From: Sphaerolaimus hirsutus
Taxonomy: Eukaryota; Nematoda; Chromadorea; Monhysterida; Sphaerolaimidae
Assembly (NCBI GenBank): GCA_964036195.1
Contig: OZ038456.1
Coordinates: 26,265,792-26,329,791 of the forward strand
Length of the DNA: 64,000 bases
Reading direction: 5' to 3'
A program made the position numbers and the translations under genes. This document shows positions 1-64,000 of this stretch, piece by piece (the stretch's first letter is position 1; each line of letters starts with the position of its first letter). The notes under the pieces are model-generated. The model saw nothing but the letters and a program-made list of their open reading frames with translations. It was not told the origin of the DNA and did no database searches.

Positions 1-480
1 TGAATTGTACATTTTGTATTCCTAAAAATGATTTTTGTTACCAATATCACCCCATTTGTGCAATTAATTTTTCATACAATTTACTGAAAATTCTGACGGA
101 AAAATAACTCCCCCCTCGAATAATTCCCCCCTCTCGAATAACTCCCCCCTCAAAAACTTCTGACGAAAAAATAACTCCACGGGGGACTTATTCGAGGATA
201 TATGGTAGTTATGGTAAAAATTGAAAAATTGGAAAAGTCACTTCAGAAAGAAACACTTAATAATTTGAATACTTTTTATCAAGAGAGTTTGCTGTCATCA
301 CGGTCTATCATTTTTTCTGTCTGTGTCTGTCTTCAATCATTTTTTATTATTCATTTTGCGGCATGTTGTTCATCCAGAGGGGGGAGTTATTCAAGTGGGG
401 AAAGATATTTGACGGGTTCTTTTTTTTCTCTCTGGTCCGACCGGCGGAGTTATTCTAGGGGTCTTATTTGCTGATATAGG
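1..480. repeat. C/G-tract MITE-like sequence, left end of duplication unit 1
   Basis: The stretch contains repeated cccctcgaataa words, their complements (gggggacttattcgagg) and the end motif gaggatatatggta. A near-identical copy lies at 29512-29990 and marks the start of unit 2. Open frames here are low-complexity and I see no gene. It belongs to the same broad family as the TACCGTATTTC elements listed below. Confidence 0.7.
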
Positions 481-574
481 TACGTTATTTGTTTTTGAAC
501 AATTCAAACACAATAGGCCCTCAAAAATAATTTCACGCTTTCATAAGCCCCTGTTGTCAATTCGAACGCCAACT

Positions 575-885
575 TGCCAAAACATGAAGTGAAAATCGAA
601 GTGAAAGGTGAAGTGCAGCGAAGTGAAAAGTGAAATGAAAGGTGAAGTGAAGCGAAGTAAAAAGTGAAGTGAAAGGTGAAGTGAAGCGAAGTGAAAAGTG
701 AAATGAAAGGTGAAGTGAAGCGAAGTGAAAAGTGAACTGAAAGGTGAAGTGAAGCGAAGTGAAAAGTGAAGTGAAAGGTGAAGTGAAGCAAAGTGAAAAG
801 TGAAGTGAAAGGTGAAGTGAAGCGAAGTGAAAAGTGAACTGAAAGGTGAAGTGAAGTGAAAGGCGAAGTGAAAGTGAGGTTAGTT
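575..885. repeat. 34-bp tandem repeat (minisatellite)
   Basis: About eight imperfect copies of a 34-bp unit made of the words gtgaaaagtgaa, gtgaaagg, tgaagtgaagcgaa. The minus-strand open frame across it reads as a Phe/His/Ser repeat and is not a gene. The words resemble the arms of the palindromic intron at 53206-53420, which also uses gtgaa/agtgaaatgg words. The rest of 481-940 holds nothing I recognise. Confidence 0.85.
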
Positions 886-948
886 ATAACATGAAAAATC
901 TATTCAGTTGATAAAATTCAGATCTCCCTGAACTGAACACCCAGTCAC

Positions 949-2438
949 TAGTGATGTAAAGGCACCGGGGCACTGGTGCCCCGGTGCTGGGCACCGAAGG
1001 GCACCAGCACCGGTGCTGGTGCGGTGCCATTGCAATCTTCGAGGGTGCCATGCCGGTGCCGGTGCCATTTTTTCAGAATAGCACCGGTGCCGGTGCGGTG
1101 CGGTGCCATTTTTTTGCCGGTGCCAAAGGTGCTAGCACTAGGGTGTCAACAAAAACTTTTTGGCGGAAAACGGAAACGGAAACATAAAAAAATTTACACT
1201 TGCCGGAAAACGGAAACGGAAACGGAAAAAAATTTGCACCTGCCAGAAAACGGAAAACGGAAAAATAAAAGGCCGGAAAACGGAAACGGAAACAGAAAAA
1301 TTTGCTGAAATTATGCCGGAAACGGAAAAAAATTGCTGAAATTTTGCCGGAAACGGAAAAAAAATTGCTGAAATTTAACCAGAAATCAAAAAATTTGAAG
1401 AAATCTTGCTATAAATAGAAACAATTCACATAATTGAGAACATGCATGCATGTTTACCAGTTTGGCTGAAACAGAAAACAGATTATTGAGTCAGAAAATG
1501 GAAAAAAGTTGATAAAACAGACAATTGAGCCGGAAAACGGAAAAAAGCGGAAAAACTGAACTTTTAGCAACGGAAACGGAAACGGAAAAAAAATTCAGCA
1601 GCTGGAAAACGGAAACGGAAACGGAAAAAAATTTGCCTGCAGAAAGCGGAAACGGAAAACAGAAAACGGAAAGTTGACACCCTAGCTAGCACCAGGGCCA
1701 AAGTAAAAGGCACCGGGAAAGGCACCGGCCAAGGCTTCATGTGCTGTGCAATTTTGTCCATAGTATGTGCTTATTCATCTTTCAAAAAACAGCGATATAT
1801 TTACCCAACCGTTTTTGCCTATTTTGTAAACCTCCCTATCAAATAAATATACCTACTGTGAAATCCATCATACCCGATACGTGATCTGATGAGCGAATCT
1901 GAAATTTTGTTGAATTTTAAATCATTTTTATATTTTATATTTATCTTACTTGTTTGTTCAAAATTTGTTGTCAGTTTATGACAGAGATAGTTCCATTCTC
2001 TGTACAGCAACGACTCCGATCAGTAGACATAGTGGCTATGGACATTGCAGTGAATTAAATATTTTATCTTTCATTTGTAATCATTGTAATTGCTTCATAA
2101 AAGTGATTGCCACATCATTCTGATCATTTTAAGTGCTCAACCATCAAAATCGGTTGAAAATTCATGGAAATATGCACTTCCAAAGGTGAGACCACTGAGA
2201 AACTGCCCGATATTTACTTCAGAAATTCCAGCCCGGTGCGGTGCCTTTCGGTGCTAGCACCGGCAACCCGCCGGTGCCCTTCGGTGCCGGTGCTATTTTT
2301 TCCAAAAGGCACCGGTGCCGGTGCGGTGCGGTGCCATTTTCTGGCTGGTGCCCCGGGGTGCCAGGGGCCCTTTTCATGCGTTGGCAAAGGTGCCGGTGCG
2401 GTGTGGTGCCATTTTTCCCGGTGCCTTTAACATCACTA
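949..2438. mobile_element. hAT-like non-autonomous element, GGTGCC family (copy 1)
   Basis: Terminal inverted repeats start TAGTGATGTAAAGGCACCGG and end with the complement CCGGTGCCTTTAACATCACTA. It is flanked by an exact 8-bp target duplication ccagtcac at 941-948 and 2439-2446. Both ends are arrays of ggcaccggtgcc palindromes; the middle is AT-rich and has no transposase frame. An 8-bp duplication with TAGTGATG-type ends fits the hAT superfamily. A second element (1139-1684) is inserted in it. Sister copies are 12709-25928 and 45291-46221. Confidence 0.9.
1139..1684. mobile_element. hAT-like non-autonomous element, GGAAAC family (copy 1), nested
   Basis: It begins TAGGGTGTCAACAAAAAC and ends AAAGTTGACACCCTA, flanked by the 8-bp duplication gctagcac (1131-1138 and 1685-1692). 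The interior is a purine array of gaaaacggaaacgg words. It sits inside the GGTGCC element, so it inserted later. Copies: 8870-9506, 48713-49324 and a remnant at 60097-60644. Confidence 0.9.
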
Positions 2439-2672
2439 CCAGTCACACATCAGACGGACAAAAGCCTTTTGTTACAATGAAGTTGTGCATTTTAATGGCA
2501 ACATTGTTTGTATTATATCTTATGTGTGGTGAGTTGAATTTTTATGATTTTTAGTCACAAAAAATGAAAAAAAAGTTTGTTTGTATAACTGGATTGTACG
2601 ATTTGTGGTAGCACCACTGAAATGATCAGATTTTGTTCAGAGTTCACTTTATACTAGTTAGGGTGCTCTTTT

Positions 2673-3841
2673 TAACGATGGCAAACCCCCGAGAAAAAAG
2701 TATTTAAATTTTTAAGTGTTTTTTCTAAAACTAATTTTCGAATTTTCGAATTTTTCCCCAAATTAATTTTCGAATTTCGAATTTAATTTTCGAATTTTCG
2801 AATCTTTTTTAGCAATTTTCGAATTTTTTTGGCCAGTTTTCGATTTTTTTCAAATAATTTTCGATTTTTTTTGGAAAAATATTGAATCTGAAGCTTTAAA
2901 CACATTTTTTGGACTGTTTTCATATTCTCATCAGTTTTTATAACCCTATTTTTACCATAATTTAGCATTAAAAATGGTGGAAGGAGTTATACGGACCAGT
3001 GTCCTGCTTCTTCATTTAATTCACACATTGACACATTTAATTCACCAACGCAGCAAAGGCAATAAAGACAACAATTAAAAATTCGGTGTCAAATAAAATA
3101 TTGGCATCAAATTGAATATTGGCATCAAATAAAATATTGGCATCAAATACCGTATTTCCTTGAATTAACCCCCCCCCCCTGGGGGTCTATTACTTTGCCA
3201 GAAATTTTTTGAAATCCCAGTGCTAAATTGTTTTTTTTTGTTAGTAACACAGAGGTAAAAATGCAACAAAAATGGCCATTTATAAGACTCTATAGACTTA
3301 TATAGGTAGGTAAGTACGTAGACGGTACAAACCCTGTTCTAACGCAACAGTCATTGTTTTTAACGTGTTTCCCAGATAACAAACCGCACAAACGTTCTCT
3401 ACACACCAAATTCGGGCGCGGTATTTTGAGGGGGGGGGGGGGGGGGGTTATAAATTCTTAGGGCAAATTTTGAGGGGGGTATTTTGAGGGGGGAGGATAT
3501 TTCAAGGAAATATGGTATAAAAACGGATGTGTCGAAATCCGCCTCTTCCGCCGCGGATGACATTTCAATGTTTTTTTCTTCTTACATTTCGCTTTTTAAT
3601 ACGCGCCGCATATCAATTGTCGCTTTATTTAGCACGTTGAACTTAAGAATGCGTTTTGTTGCCTTGAATTGCCTGATAAATTCGAAAACTATTTTCGAAT
3701 TTTTGAATTTTCGAATTTTCGAATTTTTTGAAAAATAAATCGATTTTTAAGTGTTTTTTCTAGGGGTGAAATAAAAATTCGAAAATTCCAAAAAAATTCG
3801 AAAATGTTTTCGAATTTTCGAATCTTTTTTGGCCATCGTTA
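2673..3841. mobile_element. hAT-like non-autonomous element, CGAAAATTCG family (copy 1)
   Basis: Ends are TAACGATGGCAAAC and GGCCATCGTTA with an exact 8-bp duplication gctctttt (2665-2672, 3842-3849). The flanks of the interior consist of repeated gaattttcgaatttt words. A TACCGTATTTC element is nested at 3148-3517. The element is absent from the matching place in unit 2, where a different element (30405-30652) sits almost exactly at the same site. Positions 2447-2664 hold only sequence shared with 30336-30404. Confidence 0.88.
3148..3517. mobile_element. TACCGTATTTC-type MITE, nested
   Basis: It starts taccgtatttccttgaatt and ends atttcaaggaaatatggta, with C-rich then G-rich tracts just inside and an internal part (gccatttataagactc, acgtgtttcccagataac) shared with copies at 28927-29368 and 62669-63099. 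It has no coding capacity. It lies inside the hAT-like element 2673-3841. Confidence 0.8.
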
Positions 3842-3943
3842 GCTCTTTTATATGTATGTTTGATGAATAATGATAAAAGAAAACAACAACAATAGTGCTG
3901 CAAAATTGTGACAACCTTAAAATGGTTCCTTCTTACAAACCAC

Positions 3944-4729
3944 TAACGATGGCAAACCCCCCCACCCCCTGGAAAAAAAGTATTTAAATTTTTAACTCTT
4001 TTTTTCTAAAATGAATTTTCGATTTTTAGAATTTTTTTTCCAAATTAATTTTTGAATTTCGAATCTTTTTGGGCAATTTGCGATTTTTTTGTAGTTTTCG
4101 TTTCTTTTAAATAAAACGCTGTAATTGGATACTTTTTTTGTTTGGATCACTTTTATCAACCTGATTCTGACTGTAATTTTTACTCGGCTAACGTCACATC
4201 TCGTATGGAAATGTAAATATTATAAACTGTCTGAATAGTGAAGCAAAGGTAATACAATTTTTCATCATAATATTTCGTTTTTACTATGGAATAATAAATT
4301 GTGAAATCTATAAAAAGATTTTATTCATAAAGTTATAGTAGAATAACATTCTGAGCATACTTTGCAGTCCGACAATTATACCTTAGGTTAGTTAAATAAA
4401 GCACAAATATGTTTGCCATTTTCCCTGAAATTGGACACTGCATGACATTTCGGCAGTTTCTGACGTTTTTCCTTACTTAACGCTTTTTCAGAGCCACCGC
4501 ATATCAATTGTCAATTGATTTAGCACATTCTACTAAGAATGTGTTTTGCAGCGTTGAATTGACTGAAAAATTTGAAAACTATTTTCCAATTTATGAATTT
4601 TCGAATTACAAAACAATGGATTTTTAAGTGTTTTTTTTCAAGTGGTGAAACAAAAATTCGAAAATTCTGAAGAAAAAATCGAAAATTCAAAAATATTTTC
4701 GAATTTTCGAATTTTTTTTGCCATCAATA
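3944..4729. mobile_element. hAT-like element, CGAAAATTCG family (copy 2, unit 1)
   Basis: It begins TAACGATGGCAAACCCCC and ends TTTTGCCATCAATA, with an imperfect 8-bp duplication caaaccac / caaaccgc (7 of 8 match). The same insertion is present in unit 2 (30751-31825) with the same flank mismatch, so it predates the segmental duplication. Confidence 0.75.
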
Positions 4730-5118
4730 CAAACCGCTAGCATGTCAGTTTCCTTTTTCTCACGAGTAGGAGTTCAGTTTGTGGTTGTTCCTATCTGAAA
4801 TATTGAATATTATCGAGATGAGATGTAGTGGCTCAGAGAACGAACCTTTTTATATTCACTTCATCAACATGTGACAATTTTTTATTGACAAACATAAAAC
4901 AACAGCCGCAACTGGTCCATGTGTAAATTGGGAGGCAAATGTCAGGAAAGTGGTCTATTCCCACGGTTTCTGCTGGCTGACCACATCCAACAAAGACACC
5001 TGGTCGAACCATTACAACGCCAGTGGTAAGCAAAATGCGAAATGAGGCATCCAATTCTAAAAGTCGGCAAGTCCAAAATATGAAAATTCTGAGTTAGGCC
5101 CAATAACGTCGTCTGGGG

Positions 5119-5949
5119 TAGGGTTCAAACGGGACCAGTTTTTCGGACCGGGACCGGGACCGGGACCAGAAATTTTTCTTATCGGGACCGGGACCGGGAC
5201 CGGGACTAGGTGGTCGGGACCGGGACCGGGACCGGGACTGGCATTTTTCAATTGTCGGGACCGGGACCGGGACTGGGGCATCTGGACCGGGACCAGGATT
5301 TGCCGAACCAGGTACCAGGACCACAGCCCCCTTTTGAGCCGTATCGGGACCGATAACCATTTGAATGCATATTTTCAGAAGTTTCATACGATTTTCACAC
5401 TTCATTCAATCAAAATGGTCATCAAAAATATAATAAAAGTCACAAAATTCAATTCAGTCACAAAAAAGGACATAATGCACGATAATTATGACAGTGAGTA
5501 TTGATACATAAGCTGGCGCAGTGCTTTCTGAAGGAAAATAAATTTTTCAGCCTTCTCTGATGTCGAACATGAATGAGAATGTTTGGAACTCACCAAAAAA
5601 AACGTCAAAAATTTGTCGACGGAATGAGAATGCGCCGACTGGCGCGATTTTTTTTCGAATTTTACAAGTATTTAAAAGGCAAAATTTGGATCCAGTCCAG
5701 TCAATTTTTCTTATCGGGACCGCTGAAAAATTCCGGGACCGGGACCGGGACCGGGACTGGGTGGTCGGGACCGGGACCGGGACCGGGACTGGGTGGTCGG
5801 GACCGGGACCGTGACTGGCTTTTTTCTATTGCCGGGACCGGGACCGGGACCGGGACTGGGGTGTCCGGACCGGGACCGGGACCGGGACCGCCCCAGTCCC
5901 GACTTTTTGCTGAACCATGTACCGGGACCGCGGTCCCGTTTGAACCCTA
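5119..5949. mobile_element. hAT-like non-autonomous element, GGGACC family
   Basis: Ends TAGGGTTCAAACGGGACC and GGTCCCGTTTGAACCCTA, exact 8-bp duplication gtctgggg (5111-5118, 5950-5957). Both arms are arrays of gggaccgggacc. Unit 2 has the uninterrupted site near 32200-32230 (catcatctggggctactcc), so this insertion happened after the duplication. Open frames through the arrays (Pro-Gly-Pro or Arg-Ser repeats) are repeat artefacts. Confidence 0.92.
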
Positions 5950-5957
5950 GTCTGGGG

Positions 5958-6466
5958 CTACTCCCGCACATTTTTCATAATTTTCCATAAATTTTTTGAC
6001 CTCACAAGCCCATATGGCAAAGTGCCAAATTTGACATTTTTGGGAAAGTCGACCACAGCAAATAATGTGCTCGTGAAGTGCACTGAAGTGCCACTTGTGA
6101 TTACACTTCAGAGCCTGATTATGCCTGATCACCAAGCACTTCACTGCCCATGATCACACTTCAGAGCCTGATCACGCCTGATCACCGATGGAATGCACTT
6201 CACCGACACTTCACGCATTTTATTACTAAATCATTTACAGAAGTAAAAAATCAGAAATTAGTGAAGTGTGATGAAGTAAACAAGCATCTGTGTGAAGGCA
6301 CTTTGCACATTTTTTTGCTGTGGACAAGTCCACTTAGTTTTGGGCTAAAAGTCAACAAGTCCACCTCCAGCAGTCTTTTTTTAATGGGAAAAACAGAAAA
6401 AAATGTGATAAGTCCATCATGGACACTGATTTCTAAAAGTTGACAAGTCCATAAATTTCCCATAAG
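5958..6466. repeat. Non-coding block of the duplication (unit 1)
   Basis: Matches 34109-35040 of unit 2, with the words gcacttcac, gtgaagtgcc and gacaagtccac repeated on both strands. I see no gene. In unit 1 the match breaks near 6470 and resumes near 9546, leaving about 3.1 kb present only in unit 1. Confidence 0.65.
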
Positions 6467-6481
6467 GCATCTACCTGTCAT

Positions 6482-7222
6482 GAATCTGTGTATTCTGCGG
6501 TTTTTGTCTATACGGATCCAGAGAAGTTTGCCATGCACTGCTTTTCCCTATCACACTGCCTCGTTACCTGCTTGTCTCCGGTGTGCACTGCACAGGGCCC
6601 GGAGGTCCAAATTATGCCTTTCAAATTATGGGAATTTGTCCAAAGACCAGGTGCCGGTTCCGCAAGTGGACAAGTTAAGAGTTAAAAGTTAAGAGTTGAG
6701 TAAAATGACAAATGGCAAGTTAAGAGTAAAGTTAAATGATGAGTTAAGAGACAAGAGTAAAGTTAAATGACAAATGATTAGTTAAGAGATAAGAGTAAAG
6801 TTAAGAGTCAAGCAAGTGTATCCAAATCTTTTTTTGTATCCAAATCTTATTGTTTGTATCCAAATCTTATGTCAAAAAATAAGATTTGGATACAAAAACA
6901 TAAGATCTGGATATGAAAAAATAAGATTTGGATACACTTGCTTGACTCTTAACTTTACTTTTATCTCTTAACTAATCATTTGTCATTTAACTTTACTCTT
7001 AAATTTACTCTTGTCTCTTAACTCATCATTTATCATTTAACTTTACTCTTAACTTGTCATTTGTCATTTTACTCCACTCTTAACTTTTAACTCTTAACTT
7101 TTCCACTTGCGGAACTGGCCCCAGTTCTTTTTGCAGAGGGTGCAGTGATCTACTCAGAAATCACGCTGCTCTGTTTCCCGCGGCACACACAGCGCCTACA
7201 CCTAGCACAAGCAGCACAGTAA
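6482..7222 (+). CDS. Two-exon gene fragment with a palindromic intron, function unknown
   Basis: Exon 6482-6650 reads without stops and contains VYSAVFVYTDPEKFAMHCF and a spaced cysteine set (HCFSLSHCLVTCL, PVC). Its 5' limit is not resolved. A GT-AG palindrome (6651-7124) splits the codon after its first base, and the frame continues in 7125-7222 (starts LFAEGAVIYSEITLLCF) to TAA at 7220-7222. The open join across the intron is the main support. I recognise no family; the cysteine spacing is loosely PAN-like, which is a guess. It lies at the left edge of the 3.1 kb block that is missing from unit 2. Confidence 0.5.
6651..7124 (+). repeat. Palindromic GT-AG intron (introner-like)
   Basis: The 474-bp sequence is one inverted repeat: it starts GTGCCGGTTCCGCAAGTGG and ends CCACTTGCGGAACTGGCCCCAG read as its complement plus the AG. 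Arms of about 230 bp are built from aagttaagagtaaag words, with gtatccaaatcttat near the centre on both sides. The GT and AG lie in the terminal repeats themselves. Termini match those of the intron at 53206-53420, although most of the arm sequence does not. Confidence 0.8.
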
Positions 7223-8869
7223 TTAAAAGTGGATGTTAATTAGCAAACACAAATGAGTAAACGTTAGTATCAATACTCAAGGGGGGGCCCAAGTTGATTG
7301 AGAAGAGCGCTTTATTTGGGTGATGGAAACATATGCAAAAAAAGCTAAAGTCGAAGCAAAATCAGTCGTAGTCGAAGTGACACAAAAAACAACAAACAGC
7401 TACTTATAAGGCATAGGTAAATACCATAATCGAAATGAATAAAAAGGCTAAAAAATACAAACTGAGGGAAGACACAAAAGATCACTGCCAACACTGATAA
7501 GCAAATCATAAAATTGAAAGCACATAATTAATCAAAAGGCACAGGTAGTGAAGTCAAACACTTAATGTACATTTATCAACCAAATGTGTGGTAACTAATA
7601 AGTACACTAGAAAACAATAAAAAAGTACCAAAACATTAGCTTCATGCGACATGGGGCTTATTTCAAGGGATAATAGAATATGCTGAAACAGATGAACACT
7701 TCCATAATTACCTACAACATGTTAATTAATTATAACAGCCTAAAATACATAATGTAGCAGCACAATGCTTAATTACACAAAAGGGGAGTGAATAAAATAG
7801 AATCAATTCAATGTAAAATCAGAAAAGACACAAAGTAAATTTTATATGAGCAATAATTAGACAATTAAAATGTGAGCTTACAATCAACACTAATTACAGT
7901 TCTACCTAATTAATAATATACTAATTAAGCATACTTAAGCTCATGGAAACTTCAAAGTTAAAGTCAAGATGTAAAATAAATACTTACTCAACTTCTACAT
8001 GTCACGTCAATGTTTTTCACTTGGGGGTTTTGTATTCAAGAATTACGGTAATTAGCAAAATGCTCCTGAGCGCAGGGGCTTATCACCTTCAATGCCGCAG
8101 CACATTACTGTGACTATTTGGCTGACTCGCACATGTGAGAAAGGTTTCAGCCTGCTGGCTTCGCCATTCCCAGTGTGGTTGGATATTTATGCTACGGCGG
8201 CGGAAAATGTTTTTGGGACTGCAACTTGTCACTATGGGGCATTATCAGGAGCTGTTTCTACCACCACCCGACACTAGATGACACTGTCAACAATCTAGTC
8301 AACATGGGGAGGAACTTGGAACAGTATATATTTTTGTAGGTTTCAGAAAAGTCATTGTTCCATGCTTCCTGGTCACCACCTACCTATCAGTCGCAGTATT
8401 CGCCTATGCCCAAAAATAGATAAGTGAGAAATGTACATTCAGCCGCCCAGAGAGTCACAACACTGCGCCGACAACTTCAAAAGTGTCCGCACGCCACGTC
8501 GCGGCATTTTTATCAGAAATGTGAAATTCCCCTCTCACTTTGTGACACCTGGAATGTAGCTTACTCGCAAATTGATAATTTATCAGCTAGTCTTAATTAA
8601 AAGAGAATGCATTGGGAAACTTAATTGGATGCATGGAAACAAACGTGAAGAGCACTACAACCAGAGAACTCGGTCTGCCAGTGTAGTGGGGGCGATCTTG
8701 TTGTGCAGTGCTCACTGCACGGCTGCGCATGCTGCACAGGCCCCGTAGACCACAAATAATCGAAACGATGTCTGCAGGGCTTTATTCCAATTGTCAGTTT
8801 ACAAAAGTAACTTGTAGTCTACATTACGTTAATTATTATTGCATTTGTTGTCTAAAAATTTGTGGGGGT
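7223..8869. other. AT-rich region without a supported gene
   Basis: Long A/T-rich non-coding stretch. A 61-codon frame at 8092-8277 (ends GALSGAVSTTTRH) has somewhat better composition but no splice context or relative in the window. A GC-richer island near 8690-8770 resembles in part 6570-6620 (tgcacagg plus purine-rich words). No terminal repeats were found. Confidence 0.5.
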
Positions 8870-9506
8870 TAGGGTGTCAAAAAAAATTTTTTACGGAAAA
8901 CGGAAACGGAAACAGAAACAGAAAAAAAAAATTCAGCGGCCGGAAACCAGAACAGAAAATGGAAAAAAAATTGCACTTGGCGGGAAACGGAAACAGAAAC
9001 AGAAAAAAAATTTCAATGGTCAGAAAACGGAAAAAAAGGCTGAAAAAACGGAAACGGAAAAATGGAATTTGCATGGAAATTTAAAAATTTGCTGAAATTT
9101 TGCCAAAAAACGATAAAATTTGCTGAAATTTTGCTGAAAACAAATTTTTTTTACATAATTGACAAACTGCATGACTGTTTACCAGTTTGGCTGGAACAGA
9201 AAACAGAAAGTTGAGCCAGAAAAGGGTAAAATGAGGCAGAAAGCAGAAAATTGAGGCAGTAAATGGAAAAAAGGCAGAAAAACTGGAAATTGAGCCAGAA
9301 AATGGAAAAAAAAGGCAGACAAACTGAAAATTTAACTGGAAAACGGAAAATGAGCCGGAAAAACGGAAACGGAAAAAAAGGTGGGCGGAAAACGGAACGG
9401 AAAACGGCAAAAAAAAGATCAGCGGCCGGAAAGCGTAACGGAAAACGGAAAAATTTGCCTGCGGAAAACGCAAACGAAAAATGGAAAACGGAAATTTGAC
9501 ACCCTA
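8870..9506. mobile_element. hAT-like non-autonomous element, GGAAAC family (copy 2)
   Basis: Ends TAGGGTGTCAAAAAAAAT and AAATTTGACACCCTA with exact 8-bp duplication gtgggggt (8862-8869, 9507-9514). Interior of cggaaaacggaaac words. The Arg/Lys/Asn-rich plus frames and Phe/Arg-rich minus frames (up to 144 codons) come from the array and are not genes. Confidence 0.92.
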
Positions 9507-9681
9507 GTGGGGGTGGTCTTTTCCCATCGTAAAAAAACCGTTTTACACACCTCCTCACCAGTAACATAAATTTTCTCGAGCGCAAGAAGTCAACAAGTCC
9601 ATTTCCCTCCTCAAAACAGTTTTGTTTTGTCAGTGTAGAATTCTATGGACACCCAATTTTTCACGTATAAGTTGAGAGCAG

Positions 9682-10034
9682 GGACGGAAAATTTTACACT
9701 TTATTGTTAACATTTGGAACTGAATGTTGAGCATGAGAAAGCCTCATTGGACACGCTCCATGAACCTGGAATTGGAAATAAAACGTAAAATGCGATTTAC
9801 TCAAAATCGCATTTTGTGGACTTGTCAACTTTTAGAATTAGACGCTTCAAATGCATTTCAAAATCCTGATGAATCCTGGCAGATCCTGATGTATTGTGAA
9901 CGAAGTGTCTCCAAATCCACGCAGGCATCCATCACAAATACTTCAAGGGTCAACTAGCTGTGATGTCTGACCCAGATGTCAGGATTGCTGTGTGGCAAAA
10001 ATTTATGGTTGGTTATGCGATTGAATTTTTTTAG
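9682..10034 (+). pseudogene. Coding-like exon pair with a nonsense change (unit 1)
   Basis: First segment 9682-9784 follows gagagcag and ends at a gtaaaatg donor; it reads TENFTLYC, then a TAA where unit 2 has TCA, then HLELNVEHEKASLDTLHEPG. Second segment 9925-10034 follows ccacgcag, reads IHHKYFKGQLAVMSDPDVRI and ends in TAG. Codon composition and near-perfect conservation in unit 2 suggest coding origin. The phases of the two segments do not join directly, so a junction is missing or they are separate pieces. No family recognised. Confidence 0.4.
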
Positions 10035-10519
10035 AAAAGAAGAAACTGCTGATTTTCCATAAATATCGAAAGAAAAAATGGTCTCCAACAACTTACTGCT
10101 AACATGTTTGGTAAAGGTCTACGTTATCTATGATTTAAATGTGTTAACTCGTTTTTTATATCTCCTTTTGCTTTTGTTGAATGTCGGTGACTTCAATTGA
10201 TGTTCGACATGGAATAGTGCTTAAATAAGTTTATGAGAGAAGGCCAACATCGAAAATATACCTACAGTAATACCTACATTGAAAGCATCTTGTAATAGAA
10301 AAATTTGCCAAAAAAAAGCTGAGAGGGGCAGTAAGGTAAAATAACACTATTGACAATAAAAAGATGGTAATAAACAAGAACTAAAAAATTTTAAGGTGAA
10401 AATAAAGACCCCTACCATCACATTTGTTTAGTAATGAAAATAAAACACACACAATAGTAGCACTATTTTTCCTCACACACATAAAAAATTTAACATCAAA
10501 TTTATGACACTACAAACAG

Positions 10520-12184
10520 CCCATTTCACCCAAAGGTAGATCCACCCGGCATGAATCGTCTTCAAGTGATGTTCGTATCGGCAAAACGAGACTTTTACAA
10601 AGAAACACCATTAACGGATGAAGAAAAATACAAATATTTTCACTGGCAATCATATGTGAACAATGAAAAAATACCGATAAGCAGTGTGGATATGGACAGC
10701 TGGTGCCACTCACAGACCATGTAAAATACCATCTAAAATGTCAGGTGTCATGTAAAAGATCATGTAAAGTGTTATGTGTATCCAAATCTTATCCTCTAGT
10801 ATCCAAATCTCATATTTTGTATCCAAATGTTACATTTTGACATTATATTTGCATACAAAACATAAGATTTAAATACTATAAAATATGGTTTGGATACACA
10901 TGACCAGGGTTGGCAAAATCTCAGAAAAGAATAAAAATAAAATGGAAAATTGAAGAACAAAATAAAATAAAATAAAATGCAAAATTTCAAAATAACAATA
11001 AAAATTGTAGTAAACTTGAATTTTTGTAAAATTTTTGTAAAATTGTATACAAATTCATTTTTATGTAAGAATTGTATAAAAATTCATATGTTATTGTAAA
11101 AATTTGTTCTGTTGTTTATAGTTCAACCTGTTATTCGCGGAGCTGGGGCAGTCCCAAACCATGTAAAGTGTCAAAATGTCATATGAACTGGAATGGAAAG
11201 TGTCAAATTTCATGAAAATGTTAAGTAAAGTGTCAATTGTCATGACAAATATAAATTTAAGTGGAAACTGTAAAGCAATTGTATCCAAATCTTATCTTTT
11301 GTGTCCAAATCTTGTTGTTTTTGTAACCAAATCTTATGTGAACATTTGGATACAAAAACATAAGATTTGGATACCAAAATCTAAGGTTTGGATACCAAAA
11401 ATTAAGATTCAGATACACAATTTACACTCTGAACGACATTTGTCATGACAATTATACTTTGCTTGACATTCGTAATGCCAATTGACTCTTTACTACATTT
11501 GTCATGACAATTGACACTTTGCATGATGTTTTACAAATACGCCCAGCACACTCCAGTAATCCTTCTACTGAAAATGCAAACCATTCTTATCGATAATTGT
11601 AACTTAACACTTGGAACTAGCTAACAATACCTACTGCATGCAACTTTTGCAAAGTAATGGAAAAATTTGTCACACGTTTTTCATGTTTAGGTCTAATTAT
11701 CACATTTTTCTGACCTTGCATGCAAGATTCTGATTTTTTTGTAAATTTTTGTAAAATTTTTGTAAAATTTGTAAAATGGTAAAAATTTTGTAAAATGTAA
11801 AATGTAAAATGGTATTGCTTTTACATGACACAACGGTTTGCAGGGTCTTTTACATAGTCTGGGAGTGCCCCATGGTCAGATCATACCTGGGAAAAGAGAT
11901 ATCACTTTTTAGAGATCTGGGGACGGAATGGTTTGCTAGACAACTGGCATGAAACTGCTACATTAGCTGGTGTTTTCCAGTATCGTAAGTTCAACATCTT
12001 ATGTTGGGTAACTGATGTAATTGTTGCCAGTGTAGGTGTCGATTTTTAAACTTACTACACAATTTTGTAGGAAGTTTGACTCAACATATTATTTTTGACA
12101 TTTACAGATATTAGTTTGCAATTGCAAGCTTTATTTGAGTGTGCAAATCATAAGTGCCTGCCCAAGCACACAGTGAAATTTTAG
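10520..12184 (+). CDS. Three-exon gene, unknown family (unit 1 copy)
   Basis: Exon 1, 10520-10702, follows ctacaaacag and reads FHPKVDPPGMNRLQVMFVSA ... DFYKETPLTDEEKYKYFHW ... SSVDMD. Exon 2, 11866-11984, reads APWSDHTWEKRYHFLEIWG ... ATLAGVFQY and ends at gtaagt. Exon 3, 12108-12184, follows tttacag, reads ISLQLQALFECANHKC and stops at TAG. Phases agree (2 then 1) and the frame is open throughout. This is the 3' part of a gene of about 125 visible codons; upstream exons are not found. Intron 1 is a 1163-bp palindrome. The unit 2 copy (39105-40769) keeps frame, splice sites and lengths with few changes, which supports function until recently. No known domain recognised. Confidence 0.65.
10703..11865 (+). 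repeat. Palindromic intron, 1163 bp (unit 1)
   Basis: Starts GTGCCACTCACAGACCATG and ends in AGTCTGGGAG; the ends are complementary (gtgccactc/gagtgcc, agacc/gtct, atgtaaa/tttacat). Paired inner blocks include gtatccaaatcttat against aagatttggatac and several gtcatgacaa motifs on both strands. The only in-frame join I find uses GT at 10703 and AG at 11864-11865; the more canonical donor gtaaaatacc at about 10728 would not keep frame. Confidence 0.65.
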
Positions 12185-13601
12185 AAACTTTTGTTGTGAT
12201 TTCTACTGACCACACAATCACAACAACTTTTTTTTTGTAAGGGCATTTCCAGACTCTTAAAAATGTGATGCAAAGGCCAAGTAAAGTGTTGAGTCATGCA
12301 AAATGTAAAAAAAATTCTGTCTACCATTTCTCATTTGACATTTTTTACACTTTACTTGGGATGGCCAAAAAATCTTTTTTTCAAGGACAGTGTTGAAAAA
12401 AAATTTTTTCTTCTTCAGAACTCCCAGATATGGTTATGAGTCAACATATACAGGTATATCAGACAAATGACAGTAGTTTTTGGTGTTGCCATATAATGGC
12501 TGTTGATCATGTTGATATCCATTTTATGTTGATTTATTATGTATATCAGCTTTTGTCAAATGTTCATGACTTCAAGTGAGGTTGGCCATGGAATAGCGTT
12601 AAAATAAGGTTACAATAGACGGCTTTTTAAATAGCAGTGATTTTTCACAGTGTACAAGTATTGATCAGATATTATACGCTACACTCACATATCACGGCTA
12701 ATCATGACTAGTGATGTAAAGGCACCGGGGCACCGGTGCCCCGGTGCTGGGCACCGAAGGGCACCAGCACCGGTGCTGGTGCGGTGCCATTGCAATCTTC
12801 AGGGGTGCCATGCCGGTGCCGGTGCCATTTTTTTCAGAATAGCACCGGTGCCGGTGCGGTGCGGTGCCATTTTTTTGCTGGTGCCAAAGGTGCTAGCACC
12901 AGGGCAAAGTAAAAGGCACCGGGAAAGGCACCGGGGAAGGCTTCATGTGCTGTGCAATTTTGTCCATAGAATGTGCATATTCATATTTCAAAAAACAGCG
13001 ATATATTTACCCAACCGTTTTTGCATATTTTGTAAACCTCCCATCAAATAAATACTGTGAAATCCATTATACCCAATACGTGATCTGATGAGCGAATCTA
13101 AAATTTTCTTGAATTTTAAATCATTTTTATATTTTTTATTTATCTTACGTTTTTGTTCAAAATTTGTTGTCGGTTTATGATAGAGATAGTTCCATTCTCT
13201 GTACAGCAACGACTCCGATCAGTAGACAATAGTGGCTATGGACATTGTAATGAATTAAATATTTTATCTTTCATTTGAAATCGTTGTAATTGCTTCATAA
13301 AAGCGATTGCCACATCATTCTGATCATTTTAAGTGCTCAACCATCAAAATCGGTTGAAAATTCATGGAAATATGCACTTCCAAAGGTGAGACCACTGAGA
13401 AACTGCCCGATATTTACTTCAGAAATTCCAGCCCGGTGCGGTGCCTTTCGGTGCTAGCACCGGCAACCCGCCGGTGCCCTTCGGTGCCGGTGCCATTTTT
13501 TCCAAAAGGCACCGGTGCCGGTGCGGTGCGGTGCCATTTTCTGGCCGGTGACCCAGGGTGCCAGGTGCCCTTTTCATCCGTTGGCAAAGGTGCCGGTGCG
13601 G

Positions 13602-14702
13602 TGTGTAACATTATCGTAAAATGTAAAAAAACTTATAATATTTAAGTAAACGTTTTCTTGTTCGCTTTTATATTCCATTAATTCAACTTATCAAGATTTC
13701 ATTCATATTTACATTCCAATCTTAACATCTTCACATTCGCCATTTAATATCTCAAGCGATGTTGTTTACAACGTGTGCTTCACATCGCTCACATATTTAG
13801 ATCTTAGTCATTGCTCACATTCCGCCACATTTCCTTGACAAGCAGCACGCAGATACGCCGTCATGTTTATGTTAAGCGGCGGGCCCGCCCCGAGTGGGGG
13901 GCCGGGCCCGCGCGCCATTTCAAATGCTGTCTGGCTTGTCTCACATTTTCACTATCTTGCCAGTTAAGCTCGCTTTTCATCGGAAAAGCGAGCGAGCAAG
14001 GATTGAACTTTCACACTTGGAAATGTTGGGTAAAAATCGGAGATTAGAGCCGACCGATTGGCGCCAAACCAATCGCCATCGGTCTGGCCCTTAAAAGCCG
14101 ATTTCACAGCTAAAATCGGCAGTGTTTGCAACCTCGTCAACTTCACACAAATCTCTTCCTGGGATCTAAATAAGCGCCGTAGTCACCTTATTAAGTCGCT
14201 TGTTTTTGGTGCTAAGTTTAACGCTTGGTGCTAAAAGTCACCTCAGTGCTTTATTTCACACCCGCGCTGTTTGAGGTGCTTTATTCACAACCGCGCCACT
14301 TAATTCTCGCCTTTTGTCGTAATTAAGTGCCTTCTTTTAATTGCCTTATTTCTCCGGTAATTAGAGCTTCTTTTACGTTTTATTTAAGTAATTAATTTAG
14401 TTGTAAATTAATTCCTTTGTTTACGTATATTTTTATATATATTTTATTTACAATTGTTTCTTTGTATTTAATCGCCTAAATAAAAACGTTCGTCAAAACT
14501 TTTGGTAAACAATCTAAATTTGCTTCACACTAACTCACGTCAATTCACTTCAACTCAACTAATCACATTTGATAAAATAACGGAACGTCAACTAGAGACG
14601 ACGCTTCACGTCAACTTACACTTGTTCACATTCGTCCTCTTCCTCGGTTAGGAATAGGAGCTGGTTCACAAGTCACTTCAACAAGTTCCGTATTATTTTA
14701 CA
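13602..14702 (+). repeat. 5' LTR
   Basis: Begins TGTGTAACATT and ends TATTATTTTACA. It contains a GC-rich palindromic block (13877-13918), a hairpin gctcgcttttc/gaaaagcgagc (about 13969-13994), a second hairpin around 14050-14090 and an AT-rich tract with TATATATTTTATT (about 14434-14448). An AATAAA at 14479-14484 is a candidate poly(A) signal. TCACA recurs many times. It differs from the 3' LTR at two sites I could find (acgtgTgctt versus acgtgCgctt; ctcgcCtttt versus ctcgcAtttt). Confidence 0.95.
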
Positions 14703-14720
14703 TGGCGCAGCGAGCAGGGT
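14703..14720 (+). promoter_or_regulatory. Primer-binding site
   Basis: TGGCGCAGCGAGCAGGGT starts directly after the LTR. Its complement would be a tRNA 3' end with acceptor strand TCGCTGC, discriminator G, CCA, and T-stem half CCTGC, which is compatible with a tRNA-Ser type. The tRNA identity is inference and needs the host tRNA set. The 276-nt leader continues to the ATG at 14979. Confidence 0.7.
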
Positions 14721-14978
14721 GACTAATTAAAGCTAATTGGTCACTCTTATTAAGTCGTCTCGCGCGAAATTTCATTGGAAATTGTTTTTCACAACTTGAG
14801 TCACACGCACGAGGTTACGGTAATACGGTTTTGGACGCAAAATCGTTAGTAGCGCGTGCATATTTACGTACGATTTTACAAGTACAAGTCACAATAAACG
14901 AAATATTTATATTTATTTTATTTCGTTCACAGCTAGCTACCACTTTGCTAATAAGCAATCAATTGATCAAGATTTGCT

Positions 14979-17900
14979 ATGGAGGAACGCGTACGCGCTC
15001 AGCGAGGTGCCTCCGCCGCCGCCGCTATGCCTATGGGCAACGTTGATGAGTCTGACACAACTCATCCGTTGACTCAACATAGCCGGGCGTTGACTGGGGT
15101 GCGCAACGGAGTGTTACGTTTCACATCCAAACCGATTCCAAAAATCGTCAAGGACGAGTCACAACCCGCCGCCGTAAACATACGCGCGGCGGAGGAAGTA
15201 TTGGAATTACTTCAAGCCTACGGCTACCAAGCTGAGATGAAACGCTCAGACCTGTCTGCGGCTATGGACAAATTCACAACTATTGTCCAAGATCACATCA
15301 CAAGCCTAGACAGAGACGAAGACGGTACGGCCGAGGAAATAAAGAGCGCCAACGCCAAATTGGAGCGCGCGCTCTACTCGGGCTCGAATAACGCGATGAT
15401 GCTCATGGATGAGCTGGAATCGAGGATGGCGACCGCCCAAGCGCAAATCAAATCCGCGGAAAGGTTGATACTTTCCCTGAAAGGTCAGTCAAATATTAAC
15501 GTTGATTTAATTACTCAACCCCCTTCACAACCCCCTTACAACATTGTCAATATGGGAAGTAGTTCTCAACCTTCACAACCGGAAACTTTATTAAAGTTAC
15601 CTAAGATCGAGCTTGCTAAATATAACAGTGATCCGTTAGAATGGGCAGCTTGGTGGGAGATTTTTCGAGCTCAAATTCACGACCGAGCTAATTTGTCAAC
15701 TGGTATGAAATACACATACCTCAAGCTCAGCCTTACCGGTCCAGCAGCGGAACTGCTGGCCGGATTAAAAGGTGATGGTCGAGATTACAGTACTGCGGTC
15801 ACCATGTTACAATCAAACTTTGGTGAAACGCATCGGGTACAAGCCGCCCTTTGGGATAAATTGTACTCACTTGAAAAACCTTCGTCAAGAGGAGACTCTC
15901 TCACAAATTTCACACGAACCCTTTTGTCAACTCTCAATCAACTTAAAGAAAGGGGTGAAAGTGTCGATTCTGGTGCAGTGTTAAGAATAATTCGTGGTTA
16001 TCTCCCCGATAATATTGTTCTTGCCGTCACAGAAGAACACCGGAATTCGATGCGCACTGCAGCAACCGACGACACAGAACTCACAGTCGTCAGGTTTGTT
16101 GATGCATTAACTACCATTGCTCGTGCTCGTTTAGATGCGATGAAAACTGAACCACAAAATTCACAATCTTCAAATGTTGTTCAGAAATCACAAAATTCAT
16201 CGTCAAAAAAGCCACAAAATGGAGGAGGTTGGCAACAGCAAAAGAAAAAGGGAAATAAATCACAAAATACCTTTTCAAAACAAAAACCTATTCACAATAC
16301 GGTTGCTTTTGCTGGTACAAATGCTAATGCTGGTAAATCACAAGGAAAAAATAAAAATTCCACTCAACCTCCCAGAACTCCCGCGATCGGAGCGATTAGT
16401 CAAAAGCAACCCTCACAACCTGCTGCTGACTATCGCAAGCCGAAATTCGAGTGCTTGTTCTGCGGCGTCAAAGAGCACTACACAACCGACTGCCCTCAAT
16501 ACGTCACACCGAGAGAGCGCACCGAACGGTTGCAAGCTTTGGGCGACCTGTGCACGCGCTGCACGCGCAGGGGCCATCAAGCGGCACAGTGCACTCAACG
16601 ATTGAGTTGCTACTACTGTCGCCAGATTGGTCAGCATCACGGGGCGTTCTGTCCTACCAGACAGGCACCCGCCAGGCGTCAGGTAAACAATTCACAAAAT
16701 AAAGCCTTTGTCAAACCAACGAGCGCTAATTTTGTCAATGCTCAGGTTATCACAACGGGCGCGGCTTCGTCACATGCACCGCCATCGTATCCGCCTTCAC
16801 ACACGGAACCGATGAGCGTCGGTATCATCCCCCCGGATGAGAACGATTTCCGCTGGCAACAGCAGACGCTGTACCAAATGGATATGGACGGCCCGCTCGA
16901 CATGGGCGAATGGCCGAGGCCCGCTAACGCGCAACAGGCGAAAGCTCAAGAAGAAGCCCGCATCTATCACAGCGAAAATGAGCTGTGGACGACGCTCCGC
17001 GCCAGCCTCATCAAGGACGGCATGGACATGGAGACCGTCGAAGCCAAAATCCGCGGCTTCCAGCAGAAACGGTACGAGGTGTACCCACACCTCAACCCGA
17101 ACCAAATGTCATCGTCGGTGCCACTTCAACCCAGTCACAGGCCCACGGTGGAGGTGCTGAGCGCACAGGCGGGTTACGGTAACCCCAATACCGCTACCAG
17201 GCAGCAGGCCGAACAAGAATGTGAGTTCGATTTTGCACCTATTGTTCGTTTGCAAGTGGCCCAGGCTTCATTAATTAACAAAGACGCCGAATTAAATCGA
17301 GTCACAGACCCTTTGTTAATATTCTTTGACACTGGATGCGAATATTCATACATTAAAGCATCTGTGGCAAATGAGTATAACTTTGAAAACAAAGAAGACG
17401 TTGTTCTTCAAATGAACGTGTTTGCGACAAAAACGCCTGTCACAGTCAATACGTTTTTGGTCGAGGCTGTCATGCCTATTTACAAACACGTCGACAATAA
17501 GGGCAATATGTTACAAATTCCGCTCACTTTACGTGCAGTGGATAATTTGGCAACATATGCATGCCCACCTCCTTTGTCACAAGATGACAAAACAGTCATT
17601 TATATTGTGTATGGTGAACATGCACAAGAACAATTCGCGGAACCGCTTGAATTGACCGAAATGACTGATGAGTTTTGTCACAAATTATGTCAACCAGATG
17701 TAGTCATTGGTCAAGACTATTATTGGAAGTTCGACATTCGACCAACAGAAATCGAACTCCCATCTGGATTGATCATAGTCGAATCAATACTTGGATTGAT
17801 GCTTGGTGGAAATGCGTCATCACAATCATTTGTCACAACACCCGACATTTCACCACATCAATTCATGGTTTCATGCAGTTCACATGCTTCATCAGCAGTT

Positions 17901-20900
17901 GCTGTTGGCCAAGAGACATTATTTCAATTTCACAGTCTCGAGTCAATAGGTATCACAGATGACCCATTATCACATGATGACGACATAGCTGAACAGTTAA
18001 TTCTGGAATCAATTACTCTTGATCCGGAAACTGGTCGCTATAGCGTAGATTGGCCATTCAAATCAACAATTCAAGAATTGCCAACCAACAATGCAGAAGC
18101 ATTTCGCCGCTTTCTGTCACTGTTGAAACGGTTTCGAAAAGATCCCGATTTATTCGCTACATACGCGAAAGTCATCTCCGATCAACTTCACAAGGGTGTC
18201 ATAGAAACCGTCTATGGTTCACAAGATGGTTTGCAAGAACACATCTTACCTCACCAACCTGTCCTCACACCTGGCAGATCGACAACATGTCGAATAGTGT
18301 ATGATGGTTCTGCGGGCAAGCCCAGTCTCAACAATTGCTTATTTCGAGGCCCAGTTCTCACACCACTGGCGCTCGGATTAATGCTTCGCTTCAGAGCCGG
18401 AAAAGTAGTGTTATTGGCAGATATTGAGAAAGCATTTTTACAAATTGCTCTTCACCCAAAATCACGCGCTTTCACAAAATTTTACTGGCTGCGTGATGAC
18501 ACTATTCCGTCTCATGAAGACAATATTCAAATGATGCAATTCACAAGAGTGCTGTTTGGTCTCACATGCAGTCCATCCATTCTGTCAACTGTCATCAAAT
18601 ATCACCTCGAAGCGGAATTAGCTAACATGCATCCCGCTGAGACCAATGAACGAATGAAACTGGAGCTGTTGCTCAACAGCATTTACGTTGATAATTTAGT
18701 TATCAGCGTAGATGATGACAAATATGCAATACAGCTCTATCGTTTAATTAAAGCTGTTTTTGCAAGAGCAAATTTCAACATGCGCGAATGGATGACAAAT
18801 TCGCCTATGGTCTCGGAAAAAATCAAACCCGAGGACCTCAACCCGAAAAAGTCACAATATCTCAAAGTAATGGGTCTCGTTTACGATCACATTGAAGACA
18901 CCATTGCGGTGCCAGCTCCCAAGAAAGATTTCACGCTCATTGTCACAGCCACGCGCCACAATTTGAATAAATTGCTGGCTTCAACATACGATCCTATTGG
19001 CGTCACAGCACCCGCGTTATTTCGGTTGAAATTTCGCGTGTCACAAATAATTCAAAGGTGCAATGTCACAACCTGGGATGAACTCATTGAAGACCCAGAG
19101 GCGGATGACTTACTGGACGATTTAAAACGTCATCTTTCGTCCATTAGTCAAATCAAATTTCCGCGCTCATTTCATTCCTTTGGCATCGATGTCAAAGCTG
19201 TCACAAGGCCATTAGAATTACATGTGTTTTGTGATGCCTCAAAAGATGGATACGCAGTTTGCGCTTATTTGCGTCAAAAAGCGATTTCACCTGACGAAAA
19301 TGGCTATGAAGATGACCGATATTTTTGTGGTTTTCTCACAGCTCGCACAAAACTAGCCCCACTTCCGTCAAAACAAGGTCAACCCCTCACAATCACACGC
19401 TTAGAATTGCTAGGTGTCACAATTGGAGCACAGCTCATCGATTATTTACATCATGAACTCGTTGAGCTGGGTGGATGGAAAATTCACAGTAATTTCCTCT
19501 GGACCGATAGTACAGTTGTCATCGGCTGGCTGTACACGGCAAAGCCGCTGGCTACTTTTGTCAACAATCGGGTCACAAAAATCCATTCACTAATGTCAAA
19601 ACATTGCATTCAAATTTGCAAGGTTGCTACAAAAGACAATCCAGCTGACATCGCGTCACGGGGTTGTACTTTTGATCAACTAATGATCGAAACAATGTGG
19701 TTCACCGGACCTACATTCCTCGCTGAACCCCTCACATCAACCATGCTTGACATTTCGCAATATCAAGCGCAACCTGTCACTGAAGAGCTTGCAAAAGGCG
19801 ACACTCACATCAGTCGACCTTTATATGCTGGAGCAGTAACTTCACAGCCTGTTTCACAGCCTGATTCACAACCAGCTAATGCTCTTGCACAGCAAGTACC
19901 TGTCACATTGGACCCCAATTTGTCACAAAATGTCACTCCTCAAAATCCGTTTGTCGAAAGTCGACAACGTCACATCCCTTCAAATCCATTCGAAATCGAC
20001 ATTCGACGATTTTCAACACTGTCAAAATTGTTGCGTACTGTCGTTTATCTGCTTCGTGTCAAAACATATTGGCTAAATCGCTCTATGCATAAAGCTGCAA
20101 AGCGTGAAAGCGAATACTTGTCAAAACCCATCACACAAGCTGATTTAAACGAAGCATTTAGACATGTATTGCGCATTTCACAAGCAGAAGAATGCGCCAG
20201 TTGCATTTCACAAGCGCAACTTGGCAAACACCATATGCTCAAATGGGACGCGTGGAACAATTTATTATATTGTGTCACACGTGTGTCTCACAAAGAACAC
20301 CGAAACCCTTCGTTGTTTTACTACCTTCCAAAAACTGGATGGTTAACAACGCTAGTGGTTACTCATTTTCATGAGCTTGCTGGTCACAGTGGCATGCTTC
20401 ACACTTTAGCAGATTTACGCGAACACTGCTGGTTGTCAAGTGCCAAGCAGGTAGTTGCAAAAATTTTGCGAAAATGTGTCACATGCCGCAAAGCGGAAGG
20501 AGGTCCATTCACATTACCTGATTTTCACACATTACCTGTCACTCGAACTCAATCTCAAATCAAGCCATTTCAACACATTGGCATTGATTTTATGGGACCG
20601 TTAGTTTATTCACAAAACGGAACCCGTCACAGTCAACACATTTTATTACTCACATGCTTCAGTACACGCGCCATTCATTTAGAGTCAACTAATAGTGTCT
20701 CGACAGCCGACACAATTATGGCTCTAAATCGTTTTATTTCACGTCGAGGCATGCCGGACACAATTTGGTCCGACAATGCCCCAGCATTCAAAAATTGTGT
20801 CAAAATGCTACCGGACGTAAAATGGCACTTTATCACAGCCAACAGTCCTTGGCAGGGTGGCGTGTACGAACGCATGGTCGGCTTAGTCAAACGCTTGCTC

Positions 20901-23900
20901 AAAAAAGCATGCGGCCGACGTTGTCTCACATGGCATGAATTCCTCACAGTCATGCTAGACGTCGAATTCTCCGTCAATACGCGACCATTGTCATACTTGT
21001 CAAACACAGACATTGGTGCAGCGATACTGCGCCCAATACATTTTCTTTGGGGCACCCCACCACCATGTTACATGGATGAAAAACGTGAGTTGGAACTCGA
21101 TTCCACCACGATTGAACCCATGCGAAAAATTCCAAAAGAAGAATGGGAACGAATGACGGATGGATCTTTCAACCTCACACCCTCACAAATCGAAAAAACT
21201 TACACACTCACACCCCCACGAGTCAATGACGTCAATTGTATTGATGAAATTGCACTCAACTCTGTGCCTGAAAAGGACAGAGACGACATCACATTACTTT
21301 GGGACCAAATTCGTCACAATCGTGAAGTGCTTTGGTATGAGTGGTCACGTCAATACATTGACCTACTCAAAGATCAAGCTAAAAATCAACGCTTGAAAAA
21401 AGGCACAATCAACGAGGCTCCCAAACGTGGCCAAGTGGTGTTAATCACAGATGATAAACAGCCACGCGGCATGTGGCAAATGGGCCGCGTTCACGAAATA
21501 CACGTGTCAAGCGATGGTAAAATACGTGCAGTCACAGTATTGTCAAGCAACGGCCGTCGCACACGTAGATCCCCATCTAACCTAGTGCCTCTTGAAATCG
21601 ACACAGAGGACGGTGTTGAATATAAAATCGACACTGAGGTAAAAGATGATGATAATTCACAACCTCCACCTGATAAAGGTGATGATTCACAAACAGATCC
21701 ATTGCATCAACAATCACAATCTTCACAACAGGATGCTAGACGCGCAAACCCACGCCGAACATGTCGCTACACTGGCACATATTCGTTCTGGGGAAACGTG
21801 TCGCATTTAATGGCGCTTTCGTTGCTAATACAATCAAAATTAAGCAACGTGCTTACATGGACAGATCAATATCACAAAACTTTTAATCTGTGCCATAAAA
21901 CACGCACTGGTCACGCAATTCAACTTCCGGAAAAAGTAACATGTCACTTTCCCAAAGTTGCGACCATAGAGGATATTGTGGTGTCCATATGGACGTTGCG
22001 TGATCAGCCGCAAACGACACCAATTTATAGATGCTTTCAACAGGAGCATACTATAGTCACGTATATGAGTCTGGTGGGCGGAAAAGCTATGCTGCCACCA
22101 GAAATCATTAAAAATCACAGAGTCACAACCTACGATTGCATGATCGCCTACCAAAATAAAACTTGGAAAGGCGAACCCTTAATAAAAATCGGTCATGCAT
22201 TGTGGAGCACTAACAAATCACTTCACATCGATTATTGTTACTTTTGTCACAACATGAGTAACACAGTAATGAACTTTCACATAGAGGAAGGTGGAGTTGC
22301 AAGTCTTGACGGAAAGAAAATAGTTTCCGAAATTCAAGATTTGTCACATTGCAACCCACAATCCGGCTATTGTTATGACAGCGACAATGGCGTCTCTTTA
22401 TGGAATGCTACTGCCTTTAACAAGCAGTGTGCATTCCAAGAGATTGGTCAATTCGATGCGCAATATTCACAAAATCACTACATAGTGGAAAAATTGCAGG
22501 CTGCATTCTCAGTCACATGGAGATCACAAAAATTCCCAAATAATGCAGAATGCGTGCCACAAGACGCAAAATATATTGACCAAGGCTCGGCATTCATTCA
22601 ATTTCTTCGATATCAACTTAAGAAATTGAAAAAACCTGAAACCGAAAAAGCTCCTCTTCATTTCAAACTCGCACCAAATCTCGATGTTGGTGTGTTTCAC
22701 TTGCTCACAGCCCGTCAACAATACGAAGTTGACAAAATTGCACATCTAGAACAAAAACAATTTGGATCAATCTGGCAACAATTATGTCACATCCGTCAGA
22801 CCCAACTAGATATAATTCATGCAATTGTCACATTCAATCCCACACTTGGCTTGCGAGCATTGCTAGGACGTCAAAATCTCTATGCTGAATGGCATGGAGA
22901 TATATTAATGTTCTGGGATTGTAAACCAGTCACAGCAGAAATTATTTATTTTCAACATGAATATAACAATACATGTTATAAATTTCTGCCGGTCAAAGTC
23001 ACAAATCACCCACACATTATGTTCGTTGCTCCTGGTACCAATGATCTGATCACACATTCACCAATAGATCATTGTCTCATGAAAGATCACAAATATTATC
23101 AATTAAATGATAATTCATGGGCCAACGAAAATGGACCAACAAATTTGCACGTCACAAACCTCCCAATCGAATTAATTTGGGCTGGCTCGTGGAAACCATT
23201 CACACTAAATGTTTCCGGGTCACCAGGTGAGAGCATGACTGATATTGCATTCAGTATCATGGCTGCACATCATCACTTTCAAAATCTGCAACGACTCGAA
23301 CAACAAGTCACACGTTCAGTCGATTATATTGCAACAAAATCCAACGACCCTAAGGCAGTGCAAGCATATATTGCTGGCATTGGCCAAGGAGTTGGTGCAT
23401 ATTTTGAAGGTGTAGGAAAAGAATTGGGTCACATTATTCACGGTAGTGTCACAGGTGGTGCGTCTGCATTAGACACGTTACTTACTGGGCCACTTCAAAC
23501 AGCTGTGAACATTATACTCATCATTATCACAATTGCTTGTATTGGGTATATTGGTTATGTTTACATGCAGTGGCGGCTCGTAACCGGCAGGGGTATGCTG
23601 CCAGACATCAAGGGCTTTTTCCGAAGAAAGGGCAGAAGGGACAGACACCCAAACAAATGGGAACCCAGTCCATTCAACAAGGAAAAATCGGTAAGCGACG
23701 GCGACGAAACCGCCAGAAGAAACCGAAAAGCGGCTTCAACAAACCCGCTTTGTCAAATCAAACCGTCACACAATCGTCAAGTTCGTCACAGTCACCTTCA
23801 AAGTTTGTCACACCCCTCAAGCGAGTTTCTCCATTCAAACGGCTTTCAGGACGCTCGGTACAGCCTAGATCGGATCCCCCGGTCGGTTATAGTACCGAAC

Positions 23901-24680
23901 GCGCCGAGGAAATCGAAATGGAGACGGGTGCACGCCGGGTCACAAAACCTGCACCCCCCTGCGAGTCCCAACCGCAGACCGCAGAGATCAAACGCCAGAC
24001 TCACAGTCACCGAGCCTGTCACAACGGAAGTCACAATGGAAGACGCGATCCCTGACCGCGAGCCCTTGCAAAAGCGACTCAAAAGATTCGCTGGAGTCGC
24101 AGGGCTCCCATGTGAGCAGCAATCGTCACACCAGACATTTTCCTTTATACCCCAAACTTTTCACAAATTCAATAACATCAATAAAAAATTGGTCAAATCA
24201 AAAGTTAAACGATCTAAAAAGATCTGTGACCTTCCTCAAACAAACACCTTCACAGTCCGACATAGAAATCGGAGAGATGGAAGAAAGTCACGATCAAGAT
24301 CTAGATCCCCCTCCGTACCAATTGACCAAGTCAACTCAATCACTTCACAGTGTACGACCTCATTCACAACCTCCCATGTCCCCTTGCTATCAAGCCAACC
24401 GCTTGCAGCATCGGAACAATGGCAGCCCACCGAGCCGTCGAAGACGATCGTCGACGAGACCGACGCGCTCCGACAAGCCTTCGAGAGGCTCGCCAAGGAA
24501 TCTGAGAAGCTCCCCAACTGGCCGGGCAGACCAGCGGGGGCCCCAGACAACCAGGCGCCCGGACACGGGGAAGGCAGCCAGCCTGAGGAGGATGCCGTCA
24601 AACCCATGGACGAGCATCATGAGGAGGGCCGGGAAAATGCCGGCGGCGAGGACGCCGACGATCTGCTACCACAGGAGTGA
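14979..24680 (+). CDS. BEL/Pao polyprotein Gag-PR-RT-RH-IN-Env-like (3233 aa)
   Basis: Single frame from ATG to TGA. Gag core (about residues 205-370) has the Pao-type signature KIELAKYNSDPLEWAAWW; PPSY at 601-604 is a possible budding motif. Three zinc knuckles lie at about 488-557 (CLFCGVKEHYTTDC, CTRCTRRGHQAAQC, CYYCRQIGQHHGAFC). Protease FFDTG has its Asp at 784. RT has ADIEKAF (Asp 1148) and YVDN (1236-1239) in place of YVDD. RNase H has Asp 1419 (FCDAS) and Asp 1510 (WTDS). Integrase has an HHCC zinc site (about 1796-1836), Asp 1870, Asp 1932 (WSDNAP) and Glu 1964 (YERM), then a Pao-type tail (about 2145-2207). An envelope-like region follows: hydrophobic leader about 2270-2295, Cys-rich ectodomain, Gly-rich pre-membrane stretch from 2800, transmembrane helix about 2842-2866, then a long basic-to-acidic tail. 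Cleavage between IN and Env, or a spliced env mRNA, is not visible. Confidence 0.92.
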   Translation: MEERVRAQRGASAAAAMPMGNVDESDTTHPLTQHSRALTGVRNGVLRFTSKPIPKIVKDESQPAAVNIRAAEEVLELLQAYGYQAEMKRSDLSAAMDKFTTIVQDHITSLDRDEDGTAEEIKSANAKLERALYSGSNNAMMLMDELESRMATAQAQIKSAERLILSLKGQSNINVDLITQPPSQPPYNIVNMGSSSQPSQPETLLKLPKIELAKYNSDPLEWAAWWEIFRAQIHDRANLSTGMKYTYLKLSLTGPAAELLAGLKGDGRDYSTAVTMLQSNFGETHRVQAALWDKLYSLEKPSSRGDSLTNFTRTLLSTLNQLKERGESVDSGAVLRIIRGYLPDNIVLAVTEEHRNSMRTAATDDTELTVVRFVDALTTIARARLDAMKTEPQNSQSSNVVQKSQNSSSKKPQNGGGWQQQKKKGNKSQNTFSKQKPIHNTVAFAGTNANAGKSQGKNKNSTQPPRTPAIGAISQKQPSQPAADYRKPKFECLFCGVKEHYTTDCPQYVTPRERTERLQALGDLCTRCTRRGHQAAQCTQRLSCYYCRQIGQHHGAFCPTRQAPARRQVNNSQNKAFVKPTSANFVNAQVITTGAASSHAPPSYPPSHTEPMSVGIIPPDENDFRWQQQTLYQMDMDGPLDMGEWPRPANAQQAKAQEEARIYHSENELWTTLRASLIKDGMDMETVEAKIRGFQQKRYEVYPHLNPNQMSSSVPLQPSHRPTVEVLSAQAGYGNPNTATRQQAEQECEFDFAPIVRLQVAQASLINKDAELNRVTDPLLIFFDTGCEYSYIKASVANEYNFENKEDVVLQMNVFATKTPVTVNTFLVEAVMPIYKHVDNKGNMLQIPLTLRAVDNLATYACPPPLSQDDKTVIYIVYGEHAQEQFAEPLELTEMTDEFCHKLCQPDVVIGQDYYWKFDIRPTEIELPSGLIIVESILGLMLGGNASSQSFVTTPDISPHQFMVSCSSHASSAVAVGQETLFQFHSLESIGITDDPLSHDDDIAEQLILESITLDPETGRYSVDWPFKSTIQELPTNNAEAFRRFLSLLKRFRKDPDLFATYAKVISDQLHKGVIETVYGSQDGLQEHILPHQPVLTPGRSTTCRIVYDGSAGKPSLNNCLFRGPVLTPLALGLMLRFRAGKVVLLADIEKAFLQIALHPKSRAFTKFYWLRDDTIPSHEDNIQMMQFTRVLFGLTCSPSILSTVIKYHLEAELANMHPAETNERMKLELLLNSIYVDNLVISVDDDKYAIQLYRLIKAVFARANFNMREWMTNSPMVSEKIKPEDLNPKKSQYLKVMGLVYDHIEDTIAVPAPKKDFTLIVTATRHNLNKLLASTYDPIGVTAPALFRLKFRVSQIIQRCNVTTWDELIEDPEADDLLDDLKRHLSSISQIKFPRSFHSFGIDVKAVTRPLELHVFCDASKDGYAVCAYLRQKAISPDENGYEDDRYFCGFLTARTKLAPLPSKQGQPLTITRLELLGVTIGAQLIDYLHHELVELGGWKIHSNFLWTDSTVVIGWLYTAKPLATFVNNRVTKIHSLMSKHCIQICKVATKDNPADIASRGCTFDQLMIETMWFTGPTFLAEPLTSTMLDISQYQAQPVTEELAKGDTHISRPLYAGAVTSQPVSQPDSQPANALAQQVPVTLDPNLSQNVTPQNPFVESRQRHIPSNPFEIDIRRFSTLSKLLRTVVYLLRVKTYWLNRSMHKAAKRESEYLSKPITQADLNEAFRHVLRISQAEECASCISQAQLGKHHMLKWDAWNNLLYCVTRVSHKEHRNPSLFYYLPKTGWLTTLVVTHFHELAGHSGMLHTLADLREHCWLSSAKQVVAKILRKCVTCRKAEGGPFTLPDFHTLPVTRTQSQIKPFQHIGIDFMGPLVYSQNGTRHSQHILLLTCFSTRAIHLESTNSVSTADTIMALNRFISRRGMPDTIWSDNAPAFKNCVKMLPDVKWHFITANSPWQGGVYERMVGLVKRLLKKACGRRCLTWHEFLTVMLDVEFSVNTRPLSYLSNTDIGAAILRPIHFLWGTPPPCYMDEKRELELDSTTIEPMRKIPKEEWERMTDGSFNLTPSQIEKTYTLTPPRVNDVNCIDEIALNSVPEKDRDDITLLWDQIRHNREVLWYEWSRQYIDLLKDQAKNQRLKKGTINEAPKRGQVVLITDDKQPRGMWQMGRVHEIHVSSDGKIRAVTVLSSNGRRTRRSPSNLVPLEIDTEDGVEYKIDTEVKDDDNSQPPPDKGDDSQTDPLHQQSQSSQQDARRANPRRTCRYTGTYSFWGNVSHLMALSLLIQSKLSNVLTWTDQYHKTFNLCHKTRTGHAIQLPEKVTCHFPKVATIEDIVVSIWTLRDQPQTTPIYRCFQQEHTIVTYMSLVGGKAMLPPEIIKNHRVTTYDCMIAYQNKTWKGEPLIKIGHALWSTNKSLHIDYCYFCHNMSNTVMNFHIEEGGVASLDGKKIVSEIQDLSHCNPQSGYCYDSDNGVSLWNATAFNKQCAFQEIGQFDAQYSQNHYIVEKLQAAFSVTWRSQKFPNNAECVPQDAKYIDQGSAFIQFLRYQLKKLKKPETEKAPLHFKLAPNLDVGVFHLLTARQQYEVDKIAHLEQKQFGSIWQQLCHIRQTQLDIIHAIVTFNPTLGLRALLGRQNLYAEWHGDILMFWDCKPVTAEIIYFQHEYNNTCYKFLPVKVTNHPHIMFVAPGTNDLITHSPIDHCLMKDHKYYQLNDNSWANENGPTNLHVTNLPIELIWAGSWKPFTLNVSGSPGESMTDIAFSIMAAHHHFQNLQRLEQQVTRSVDYIATKSNDPKAVQAYIAGIGQGVGAYFEGVGKELGHIIHGSVTGGASALDTLLTGPLQTAVNIILIIITIACIGYIGYVYMQWRLVTGRGMLPDIKGFFRRKGRRDRHPNKWEPSPFNKEKSVSDGDETARRNRKAASTNPLCQIKPSHNRQVRHSHLQSLSHPSSEFLHSNGFQDARYSLDRIPRSVIVPNAPRKSKWRRVHAGSQNLHPPASPNRRPQRSNARLTVTEPVTTEVTMEDAIPDREPLQKRLKRFAGVAGLPCEQQSSHQTFSFIPQTFHKFNNINKKLVKSKVKRSKKICDLPQTNTFTVRHRNRRDGRKSRSRSRSPSVPIDQVNSITSQCTTSFTTSHVPLLSSQPLAASEQWQPTEPSKTIVDETDALRQAFERLAKESEKLPNWPGRPAGAPDNQAPGHGEGSQPEEDAVKPMDEHHEEGRENAGGEDADDLLPQE
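21787..24680 (+). other. env-like: Envelope-like region of the BEL polyprotein
   Basis: After the integrase tail and a Gln/Ser/Asp-rich linker comes a hydrophobic segment (VSHLMALSLLIQ) that could act as a signal peptide, about 545 residues of ectodomain with many Cys and Asn-X-Ser/Thr sites, then GIGQGVGAYFEGVGKELG (2800-2817) and a helix IILIIITIACIGYIGYVYM. A Gly-rich amphipathic stretch just before the anchor recalls class III fusogens (herpesvirus gB type, also reported in glycoproteins related to Chuviridae captured by insect BEL elements). That link rests on general architecture only. The tail after the anchor is unusually long, about 365 residues. Confidence 0.6.
23537..24055 (+). CDS. 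Overlapping open frame with an Arg/Lys-rich block (172 codons)
   Basis: This frame differs from the polyprotein and overlaps the membrane anchor and tail. It contains GKRRRRNRQKKPKSG, a Ser-rich stretch, and ends at a stop at 24055. In a mostly AT-rich element an alternate frame open for 172 codons is unlikely but possible by chance, since the region lacks TAA/TAG words in general. If expressed, for example by splicing as in complex retroviruses, the basic block could bind RNA or direct nuclear import. No start context or splice acceptor is proven. Confidence 0.3.
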   Translation: MYWVYWLCLHAVAARNRQGYAARHQGLFPKKGQKGQTPKQMGTQSIQQGKIGKRRRRNRQKKPKSGFNKPALSNQTVTQSSSSSQSPSKFVTPLKRVSPFKRLSGRSVQPRSDPPVGYSTERAEEIEMETGARRVTKPAPPCESQPQTAEIKRQTHSHRACHNGSHNGRRDP

Positions 24681-24702
24681 TGAGAATATCACAGGCGTTT
24701 GA
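24112..24702 (+). CDS. Overlapping open frame with PPPY motif (196 codons)
   Basis: The third frame, open from 24112 to a stop at 24702, 22 bases past the polyprotein stop. It carries DLDPPPYQL (PPPY at 24307-24318) and later Arg/Ser/Pro-rich sequence. PPxY motifs bind NEDD4-type ligases in retroviral budding. It lies downstream of the 23537-24055 frame but in another frame, so the two could only be joined by splicing or frameshifting. It may be accidental. Confidence 0.28.
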   Translation: MSSNRHTRHFPLYPKLFTNSITSIKNWSNQKLNDLKRSVTFLKQTPSQSDIEIGEMEESHDQDLDPPPYQLTKSTQSLHSVRPHSQPPMSPCYQANRLQHRNNGSPPSRRRRSSTRPTRSDKPSRGSPRNLRSSPTGRADQRGPQTTRRPDTGKAASLRRMPSNPWTSIMRRAGKMPAARTPTICYHRSDENITGV

Positions 24703-24785
24703 TTTTGATTTTGTTTCACATCAATTTGCCGAGATTGGCTGAGATAAAATTAAATTAAATTTAATTTTTATTCTAGTTTCGGGAG

Positions 24786-25886
24786 TGTGTAACATTATCG
24801 TAAAATGTAAAAAAACTTATAATATTTAAGTAAACGTTTTCTTGTTCGCTTTTATATTCCATTAATTCAACTTATCAAGATTTCATTCATATTTACATTC
24901 CAATCTTAACATCTTCACATTCGCCATTTAATATCTCAAGCGATGTTGTTTACAACGTGCGCTTCACATCGCTCACATATTTAGATCTTAGTCATTGCTC
25001 ACATTCCGCCACATTTCCTTGACAAGCAGCACGCAGATACGCCGTCATGTTTATGTTAAGCGGCGGGCCCGCCCCGAGTGGGGGGCCGGGCCCGCGCGCC
25101 ATTTCAAATGCTGTCTGGCTTGTCTCACATTTTCACTATCTTGCCAGTTAAGCTCGCTTTTCATCGGAAAAGCGAGCGAGCAAGGATTGAACTTTCACAC
25201 TTGGAAATGTTGGGTAAAAATCGGAGATTAGAGCCGACCGATTGGCGCCAAACCAATCGCCATCGGTCTGGCCCTTAAAAGCCGATTTCACAGCTAAAAT
25301 CGGCAGTGTTTGCAACCTCGTCAACTTCACACAAATCTCTTCCTGGGATCTAAATAAGCGCCGTAGTCACCTTATTAAGTCGCTTGTTTTTGGTGCTAAG
25401 TTTAACGCTTGGTGCTAAAAGTCACCTCAGTGCTTTATTTCACACCCGCGCTGTTTGAGGTGCTTTATTCACAACCGCGCCACTTAATTCTCGCATTTTG
25501 TCGTAATTAAGTGCCTTCTTTTAATTGCCTTATTTCTCCGGTAATTAGAGCTTCTTTTACGTTTTATTTAAGTAATTAATTTAGTTGTAAATTAATTCCT
25601 TTGTTTACGTATATTTTTATATATATTTTATTTACAATTGTTTCTTTGTATTTAATCGCCTAAATAAAAACGTTCGTCAAAACTTTTGGTAAACAATCTA
25701 AATTTGCTTCACACTAACTCACGTCAATTCACTTCAACTCAACTAATCACATTTGATAAAATAACGGAACGTCAACTAGAGACGACGCTTCACGTCAACT
25801 TACACTTGTTCACATTCGTCCTCTTCCTCGGTTAGGAATAGGAGCTGGTTCACAAGTCACTTCAACAAGTTCCGTATTATTTTACA
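24786..25886 (+). repeat. 3' LTR
   Basis: Same length and ends as the 5' LTR, TGTGTAACATT to TTTTACA. The 105 bases between the polyprotein stop and this LTR are AT-rich and end ttcgggag; a long polypurine tract is not evident, so the plus-strand primer is probably the short gggag. Downstream flank tgcggtgcggtgcc returns to the hAT-like element. Confidence 0.95.
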
Positions 25887-26161
25887 TGCGGTGCGGTGCC
25901 ATTTTTCCCGGTGCCTTTAACATCACTAATCATGACACAATAGCATGAACAAATGGAAGCTTTCACACTAAAAATGCCTCAAAACCAATGAAAACAGCCA
26001 CCAATGGTAATATTTATATGAAATTGCGCGCTTGCGCCCCAAAAATACATAATACCTACTGCTTAGTACTAAAAATATTGGCCAAGGTTTAAAAAAACGG
26101 TTTTGATGGTTCGTTTTTTTAAATAAAAAACAACGTTTCTATTAAAAAAACCTTTTAAAGA

Positions 26162-26757
26162 CCCCCCTGGCGAGTCTGCATCAAAATCCAAACAGCGCAT
26201 AATCCAAACAGCGTAATCCAAACAAAAATGAGGCAAAATCCAAAGGAAAATGAGGCATATTCCAAACATTTTTTTTGTGCCCCAAACTGCAGCATAATCC
26301 AAACAGAAATGAGGCAAAATCCAAACAAAAATGGTGCAAAATCCAAACGCTCGTCCAAGCACTCCCTCAAAGATGTGAACACCACTTGAGATTTAAGAGG
26401 CAGATTTAATGGGAAAATGACTTGAGTTGTAGCTTTGAAGTGACCGACCAACTGACCAATGGATAGTTTTTGCCATTATCGTAATTTCAGTGCAGTGGTT
26501 GTCAAAATGGCAACATCATATGTAAATAAATATATGAATGCATGAGAATAGGCAAGTGTTTGGATTATGTTTCATTTTTGTTTGGATTTTGCTGAAAACA
26601 AAAAACCGACAGTCGCCTTATTGGAGCATTCACGGTATGCTGTAGTTTGGGGCACAAAAAAGTGTTTGGATTATGCCTCATGTTCGTTTGGATTTTGCCT
26701 CATTTGTTTGGATTATGCTGTTTGGATTATGCGCTGTTTGGATTCTGAGCTTTCCCC
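26162..26757. mobile_element. Foldback element with ATAATCCAAACAG words (unit 1 only)
   Basis: Left arm tgcatcaaaatccaaacagc gcataatccaaacag and right arm ctgtttggattatgcgctg are inverted repeats made of aatccaaac/gtttggatt words. Unit 2 lacks it: there the flanks run together near 41510-41525 (aaaccctggccatccc). No coding capacity. The interval 25937-26161 is duplication sequence matching 41290-41510, with no gene. Confidence 0.75.
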
Positions 26758-27044
26758 CCCCCTGGACATCCCTACACTTTACACATTTAACCATTTCACC
26801 TCATTACATTTTCAGAATACGTTGTTTGTTTACAATAATGCTTGAATAAAGGGATTCTGAAAGTAAATATTATAAAATGACAGAATTCTTTCAAATGCGT
26901 TGAAGTACGACTCCCCTAACTCTGAGAAAGTAAGTAAGACTAAGTAAGAGTATGGTATTTTTCTCAGCCACTAACCAAAACCCACAATAAATATAATTTA
27001 GTCAGAAAAAAACTTTTCTGAAAATCAAGGGAAACAATTCACAG

Positions 27045-27495
27045 GTCCTTTGGGAGTGACAGTCGGCTACAGGAGGTATCCAGGCAACTGGGAGAGTGAC
27101 TTTGCAGTCACATCAGAGCACAGCACAAAATCAGTTCAGGGGCACTCCCAGACCCTGTAAAATGTCATGTGAAATGTGGAATGTCATGTTGAATAGTCAT
27201 GTAAACTCTTGTCCAAACTGTGCAATTTTTTTTTATCATTTACTGGGCACTTGACCATTTTGATGAAATTGTGCATGACAATTTAAATTTTACATGAGAT
27301 TTTGCAGTGACTGAGAGTGCCACCCACCAGGGCACATTTGTCCAGTGCCAAATGCTGTGCACAAAAACAATGACCTGCTATGCGTTCAGCTTGAATGCCA
27401 GTGTGAAACACTGCAAACTGCACCACGAGATACAGAGGGTCATTGACAACAGGATCCCCAGTGATTCTGGCATGATTTTCTACGTCATTACCTGA
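27045..27495 (+). CDS. PAN/apple-like two-exon gene 3' end (unit 1 copy)
   Basis: Exon from 27045 (after caattcacag) reads LGVTVGYRRYPGNWESDFAV ... HSTKSVQ. The last exon reads TFVQCQMLCTKTMTCYAFS ... HCKLHHEIQ ... SGMIFYV and stops at 27495. The pattern C-x3-C-x5-C-YAFS-...-C-x-L is that of PAN/apple domains, which bind proteins or carbohydrates outside cells. The intervening palindrome (27139-27330) begins cagGGGCACTCCC and ends CACCCACCAG; joining GTT-CAG to GGC-ACA keeps frame, but the expected GT donor reads GG, in both units. A donor at tca-GTTCAG would also keep frame. The unit 2 copy is 41772-42222. Confidence 0.6.
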
Positions 27496-27595
27496 GCTAT
27501 TAGTGCCTCTACGGATACAGTCACATTGTGAAAAAATTGTTTAATATGCAATTGAAAAACGATTGATTGATCATCAGATTGCATTTCTTACTGCA

Positions 27596-27700
27596 TACTG
27601 TATTACCTCGAATAAACCCACCTCGAATTACCCGTCCCCCGCACAAATTTCGCTGGCGAAATAATAAACACCCATGGGGGTGTTTCGAGGTAATATGGTA
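27596..27700. mobile_element. Short TACYGTATTACC-type MITE
   Basis: 105-bp palindrome-like copy: tactgtattacctcgaataa at the left, gtgtttcgaggtaatatggt at the right, C-tract and G-tract between. Internal region mostly deleted. Confidence 0.75.
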
Positions 27701-27896
27701 TTTTTATTCAAACATCAATTTTAACACATCAGAAATCGGAATCCAGATGTTTTTGCTATTGATTAATGTATTTACAACTGTTTGTATGGTTGCAGAATAT
27801 TTCATATTCTATCATTTGGTATTTATTTGGTATACTTTTGTAATGAAATGATAATGGGTTCAATATTAGTCAGTTTGGTTGGAATTTTACCAGCCC

Positions 27897-28342
27897 ACCG
27901 TATTTTCTCGAAATACCCCCCCTCGAAATACCCCCCCCTCATTTGACCCCCCTCTCGGGACCACTATGAAACAATCACCCCCCCCTCGAAATACCCCCCC
28001 CCCAAATTGAGTGTAAAGGGAACATACATGACAATAACTGTAGTTTGTGTTCTGTGTACTGCAGAACACACGTTAAAACAATGTCGGTGTCACGTTAGAA
28101 CAGTGTACATACCATCTACATACTGATGTTAGTCTACAGAACCTTATAAATGGCGGTTTTTGTTGCATTTTTCGACGTCTGCGTACGTTTCAGACGACAA
28201 TTTCGTACTTGGTTTCCAAAAATTTTCTTGTGAAATAATAACCCCACCCCTCGAAATAACCCCCCCTCGTTTAACCCCCCCCCCCTCTCGGGACCACTAT
28301 GAAACAATCACCCCCCGTGGGGTATTTCGAAGAAATACGGTA
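27897..28342. mobile_element. TACCGTATTTC-type MITE
   Basis: Starts accgtattttctcgaaatac with ccccccc tracts and ends gtatttcgaagaaatacggt. The centre (gaacacacgttaaaaca, gcattt...cgtctgcgtacgtttc) is the reverse complement of that in 28927-29368. No gene. Absent from unit 2 (about 42560-42650). Confidence 0.8.
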
Positions 28343-28599
28343 TGTGCAATTATTGTCTATCTCAGCCAAGCTCAGTGTAACTATGCATTCACAAATTCAA
28401 GTGAACAGTATGCGTGAACGATTAGAAGGATCATTCACTTGATTGTGAAATCTTTTCATGTCTTTAAAAAGTAAAGTGAGTATTTGTCATATTATTCTGA
28501 GTAAGTATTGGCTTGAAGGGTAGCAATATTATGTCAACTTAGCACCACATCAACTTAGTGCGCTTGGTATCCCACAGCTGAGAATGCTTTGTGGTAGTG

Positions 28600-28885
28600 A
28601 GCAGAATACAAGAGCCTTTTGACCTAAGGAGACGTACCGTAATCTGACTACGCTTTTTACCGATGACGTCATAGTGCTCAATGCACATTTGTAAAATATG
28701 CAAGAGGGACATAAGTCTCAAAATGGGACATAAGTATTTATATTATGGATTTTGGATGTAAAAATGTAAAATGTGTTGTCAGATTATGTGCATTGAGCAC
28801 TATGACGTCATCGGTAAAAAGCATAGTCAGATTACTGTATGTCCCCTTAGGTCAAAAGGTTCTTGTATTCTGCTGTAGTGTCCAA
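28600..28885. repeat. Inverted repeat, arms about 97 bp
   Basis: Left arm 28600-28695 (agaatacaagagccttttga ... atgacgtcatagtgctc) pairs with right arm about 28790-28880 (gagcactatgacgtcatcgg ... aggttcttgtattct). The spacer has repeated gggacataagt. Short frames across it (60-76 codons) are mutual mirror images and not genes. Confidence 0.8.
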
Positions 28886-28926
28886 TCGTGTTTGTTATAT
28901 GGCTTGAAATACAAGGTTAAAAAAGT

Positions 28927-29368
28927 TACCATATTTCCTCGAAATACCCACAGGGGGGTGATTGTTTCAGAGTGAGACTTTTGAGGGGGGTTAAACGAGG
29001 GGGGGTAATTTTTTCGCCCGAAATTTTTTGCACTCTAAGTCGTCAGTACTAATTTGTTGTTTGTAACGTACGCAGACGTAAACAAATGCCACAATAAGCA
29101 CCATGTATAAAAGTCTATAGACTTATTAAGTGTGTGCAGATGGCACAAAACCTGTTCTAACGTAACATAGGTAGTCATTGTTTTTAACGTATGTTCTGCA
29201 TTGCCCAGATCACAAACCTCAGCTTTAGTAATGCATGTTCACTTTACATACAATCAGGGGGGTATTTCGAGGGGGTGAGTACTTATTTCATAGTGTCCAT
29301 TTTGAGGGGGGGGGGTATTTCGAGAAGGGGGTATTTCAAGGGGGGGGGTATTTCGAGGAAATACGGTA
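28927..29368. mobile_element. TACCGTATTTC-type MITE at the unit 1 / unit 2 boundary
   Basis: Starts taccatatttcctcgaaata, ends atttcgaggaaatacggta; long G-tracts and a centre with acgtatgttctgcattgccc shared with 3148-3517 and 62669-63099. It lies between the last unit 1 match (about 28440) and the first unit 2 match (about 29512). Confidence 0.8.
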
Positions 29369-29511
29369 TCTGGAAGTGAAAACCACCCAATTCTTCCCAC
29401 AAATTCATTAAAAAATGTGGAAATTAAATTCTAAATTCGAAAACTAGGTAGGTAAATACATATGTATTTTTGTGCACCTAGAGTTCACTAATATTGATTT
29501 CACTGCTTGAA

Positions 29512-30334
29512 TTGTACATTTTGTATTCCTAAAAATGATTTTTGTTACCAATATCACCCCATTTGTGCAGTTAATTTTTCATACAATTTACTGAAAATTC
29601 TGATGGAAAAATAACTCCCCCCTCGAATAATTCCCCCCTCTCGAATAACTCCCCCCTCAAAAACTTCTGACGAAAAAATAACTCCACGGGGGACTTATTC
29701 GAGGATATACGGTAGTTAGGGTAAAAATTGAAAAATTGGAAAAGTCATTTCAGAAAGAAACACTTAAAAATTTGAATACTTTTTATCAAGAGTTTGCCGT
29801 CATTACTGTCTATCATTATTTCTGTCTGTGTCTGTCTTCAATCATTTTTTATTATTCATTTTGCGGCATGTTGTTCATCCAGAGGGGGGAGTTATTCAAG
29901 TGGGGAAAGATATTTGACGGGTTCTTTTTCTCTCTTTGGTCCGACTGGGGGAGTTATTTTAGGGGTCTTATTTGCGGATATACCGTATTACCTCGAATTA
30001 TCCCCCCCTTGAATTAACCCCCCCCCCCTCGAATTAACCCCCCTTCAAAATGGGCTGGGGAAATAATAAACCCCCCCCCTCGAAATACCCCCCCCCCCCT
30101 TCGGAATGATGTACGTCATGTACATAATAAATACGTCATGTACGCAATGTACATGATGTATATTACTGTGTTTTTGCATTGCAGCTACACATAGAGTAGT
30201 TTGTGTAGCTATCTACGTTTTTATGTCCAAATATATCCTGTTTGGACACATTTATTACCTATTTTGGGTACGCAAATGCCTACTATTTACAACGATCCTT
30301 ACAAAAATTTCTGACGAAATAATAAAACCCCCCT
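29512..30334. repeat. Start of duplication unit 2, with C/G-tract MITE sequences
   Basis: 29512-29990 repeats positions 1-480. From 29981 a further TACCGTATTACC-type copy with many cccccccc tracts runs to 30334, where homology to unit 1 resumes (tgtggtagcaccactg, compare 2602). No gene seen. Confidence 0.7.
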
Positions 30335-30404
30335 TGTGGTAGCACCACTGAAATGATCAGATTTTGTTCAGAGTTCAGTTTATACTAGCTAGGGTGCTTT
30401 TTTA

Positions 30405-30652
30405 GGCTGGAATTAAAGCTCAGCGTCGATTCGACGTGAAATGATGACGTGAAATGATAAAAATTGAATTTTTCAATTCGCTCTAGTTGTGGCTGATAAC
30501 ACTCAGTATTGGACACGATTAAGGTATTGATTCATATATTATCCTTAGAAAATTGTAGACCCGTAGCATGATCCACACTCGTGTAATTAATTTCACGACG
30601 ACATTTCACGTCATCATTTCACGTCGAATCGACGCTGAGCTCTAATTCCCGC
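30405..30652. mobile_element. GCCGGAATT-type MITE (copy 1)
   Basis: Inverted ends: ggctggaattaaagctcagc and gctgagctctaattcccgc, with gtcgattcgacgtgaaat just inside on both sides. Flank ttta on each side suggests a short AT-rich duplication. It occupies nearly the same host site as the hAT-like element 2673-3841 in unit 1. Other copies: 32695-33756 and 48448-49458. Confidence 0.82.
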
Positions 30653-30750
30653 TTTATATGTAGGTTTGATGAAAAATGATTAAAGAAAAACAACAACAAT
30701 GGTGCTGCAAATTTGTGACAACATTAAAATGGTTACTTCTTACAAACCAC

Positions 30751-31825
30751 TAACGATGGCAACCCCCCCCCTGGAAAAAAGTATTTAAATTTTTAAGTGT
30801 TTTTTTTCTTAAATGAATTTTCGATTTTTAGAATTTTTTTTCCAAATTAATTTTTGAATTTCGAATCTTTTTGGGCAATTTGCGATTTTTTTGTAGTTTT
30901 CGTTTCTTTTAAATAAAACGCTGTAATTGGATACTTTTTTTGTTTGGATCACTTTTCAACCTGATTCTGACTGTAATTTTTACTCGGCTAACGTCACACT
31001 TCGTATGGAAATGTATAATAAACTGTCTGAATAGTGAAGCAAAGGTTATACAATTTTTCATCATAATAGTTCGTTTTCGCTATGGAATAGTAAATTGTGA
31101 AATCTATAAAAAGATTTTATTAATTAAGTTATGTAGAATAACATTCTGAGCATAATTTGCATTCCGACAATTATACCTTAGGTTAGTTTAATAAGCACAA
31201 ACACAATGAAATTGTTATTCCAGTCAAAGAAAGCTTAGATGCAGACGTTTCTTGTGTCCAAAGCTCATGAGTTTATTTCAATCGTACTGGGAGTGATGAA
31301 TTTTAGCACAATTTTTTCAATTATGCACTGTAAGCTGCGTAAAATTAAGGCGTAACACTACAAAAATGTGCGCCCAAATTCATAATTTCTAATAATCATA
31401 ATTCATAATCACAATTAAAATAAACTGGTAAGCTTCGGACACAAGCAACATCTACATGTGCGCTTTGTTTGACTGAAATTACAACACCATATCTTTATCC
31501 ATTCACCTTTAATTAATTTTACACCCAAAAATCAATTTTACGACAGTCAATTTTACACCCGAGCTGTAATCGCAGCATTAACGCTTTTTCAGAGCCACCG
31601 CATATCAATTGTCAATTGATTTAGCACATTCTACTAAGAATGTGTTTTGCAGCGTTGAATTGACTGAAAAATTTGAAAACTATTTTCCAATTTATGAATT
31701 TTCGAATTAAAAAAATGGATTTTCAAGTGTTTTTTTCTAGTGGTGAAATAAAAATTTCAAAATTCCGAAAAAATCGAAAAATCGAGAATATTTTTGAATT
31801 TTTGAATTTTTTTTTGCCATCAATA
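30751..31825. mobile_element. hAT-like element, CGAAAATTCG family (unit 2 counterpart)
   Basis: Same ends and flank (caaaccac / caaaccgc) as 3944-4729. The unit 2 copy has an extra segment of about 390 bp (roughly 31195-31580) in place of about 80 bp in unit 1. No coding potential. Confidence 0.75.
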
Positions 31826-32255
31826 CAAACCGCTAGCATGTCAGTTTCCTTTTTCTCATGAGTGGGAGTTCAGTTTGGGGTCGTTCCGATCTGAAATATT
31901 GAATATTATCGAGATGAGATGTAGTGGCTCAGAGAACGAACCTTTTTATATTCACGTCATCAACATGTGACAATTTTATATTGACAAACATAAAACCACA
32001 GCCGCAACTGATCCATGTGTAAATTGGGAGGCAAATGTCAGGAAAGTGGTCTATTCCCATGGTTTCTGCTGGCTGACCACAAATTACAAAGACACCTGGT
32101 CGAACCATTACAACGCCAGTGGTAAGCAAAATGGGAAATAAGGCATCCAATTCTAAAAGTCGGCAAGTCCAAAATATGAAAATTTTGAGTTAGGCCCAAA
32201 AACATCATCTGGGGCTACTCCCGCACATTTTTCATAATTTCCCATAATTTTTTTG
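31826..32255. repeat. Duplication block with the empty site of the GGGACC element
   Basis: Matches 4730-5118 plus 5950-5985 of unit 1. The short minus frame here (73 codons, also in unit 1 at 4833-5054) contains GVVMVRPGVFV and CGQPAE and is conserved between units. That may only reflect the duplication; there is no splice or domain support. Confidence 0.55.
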
Positions 32256-32694
32256 CGGTCAGAATAAATTCCAATGCAGAACACATTTCTGTCGTGCAGT
32301 TTTAAAAACGCGTTCTGCACAACACGCGTTTTGTCGCGAAGATTTTGATTGGATTTAGTGGATTGGAAGTGGTCGGAACATGTTCCAATGCACAATAAAT
32401 TTGTGTTGCGTTGCAAAGTTTTTGCGTGACACAAGTTTGTAGCGCAGGTATGATGGAATGGTGCCATAGTGCTGGCACCATTTGGAGCTATTGTGGCATT
32501 CCATCACCAGCATTGCTCCTGCACAACAAACTCTACTAGCAAGAAAACTGCGCAACAAAAATATGTTGTGCACAAGTGGTGCCATGGCACAACACACTTT
32601 GGCACCCTTAATTGTCTTGTATTGTACGTGTCATGCGTTTGACATGTACAACAAATACAATACAGAATGGTTCCAAGGCACTGGCACCATTTAA

Positions 32695-33756
32695 GCCGGA
32701 ATTATAGCTCAGCGGCGTTTGAGGTGAAATGATGACATCGTAAAATTGATTACATCAAAATAGACGAAGGTACAGCATTGAAATTTCAGAATTAGATAGT
32801 TCTAGTAATTGTGTGTAATGTCAAAAAAATTTTTATCAACTAATCATTATTTAAGTAGTTATTAATTTAATGTCACAATTTTTTGGTGACATAAAATGTT
32901 TGGCTATTTACACAGGTCCCGGCCGGGGACCGGGACCCGACAAAAAATAATTTTTAGTCAAAAGTGAATTATTGGCGTGTATGGGTTATTTGCATGTTAA
33001 TAAGGTGAATTATCACCAAATTAGCATGCACAAAATTTTTGAGTGATGGTTACACTAAAAATTTGTCCCCTGCTGGGGATGAACGTCCACAGTCGGGGAC
33101 CAAAATTCTTCATTTACTGAAAACAAAATTTTCTCACCGGGGACGTTTGATCCCGGTCGGGGCCATTTCGACATTGCCGGGGACTGGGCCCCGGCAGGAT
33201 TTCGATCACTATACAAAAATACAGTGATCGAAAAAAATTAAAAAATTAATAAAATAAAAACCGGTAACTGCCTGGAGCTAAAATTTGGCAGGTGTACTCA
33301 CTAAATGAAGGAGTACACGCATGCCAAATTTGAGACTAATCGGAATAATTTTACACACCCGCCCAAAGACTATGCATCGGCGGGTATAACCGCCTTGCAA
33401 AAATTTTGTGCATGCTAATTTGGTGATAATTCACCTTATTAACATGCAAATAACCCATACAGGCCAATTATTCACTTTTGGAAAAAATTATTTTTTGCCA
33501 GGTCCCGGTCCCCGGCCAGGACCTGTGTAAATAGCTTAAATGTTTGACGTGAAATGTTGACGTAGAATGTGTAAATTTTGATGTAAAATCAATAACTTAT
33601 TAAATAACAATTTTTGCCTTAATTTTTTTAGGACATTACACACAATTACTAGAACTATCAAATTCTGAAACTTCAATGCTGTACCTATGTCTATTTTGAT
33701 GTAATCAATTTTATAACATCATTTCACGTCAACCGCTGCTGAGCTGTAATTTCGGC
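32695..33756. mobile_element. GCCGGAATT-type MITE (copy 2), nested
   Basis: Ends gccggaattatagctcagc and gctgagctgtaatttcggc with the 5-bp duplication tttaa (32690-32694, 33757-33761). It is split by the GGCTATTTACACAGG element 32902-33535. Confidence 0.82.
32902..33535. mobile_element. GGCTATTTACACAGG-type element (copy 1), nested
   Basis: Inverted ends ggctatttacacaggtccc and ggacctgtgtaaatagc; gaccggggac words inside; the middle is also self-complementary (aattattcacc/ggtgaattat, gcatgcacaaaatttttg). Flanks aaaatgttt / taaatgttt suggest an 8-9 bp duplication. Other copies: 37440-38343 and 61189-62146. Ends starting GG with 8-9 bp duplications could fit Merlin or Mutator types; undecided. 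Confidence 0.8.
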
Positions 33757-34108
33757 TTTAAGGGCGCCAAAGGGTGTTGTGCCATGACAACACTTGTGCA
33801 CAACATACTTTTTCTTGCGCAGTTTTCTCGCAAATTAAGTTTGTTGTGCAGGAGACAATGCTGGTGATCGAATGGCACTATGGCAAATGGTCCCAGCACT
33901 ATGGCACCATTCCATCACTACCTGCACTACAAACTTGTTTCATGCAAAAACTGTGCAACACAAGTTTCTTGTGCATTGGAACATGTTACAACCACTTCCA
34001 ATCCACTAAAACCAATCAAAATCTTTGCCACAAAATGTGTGTTGTGCAGTACGCGTTTTTAAAACTGCGCAACAGAAATGTGTTCTGCGTTGGAATTTAC
34101 CCTGAGCC

Positions 34109-35780
34109 AATTTTTTGACCTCACAAGCCCACTGCCATACCGGGCTATTTTATATATGTATACTTACATTCATTTCTTATGGTAAGTTCAAAAATCTAGT
34201 TTTTATCTCCCCTCACCTATGTTTCACATGCGCCGCATACGATTGTGACTCTGCATGTGACTTTAAAAAGTGCCCGCGCACAAGGGCGCTGTATATGATT
34301 TTGTGTGCACTATTTAGGCATTTATGTGCATCCCCCCGTTTTCCATCGTTCACCAGCCGTTTTATCCATCGGCTGGCAGTGAATGTTTTCGTTTTTAAGA
34401 CTCAAATATTTTCCTAAATATTTCCTATGATTTTTGCCCCCAACTTATATCCCTTGAACCGACATTGCTAAATAAAGCACCGGTTTGGACCGGTTGGCTT
34501 TGGCCCCCCCAAAAAATCAACAAATATAAATTCAAAATATTTATGAGCGCAATTTCACGGTCATAACAATGGCAAAGTGCCAAATGTGACATTTTTGGGA
34601 AAGTCGACCACAGCAAATAATGTGCTCGTGAAGTGCACTGAGGTGCCACTTGTGATAACACTTCAGAGCCTGATTATGCCTGATCACCAAGCACTTCACT
34701 GCCCACGATCATACTTCAGAGCCTGATCATGCCTGATCACCGATGGAATGCACTTCACCGACACTTAACACCTTTTTTTATTAAATTGTTTACAGAAATA
34801 AAAAATCAGAAATTAGTGAAGTGCGTTGAAGTAAACAAGCATCTATCTGTGTGAAGGCACTTTGCACATTTTTTTGCTGTGGACAAGTCCACTTAGTTTT
34901 GGGCTAAAAGTCAACAAGTTCACCTCCAGCAGTGTTTTTTATGGGAAAAACGCAAAAAAAATGTGATAAGTCCATCATGGACACCGATTTCTAAAAGTTG
35001 ACAAGTCCATAAATTTCCCATAAGGCATCCACCTCCTCACCGGGAACAAAATTTTTCTCGAGTGCAAGAAGTCAACAAGTCCATTTCCCGTTTTGTTCTG
35101 TCAGTGTAGACCCAATTTTTCACGTGTAAGTTGAGAGCAGGGGCGGAAAATTTTACACTTTATTGTTCACATTTGGAACTGAATGTTGAGCATGAGAAAG
35201 CCTCATTGGACACGCTCCATGAACCTGGAATTGGAAATAAAACGTAAAATGCGATTTACTCAAAATCGCATTTTGTGGACTTGTCAACTTTTAGAATTAG
35301 ACGCTTCAAATGCATTTCAAAATCATGATGAATTGTGAACAAAGTGTCTCCAAATTCACCCAGGCATCCATCACAAATACTTCAAGGGTCAACTAGCTGT
35401 GATGTCTGACCCAGATGTCAGGATTGCTGTGTGGCAAAAATTTATGGTTGGTTATGCGATTGAATTTTTTTAGAAAAGAAGAAATTGCTGATTTTCCATA
35501 AATATCCAAAGAAAAAATGGTCTCCAACAACTTACTGCTAACATGTTTGATAAAGGTCTACGTTATCTATGATCATAATGTGTTAACTAGTTTTTTATAT
35601 CGCCTTTTGTTGAATGTCGGTGACTTCAATTGATGTTCGACATGGGAGTGCTTAAATAAGGTTATGAGAGAAGGCCTACACTGAATATATACCTACAGTA
35701 ATACCTACATTGAAAGCATCTTATAATAAAAAAATTTGCCAAAATAAGCTGAGAGGTGAGTAAGGTAAAATCGGGTGGGC
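34109..35780. repeat. Duplication block (unit 2), left part
   Basis: 34109-35040 matches 5990-6470 and 35048-35780 matches 9585-10345 of unit 1, with the 3.1 kb of unit 1 (6470-9546) missing between them. It contains about 430 bp of unrelated sequence (34120-34560) without a supported gene, and the coding-like exon pair described separately. Confidence 0.65.
35141..35473 (+). CDS. Coding-like exon pair (unit 2 copy, without the nonsense change)
   Basis: Segment 35141-35243 reads AENFTLYCSHLELNVEHEK ... EPGIGNK and ends at gtaaaatg; segment 35364-35473 (after ttcacccag) reads IHHKYFKGQLAVMSDPDVRI ... VGYAIEFF then TAG. It is the counterpart of 9682-10034, in which TCA has become TAA. The two segments do not join in phase, so the transcript structure is unknown. 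No family recognised. Confidence 0.42.
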
Positions 35781-36025
35781 GCGCCAGCTTGATCCCTCGC
35801 TGCCGAGGGAGGGCGCAAGCGACCCACCCATAATATGGTCAGAGACAGCAAAATGCTGAAATTCGGAAATTAAAACTCAAATAACTCTAGAACGCGACAA
35901 GCTATTAGAAAACCGTATACACCGTTGGAAAGCCCGTGTTGGAAAGTACCCTGACTCCAATTTTCAGATTGATTGGTTGAGTATGAAAAAAAGTTATTCA
36001 AGATTTTATTTCTGAGGTGGCATTC

Positions 36026-36026
<1 letters not shown>

Positions 36027-36057
<31 letters not shown>
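36027..36057. repeat. (GTT)n microsatellite
   Basis: About ten consecutive ttg/gtt units. The minus-strand poly-Gln frame that covers it is a by-product. Confidence 0.95.
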
Positions 36058-36636
36058 CACCCAAATTCTTCAAAGTTGAATAACTTCACTGAAACACAAC
36101 CGAATTTCCTGGATGATGGCTCATATGAAAGAGCATATGATGCCATTCATTATTTTATCAAAAAAATTTCACAGGCTCCGCCCACTTTAGGACTGTAGTT
36201 GTTTGAAATCTTCAAAAATAAATAAATTAAAAAATTAAATACAAACAAGGGAATAAAAACACTTTGTTGATGTGCAGGGACCAGGGCTTTCAAATGAGCC
36301 TGTTTTTGTCAATTTTGGTTGACATTTAGAAATGTTATTCAAGTTTGCGTGTTTTGTGTAATACACACAATACAGACTGCTGGTAGAATAAAAATGTGAA
36401 TTTGAGAACTCATTATCAGATTTTTATGTATGAATTATTTTCATTTTTTTATGTTCAATATTTTTTATTCTTATTTTATTTTTTATTATTTTTATTTTTA
36501 AAATAACTTTCTCAAATAATTTTTTGAAAATATTTAATTCATTTTATAAAAATAATTTTTTGATAATATTAAATTCATATTTAATTTTTTATTGATTATA
36601 CTTTTATGTTAATACTTTTATTTGTATATATACATT

Positions 36637-37048
36637 TACCGTATTTCTCCGTTTATAACACCCGGGGGTTATACAAGATCGGAGCAATTTTCAGCAAACT
36701 CTTTTAAAACTTGTATAACACCCGGGTGTAGGTCAATGGGGGTGCTATACATGGACAAGTTTCAAACAGCAAAAAACAGCAAAATAAGTGCATAGAAATT
36801 CCGTGTTTTTTCATTGTCTAAATACAAACATCTCTACAATTTTTTTTTGGTTCCCGCGTGCAGCTAATTCAATGGAAAAAAATGTGCGTCCGCGCCGGAA
36901 TTACAATGAGTGGCGCAACACACAATATTTAAACCATTCAATTCGAGCCGTTTTTTGGAACCTTTTATAGCACCCCCAGGTTGCTATAAAACTATATAAC
37001 ACCCCGGGTGTTATGCACGGGGGGTGCTATAAACAGAGAAATACGGTA
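36637..37048. mobile_element. TACCGTATTTCTCYGTTTATA variant MITE
   Basis: Ends taccgtatttctccgtttat and ataaacagagaaatacggta. Instead of the usual C-tracts it repeats the words taacacccgggggttata and gcacccccaggttgctata. The outermost 10 bases equal the TACCGTATTTC family; the inner words do not. Confidence 0.8.
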
Positions 37049-37439
37049 ATTTTATCACTTGTTATATTGTCATTAAATTATTTTTCAACTTTTTCATTGT
37101 ATTTTGTCAATGTTTATATTTTATTCATTATTTTAATTTTTTTTTATTACAATTTTTTAATGTTATTTTTTCATTTAATTTTATTAATTTTTATCTGAGA
37201 TTGAATTTATTAAATTTCATGATTTTTTCTGTTTATTTATATTTGTATTCAATTTTAAATTTTTTCATTTTCTTCAATTAGTATTTTCATTTCATTTTTA
37301 TGTATAATTTAATTATTTTTTTATTTAATTTTATTTGTTTTTCTCTGTTTATTTATAATTGTATTTAACTTTTAAACTTTTGCTAAGTTTTAACACTTTA
37401 ATTGTTGTTTTTTTATTGTTATCATTTTAGGCTATTTAC

Positions 37440-38343
37440 ACAGGTCCCAGCCGGGGACCGGGACCCGGCAAAAAATAATTTTTTTCAAAAGTAAATAATT
37501 GGCGTGTATGGGTTTTTTGCATGTTAATTAGGTGAATTATCACCAAATTAGCATGCACAAAATTTTTGCGAGACAGTTACATGCTCTGATGCAAATTTTT
37601 TTGGTGGGTGTATAAGTGTTTTTTGATTTGTCTCAAATTTGGCATGAGTGTACTCCTTCATTTAGTGAGTACGCATGCCAAATTTCAGCTCAGCGCAGTT
37701 ACCGGTTGTTATTTTATTTAAACTTCAATTTTTTTTGATCACTGTATTTTTGTATAGTGATCGAAATTCTGATGGGGACCGGTCCCCGGCAACGTTGAAA
37801 TAGCCTCGACCGGGTTCAAACGTCCCCAGTGAGAAAATTTTTTTTCAGTAAACAAATAATTTTGGTCCCCGACCGGGGACGTTCGTCCCCGGCAGGGGAC
37901 TAAAAATTGAACGTCCCCGGTTGGAGACCAAAATTCTTTGTTAACTGAAGAAAAAAAATTTTCTCACCGGGGACGTTTGACCCCTGTCGGGGCCATTTCG
38001 ACGTTGCCGGGGACCGGTCCTTGGCAGAATTTTGATCACTATACAAAAATACAGTGATCAAAACAAATTGAAGTTTAAATAAAATATAAACCGGTAACTG
38101 CGCTGAACTGAAATTTGGAGTACACTCATGCCAAATTTGAGACAAATCAAAAAACACTTATACACCCCCCATAAAAATTTGCATCAGCGCATGTAACCGT
38201 CTTGCAAAAATTTTGTGCATGCTAATTTGGTGATAATTCACCTAATTAACATGCAAACAACCCTTAGATGCAAATAATTGAATTTTGAAAAAAATTATTT
38301 TTTGCCGTGTCCTGGTCCCCGGCCGGGACCTGTGTAAATAGCC
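37440..38343. mobile_element. GGCTATTTACACAGG-type element (copy 2)
   Basis: Exact 9-bp duplication atcatttta (37431-37439, 38344-38352). Ends ggctatttacacaggtccc and gggacctgtgtaaatagcc; nearly the whole element is an inverted repeat around about 37890. The clearest copy for target-site length. Confidence 0.88.
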
Positions 38344-38597
38344 ATCATTTTATACTATTGAAAATTTATTTATTATTTTATTCAGGATGATTTCCATAAT
38401 TTTTAGTATAAAAAATTCTAAATAAATTTTATTATTTATTATTTTATTATTAGTTTTGTTGGTTTTTAATTTTACATTATACTTTTTTTGTTTAAAATTT
38501 TATTTGTTTATGTACTTTATTGAGCACATGACACCATTGTTCATATTAATAATAAATACTGTACATATCTTCGTGGGCCTGTGGCCCCCAAAAAGAA

Positions 38598-38901
38598 GTA
38601 TATCTCATAAAAAATGGCTAAAGCCAACAAAAAGAGCTCACGCTGGTGTGATAAAGTTGGGTGAAATTGTACTACATTTCACAAGTGTTCCTTGAAGAAA
38701 CATTTGATATACTCCTCTTAAGAGCTCAACCACACTGTAACATTAAGTGATATACTCCTTTTCAGAGCTCAAACTCACAAACACACTGTAGGATAGTAAG
38801 CGATATATTTCTTTTCTGCATTTAGATGCATATTTACACCTGACTGCAATATCGGTGCAGTGTCCACTTTTAGTTGGCTTTAACCATTTTTTATGAGATA
38901 A
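38598..38901. mobile_element. MITE with TATCTCATAAAAAATGG ends
   Basis: tatctcataaaaaatggcta at the left pairs with ccattttttatgagata at the right, with gatatactcctctt words repeated inside. A TA flank is possible. It lies at the right border of the unit 2-specific insert. Confidence 0.7.
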
Positions 38902-39104
38902 CACTATTAACAATAAAAAGATGGTAATAAACAAGAAGTAAAAATTTTGAAGGTGAAAATCTATAAATAGGTATGAAAATAAAGACCCCTACCATCACAT
39001 TTGTTTACTAATGATAATGAAAGACACAATAGTAACTTCCAGGCACAGGTTTTTGCTCACACACATAAAAAAATGTAACATCGGATTTACGACACTACAA
39101 ACAG

Positions 39105-40769
39105 CCCATTTCACTCAAAGGTAGATCCACGCGGCATGAATCGTTTTCAAGTGATGTTTCTATCGGCAAAACGAGACTTTTACAAAGAAACACCATTAAC
39201 GGATGAAGAAAAATACAAATATTTTCACTGGCAATCATATGTGAACAATGAAAAAATACCGATAAGCAGTGTGGATTTGGACAGCTGGTGCCACTAACAG
39301 ACCATGTAAAATACCATCTAAAATGTCAGGTGTCATGTAAAAGATCATGTAAAGTGTTATGTGTATCCAAATCTTATCCTCTAGTATCCAAATCTCATAT
39401 TTTGTATCCAAATGTTACATTTTGACATTATATTTGCATACAAAACATAAGATTTAAATACTATAAAATATGGTTTGGATACACATGACCAGGGTTGGCA
39501 AAATCTCAGAAAAGAATAAAAATAAAATGGAAAATTGAAGAACAAAATAAAATAAAATAAAATGCAAAATTTCAAAATAACAATAAAAATTGTATAAAAC
39601 TTGAATTTTTGTAAAAATTTTGTAAAATTGTATACAAATTCATTTTTATGTAAGAATTGTATAAAAATTCATATGTTATTGTAAAAATCTGTTCTGTTGT
39701 TTATAGTTCAACCTGTTATTCGCGGAGCTGGGGCAGTCCCAAACCATGTAAAGTGTCAAAATGTCATATGAACTGGAATGGAAAGTGTCAAATTTCATGA
39801 AAATGTTAAGTAAAGTGTCAATTGTCATGACAAATATAAATTTTAGTGGAAACTGTAAAGCAATTGTATCCAAATCTTATCTTTTGTGTCCAAATCTTGT
39901 TGTTTTTGTAACCAAATCTTATGTGAACATTTGGATACAAAAACATAAGATTTGGATACCAAAATCTAAGGTTTGGATACCAAAAATTAAGATTCAGATA
40001 CACAATTTACACTCTGCACGACATTTGTCATGACAATTATACTTTGCTTGACATTCGTAATGCCAATTGACTCTTTACTACATTTGTCATGACAATTGAC
40101 ACTTTGCATGATGTTTTACAAATACGCGTAGCACACTCCAGTAATCCTTCTACTGAAAATGCAAACCATTCTTATCGATAATTGTAACTTAACACTTGGA
40201 ACTAGCTAACAATACCTACTGCATGCAACTTTTGCAAAGTAATGGAAAAATTTGTCACACGTTTTTCATGTTTAGGTCTAATTATCACATTTTTCTGACC
40301 TTGCATGCAAGATCCTGATTTTTTTGTAAATTTTTGTAAATTTTTTGTAAAATTTGTAAAATGGTAAAAATTTTGTAAAATGTAAAATGTAAAATGGTAT
40401 TGCTTTTACATGACACAACGGTTTGCAGGGTCTTTTACATAGTCTGGGAGTGCCCCATGGTCAGATCATACCTGGGAAAAGAGATATCACTTTTTAGAGA
40501 TCTGGGGACGGAATGGTTTGCTAGACAACTGGCATGAAACTGCTACATTAGCTGGTGTTTTCCAGTATCGTAAGTTCAACATCTTATGTTGGGTAACTGA
40601 TGTAATTGTTGCCAGTGTAGGTGTCGATTTTTAAACTTACTACACAATTTTGTAGGAAGTTTGACTCAACATATTATTTTTGACATTTACAGATATTAGT
40701 TTGCAATTGCAAGCTTTATTTGAGTGTGCAAATGATAAGTGCCTGCCCAAGCACACAGTGAAATTTTAG
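39105..40769 (+). CDS. Three-exon gene, unknown family (unit 2 copy)
   Basis: Exons 39105-39287, 40451-40569 and 40693-40769 have the same lengths, splice words and stop as the unit 1 gene at 10520-12184. Visible substitutions are few (Pro to Ser, Pro to Arg, Leu to Phe, Val to Leu in exon 1; Met to Leu near the exon end; His to Asp in exon 3) and none breaks the frame. Both copies intact suggests either recent duplication or selection. Upstream exons are not seen. Confidence 0.65.
39288..40450 (+). repeat. Palindromic intron, 1163 bp (unit 2)
   Basis: Same length as the unit 1 intron 10703-11865, starting GTGCCACTAACAGACC and ending AGTCTGGGAG, with only scattered substitutions. The palindromic structure therefore predates the duplication. 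Confidence 0.65.
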
Positions 40770-41771
40770 AAACTTTTGTTGTGATTTCTACTGACCACAC
40801 AAGCACAACAACTTTATTTTTGTAAAGGCATTTCCAGACTCTTCAAAATGTGATGCAAAGGCCAAGTAAAGTGTTGAGTCATGCAAAATGTAAAAAAATT
40901 CTATCTACCATTTCTCATTTGACATTTTTTACACTTTACTTAGGATGGCCAAAAAATCTTTTTTTCAAGGACAGTGTTGAAAAAAAGTTTTTTCTTCTTC
41001 AAAACTCCCAGATATGGTTATGAGTCAACATATACAGGTATATCAGACAAATGACAGTAGTTTTTGGTGTTGGCCATATAATGGCTGTTGATCATGTTGA
41101 TATCTATTTTATATTGATTTATTATGTATATCAGCTTTTGTCAAATGTTCATGACTTCAAGTGAGGTTGGCCATGGAATAGCGTTCAAAAACCGTTACAA
41201 TAGAAGGCTTATTAAATAGCAGTGATTTTTCACAGTGTACAAGTATTGATCAGATATTATATACTACACTAACATATCACGGCTAATCATGACACCATAG
41301 CATGAACAAATGGAAGCTTTCACACTAAAAATGCCTCAAAACCAATGAGTACAACCACCGATGGTAATGTTTACATCGAATTGCGCGCTTACGCCCCAAA
41401 AATACAAAATACCTACAGCCAAAAAATTTTGGCAAAGGGTTAAAGAAAAACGGTTTTGATGGCCCGGTTTTTTTATCTAAAAAACAACGTTTCTATAAAA
41501 AAAGCTTTTAAAAAAACCCTGGCCATCCCTACACTTTACACATTTAACCATTTCACCTCATTACATTTTCAGAACACATTGTTTGTTTACAATGGTGCTT
41601 GAATAAAGGGATTCTGAAAGTAAATAGGTATTATAAAATGACAAAATTCTTTCAAATGCGTTGAAGTAAGTCTCCCTTTATATGGTATTTTTCTCAGCCA
41701 TTAACCAAAACCCACAATATAATTTAGTCAGAAGAAAAACTTTTCTGAAAATCAAGGGAAACAATTCACAG

Positions 41772-42222
41772 GTCCTTTGGGAGTGACAGTCCGCTACAGG
41801 AGGTATCCAGGCAACTGGGAGAGTGACTTTGCAGTCACATCAGAGCACAGCACAAAATCAGTTCAGGGGCACTCCCAGACCCTGTAAAATGTCATGTGAA
41901 ATGTGGAATGTCATGTTGAATAGTCATGTAAACTCTTGTCCAAACTGTGCAATTTTTTTTTATCATTTACTGGGCACTTGACATTTTTGATGAAATTTTG
42001 CATGACAATTTTAATTTTACATGAGATTTTGCAGTGACTGAGAGTGCCACCCACCAGGGCACATTTGTCCAGTGCCAAATGCTGTGCACAAAAACAATGA
42101 CCTGCTATGCGTTCAGCTTGAATGCCAGTGTGAAACACTGCAAACTGCACCACGAGATACAGAGGGTCATTGACAACAGGATCCCCAGTGATTCTGGCAT
42201 GATTTTCTATGTCACTAATTGA
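41772..42222 (+). CDS. PAN/apple-like two-exon gene 3' end (unit 2 copy)
   Basis: Counterpart of 27045-27495. The last exon reads TFVQCQMLCTKTMTCYAFS ... SGMIFYVTN and stops at 42222; the first exon differs by at least Gly to Arg. The same GG-for-GT problem at the palindrome start (cagGGGCACTCCC, about 41868) is present. Cysteines of the PAN-like pattern are all conserved. Confidence 0.6.
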
Positions 42223-42851
42223 GCTATAAGTGCCTTCACAGATACAGTCACATTGTGCAAAAATATTTTCAAGTGAAAAACTCTTTAATTCAATTGATTT
42301 ATTATCAATTGATTATTTCTTAACTCGATTGATTATCAAATGGCGTTTTTAATGGATATAAGTTCATTCAAACATCAACTTTTACACATCAGAAATCGGA
42401 ATCTAGATGTTATTTGCTGTTTAGTAATGAATATATTTACAACTGTTGTTATTGTTGAAAAATATTTCACATTAAATTATTTGGTATATTTACTTGAGTC
42501 ATGAAATGATTCAGTTCCATATTAGCCAGTTTAGCTGAAATTTTGTGCAATGATTGTCTACCCTTGATTTTACTCAACAACACAGCCTAACACATTTCTC
42601 TGCAAAATAGATGTTTAGCCAATCTCTTGTAAAATACATTTTGTAAGACAAACAGGCCAAGCTCAGTGTACTATGCATTCACAAATTCAAGTTAACAGTA
42701 TCTGTGAACGATTAGAAGGATCGTTGACTAGATTGTGAAATCTGTGAAAAATTCAGTGATTTAAATATTCCAATTTGGATGGCAATTGGTACTTTACACA
42801 TTAGCCTTATCTGATATTTATTACAGCATAATAAATAAAAGTGGCTGTGCT

Positions 42852-44117
42852 TAGTGATGGAAAAAGCGCCAGGCTTTCGGCGCCAAGCGCCAAAAGCGCC
42901 ATGGCGCTTTTCTGATCCCGGCGCCAAGCGCCAATGGCGCCAAAGCAAAATGGCGCCAAGCGCCAAAAGCGCCATGGCGCTTTTCTGATCCCGGCGCCAA
43001 GCGCCAATGGCGCCAGAGCAAAATGGCGCCAAGCGCCAAAAGCGCCATGGCGCTTTTCTGAACCTCAGCGCCAAGCGCCAATGGCGCCAGAGGGTAATGG
43101 CGCCAAGCGCCAATAGCGCCAGCGCCAAAAAATTTTTTCTGCAATTTGATGGTAGAAAAATGAGTGCATAACTGTGTGTGACGTACCGCTGAAGTCCTAG
43201 TAGTCCATTGAACTTTTGCCCATTCAAACAACCACTACAATGTTTAAAAATTGTTTAAATGCCCAGAGATATATTTTTCAGTGAAACATCATGACTGGGG
43301 AACTTTCAATGAGAAGTTCGTTGTTTCTCACAGCTAAACGCTGGAGTGATTTAAAGGGGCGTATATAGCCATAAACAGTTAAAAATAGGCGATAATACAA
43401 GTGAAAGATGATGATTTTGAAGTCTGAAAAATCACGATAGTGATTTTTAAGGTGAATACTATAAAAAGTATGAAAATCAGCGTTTTTTTGTGAAAATTGG
43501 GGCAAAATTTCTCTAATAATCGGTCCGTATCTGGTTGCAGGTTGATTTAGGGGGGGGGGGGGCTCGAGGGATAGTAGCCTAAAATTATGTTTCAGGTTAA
43601 AAAGATAGCTGAGCGGCCCTGGGAGTAGATAGATAACTTCAGCATTTGAGGGTAACTCCACCGTCCCCCCTCCAACCCCCGCCAGACTGAACCCCTCATT
43701 TAGACTGCAAGAAAGAATTGGGAACAAAGAATAAAATGGGATTTATCGCCAGCACATTTTAACACATTTGCTTTTATTCGATGTAGGTACCTATATAAAG
43801 GCTGCCCTAAAATTAACTTATATTTATTCATTTGCCCGCAAAATTGATCAACTGGAGTGGCGATTTCACCGTATTATAACAGTTTATATTATCATGGTTG
43901 GCGCTTTTTTGGCGCCATTTAAAATGCCGGCGCCAGGCGCCAAAAGAGCCACCAGAAAATGGCGCCAAGCGCCAAAAGCGCCATGGCGCTTTCGCAGACC
44001 CCAGCGCCAAGCGCCAATGGCGCCAGAGCGTTTTAGCGCCAAGCGCCAAAAGCGCCATGGCGCTTTTTGCTTTGGCGCTAGCGCAGGCGCCAGCGCCATG
44101 GCGCTTTTCCATCACTA
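42852..44117. mobile_element. hAT-like non-autonomous element, GGCGCC family (copy 1)
   Basis: Ends TAGTGATGGAAAAAGCGCC and GCGCTTTTCCATCACTA; exact 8-bp duplication gctgtgct (42844-42851, 44118-44125). Both ends are arrays of ggcgccaagcgccaaaagcg and atggcgctttt words; about 760 bp between them is unique in this window. The 149-codon minus frame at 43278-43727 inside it shows no known motif. TAGTGATG ends are shared with the GGTGCC family. Confidence 0.92.
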
Positions 44118-45290
44118 GCTGTGCTGATGATTGAATAACCAAATGAATATGTGCTCATACAGAAAAGACATGGAAATATACTGGTGTACTTAATTCAACA
44201 TAAAATTTACATGAAAAGCAGAACAGGCTAGGATAAAAGTGTTTTACGTTTGTTCATTCTACAATCTAGATTTTCTAAAAAAATTAAAAAAGATAGTATG
44301 AAGGTAACTATACTTGGTCTATATTTGCTATCAGTTTGTTGCAGACTAGTATTGGCATGTGAGTGCAGGTTACATAGAGTGCACCCATAGGGGATTTTGG
44401 GGTTAGCATTTTAAGGGGGGTCAACCTGCCGGCACGTGCTTATAACTCGGGAACTGCTTGGCGAAAAATGTTGAAATTTGGATATGATATGGTTTCAGGT
44501 TGGGGCTACGCACAATTTTGACGAAATTTTCCTACGAGCCCCCTGACCGGAGATAGGGTGGCTCTATAAAAAGATGGGTAAATTTCGAAATTTTTGGGTG
44601 TCGCTCAGAAAATGCAAAGTTTGAACATCAATAACTGGACTCTTTCTGGGCCGATTTTTGTAATTTCACGTATAAAATGATGACAAATGGTTGGAGAGTT
44701 GATTTCTGAGGTCAACTAGGCGATACAAAATTGTGTATACCTATATTGATTTGGCCGGATTTCGTAATGCAAAATTTACAAAAACATTCTCTTTTTGAAC
44801 ATGCTATCTTATACTCCTGATCGAAAGCTACACCATAACGAAAGAATGAGATCGATATCTCTCTCCGATCAAAAGTTATAGCACTTCAAACTTTCGCCTC
44901 CCATCCACGTAAATAACCACATGAAGGTCAATGCGTTCAAATTCAAAACTCCATATCTCGACCGTTTCTCAGCCGATTTTTACCAATGAACACTTAAAAT
45001 GATCAGGATAACCTGAAGAGTCCAGTTGTATGTTCAAATTGTCAATATGCTTTTTCATAATGATAATTTCATACAAGAGTTTGCATTATTTTCTTCTGTG
45101 GGCAATTTAAGTTAGGATACAGATGAGCTGAGCATACAAATGGACTCTTCAGGTTATCCTGATCATTTTAAGTGTTCATTGGTAAAAATCGGCCGAGAAA
45201 TGGTTGAGATATGGAGTTTTGAATTTGAACGCATTGACCTTCATGTGGTTATTTATGTGGATGGGAGGCGAAAGTTTGAAGTGCTATAAC

Positions 45291-46221
45291 TAGTGATGTA
45301 ATGGCACCGGGGCACCGGTGCCCCGGTGCTGGGCACCGAAGGGCACCAGCACCGGTGCTGGTGCGGTGCCATTGCAATCTTCAGGGGTGCCATGCCGGTG
45401 CCGGTGCCATTTTTTTCAGAATAGCACCGGTGCCGGTGCGGTGCCATTTTTTTGCCGGTGCCAAAGGTGCTAGCACCAGGGCAAAGTAAAAGGCACCGGG
45501 AAAGGCACCGGCCAAGGCTTCATGTGCTGTGCAATTTTGTCCATAGTATGTGCTTATTCATATTTCAAAAAACAGCGATATATTTACCCAACCGTTTTTG
45601 CCTATTTTGTAAACCTCTCATCAAATAAATATACCTACTGTGAAATCCATTATACCCGATACGTGATCTGATGAGGGAATCTAAAATTTTGTTGAATTTT
45701 AAATCATTTTTATATTTTATATTTATCTTACTTGTTTGTTCAAAATTTGTTGTCAGTTTATGACACAGATAGTTCCATTCCCTGTACAGCAACGAATCCG
45801 ATCAGTAGACAATAGTGGCTATGGACATTGCAGTGAATCAAATATTTTATCTTTCATTTGTAATCATTGTAATTGCTTCATAAAAGTGATTGCCACATCA
45901 TTCTGATCATTTTAAGTATTCAACCATCAAAATCGGTTGAAAATTCATGGAAATATGCCTTTCCAAAGGTGAGACCACTGAGAAACTGCCCGATATTTAC
46001 TTCAGAAATTCCAGCCCGGTGCGGTGCCTTTCGGTGCTAGCACCGACAACCCGCCGGTGCCCTTCGGTGCCGGTGCCATTTTTTCCAAAAGGCACCGGTG
46101 CCGGTGCGGTGCGGTGCCATTTTCTGGCCGGTGCCCCAGGGTGCCAGGTGCCCTTTTCATGCGTTGGCAAAGGTGCCGGTGCGGTGCGGTGCCATTTTTC
46201 CCGGTGCCTTTAACATCACTA
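45291..46221. mobile_element. hAT-like GGTGCC element (copy 3), uninterrupted
   Basis: 931 bp, exact 8-bp duplication gctataac (45283-45290, 46222-46229). This is the reference copy for the family: the ends are ggcaccggtgcc arrays, the middle AT-rich and matched by 1690-2230 and 12900-13430. Confidence 0.93.
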
Positions 46222-46290
46222 GCTATAACTTTTGATCGGAGAGAGATATCGATCTCATTCCTTCGGTATGGTGTTTCTCTCGATCAGGAG

Positions 46291-47454
46291 TAGTGATGTA
46301 AAAAGCGCCAGACATTTGGCGACAAGCGCCAAAAGCGCCATGGCGCTTTTGGCATGCGAGCGCCAAGCGCCAATGGCGCCACAACAAAATAGCGCCAAGC
46401 GCCAAAAGCGCCATGGCGCTTTTCTAGACCATGGCGCCAAGCGCCAATGGCGCCACGGGATGATGGCGCCAAGCGCCAATAGCGCCAGCGCCAAAAAAAT
46501 TCGCTGCATAAAGTGCAGCGATGCAAATGCAGTGCTATATATTTGTTTGTCAACTGGTTCCCATCCCAATTCAAAGCTTGATTGACAAGTAACACTATCC
46601 AGTATTGTATACACATATACCATATTTCCTCGAAATACCGCCCTTCGATTAACCCCCCCCCACTCTAAATACACCCTGCCTGGAATAAGGTAGATCATGT
46701 ATCCAATGAACATGATACATTTATAGCTGCGAATTTACATCGCAGCTATACATGGCATTGTTTACCGAACGAACTATGGTAATATGAACAAAATATATCC
46801 TATTTGGTTATCTAATTACGTTTTTTGGGTACAAAAAACTATACTTTACTACGTCCTTTCATAAAAATTCCCTCCGAACAAGCACCCCCCGAAACTCCCC
46901 TCAAAATTTGCACCCTGAAAAAATAAACCCCCTGACTGTATTTCGAGGAAATATGGAAGGTACTTCATGCCGGTACTTCATACCACAGCAACAATACTAC
47001 TTCATTTGCAATATAATGCAACACTATGCATTTGAACGCTCGTCATCAAGCCAGTTGACATAAAATGTCGTTGAAAACTAGAGCGTGTAGGCCTATTTTT
47101 TGGTAAAAGTTTTGAATATCCTTGCAATTGCATGGACATGGTTTACAAAATAAGCAGATAGAGGGTTGGTTTTTCCTGTAACACACTTACAGTAACACAT
47201 TTACTTATGTAACTCATGCAGGCAGGGTCTTTTTACATAAGAAAAATCATTATTTTTTGTACTACTTGGCGCTTTTTTGGCGCTTTATAAAACACTAGCG
47301 CCAAGCGCCAAAAGCGCCATGGCGCTTTTCCGTAGCACAGCGCCAAGCGCCAATGGCGCCACAGCAAAAAGGCGCCAAGCGCCAAAAGCGCCATGGCGCT
47401 TTTTGCTTTGGCGCTAGCGCCAAGCGCCAGCGCCATGGCGCTTTTACATCACTA
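46291..47454. mobile_element. hAT-like GGCGCC element (copy 2)
   Basis: Ends TAGTGATGTAAAAAGCGCC and GGCGCTTTTACATCACTA; exact 8-bp duplication atcaggag (46283-46290, 47455-47462). Its middle holds a TACCATATTTC-type MITE (46618-46957) and about 300 bp of unmatched sequence. It lies 70 bp from copy 3 of the GGTGCC family. Confidence 0.92.
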
Positions 47455-47890
47455 ATCAGGAGTATAAGATAGCATGTTCAAAAAGAGATTTTTTTGTAAA
47501 TTTTGCATTACGAAATCCGGCCAAATCGATATATACACAATTTTGTATCGCCTATTTGACCTCAGAAATGAACTCTCCAAGCATTTGTCATCATTTTAAA
47601 AGTGAAATTACTAAAATCGGCACAGAAATAGTCGAGTTATTGATGTTCAAAGTTTGCATTTTCTGAGCGACACCCAAAAATTTCGAATATTACCGTTTTT
47701 TATAGACCCACCCTATCTCCGGTCAGGGGGCTCGTAGGAAAATTTCGTCGAAATTGTGCGTAGCCCCAACCTGAAACCATATCATATCCAAATTTCAACA
47801 TTTTTTGCCGAGCGGTTCCCGAGTTATAAGCACGTGCCGGCAGGTTGACCCCCCCTGAAAATGCTAACCCCAAAATCCCCTATGAGTGCA

Positions 47891-48336
47891 TGCACCTCTT
47901 CAAAGTTTCAAAGACGCTTTTGGGTATTTTTTACAGTAACCTGAAATCACCACCACTATGACAATACGAACTTGACAGAGTGAACATTTTCACACTTGTT
48001 TGTAAAATTTTACTAAAATTGCACAAAAATTCAAATTTTTGTACAATTTTACTAAAATTTTCCAATAATTCATATTTTACTAAAGTTGTATTTTTAATCT
48101 TAACTTTTCATTTTATTTTATTTTATTCTTCAATTTTCCATTTTTTTTTTCCTGAGATTTTTCCAACCCTGATGCTAGCATGCAGAGATGGAAGTATTGA
48201 ATATGAATAAAGGGTCAAAAAACTGATAAAAACAGCCCTATTGTGAATTTGTGATTGTTTGATTTATCAAAGATGATACATACACTTATAAATAGCTAAA
48301 AGTAAATTTTCACTAAATTAAATTACTAAAGCAAAA
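47891..48336. other. AT-rich interval, no gene seen
   Basis: AT-rich sequence with ttttattttattttattc and gcacaaaaattcaaattttt tracts; some resemblance to the ends of the 1163-bp palindromic introns (aaaataaaataaaat). No supported feature. Confidence 0.5.
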
Positions 48337-48447
48337 ATGGCGCAAAGCGCCGAGGGACCATGGCGCCATTCGAAGTAATGGCGGCAGGCGTCAGATGGCG
48401 CCAGAGAAAAGGGCGCCATGGCGCTGGCGACCTTTGGCGCCGTTAAA

Positions 48448-49458
48448 GCCGGAATTAGAGCTCAGCGTCGATTCGACGTAAAATGACGATGTAAAATGAC
48501 GTCGTAAAATTAATTACACGAGTGTGGATCATGCTACGGGTCTACAATTTGTTAAGGATAATATATGAATCAATACCTTAATTTAAATGATTGCAAGCAA
48601 CCGTTGACGTGAAATGTAAAGTTAGTTCCCTGACGTAAAATTATGACGTAGAATGATAAAAAATGAATTTTTCAATTCGCTCTAGTTGTGGCTGATAACA
48701 CTCAGTATTGGATAGGGTGTCAAATTTCCGTTTTCCGTTTTCCGTTTCCGTTTTCCGCAGGCAAATTTTTTCCGTTCCGTTTTCCGGCTGCTGAAATTTT
48801 TTTTCCGTTTTCCGTTCCGTTTTCCGGCAACTTTTTTTCTGTTTCCGTTTTTCCGGCTCATTTTCTGTTTTCCGGCTAAATTTTCAGTTTTTCCGCCTTT
48901 TTTCTGTTTTCCGCCTCAATTTCCAGTTTTTCCACCTTTTTTTTCATTTTCAGCCTCAATTTTCCATTTTTCCGCCTCATTTTACCTTTTTCTGGTTCAA
49001 CTGTCTGTTTTCTGATCAGCCAAACTGGTAAAAATTCTTGCAGATTGTCAATGATGTAAAATTTTTTTGTGTTTCCAGTAAAATTACTGCAAATTTTATC
49101 CTTTTTCTGGCAAAATTTCAGCAAGTTTTTCCATTTCAGTGCAAATTTGATTTTTCCGTTTCCGTTTTTCCGGCCTCTTTTTCCGTTTTCCGGCCGCTTA
49201 AATTTTTTTTCCGTTTTCCGCCAAGTGCAATTTTTTTTCCGTTTTCCGTTCCGTTTTCCAGCCACTGAAATTTTTTTTCCGTTTCCGTTTCCGTTTTCTG
49301 TAAAAAAAATTTTTTGACACCCTAGTATTGGACACGATTAAGGTATTGATTCATATATTATCCTTAGAAAATTGTACACCCGTAGCATGATCCACACTCC
49401 TGTAATTTATTTTACGTCGTCATTTTACGTCGAATCGACGCTGAGCTCTAATTCCGGC
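48448..49458. mobile_element. GCCGGAATT-type MITE (copy 3)
   Basis: Ends gccggaattagagctcagcg and cgctgagctctaattccggc; 5-bp duplication ttaaa (48443-48447, 49459-49463). It is split by the GGAAAC element at gtattgga. Confidence 0.88.
48713..49324. mobile_element. hAT-like GGAAAC element (copy 3), inverted
   Basis: Ends TAGGGTGTCAAATTTCCG and TTTTTTGACACCCTA; exact 8-bp duplication gtattgga (48705-48712, 49325-49332). On this strand it reads as ttttccgtttccg words. Arg/Phe-rich frames across it are artefacts. Confidence 0.93.
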
Positions 49459-49567
49459 TTAAAGGCCGCCGACCCCATGGCGCCATTCCATCACTATTAG
49501 TGATGCATAAATTTGCTGTTGAATTTCTATGTTTGCATTTTCACTACACCCACAACCTCACTCACAG

Positions 49568-49612
49568 CACCATCCGTAAAAACAGCTGCAGCTAGAGTGG
49601 CAGAAATTGCTG
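49568..49612 (+). CDS. Micro-exon 1, Thr/Pro/Ala-rich linker (45 nt)
   Basis: Between cctcactcacag and gtgagtaa. Reads (x)PSVKTAAARVAEIAG with two bases completing the first codon and one base left at the end, i.e. a symmetric phase 1-1 exon. Three similar exons follow (50011-50055, 50293-50334, 59141-59188). Such exons usually encode mucin-like spacers between extracellular domains. The parent gene cannot be assembled here; the C-type lectin exons at 56940-58292 are the nearest candidate partner, on the same strand. Confidence 0.55.
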
Positions 49613-50010
49613 GTGAGTAAAGCATCATTTTAAATGGTGTAGATACTTCTTCAAACATTTTTGGTAGCAAAAGTTTCTGTAAAAATGTTGGTATTTTGGG
49701 GACAAATAACCTTAGATAAAGATGGAGATTTTCCGTACTGCATTATAAATTATTATTTGAGAACGCACAGGATATAGGTATTATTTGCACATACCATATA
49801 TAGGGATATACCTGCACAGATTAGAATATGTATTTATGTAGTTTGGCAGCAATTAATACAGCATGTACATTGCATACATGGTGTACATTATTCAAGACGG
49901 TGGGTACTTCGAGGGGGGCCAATTCGAGGGGGGGAGGGTTTTTTCGAGGTAATATGGAAAATGCAGTTAAATTTTGTTCCACTACACCCACCACACAACC
50001 ACAGCCACAG

Positions 50011-50055
50011 CATCATCCAGAAAAACAGCTGCAGCTCGAGTGGTAGAAATTGCTG
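50011..50055 (+). CDS. Micro-exon 2, Thr/Ala-rich linker (45 nt)
   Basis: Between acagccacag and gtgagtga. Reads SSRKTAAARVVEIAG, closely related to micro-exon 1 in length, phase and sequence, so a tandem duplication of an exon with its flanking introns is likely. Confidence 0.55.
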
Positions 50056-50292
50056 GTGAGTGAATGGAATCATCATTTTAAATGATGTATTAAGATACTT
50101 ATTGATACTTACTGTAAAATGTTGATATTTTGGATGAAAAAAAGTTGGATAAGATGGAGATCCTTCTGCACACGTCTTCATATAGGTGACTTATCTTATA
50201 TAAATTGAAAATTGTGAAGTATCAAAAATGCATAAACTTGCAATTAAATTTAAGTGTTTGCATTTTCATCACATGCACCACCACACCCGCAG

Positions 50293-50334
50293 CAGCTGTC
50301 CCAGCAAAATCCACACCACATCCATATTTTGCAG
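50293..50334 (+). CDS. Micro-exon 3, Pro/Ala-rich linker (42 nt)
   Basis: Between cacacccgcag and gttagtgc. Reads AVPAKSTPHPYFAG, phase 1-1. Its 3' half (cat-...-ttt-gca-g) matches micro-exon 4 better than 1 and 2. Upstream tttgcattttca is shared with the regions before exons 1 and 4. Confidence 0.5.
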
Positions 50335-50501
50335 GTTAGTGCATTCATGCATCATTTGTACTGATGTTAATAATTCTGTAAACATTCGTGTAAAAATAAA
50401 TAAAAAAAGTTTGATGTCATTCTGCACACCCTCATCTTGGTAGCAGTATCAGAATAAGTATCAGTATTTAAAAAAGTCTAAAATTAAATGGTATATACTG
50501 T

Positions 50502-50822
50502 ATATACTCGAATAATTCCCCCTGGGGAATTATTCTTTCGTCAGACTTTTTTGAGAGAGGGACTATTCGAGGGGGAAATTATTCAAGGGGGCAATCATTA
50601 TTTCGTCAAAAAGTTTAAGCGTTTTTCTATTAACTGATGTCATAAAATATGCTTTATTTACTAAAAACGTGCAATTTTTGTTCAAATTTGATGCAAAACC
50701 TTACCATATGCCTCAAGGGGGGGGGGATTATTTGAGTGAATTATTTTTTCCTCACTCATTTAAACGGGGGGAATTATTCGAGGGGGAATTATTCAAGGTG
50801 GGGGATAATTCGAGTATATACG
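50502..50822. mobile_element. TATATACTCGAATAATTCCCCC-type MITE
   Basis: Inverted ends tatatactcgaataattccc and ggataattcgagtatata with C/G tracts. Same design as the TACCGTATTTC family but with different outermost bases. Confidence 0.78.
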
Positions 50823-50829
50823 ATGGAGC

Positions 50830-51041
50830 CGCACACACTAGTTTACTGACGGTAAACTTAGAATTTGGTAAACTGATTTGTCAGCTTCTGAGCGCATCTG
50901 AGTTTACCGGAATGAGCTGTTCGTCAACTACAGTTGACGGAGATAAAAAATAACATACTCCGGTAAACTCAGATGCGCTCAGAATCTGAAAAATGAGTTT
51001 ACCAGATTCTTAGTTTACCGTTAGTAAACTAGTGTGTGCAG
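50830..51041. mobile_element. MITE with GCACACACTAGTTTAC ends
   Basis: Left cgcacacactagtttactga pairs with right agtaaactagtgtgtgcag; inner pair agcgcatctgagtttaccgg / ccggtaaactcagatgcgct. 212 bp, non-coding, adjacent to the previous element. Confidence 0.82.
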
Positions 51042-51729
51042 CGCCGATAAGTGTCAGTATCAGTGTTAAAAAGCTAGTATCATTGAAACCATAATTGCAA
51101 CTATTTCAATTACCATTAGGTTAAGTCGGCGGACATTTCACCCTACAAAATCGGAGAGTTAGAATTCGCTCGTGAATAGAGCGAACAACGAAACTTGTGT
51201 CCCACGCGGACGCTAGAAATTGAAAAAGAAAATCAATATTAAACGAAAAATGGACGTTTCGCTGCGTCCATGCGTGTCACGCCCTAGTTATCTACATTTT
51301 CAACGTTGCTCATAAAGAATTTGACCGTTCAAACTACTGTTTTACCGTTCAAACTACCGTTTTTGTTTTTATTTTATTTTTCATTCGTTGGCTCCGTTCC
51401 AACGGAAGAGAACTTGGCAGCCGGCCAAAATTTCGAAATCCGCTATTAATATGAACAAAATAGGCTCACAATAGCTATATAATCATGTATATAAACAAAA
51501 ATAACGATTATGAAGGTGGAAGTTGGCAAAGCGAAGCAAATTTTAACGATTTTTAGCTAACTTTCAGTTTTCACTCTCATTTGTATAATATGCAACTGGT
51601 AACTGGGATAAGGGCCAAGTTTTCATATGTGACCCGATCTATTCCAATCGTTAAAATATTGCGTCACAATACCTAATGCCGTCATGCACTCTCCACTAGA
51701 GAGATTGACGCAAATGTTTGTAGGGCGAA
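51042..51729. other. Interval without a supported feature
   Basis: Mixed-composition unique sequence; no long frame, no terminal repeats seen, no match elsewhere in the window. Confidence 0.5.
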
Positions 51730-53074
51730 TAGCATTCAAAAAAATCACTGATTTTTTGGAAAATATATATAAATATATCACTCCAAATTTAGAAAAAATA
51801 TAAATATATATAAATCACTCTAGGTCTCCAGAAAATATAAATAAATCTTTGAAAAAATAACTCTAAGCTCGAAAAAAATTACAAAAAATCACTTACCCTT
51901 TATTTCTTTTTCAAGCTATATTCTGGGCTTTGTTTACAATTTGCAAGCAAAAAATGTACTGTACTCAATCCCACAGTCATTTATTATCATTCCACAGTAC
52001 TTATACAATATTTTACAAGTGAAAACATCAAGCAAATATCATAACAGAAAAATTCAACCTACAACCTCAATGACAAGTTAAAAAACATTTTGCGCTGCAA
52101 ACATTTGCACTCAACCTTGAGTGCCTGGTTGTCCAATGGACATTTGGCTAAATAGGTGCTCAGCAATTACTAAAACAATTGACATCTTTGTAATGAAAAC
52201 TAAGTGATGGTGATATCACCATTTGTCATCATTTGAGTTTTCACAGCGAAGATGGATCTGTGAAGCGTGTGGAAGCAGGCTGGATGCCTGTGAAGCGGCA
52301 CGCTTCCACACAATTTCCCCTGCTTCCACCAACATCATGAAAATCTTGGTGAAGTGTCTTCCACCCACTTCATGTAGCTTCACCCTCTACACGCATCCAA
52401 ACATGTGGAAGACACTTCACGACACAAGCGCTTACACACGCTTCCCCCATGCATACATTTGTCTGGGAGTGCCATATTAAGAAGCGTGAAGTGTCTTCAT
52501 GCAGATTTTTGTGATGTGTGTGGAAGCTCCAGCATTCTTGGTGAATTGTTGGGAAGTGTTGGCAGGAAGACACTTCATGATGCTTCACCGCGCATCCACA
52601 CAACAATTTTTTGCGGTGTTTCACATTAGGTAAACACAAGGCCAAACTAGTGACTCGCCAACACCAACTGACAAAAAAATTCATGCCATATGAAAACTGA
52701 CCATAGACATTCAATAGTGGAAAACTGTATAATCTCATCATTTTTGGCCATTTCAGTTTTTTTAAAGTCATGGTGAAAGTGTAGGCACAATATCTTAAAT
52801 CAAAAATGCTCTACTTGAACATAGAACGATTTTCTGGAGAAAATCACTCAAAATTGTTTTGCACAGATTACATGTTTTAGTCATAAAGTGCAATCATTAA
52901 ACCACAATGTATCTAGTATGAGTGATTTTCTCAGTGATTTTTTTTCGAATTCAAAAATATTTATAAATATATCTCTCAGAATTTGAAAAAAATATAAATA
53001 TATATAAATCACTGGTTATTTATATTTATTGTGATTTTCGAAAATATAAATCACGGGTTATTTTTAGAATGCTA
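51730..53074. mobile_element. hAT-like element with TAGCATTC ends
   Basis: Left TAGCATTCAAAAAAATCAC and right TTATTTTTAGAATGCTA; near 8-bp duplication agggcgaa / agggcgat (7 of 8). Subterminal arrays of ataaatatatataaatcact words on both sides. A GTGTGGAAGC-type repeat (about 52200-52650) lies inside. Confidence 0.75.
52200..52650. repeat. GTGTGGAAGC / GAAGTGTCTTC repeat
   Basis: Composed of gtgtggaagc, gcttccacac, gaagtgtcttc and gaagacacttcac words in both orientations. Partial copies are at 55775-55995 and 58961-59035; those two halves were one copy before the block 55996-58960 entered it. The long minus frame (133 codons) is repeat-derived. Confidence 0.7.
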
Positions 53075-53154
53075 AGGGCGATACGTCTGCCGACTTTATA
53101 TAAGAAATTTATGTAAAAACAAACAACTTCAACAATATACACCCACAAATGCAG

Positions 53155-55208
53155 CTGATGAATTTCTACAAAGGAAGCCACATTATCTTATGAGAAATGC
53201 GCCAGGTGCCAGTTCCGCAAAATGAGAAGTGAGAAGTGAAATGGCAAAGGCGAAGTCAAAGCGCAAAGGCGAGGGGAAATGGCAAGTGAATTGGCAAGTG
53301 AAATGGCGAAAGCGAATAGAAATTACTCTTTTTTTACTTCGCTTTTGCCAATTCACTTGCCGTTTCACTTCCCCTTTGCCATTTCACTTATCACTTCTCA
53401 TTTTGCGGAATTGGCCCCAGAGCACTGCAAGGCTGAAGTTGAGGAATATGGTTTGTTTGCCTCTACTCTGAACAGTTCAAATGACAAATATGGATTATGG
53501 AGCCATGGCATTTACTACCGTATTTGCTTGAATAATCCCCCATGGGGGATTATTTTTTCGTCGGACTTTTTTGTTGGGGATTTTTCAAGGGGGGAATTAT
53601 GTTACAGGGGAATAATAAATGGGTCTAAATAAATATGGGGGTCTTAATTACGGGTCTCAATTTTAAATCAAGTTTCTATCAATTCGTTTTGCAAAAGGCC
53701 ACTTTTGCTATTACCACGTTATTACAACATATTTGTGTTCAAATTGAACACAAATTTATCAAATGCCTAAAATTCGTATTCGACGGCCTCAGCGTCAGCG
53801 TACATACACACACATACACGTGTATTTTTGTTCCATCTCCGGTGGTAGGATCCATTCACGTTCCATTTCTGCATACCGGAAGAAGTACTGCATTTCCATT
53901 AGATGAATCAAACCAGACAGAGCTATTTTGCTTGGTCTGGCTTCATCGATTATTTTTTTAAAGATGTGAAGTATTTTTAGTCCATCTGGCGGGGGGATTA
54001 TTCAAGGGGGGTGGTTCTCACGGTTCACGCGTCTAGAGGGGTTATTCGAGGGGGGAATTATTCGACGGGGAGGGAATTATTCCAGCAAATACGGTAAATT
54101 ACCTTTAAATAACCCTACGTTATGCAATCTATATAATCCAAATTTCCTGGCATCAGCATACCGCATTACCTCGAATTAACCCCCCTTGAATTAAACCCCC
54201 TCGAAATACCCCCCCCCCTAAAATTCGGCTCAGGAAATAATACCCCACCCCCCCTCGAAATATCCCTCTAAAATTGAGTGTAAAGAGAACGTACATGACA
54301 GATGCCACAGTTTGTGATATGTACAATGCAGAACACACGTTAAAACAGATGATTGAGTGATGTTAGGGAAGGGTTTATGTATATATATATATATGTATTT
54401 TCAAATTTTGCTGGCGAAATAATAAACCCCCTGGGGGTATTTCGAGGTAATACGGTAGTCACATTAATTCCAGTTCAATAAAATCCTAGAAACTACTTTT
54501 TGTTGATGGGGTTAAACTTGTTTGGTCCCAGTGTGTAATATTTCTAAAGTGCCAATATTAGCATTTCTTGGGACAATTTTAAAAAAACTTGAAGAGTCAC
54601 AAATATTCTCAGACATAATACACCTGTGGGATTTGACAATTTCTAAGCCCCTTAAATTGTTCAACAGTACCTCATCCCATTATACTTTCAAATGTGGGTA
54701 ATGATAGACTATTTTGGAAACAACTTGAAAACTGTTAAAAAAACACCAGACAGTTTGTTTGAATGTAGTTTGAAAAGGCCCATATGGTAAAAAATAGTTT
54801 GAATCATTTTGAATCTCATGTGGAAAATAACTACTTAGCTGAACTAAATAATTCACTTAATCACAGCTGGCAAGGACTTACAACACAAAATGAAGGAAAT
54901 GACCAAAGATGGAATGTGTGGTCACAAAGACTTCATAACCATGTGAGTGCCCATAGCAGAGTAGATTTCTATTGGCCAATTTGGTATTTTTACCTTTTTT
55001 CAATTTTGCATGACAGATAATGACTTTAAAAGCAGTTTTCGGTGTATCGCAAATGGGTCTGGAAAGCACTGCTAACTGTAATACATTGAGTATAAATGAA
55101 ACAATTTTTAATGCTCACCTGAATTATTTCAGCATTGAGTATCACTCAATTCAAAGAAAGTTTGACAAAACTCTAGAAGCCCCAGCAGAAGCATTATTTC
55201 AGTTTTGA
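53155..55208 (+). CDS. Gene A: multi-exon gene of an unrecognised, probably extracellular family
   Basis: Exons: 53155-53205 (DEFLQRKPHYLMRNAP), 53421 to about 53515 (EHCKAEVEEYGLFASTLNSS ... GLWSHGIY), 54562-54697 (FLGTILKKLEESQIF ... HYTFKCG), 54867-54942 (QGLTTQNEGNDQRWNVWSQR) and 55017-55208 (LKAVFGVSQMGLESTANC ... PAEALFQF, TGA). Phases match between exons 3-4 and 4-5; donors gtaatg and gtgagt, acceptors attag, cacag, gacag. Exon 2 runs into a TACCGTATTTG element (53516-54096), so its original donor is unclear. Paralogue B (62490 onward) shares exons 1, 2, part of 3 and the acceptor of 4. Asn-X-Thr sites and Trp/Cys content suggest a secreted or surface protein. No domain recognised; 5' exons missing. 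Confidence 0.6.
53206..53420 (+). repeat. Palindromic GT-AG intron of gene A (215 bp)
   Basis: Starts GTGCCAGTTCCGCAAAATG and ends CATTTTGCGGAATTGGCCCCAG as complement. Arms carry gagaagtgaaatggcaaag words and complement ctttgccatttcacttctc. It splits codon GAG after its first base; removal joins AP to EHCKAEV. The last bases lie entirely within the inverted repeat. Confidence 0.82.
53516..54096. mobile_element. TACCGTATTTG-type MITE in gene A
   Basis: taccgtatttgcttgaataa at the left, attattccagcaaatacggt at the right; internal G-tracts and a stretch (53650-53990) unmatched elsewhere, where a frame of 108 codons is probably accidental. It interrupts or abuts exon 2 of gene A. Confidence 0.75.
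54159..54457. mobile_element. TACCGCATTACC-type MITE in gene A intron
   Basis: Starts taccgcattacctcgaatta and ends atttcgaggtaatacggta, with C-tracts, gaacgtacatgacag and gcagaacacacgttaaaaca in the middle as in 27897-28342. Confidence 0.8.
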
Positions 55209-55745
55209 TGGTGGTAAATATTGTTGCAAAAATTAATAATCAAACCACATTCAGGTATTACTGTTCCAAACAGTGCAAACAGAGTTGTCCAGAGATGCAA
55301 AAGTCAAAAAAGATGGAATACTATTACTGTGAATTCATTGATTTGGATGCCAAGGCTTCTGCTGGTGGCAATACACAATTCAAGTGTAAATGCAAATATG
55401 AAAGTCATCATTGGTTTGTTTAAATAATCTGAAATCACTGAAAGTGATTTGAAAATTGCAATTGATGATAAATGCCAAAAAATTGATGCCAAAAATTTAT
55501 TTAACTGAAAAACACAACCACTTACTTCCATCCACCAGTATCCCTAGCCAAAAAGTTAAATTGGATAAAAAAATTGAGGGATACCGTATCAAATTGTTGT
55601 TGAAATGTAACAAATACTCAAATGTTTGTTTGATTGTGTTCTACATAACCCAATATCCCAGGTTCTGTGAGCCAAAAGCCACAACTTGGGCAGCTGTTGA
55701 GCAGGAATATGAGTCATCATGCCCTCAACGTGAGTCCCATTGAAT
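55209..55745 (+). other. Coding-like Cys-rich segment downstream of gene A
   Basis: Two open stretches: about 55255-55423 (YYCSKQCKQSCPEMQKS ... EYYYCEFIDLDAKASAGG ... FKCKCKYESHHW, then TAA) and 55456-55743 (KCNKYSNVCLIVFYITQY ... CEPKATTWAAVEQEYESSC), the latter with a possible donor gtgagt at about 55730. Cysteine content and spacing look like extracellular modules. Whether they are further exons of gene A (alternative 3' end) or another gene is unknown. Confidence 0.35.
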
Positions 55746-55774
55746 AGATGCTATAGGACACAGCAAAAATCGGT

Positions 55775-55995
55775 TCGTAATGTGTGTGGAAGCTGGCTGG
55801 ATGCACGTGAATAGGCTGCTTCCACACGCTTCACCACGTGCTTCAGGCACTTCCAAATTGTGGAAGACACTTCACAATGCTAGCGCTTCCACACGCTTCA
55901 CTCGCATATACATTTGCACACTAGCTCTTTGTTAAAAAGCGTGAAGTGTCTTCACGCAAATTTTGGTGATGTTTGTGGAGTGGTAGTGCCAGCAA
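55775..55995. repeat. Left half of an interrupted GTGTGGAAGC repeat
   Basis: Contains gtgtggaagctggctggatg, gaagacacttcac and aagcgtgaagtgtcttc words. It stops at gtagtgccagc and continues at 58961 (gcgacagcatgcttgg...). The uninterrupted relative at 52508-52600 shows the two halves belong together. Confidence 0.7.
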
Positions 55996-56939
55996 GAGTT
56001 GCGAAAGTGTATTTACACTTACCCGAAATACCCGGGTAAATGGGTATTTATATTTACACTTACACTTACACTTTCATAAAATACCCATACACTTTTTTTA
56101 CACTTTCCTGGGCAAAATACCCGGGTACAGAAAGTGTATTTTTTTCTTTCAGATGGCCCTGTTTTATGCTTTTGAGAAAGCATAAAACAGGTTCATGTAT
56201 AAAAAACAACAACACAGTGCACATATGCAGTTATGCATTGAATGTAGAAAATATGGCAAATGTGCAAACTGGCACTATCTCTGACCTCTGAACAGTACTC
56301 ATGGTATTCAACATTTTCGTCATACTTTTGTAAAAATGACAAGATCAATTGAAATTCACCACCTGGACACAAAGTCAACTGGCTTTTGCATTGATATTTG
56401 CTGCATGTACATTATTGCATTTAAACAGTGTGTATCAGTAAATTGCATTGCTTAATCAGTCAAATATCAACACTAAAAAAGTGCCATTATTAGGCAACTT
56501 CATACCACTAAATTTGTTACAGTCTGCATAGTTCATAATTGGCAGTAAAAGTTGAAATAATGAATGAAAATGATAGATAAATTGATCTAAAGGTGAAAAC
56601 AGTGGTGTTTTCTAATGCTCAAAAGTGAGAGCTCTTTCTAAAAAATTTTTTACGCTTACACTTTATTTACACTTTCCTGGGTATTTTAAAAATACCTTAC
56701 ACTTTTGGTATCCATACCTAAAATTTTGAAAGTGTATTTACACTTACACTTACACTTTCCAAAAATACCAGTATTTTAACAACTCTGCCTAATTGGTCTA
56801 CGTTTCCTCCCGAAAAAATGCCGGTACTCACTTACTTGCGTACTTTTTGAAAGTACCCGAGTACGGAAAACGTTATTGAGAAAATTTGTTGGGGTGCATA
56901 AAAAGCAAACCCCACTCAAACGAATTTAAAAAAGTTCAG

Positions 56940-58292
56940 TACTTGCAACAACTCTGCTCTGATCCCCAAATTGGCTCCGAGACCATCCACACTCACATTC
57001 ACAGCGCCAGCCTGGAGCGCCAGCGCCGCCTCGGGTGGGCCCTGTTCCAAACTGAGCTCAGCTCAGCAAAAATACATCCGGGCCAGCACGACCCTGTCCA
57101 ATGGCGACTGCTTGGTGTCGGTCAAGGGACTTGTTGTGGGCAACAAAATGGTGCAGCAGTGCAAGAAAGTTGGCGGCATGCCAGCAATATTGAAAGATGA
57201 CAAGATTAGACAGGAGGCCGTTTCGTTTGTGGTTTGTTGGAAGCGACTGTTGAAATGTCATTTTGAACGGAGCTGACTAGCGGCCGCTGCGAGCGTATAT
57301 TAAGCGAATAAAAGACATGGGGTATTTTGTGATTTGTCCTTGGCAACATGCCTGAAATTTTCGTCGATTCCAATCTTCGATTTCTGCCACTAGATAAATA
57401 CCGTATTTACCGAATAATCCACCCAACTTGAATAATCCCCCAACTTAAATAATCCCCCCTCGACTAATTCGAATACAGCACAAAATCTACAGAAAAAGAA
57501 GTTGGCCATGAGCCATCATTGGGTCGGTTTAAAACGGCCGACGATAAACGACGACTGGTTCTGGTGCGACGGCACCCCGATGAAAAAAGGCGACCCCAAA
57601 TGGAACAAATACGCGCTCGAGCCGAAATATGCCGTCTTGGAAGATTGGAAATGCGGTGCGTCGGCAGCGGGAAATCGTCTTGCATCGATTTGATTTGTTT
57701 TTATTTGTCACAAAAGTGTACAGAAACAGCCAAATTAGGGTTTGATCGTGAATATATTTCCTAGAAATTACCCCAACCCCAGGCCAGGACTTTTCGTAAA
57801 GATCGTAGTAAAGAATGGCCTTTTACATACCCAAAACTGATAATAAATGTCACATAACGGGACATCTTGGAACATAGGTACTAACGTAGATAGCTATACA
57901 AACTACTCTATGTGTGGTTGCCCCAATCAATACATCATGTTTTTAGATACATTGCAATTGCATACATGATGTACCTCATTCAAGACGGGGGGGGGGGTAT
58001 TTGGAGGGGGATCGTTATTTTGTCCTAAACCCTTTTAGACCTTGGGAATGTGGAATCAGACGCACTGCACACTGTCGCAGGCGTGATCTGGCCGGCGGTG
58101 GACGTGGGCATCGCCAACGACCAGTGCCACGTGCGGTCCGTGTCCACCCTGTGCACCATCCCCAAGGACGAGTCGGCCGACACCAGCTGCGACTGGGACA
58201 AGTACAGCAAGGCGACCGACGATGGCGGTGCGCTCGGCGGCACCACTTTTTTAATTACCGTGTTAATTACCGTGCTAATGAAACGTGAATAA
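56940..58292 (+). CDS. C-type lectin-like domain gene, three exons
   Basis: Exon 1, 56940-57231 (5' limit uncertain), ends with DCLVSVKGLVVGNKMVQQC, KKVGGMPAILKDDKIRQEA, VSFV and donor gtttgt. Exon 2, 57493-57655, reads SHHWVGLKRPTINDDWFWCD ... WNKYALEPKYAVLEDWKC. Exon 3, 58081-58292, reads VIWPAVDVGIANDQC, HVRSVSTLC, then a Cys-containing tail, a hydrophobic end (FLITVLITVL) and TAA. Phases 0 and 1 join without stops. Order and motifs (QCKKVGG, HHWVGL, WFWCDG, final Cys pair) are those of a CTLD, an extracellular ligand-binding fold. The sugar-site triplet reads EPK rather than EPN, and the WND position reads AND, so calcium-dependent sugar binding is doubtful. Exons are clearly GC-richer than their surroundings. 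The hydrophobic C terminus may be an anchor signal. AATAAA overlaps the stop (58288-58293). Confidence 0.72.
57399..57475. mobile_element. Partial TACCGTATTTACC MITE in lectin intron 1
   Basis: taccgtatttaccgaataat followed by aataatccccc words and cgactaattcg. It ends about 17 bases before the exon 2 acceptor ctacag, so it supplies part of that intron's 3' end. Confidence 0.7.
57752..58022. mobile_element. Degraded C/G-tract MITE in lectin intron 2
   Basis: Left atatttcctagaaattacccc, right gggtatttggagggggatcg; the centre (tacatgatgtac, agctatacaaactactctat) resembles 30100-30220 and 46700-46780. It occupies most of the intron between exons 2 and 3. Confidence 0.6.
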
Positions 58293-58293
58293 A
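58288..58293 (+). terminator. Candidate poly(A) signal overlapping the lectin stop codon
   Basis: AATAAA at 58288-58293 includes the TAA stop at 58290-58292. No other strong signal follows within about 60 bp apart from an attttaataagg word. Confidence 0.35.
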
Positions 58294-59140
58294 ATTTTAA
58301 TAAGGTGCAATTTTCATATATTTACAATTTTCAATTTTTGAAATTACTGGGTCTTCTAATAGAAGAGCGCCGTTCTATTTCATCGACTTCTTTACCTGCC
58401 GTTCTATTGACTTGAATGTAGAAAATATGGCGAATGTACAAGCTGGCCTTTGATCTCCAACCTTAGATCAGTACTCATGGTATTCTACAGTTTCATTATA
58501 CTTTTGTAACAAGAACAAAATCAATGGAAATTGACCAGCTGGACACAAAGTCAACTGGCTTTTGCATTGACATGTGCTTCATGTCCATTCTTGCATTTAA
58601 ACAGTGTGTATCGCATTGCTTAATCAGTAAAATATCAACACTGAAAAAGTGCCATTATTAGGGATCTCCATACCACTATTATACAGTACTGGTTACAGTC
58701 TTAAATGTTTCATAAAAGGCAGTAAAATGTGAAACAATGCATGAAAATGACAAATAAATTGATCTAAAGGTGAAAACGGTGGTGTTTTCTAATGCTCAAC
58801 AGTGAGAGCTCTTTCAAAAAAATATTTTACACTTACACTTTTTTTACACTTTCCTAGGTATTTTTAAAATACCTTACACTTTTGGTATCCATACTCAAAA
58901 TTTGGAAAGTGTATTTACGCTTACACTTACACTTTCCAAAAATACCGGAATTTCACAACTCTGGCGACAGCATGCTTGGTGAAGCGTTGGGAAGCGTTAG
59001 CATGAAGACACTTCACGATGCTTCACCGCATAAGAAACCTGTATAAGAAAATGAAAATTTAGAGATATTAGAGATCCATAAATTTACAGTTACAAATTTC
59101 TACATTTGCATTTTCATCATATCCACCCCTACACCCACAG

Positions 59141-59188
59141 TATCACCCGCAACAACAGCTGCACCTACTCGAGCATCACATTTTGCAG
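59141..59188 (+). CDS. Micro-exon 4, Thr/Pro/Ala-rich linker (48 nt)
   Basis: Between ctacacccacag and gtgagtag. Reads SPATTAAPTRASHFAG, phase 1-1 as in the exons at 49568, 50011 and 50293. Its donor gtgagtaggcag runs straight into the target duplication gtaggcag of the hAT-like element that starts at 59201. Confidence 0.5.
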
Positions 59189-59200
59189 GTGAGTAGGCAG

Positions 59201-60049
59201 CAGAGTTGTACAAATACCGGTATTTTTGGAAAACGTAAACGTAAACGTAAATACATTTTCCAAATCAAAAGTATAAATACTAAAACGTAAGGTATTTTCA
59301 AAATACCGGGGAAAACGTAAAATAAAACGTAAACGTAAAAATTAAATTCCACTTGTGGATGTGCCCAAAGTGCTTCCACTATCAGAGAATACAAAAAACA
59401 CAATGTTTTTTTTACAACATTGTGGATGTTCATATGATCTCCATCGAACTTTTTCTGCTTACCGTATTTTATATATATATTTAGAATGATGGGGTTGGGA
59501 TATTGAATTGGGATTGGAGTTGACATTTTGCGTTGTTGTCAACTAGTGGGTGTAGGGCCATAAGGTGCGAATTCCATAACAGGAGAAAAAAAAATTTATG
59601 AGTGAGAAGTAATGGCAGTTGAATGGCAAGTAATAATTGAAAGAAAAGTAAATCTGTATGTGAAATGGCAAGTTAAAAGACAAATGGCCAGTCATGAGAA
59701 AACACTAAAAATATCTTTGACTTTTTTTTGCATTTCGGTTCTCACTCACAAAAATACTTTCCTTCAACTTTTTACTTTTCACTTACAAATTGGTGTTTGA
59801 GTTCTCCAATTGCGGAATTAGGACTCCTCAACATTAGAACATGTTGAAATCATCATGATACACTACATTTGTCAAACAATATGCTTCCGTGTAGCATATT
59901 TTTACGTTTTCTCTGGTACCCGGGTAATTGTGCCAGGAAAACGTAACAAAGCGTAACGGTATTTTTGGAAAGCGTAAACGTAAACGTAAGTATAAATACC
60001 CGAATAACCGGGTATTTCGGGTAAACGTAAATACGTTTTCGCAACTCTG
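59201..60049. mobile_element. hAT-like element, CAGAGTTG family (complete copy)
   Basis: Ends CAGAGTTGTACAAATACCGG and CGTTTTCGCAACTCTG; exact 8-bp duplication gtaggcag (59193-59200, 60050-60057). Subterminal arrays of cgtaaacgtaaacgtaa and cccgggtattt words. A degraded palindrome of the intron type (about 59565-59820, aaggtgcgaattcc ... gcggaattaggactcc) is inside. Minus frames through the arrays (Arg/Leu/Tyr-rich) are artefacts. Confidence 0.92.
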
Positions 60050-60096
60050 GTAGGCAGGCAATACTTTCTTCCAAAATGTTTGCTGTTATTCACTTA

Positions 60097-60644
60097 GGGT
60101 GTCACATTTCCGTTTTCTGTTTTCTGTTTCCAGTTTCCGCAGGCAAAATTTTTTTTGTTTTGTTGCACGCACAGTAGTAGAGCAAATAGGCAGTCGTGCC
60201 ACCGGCGTGCAAATGTCAATGTGTGAACCAGCCTGTGGACCTTAACGAGCAAGTGTCAAGTCCACAAGGTGCTGGGCTACCGAGAAGAAAGTGTGAATGT
60301 TTGAGTTGGATGTGTTTTGCTTTTATGTGACCACCGTCGCCCTGCGACACAGATCTCAAAGTGTTAACATCTCAGATTCATTAATGGGCCACCCTGTAGG
60401 GCAAATGAATTGAGGTAAAAACATCCACTGAACTAAACACCCAAGTAGGCAATACTTGATGTTGGTTGAAACATATTAGTTAAGGGTTATGCACAATTAC
60501 TCAAACCTACTGAACTGGGTAATGCAATGTAAATAGAACTGTAAATATAGGTAGAATGTAGGGCAACTACCACAGTTTCCATTTTCCGGCAAGTGCAAAA
60601 ATGTTGTTTCCAATTTCCATAAAAAAAAGTTTGTTGACACCCTA
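60097..60644. mobile_element. Remnant of a GGAAAC hAT-like element
   Basis: Left tagggtgtcacatttccg and right agtttgttgacacccta are correct ends, but only short ttttccg stretches remain and about 430 bp between are unrelated. No matching 8-bp duplication was found (tattcact versus gtatcagt). Confidence 0.55.
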
Positions 60645-60690
60645 GTATCAGTGCCAGTATCAGTAAAGAAACAGTGCAAAATTGCACTCA

Positions 60691-60757
60691 GCACAAGCAG
60701 GAATCAAACCTGCACCTCTTGTATTGACCACGAGCGCCCTCAACCGCCTAAATTTTA
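60691..60757 (-). tRNA. tRNA-like sequence, probably degenerate or SINE-derived
   Basis: On the minus strand: T-arm GCAGG-TTTGATT-CCTGC with a B-box GGTTTGATTCC, and an A-box-like TTTAGGCGGTTGAGGGCG upstream, separated by about the usual distance. A stem around loop GTCAATA (anticodon position CAA) has a mismatch, and the acceptor ends do not pair. It is therefore a tRNA pseudogene or SINE head rather than a working gene. It sits beside a repeat pair (59365-59490 and 60765-60865). Confidence 0.35.
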
Positions 60758-60764
60758 TTAAGTG

Positions 60765-60865
60765 CTTCCACTACCAGAGAACATAAAAAGCCATGCTTTT
60801 ACAACATTATGGATGTTCCCATGATCTCCATTCACATTGTCTGCTCATATTTTATATAGGTAGAG
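60765..60865. repeat. Direct repeat of 59365-59490
   Basis: Shares agtgcttccacta, cagagaa, ttttacaacattatggatgt and atgatctccat with 59365-59490. Unknown identity, possibly the body of the SINE whose tRNA-like head precedes it. Confidence 0.55.
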
Positions 60866-60954
60866 TGATTAAAAATGGCGAATTTTATGGCAGACTACCA
60901 AGTGGACATCTAAAAAATGTCGCTGAAAGTTTGATTTTGAATGAATTCACTGAG

Positions 60955-61116
60955 CAAAAACTCCCTGGAAAATTTTTCACGCTTACGCTTTATTTTACGC
61001 TTTCCTAGGTATTTGAAAAATACCTTACGCTTTTAGTATCCACACTCAAAATTTGGAAGGAGTCTTTACACTTACGCTTATGCATTCAAAAAATACCGGT
61101 ATTTTAACAACTCTGG
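60955..61116. mobile_element. Fragment of a CAGAGTTG hAT-like element
   Basis: cacgcttacgctttattt, aaataccttacgctttt and the end aaataccggtattttaacaa ctctg match the right parts of 56640-56779 and 58820-58960. The left end is missing. Confidence 0.65.
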
Positions 61117-61188
61117 TTCGCAGTTGTAAAGTTTTTGAGTAATTGTCTCAGTTTCGCTATTTGTCGGCAATCTCAATGAGAAATGTTG

Positions 61189-62146
61189 GGCTATTTACAC
61201 AGGTCCTGGCCGGGGACCGGTCCCCAGCAAAAAAATAAAAAATTTCAAAAGTCTATAATTGGTGTGTATGGGTTGTTTGCATGTTAATTAGGTGAATTAT
61301 CACCAAATTAGCAAGCACAAAATTTTTGCAAGACAGTTACACACACCCATGCATATTTTTTTGGGGTGTGTGTAAATTTATTTTGATTTGGCTCAAATTT
61401 GGCATGTGTGTACTCCTTCACTTAGTGAGTTTGCATGCCAAATTTCAGCTGAGGGCGATTAGTGAATCCTATTTTATTTACACTTTACTTTTCATCGATC
61501 ACTTTATTTTTGTATAGTGATAGAAATCCTGCTGGGGACTGTACCCCAGCAATGTTGAAATGGCCCTGACCGGGGTCAAACGTCCCCTGTGAGAAGTTTT
61601 TTTTTTCAGTTAACTCAGAATTTTGGTCCCCAACTGGGGACGTTCGTCCCAAGCAGGGGACTAAAAATTTGTCCACTGCCGGGGATGAACGTCCCTGGCC
61701 GGGGACCAAAATTCTTTGTTTAGTGAAAAAAAATTTTTTCTCACCGGGGACATTTGACCCCGGTCAGGGCCATTTTGACATTGCTGGGAACTGGTCCCCA
61801 GCAGGATTTCGATCACTATACAAAAATACAGTGATTGATGAAAATTAAAGTGTAAATAAAATAGGATTCACTAATCGCCATGAGCTGAAATTTGGCATGC
61901 AAACTCTCTAAGCGAAGGAGTACACACATGCCAAATTTGAGCCAAATCGAAATAAATTTACACACACCCCAAAAAAATATGCATGGCTGTGTGTAACCGT
62001 GTTGCAGAAATTTTGTGCATGCAAATTTGGTGTTTATTCACCTAATTTACATGCAATCAACCCATACACACCAATTACTGACTTTTGACAATTTTAATTT
62101 TTTGCCAGGGGCCGGTCCCCGGCGGCCGGGGCCTGTGTAAATAGCC
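61189..62146. mobile_element. GGCTATTTACACAGG-type element (copy 3)
   Basis: Ends ggctatttacacaggtcctg and ggcctgtgtaaatagcc; flanks gaaatgttg / taaatgttg (8 of 9). The whole element is nearly a palindrome, with ggtccccag / ctggggacc and gatcactatacaaaaatac blocks. 62147-62489 holds no supported feature. Confidence 0.85.
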
Positions 62147-62489
62147 TAAATGTTGCCCACAATATAGCGAAATTTTCGTTTTTCTTTAATATCTCAAGAA
62201 CCACTGAAGCTTTTTCGACAATTTTTTTCACGATGTAGATATCGGTTAGTGCTTGCGACGTGTCAATTTAGGGATGGATATCTTCAAGCGTTCTTGAGTA
62301 ATCGAATTTGCGGCGACATGTATTTGTCGCTTCATCTTCAATTTATCGTTGTGCTGTAACTCTGACTTAAACATATTCTCCCATCGAACAAGGGCTCGCC
62401 AACCAGCTTGATTAATACACTTTCAAGTAAAAATACTTTTATATTTACATTTCAAAATTTCAACAATCCACCCCCCCCCCCAAATTTAG

Positions 62490-63356
62490 CTAATGAATTT
62501 GTACAAAAGAAGCCACATTATCTTATGAGCGATGCACCAGGTGGCAGTCCCAAGCCCTGTAAATTGTTATGTAAAGTGTCAAATGTAAAGTCAAATGCAA
62601 AGTAAAGTGTCAATTGTCATGCAAAGTTACGTAAAAATTCTTTTGTTGTTTTGTTTTGATTGACAGTTTACCGTATTTTTTCAGAGTGAGAATTTTGAGG
62701 GGGTTTTAAACGAGAGGGGGGGGGGGGCATTTCGAGGGGTGGGGTTCATTATTTCGCCAGAAATTATTTGAAATCCCAGTACAATATTTGTCGTCTGAAA
62801 CGTACGCAGACGTTGAAAAATGCAACAAAAATTGCCATTTATAAGACTCTAAAGACTTTTATACCTAAGTGTGTAGATGAATAAACACTGTTCATACATA
62901 ACAGAGTCATCGTTTTTAACGTGTGTTCTGCATTGCCCGGATGACAAACCGCAGCCTTTATTGTCATTTGCGTTCTCATACACTAAATTGGGGGGGGGGT
63001 ATATCGAGGGGGGGTTTATAAGTCCATAGTGTCCATTTTGAGGGGGTATTTTGAGGGGGGGGGGGTATTTCAAGGGGGGTATTTCGAGGAAATACGGTAC
63101 CTTGCATTTGACATTTTACCTTACACTTTACAGGGCTTGGGACTTCCCCCCAGAACACTGCAAGGCTGAAGTTCAGGAAAATTGTTGGTTCGGTGAAAAT
63201 TCTAATTTTTTATATCACAAAACACAAGTTTTCACCCAAAAACTTAGGATTTTTAACCAGAAGCAATGTTTCACATTTATTGGGACAGTTGAAAGAATTG
63301 TGGGGAGAACAAATATTCTCAACACAATATCCCCTATGGGATTAAACAAATTTTAA
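62490..63356 (+). CDS. Gene B: paralogue of gene A, partly degraded, 3' part beyond the window
   Basis: Exon 1, 62490-62540, reads NEFVQKKPHYLMSDAP and has the same 51-nt length as in A. After the intron 62541-63153, exon 2 reads EHCKAEVQENCWFGENSNF ... TQVFTQKLRIF and continues without a visible acceptor into FTFIGTVERIVGRTNIL, which matches exon 3 of A, then stops at TAA (63354-63356) where A is open. Loss of the exon 2-3 intron boundary and the stop suggest a pseudogene or a different gene model. Homology to A resumes after a MITE and reaches the exon 4 acceptor (cactcacag, 63993) at the window edge. Confidence 0.5.
62541..63153 (+). repeat. Palindromic GT-AG intron of gene B (613 bp) with a nested MITE
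   Basis: Starts GTGGCAGTCCCAAGCCCTG, ends CAGGGCTTGGGACTTCCCCCCAG as the complement plus AG. Arms have gtaaagtgtcaaatg / catttgacattttac words. A TACCGTATTTT-type MITE (62669-63099) fills the centre. Position and phase are identical to the intron of gene A, but beyond the first few bases the arm sequence is different. Confidence 0.8.
62669..63099. mobile_element. TACCGTATTTT-type MITE in gene B intron
   Basis: taccgtattttttcagagtg at the left and gtatttcgaggaaatacggt at the right, G-tracts, centre with aacgtacgcagacgttgaaa and acgtgtgttctgcattgccc as in other copies. Confidence 0.8.
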
Positions 63357-63459
63357 GGAACTCAAATTGTTTACACGTACTCCCATCCCATAATTCTTCA
63401 AACGAGGGAAATGTTTGGCTATTTAAGTAGAACCTTAAAACTTTTAAACCCTGTTTACA

Positions 63460-63865
63460 CAAATTTTTTGTGACGACTCGACAAAAATAAAACGTTCAAT
63501 AAGTTGAGTAAAAATGTTCCATATTTATGAGAAAAAGTGGTCAATTATACATCTTACCTGAGCGAATATGCATGTCAAATTGCACAATCGTGCTTGTAGC
63601 TCATGAGTTAAAGGCGTTTGAAAACTTTTGCTATTGTCAGACAGTGTCGGACTGTCTCCGACAGCCAGCGACAATAGCAAACTTTTTTTGAATGTTATAA
63701 ATCTTGAGCTACAAGCACGAGTCTGCAATTTGGCCTGCATATTCGCTTAGGTAAATAGAAGGTATACTTGACCACTTTTTCTAATGAATATGGAACCTTT
63801 TTACTCAACTTATTGAACGTTTTTTTGTTGTTGAGTCATCACAAAAAATCCGTGTAAACAGGGCC
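63460..63865. mobile_element. Palindromic MITE with CCCTGTTTACAC ends
   Basis: Left ccctgtttacacaaattttt pairs with right aaaaaatccgtgtaaacaggg; inner pairs cttgtagctcatgag / ataaatcttgagctacaag and gttgagtaaaa / ttttactcaac. It is inserted in gene B sequence relative to gene A. The target duplication is unclear (ttaaa / tta). Confidence 0.8.
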
Positions 63866-63924
63866 TTATGAAAACACTAACAGTACACTTGAAATTTCTT
63901 TGAATACACATCTCACATGGCAAA

Positions 63925-63948
63925 TACTGTATTTCTTCTAATACGGTA
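63925..63948. repeat. Minimal 24-bp TACCGTATTTC palindrome
   Basis: tactgtatttcttctaatac followed by ggta: only the two terminal repeats of the TACCGTATTTC family, back to back, inserted in gene B sequence that is continuous in gene A. Confidence 0.65.
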
Positions 63949-63993
63949 ACTAGCTGACACATGGCAATAAATAATTAACTTACTCACTCACAG

Positions 63994-64000
63994 CTGGCAA
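63994..64000 (+). CDS. Start of gene B exon 4 (cut by window end)
   Basis: ctggcaa after cactcacag matches the first bases of gene A exon 4 (54867). Only seven bases are visible. Confidence 0.45.

What the first reader, a model, noticed from the sequence alone, without database searches (positions are those of the whole stretch)
6651..7124. Introns that are whole palindromes with splice sites in the terminal repeats
At 6651-7124, 53206-53420 and 62541-63153 (and in a related form at 10703-11865 and 39288-40450) an open frame is interrupted by a sequence that is one inverted repeat, begins GTGCC or GTGGC and ends in AG, with both splice sites inside the terminal repeats. Removing it joins frames precisely (phase 1 in three cases, phase 2 in two). 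The 6651 and 53206 copies share GTGCC(A/G)GTTCCGCAA ends but have different arms. This is the signature expected of introner-like elements, transposons that create introns; in metazoans these are known from few lineages (for example larvaceans).
Basis: partly seen in the sequence, partly recalled or inferred. Interest (0 to 1): 0.88.

Follow-up and report, generated by a model that had tools for sequence, protein, structure and literature searches.

The report
Palindromic transposons that become introns
Small hairpin-shaped mobile DNA elements in this animal-like genome carry an intron-start signal at one end and copy an intron-end signal from the spot they land in, so a copy that falls into a gene in the right direction looks like a ready-made intron.

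Summary
The palindromes are real. They are MITEs of several families with 3-bp CWG target duplications at ACC(A/T)GGTC sites, the duplication of NuwaI (PIF/Harbinger-like) transposons. One end begins GTG, the other usually GGG. With a CAG duplication and the GT end first, a copy reads CAG|GT...CAG|, a ready GT-AG intron: donor from the element, acceptor from the duplicated target. The best intron cases lie outside the window: a FANCJ-like helicase exon and a granulin domain are each split by a copy exactly at the CAG, and their joined halves align to known proteins without a gap. In the window, 10703 and 39288 are one duplicated event; 53206 and 62541 sit at one position in related sequence but hold different families; 6651 is unproven. 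Most sampled copies show no coding context, and CAG and CTG ends are near equal genome-wide (family A 1557:1719; family C 1399:1207). So this looks like a widespread MITE that yields introns when it hits coding DNA the right way round. No RNA evidence, transposase or species name could be obtained.

The parts
6648..6650 (+). 5' copy of target duplication CAG
   Evidence: sequence
6651..7121 (+). family A MITE, GT end first (GTGCCGGTTCCGC ... GCGGAACTGGCCC); candidate intron 6651-7124, coding status unproven
7122..7124 (+). 3' copy of target duplication CAG; supplies acceptor AG
10341..12708 (+). copy 1 of a segmental duplication (copy 2 at 38898-41293, 96.4% identical) that contains the 10703/39288 elements
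10703..11870 (+). family C-like element (GTGCCACTC... / GGGGCACTC...), flanked by CTG (5') and CATG (3'); proposed acceptor GGGAG ending at 11865 lies in the end repeat
39288..40455 (+). second copy of the same insertion, carried by the duplication
53155..53205 (+). putative 51-nt coding exon ending ...CCAG (no homologue found)
   Evidence: 80% identical over 85 bp to 62456-62540
53206..53417 (+). family A MITE, 212 bp, strong hairpin; with CAG at 53418-53420 would form a GT-AG intron, phase 1
53418..53420 (+). 3' copy of target duplication CAG (5' copy 53203-53205)
53421..53443 (+). start of putative downstream exon (EHCKAEVE); related to 63154 onward
62490..62540 (+). putative related exon ending ...CCAG
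62541..63150 (+). family B element (GTGGCAGTCCCAAGCCCTGT ...) at the same position as the 53206 element; CAG at 63151-63153
63154..63176 (+). start of putative downstream exon (EHCKAEVQ)

Best explanation
The elements are non-autonomous DNA transposons (MITEs), probably moved by a PIF/Harbinger-group transposase of the CWG-duplicating kind (NuwaI in PMC4482050). They insert at a palindromic ACC(A/T)GGTC target and duplicate its central CWG. Their two ends differ: one begins GTG, the other usually GGG. When the duplication reads CAG in the element's GT-first direction, the product is exon-CAG|GTG...pyrimidine-rich arm...CAG|exon: a GT-AG intron with its donor in the terminal repeat and its acceptor in the duplicated target, whose removal restores the original frame. 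The hairpin would bring the two splice sites together. Insertions in coding DNA are kept mainly when they have this form; elsewhere the elements sit as ordinary MITEs. SHOWN: ends, duplication, target motif, empty sites, exact in-frame splitting of conserved domains. INFERRED: splicing, the transposase, selection against the other orientation.
For: Ends and duplication: of 79 GT ends in 69 loci plus the window, 68 were paired; 39 of the 68 had identical flanking triplets, all CWG (20 CAG, 19 CTG); target consensus ACCWGGTC (a few loci are near-duplicates of each other). Empty sites: repeat copies in L025, L006 and L014 carry a single CAG where L020 carries the element between two. End asymmetry GT/GG in 40 of 43 family A pairs with CWG on both sides (loci chosen by the GT end) and in 4 of 4 B/C pairs not chosen by their own ends. 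Split genes: L078, 189 bp, joined 70 aa align without a gap across the junction to FANCJ, E 1.1e-5, with acceptor-like and GTGAGT donor sequence at the outer ends; L028, 277 bp, joined granulin domain 45 bits against 28.3 for the first part, gapless to two solved granulins. Without homologues: L009, 178 bp, ATG-to-stop frame of 157 aa that would stop at codon 101 if unspliced, by a rough read-through; L062, 154 bp; L080 and L081 (L080 by eye after a one-base shift of its 3' end). Hairpin of 53203-53420: -132 kcal/mol, z -17.6. Family C has more CAG than CTG, 1399:1207, p 0.0002. Open frame across the junction: CAG sense against all other orientations p 0.009.
Against: No RNA reads. Family A has more CTG than CAG, 1719:1557, p 0.005, the opposite of what strong retention of introns predicts. 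CAG against CTG sense frame openness gave p 0.18 at first; with more loci (window left out) p was 0.054 overall, 0.029 for the A subtype (25 v 23) and 0.43 for the G subtype (10 v 12); A-subtype cut-off tests gave 0.11, 0.036 and 0.15, all uncorrected for several tests. Some CTG or antisense copies also lie in open frames (L021, L046, L028 + strand) and would need non-canonical splicing or are not genes. Codon changes between the 10703 and 39288 copies are 1 synonymous, 4 not. The transposase search did not complete. 29 of 68 pairs lack a perfect duplication.
Confidence: 0.8

Rival explanations
1. Ordinary MITEs that only by chance sit where open frames seem to continue; no intron function.
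For: Most sampled copies have no evident coding context; family A shows no CAG excess. Window frames have no homologues found.
Against: Exact gapless joining of FANCJ and granulin at the CAG; a 157-aa ATG-stop frame broken only by one element.
Confidence: 0.12
2. Pre-existing introns into which MITEs inserted and then, by deletion, became the whole intron.
For: Two different families occupy one position at 53206 and 62541; some copies sit at or 12-13 nt after donor-like sites (L036, L082, L075, L076; my reading).
Against: In L078, L028, L009 and L062 the intron would be exactly element plus one CAG, with the other CAG as the exon end; no remnant of an older intron is seen.
Confidence: 0.08
3. 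Recently broken genes (pseudogenes) whose coding sequence was interrupted by unspliced MITEs.
For: No expression data; the 10703/39288 copies show 4 of 5 codon changes non-synonymous.
Against: Frames are open on both sides of the best cases, and the clearest coding hits are CAG-sense; in sets of ten I judged 3 of 10 CAG and 0 of 10 CTG copies to break coding sequence (unblinded).
Confidence: 0.1

Closest known systems
Introners / introner-like elements (PMC9860276: passages and section 7 read)
   Same: Non-autonomous DNA transposons, some with TIRs and target duplications, that form introns; one splice site from the element and one from the duplicated target (the Chrysochromulina arrangement: carries the 5' site, co-opts the 3' site); some insertions add codons, as the 10703 copy would.
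   Different: Here the duplication is 3-bp CWG, the element is a near-full palindrome with unlike ends, and most sampled copies show no coding context. The paper's main text does not contain the word Harbinger; it states that among animals and land plants introners were found in only two groups, both animals.
NuwaI group of the PHIS (PIF/Harbinger, ISL2EU, Spy) superfamily (PMC4482050: passages read)
   Same: 3-bp CWG target duplication, TIRs, mainly animals; empty sites confirm the duplication.
   Different: Intron formation is not mentioned in the passages read; no transposase was tested here. Recalled, not looked up: zebrafish Harbinger3 uses a similar palindromic target containing CACCWGGT.
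GA/GG-donor introns of the copepod Eurytemora affinis (PMC5714493: whole text read)
   Same: Recent large-scale intron gain in an animal, donors preceded by AG.
   Different: No transposon origin is proposed there; the elements here would use GT.
Larvacean non-canonical introns (PMC13326754: listing and passages read; Fritillaria work recalled)
   Same: Introner transposons are mentioned as a possible source of weak splice sites in a metazoan.
   Different: Those introns mostly escape the GT-AG rule; these would obey it.

Membership tests
Introner | Many dispersed, sequence-similar copies, a set of which are introns | tested here: inconclusive
   Dispersed copies met: 3484 exact end hits. Introns by anatomy only: FANCJ, granulin and further split frames
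Introner | Intron ends coincide with element ends / target duplication | tested here: met
Introner | Spliced from transcripts | not testable with these tools
   no RNA data
Introner | Absent at the same coding site in relatives | not tested
   no relatives of this genome are held; repeat-embedded empty sites only
Introner | Enriched in genes / in the splice-competent orientation | tested here: inconclusive
   family A CTG excess, family C CAG excess; frame tests p 0.18 and 0.009, 0.054, 0.029, 0.43
NuwaI / PHIS (PIF/Harbinger-like) | 3-bp CWG target duplication | tested here: met
   39 of 68 pairs identical and all CWG; empty sites
NuwaI / PHIS (PIF/Harbinger-like) | TIRs starting with G or A (stated in PMC4482050 for the PIF/Harbinger group) | tested here: met
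   GTG.. / GGG.. ends
NuwaI / PHIS (PIF/Harbinger-like) | Related DDE transposase and Myb/SANT ORF in the genome acting on these ends | not tested
   PF13359 search not answered

The most novel reading that the evidence does not exclude
A PIF/Harbinger-type transposase whose target palindrome ACCAGGTC contains the proto-splice motif (C)AG|GT spreads MITEs with a fixed GT end, so each sense insertion at such a site makes a GT-AG intron at a proto-splice site. Target choice, not later selection, would then explain why new introns here lie at CAG|G. Several families (A, B, C) with unlike inner repeats keep the same GT/GG end asymmetry, and at 53206/62541 two of them may have made an intron at the same exon position. 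Antisense copies (GG...CAG) might even be a source of GG-AG introns (L046).
Probability: 0.35. Interest if true: 0.8.

Novelty: new variant of a known kind. Interest (0 to 1): 0.62.

Why it matters
Introners were reported from only two animal groups in a survey of 3,325 genomes (PMC9860276). A CWG-duplicating element that carries GT at one end would link a named transposase group to intron birth and give a mechanical reason for introns at the long-debated proto-splice site. Over 2,600 counted ends in each of two families, with CAG and CTG within 16% of each other, make a natural experiment in which the CTG orientation is a built-in control for selection on splicing.

Tried and rejected
Pfam, PDB and protein-database searches with window frames found nothing significant: 10703 in all three, 53206 and 6651 in Pfam only. 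L009's protein also found nothing (Pfam, protein database). A DNA search for uninterrupted copies of the 53206 exons found only the window's own places, so an empty coding site was not shown for them. Rfam: 0 hits in the window at gathering scores. A viral-contig scan for the GGG end of family A found 0. Chance as an explanation of the shared ends is rejected by the reversed-pattern control. An element confined to the splice-competent orientation is rejected: 20 CAG and 19 CTG perfect duplications. Naming the organism failed: the cytochrome oxidase searches and the one 18S search did not complete. A copepod (because of possible AG|GA donors) is only a guess.

Full report
What is there. The window lies in a 348-Mb genome of 762 contigs. 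At 6651 and 53206 there are hairpins with ends GTGCC(A/G)GTTCCGC... and GGGCC(A/G)(A/G)TTCCGC..., flanked on both sides by CAG. At 62541 and 10703/39288 there are elements with related but different ends (GTGGCAGTCCCAAGCCC and GTGCCACTCACAGACC). The 15-base end GTGCCRGTTCCGCAA occurs 1766 + 1718 times in the genome; its reversed control occurs once.

Transposon anatomy. I read 69 loci chosen by that end, in list order along contig 1 except one taken out of order (L009), plus the window; a few loci are near-duplicates (L006/L008, L022/L023, L026/L027). Of 79 GT ends 68 could be paired with the opposite end and 11 could not. Triplets on the two sides were identical in 39 of 68, always CWG: 20 CAG and 19 CTG. 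The other 29 are mismatched or shifted (9 CTG/CAG against 3 CAG/CTG among them). The empty-site consensus is ACC-W-GGTC. For element L020 the repeat it landed in is present elsewhere without the element, with a single CAG, in L025, L006 and L014. So insertion can be precise and duplicates 3 bp. A CWG duplication characterises NuwaI transposons of the PHIS (PIF/Harbinger) superfamily in PMC4482050 (passages). The ends differ in their second base, GT against GG, in 40 of 43 family A pairs with CWG on both sides (one GT end is there by selection of loci), and in 4 of 4 pairs of families B/C, whose loci were not selected by those ends.

How it would make an intron. In the GT-first direction with a CAG duplication the sequence reads exon..CAG|GTG....CCC CAG|exon. 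The donor is the element's first dinucleotide; the acceptor is in the duplicated target. The original reading frame is restored exactly. With a CTG duplication no acceptor is made there. The transcript of 53203-53420 folds at -132 kcal/mol against a mean of -57 (sd 4) for shuffles, which would hold both splice sites side by side.

Evidence that copies are introns. (1) L078: a 189-bp family A element splits an exon with acceptor-like GTTCCAG before and GTGAGT after it. The joined 70 residues align without a gap across the junction to the Fanconi anaemia group J helicase (E 1.1e-5). The Pfam helicase profile itself covers only the downstream part and is below its cut-off (22.3 against 25.3 bits). 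(2) L028: a 277-bp element splits a granulin domain; joined 45 bits, first part alone 28.3; gapless against two solved granulins. (3) L009: a 178-bp family B/C element is the only interruption of an ATG-to-stop frame of 157 residues; read through unspliced it stops at codon 101. It has no homologue found. (4) L062 (154 bp), L080 and L081 join long frames without significant profile hits (L080 after a one-base shift at its 3' end, by eye). In sets of ten A-subtype copies each, picked from the listings before their sequence was seen but not strictly consecutive, I judged 3 of 10 CAG copies (L078, L080, L081) and 0 of 10 CTG copies to interrupt coding sequence in the sense direction (unblinded; one CAG copy was unpaired and one CTG pairing, L087, is doubtful). 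Of six family C CAG copies one (L098) may do so.

Evidence against a gene-bound element. Genome-wide, family A has 1557 CAG and 1719 CTG ends (p 0.005 towards CTG), and family C 1399 CAG and 1207 CTG (p 0.0002 towards CAG). Only the triplet before the GT end is counted. In the listed part of contig 1 up to 21.2 Mb, counted by hand, the A subtype is 56:55 and the G subtype 29:45, so the CTG excess may come from the G subtype. Frame openness across the junction was not different between CAG and CTG at first (p 0.18, 23 against 18, families A and B), although CAG sense exceeded the other orientations pooled (p 0.009). After adding the sets of ten, and leaving out the window, near-duplicates and short flanks, it was 255 against 189 nt (p 0.054, 35 against 35); 252 against 156 nt (p 0.029) for the A subtype and no difference (p 0.43) for the G subtype. 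These tests are weak and uncorrected. Copies with the wrong orientation in apparently open frames exist (L021, L046).

The window cases. 53206 and 62541 lie in related sequence: 80% over 85 bp upstream and 88% over 35 bp downstream, with the element between. They read NAADEFLQRKPHYLMRNAP|EHCKAEVE and NLANEFVQKKPHYLMSDAP|EHCKAEVQ. The same position holds a family A element in one and a family B element in the other. Either two insertions hit the same site, or one element replaced the other. No third copy was found by DNA search. 10703 and 39288 are one duplicated event; their exons differ at 5 codons, 1 synonymous and 4 not, so coding is not established. 6651 has open frames on both sides but no support and an alternative acceptor 12 nt downstream.

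Judgement. By anatomy the elements work like introners. They meet the anatomical tests for introners and the duplication test for NuwaI-type MITEs; splicing and the transposase remain unproven. As a kind this is known; the pairing of a CWG target with a GT end, in several families, is the new part. My paper searches combining introner, intron gain or MITE with Harbinger, proto-splice site, sponge, larvacean or copepod terms showed no such link in the titles and abstract starts listed; the library lacks most subscription papers and all preprints.

Noticed in passing
L009:3713-4775, L019:3824-4778, L005:1340-1727: Elements inserted directly at the ends of other elements; the CCCCAG/CCCCTG end seems to recreate the target, giving tandem nests.
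   Followed up: partly
68 paired family A elements: Mismatched triplets are lopsided: 9 CTG/CAG against 3 CAG/CTG. Unexplained.
   Followed up: no
family A G subtype, contig 1 listings: CTG excess (29:45 up to 21.2 Mb, p 0.08), opposite to intron selection.
   Followed up: partly
L046:693-930: Element in antisense within a membrane-protein-like frame with CAG duplication; splicing would need a GG donor. No Pfam match.
   Followed up: partly
window 53443 and 63176; L012 minus strand 2957: Conserved exon ends read AG|GAA or AG|GAT, possible GA donors as reported for the copepod Eurytemora affinis (PMC5714493).
   Followed up: no
L036, L082, L075, L076: Elements at, or 12-13 nt after, donor-like CAG|GT sites, as expected if the CAGGT target overlaps native 5' splice sites.
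   Followed up: partly
window 14967-24680: One 3237-aa open frame that looks like a retroelement polyprotein (recognised from memory, no search made).
   Followed up: no
window 61213-62120: Another long inverted repeat (394-nt arms, 89%), of a different kind.
   Followed up: no
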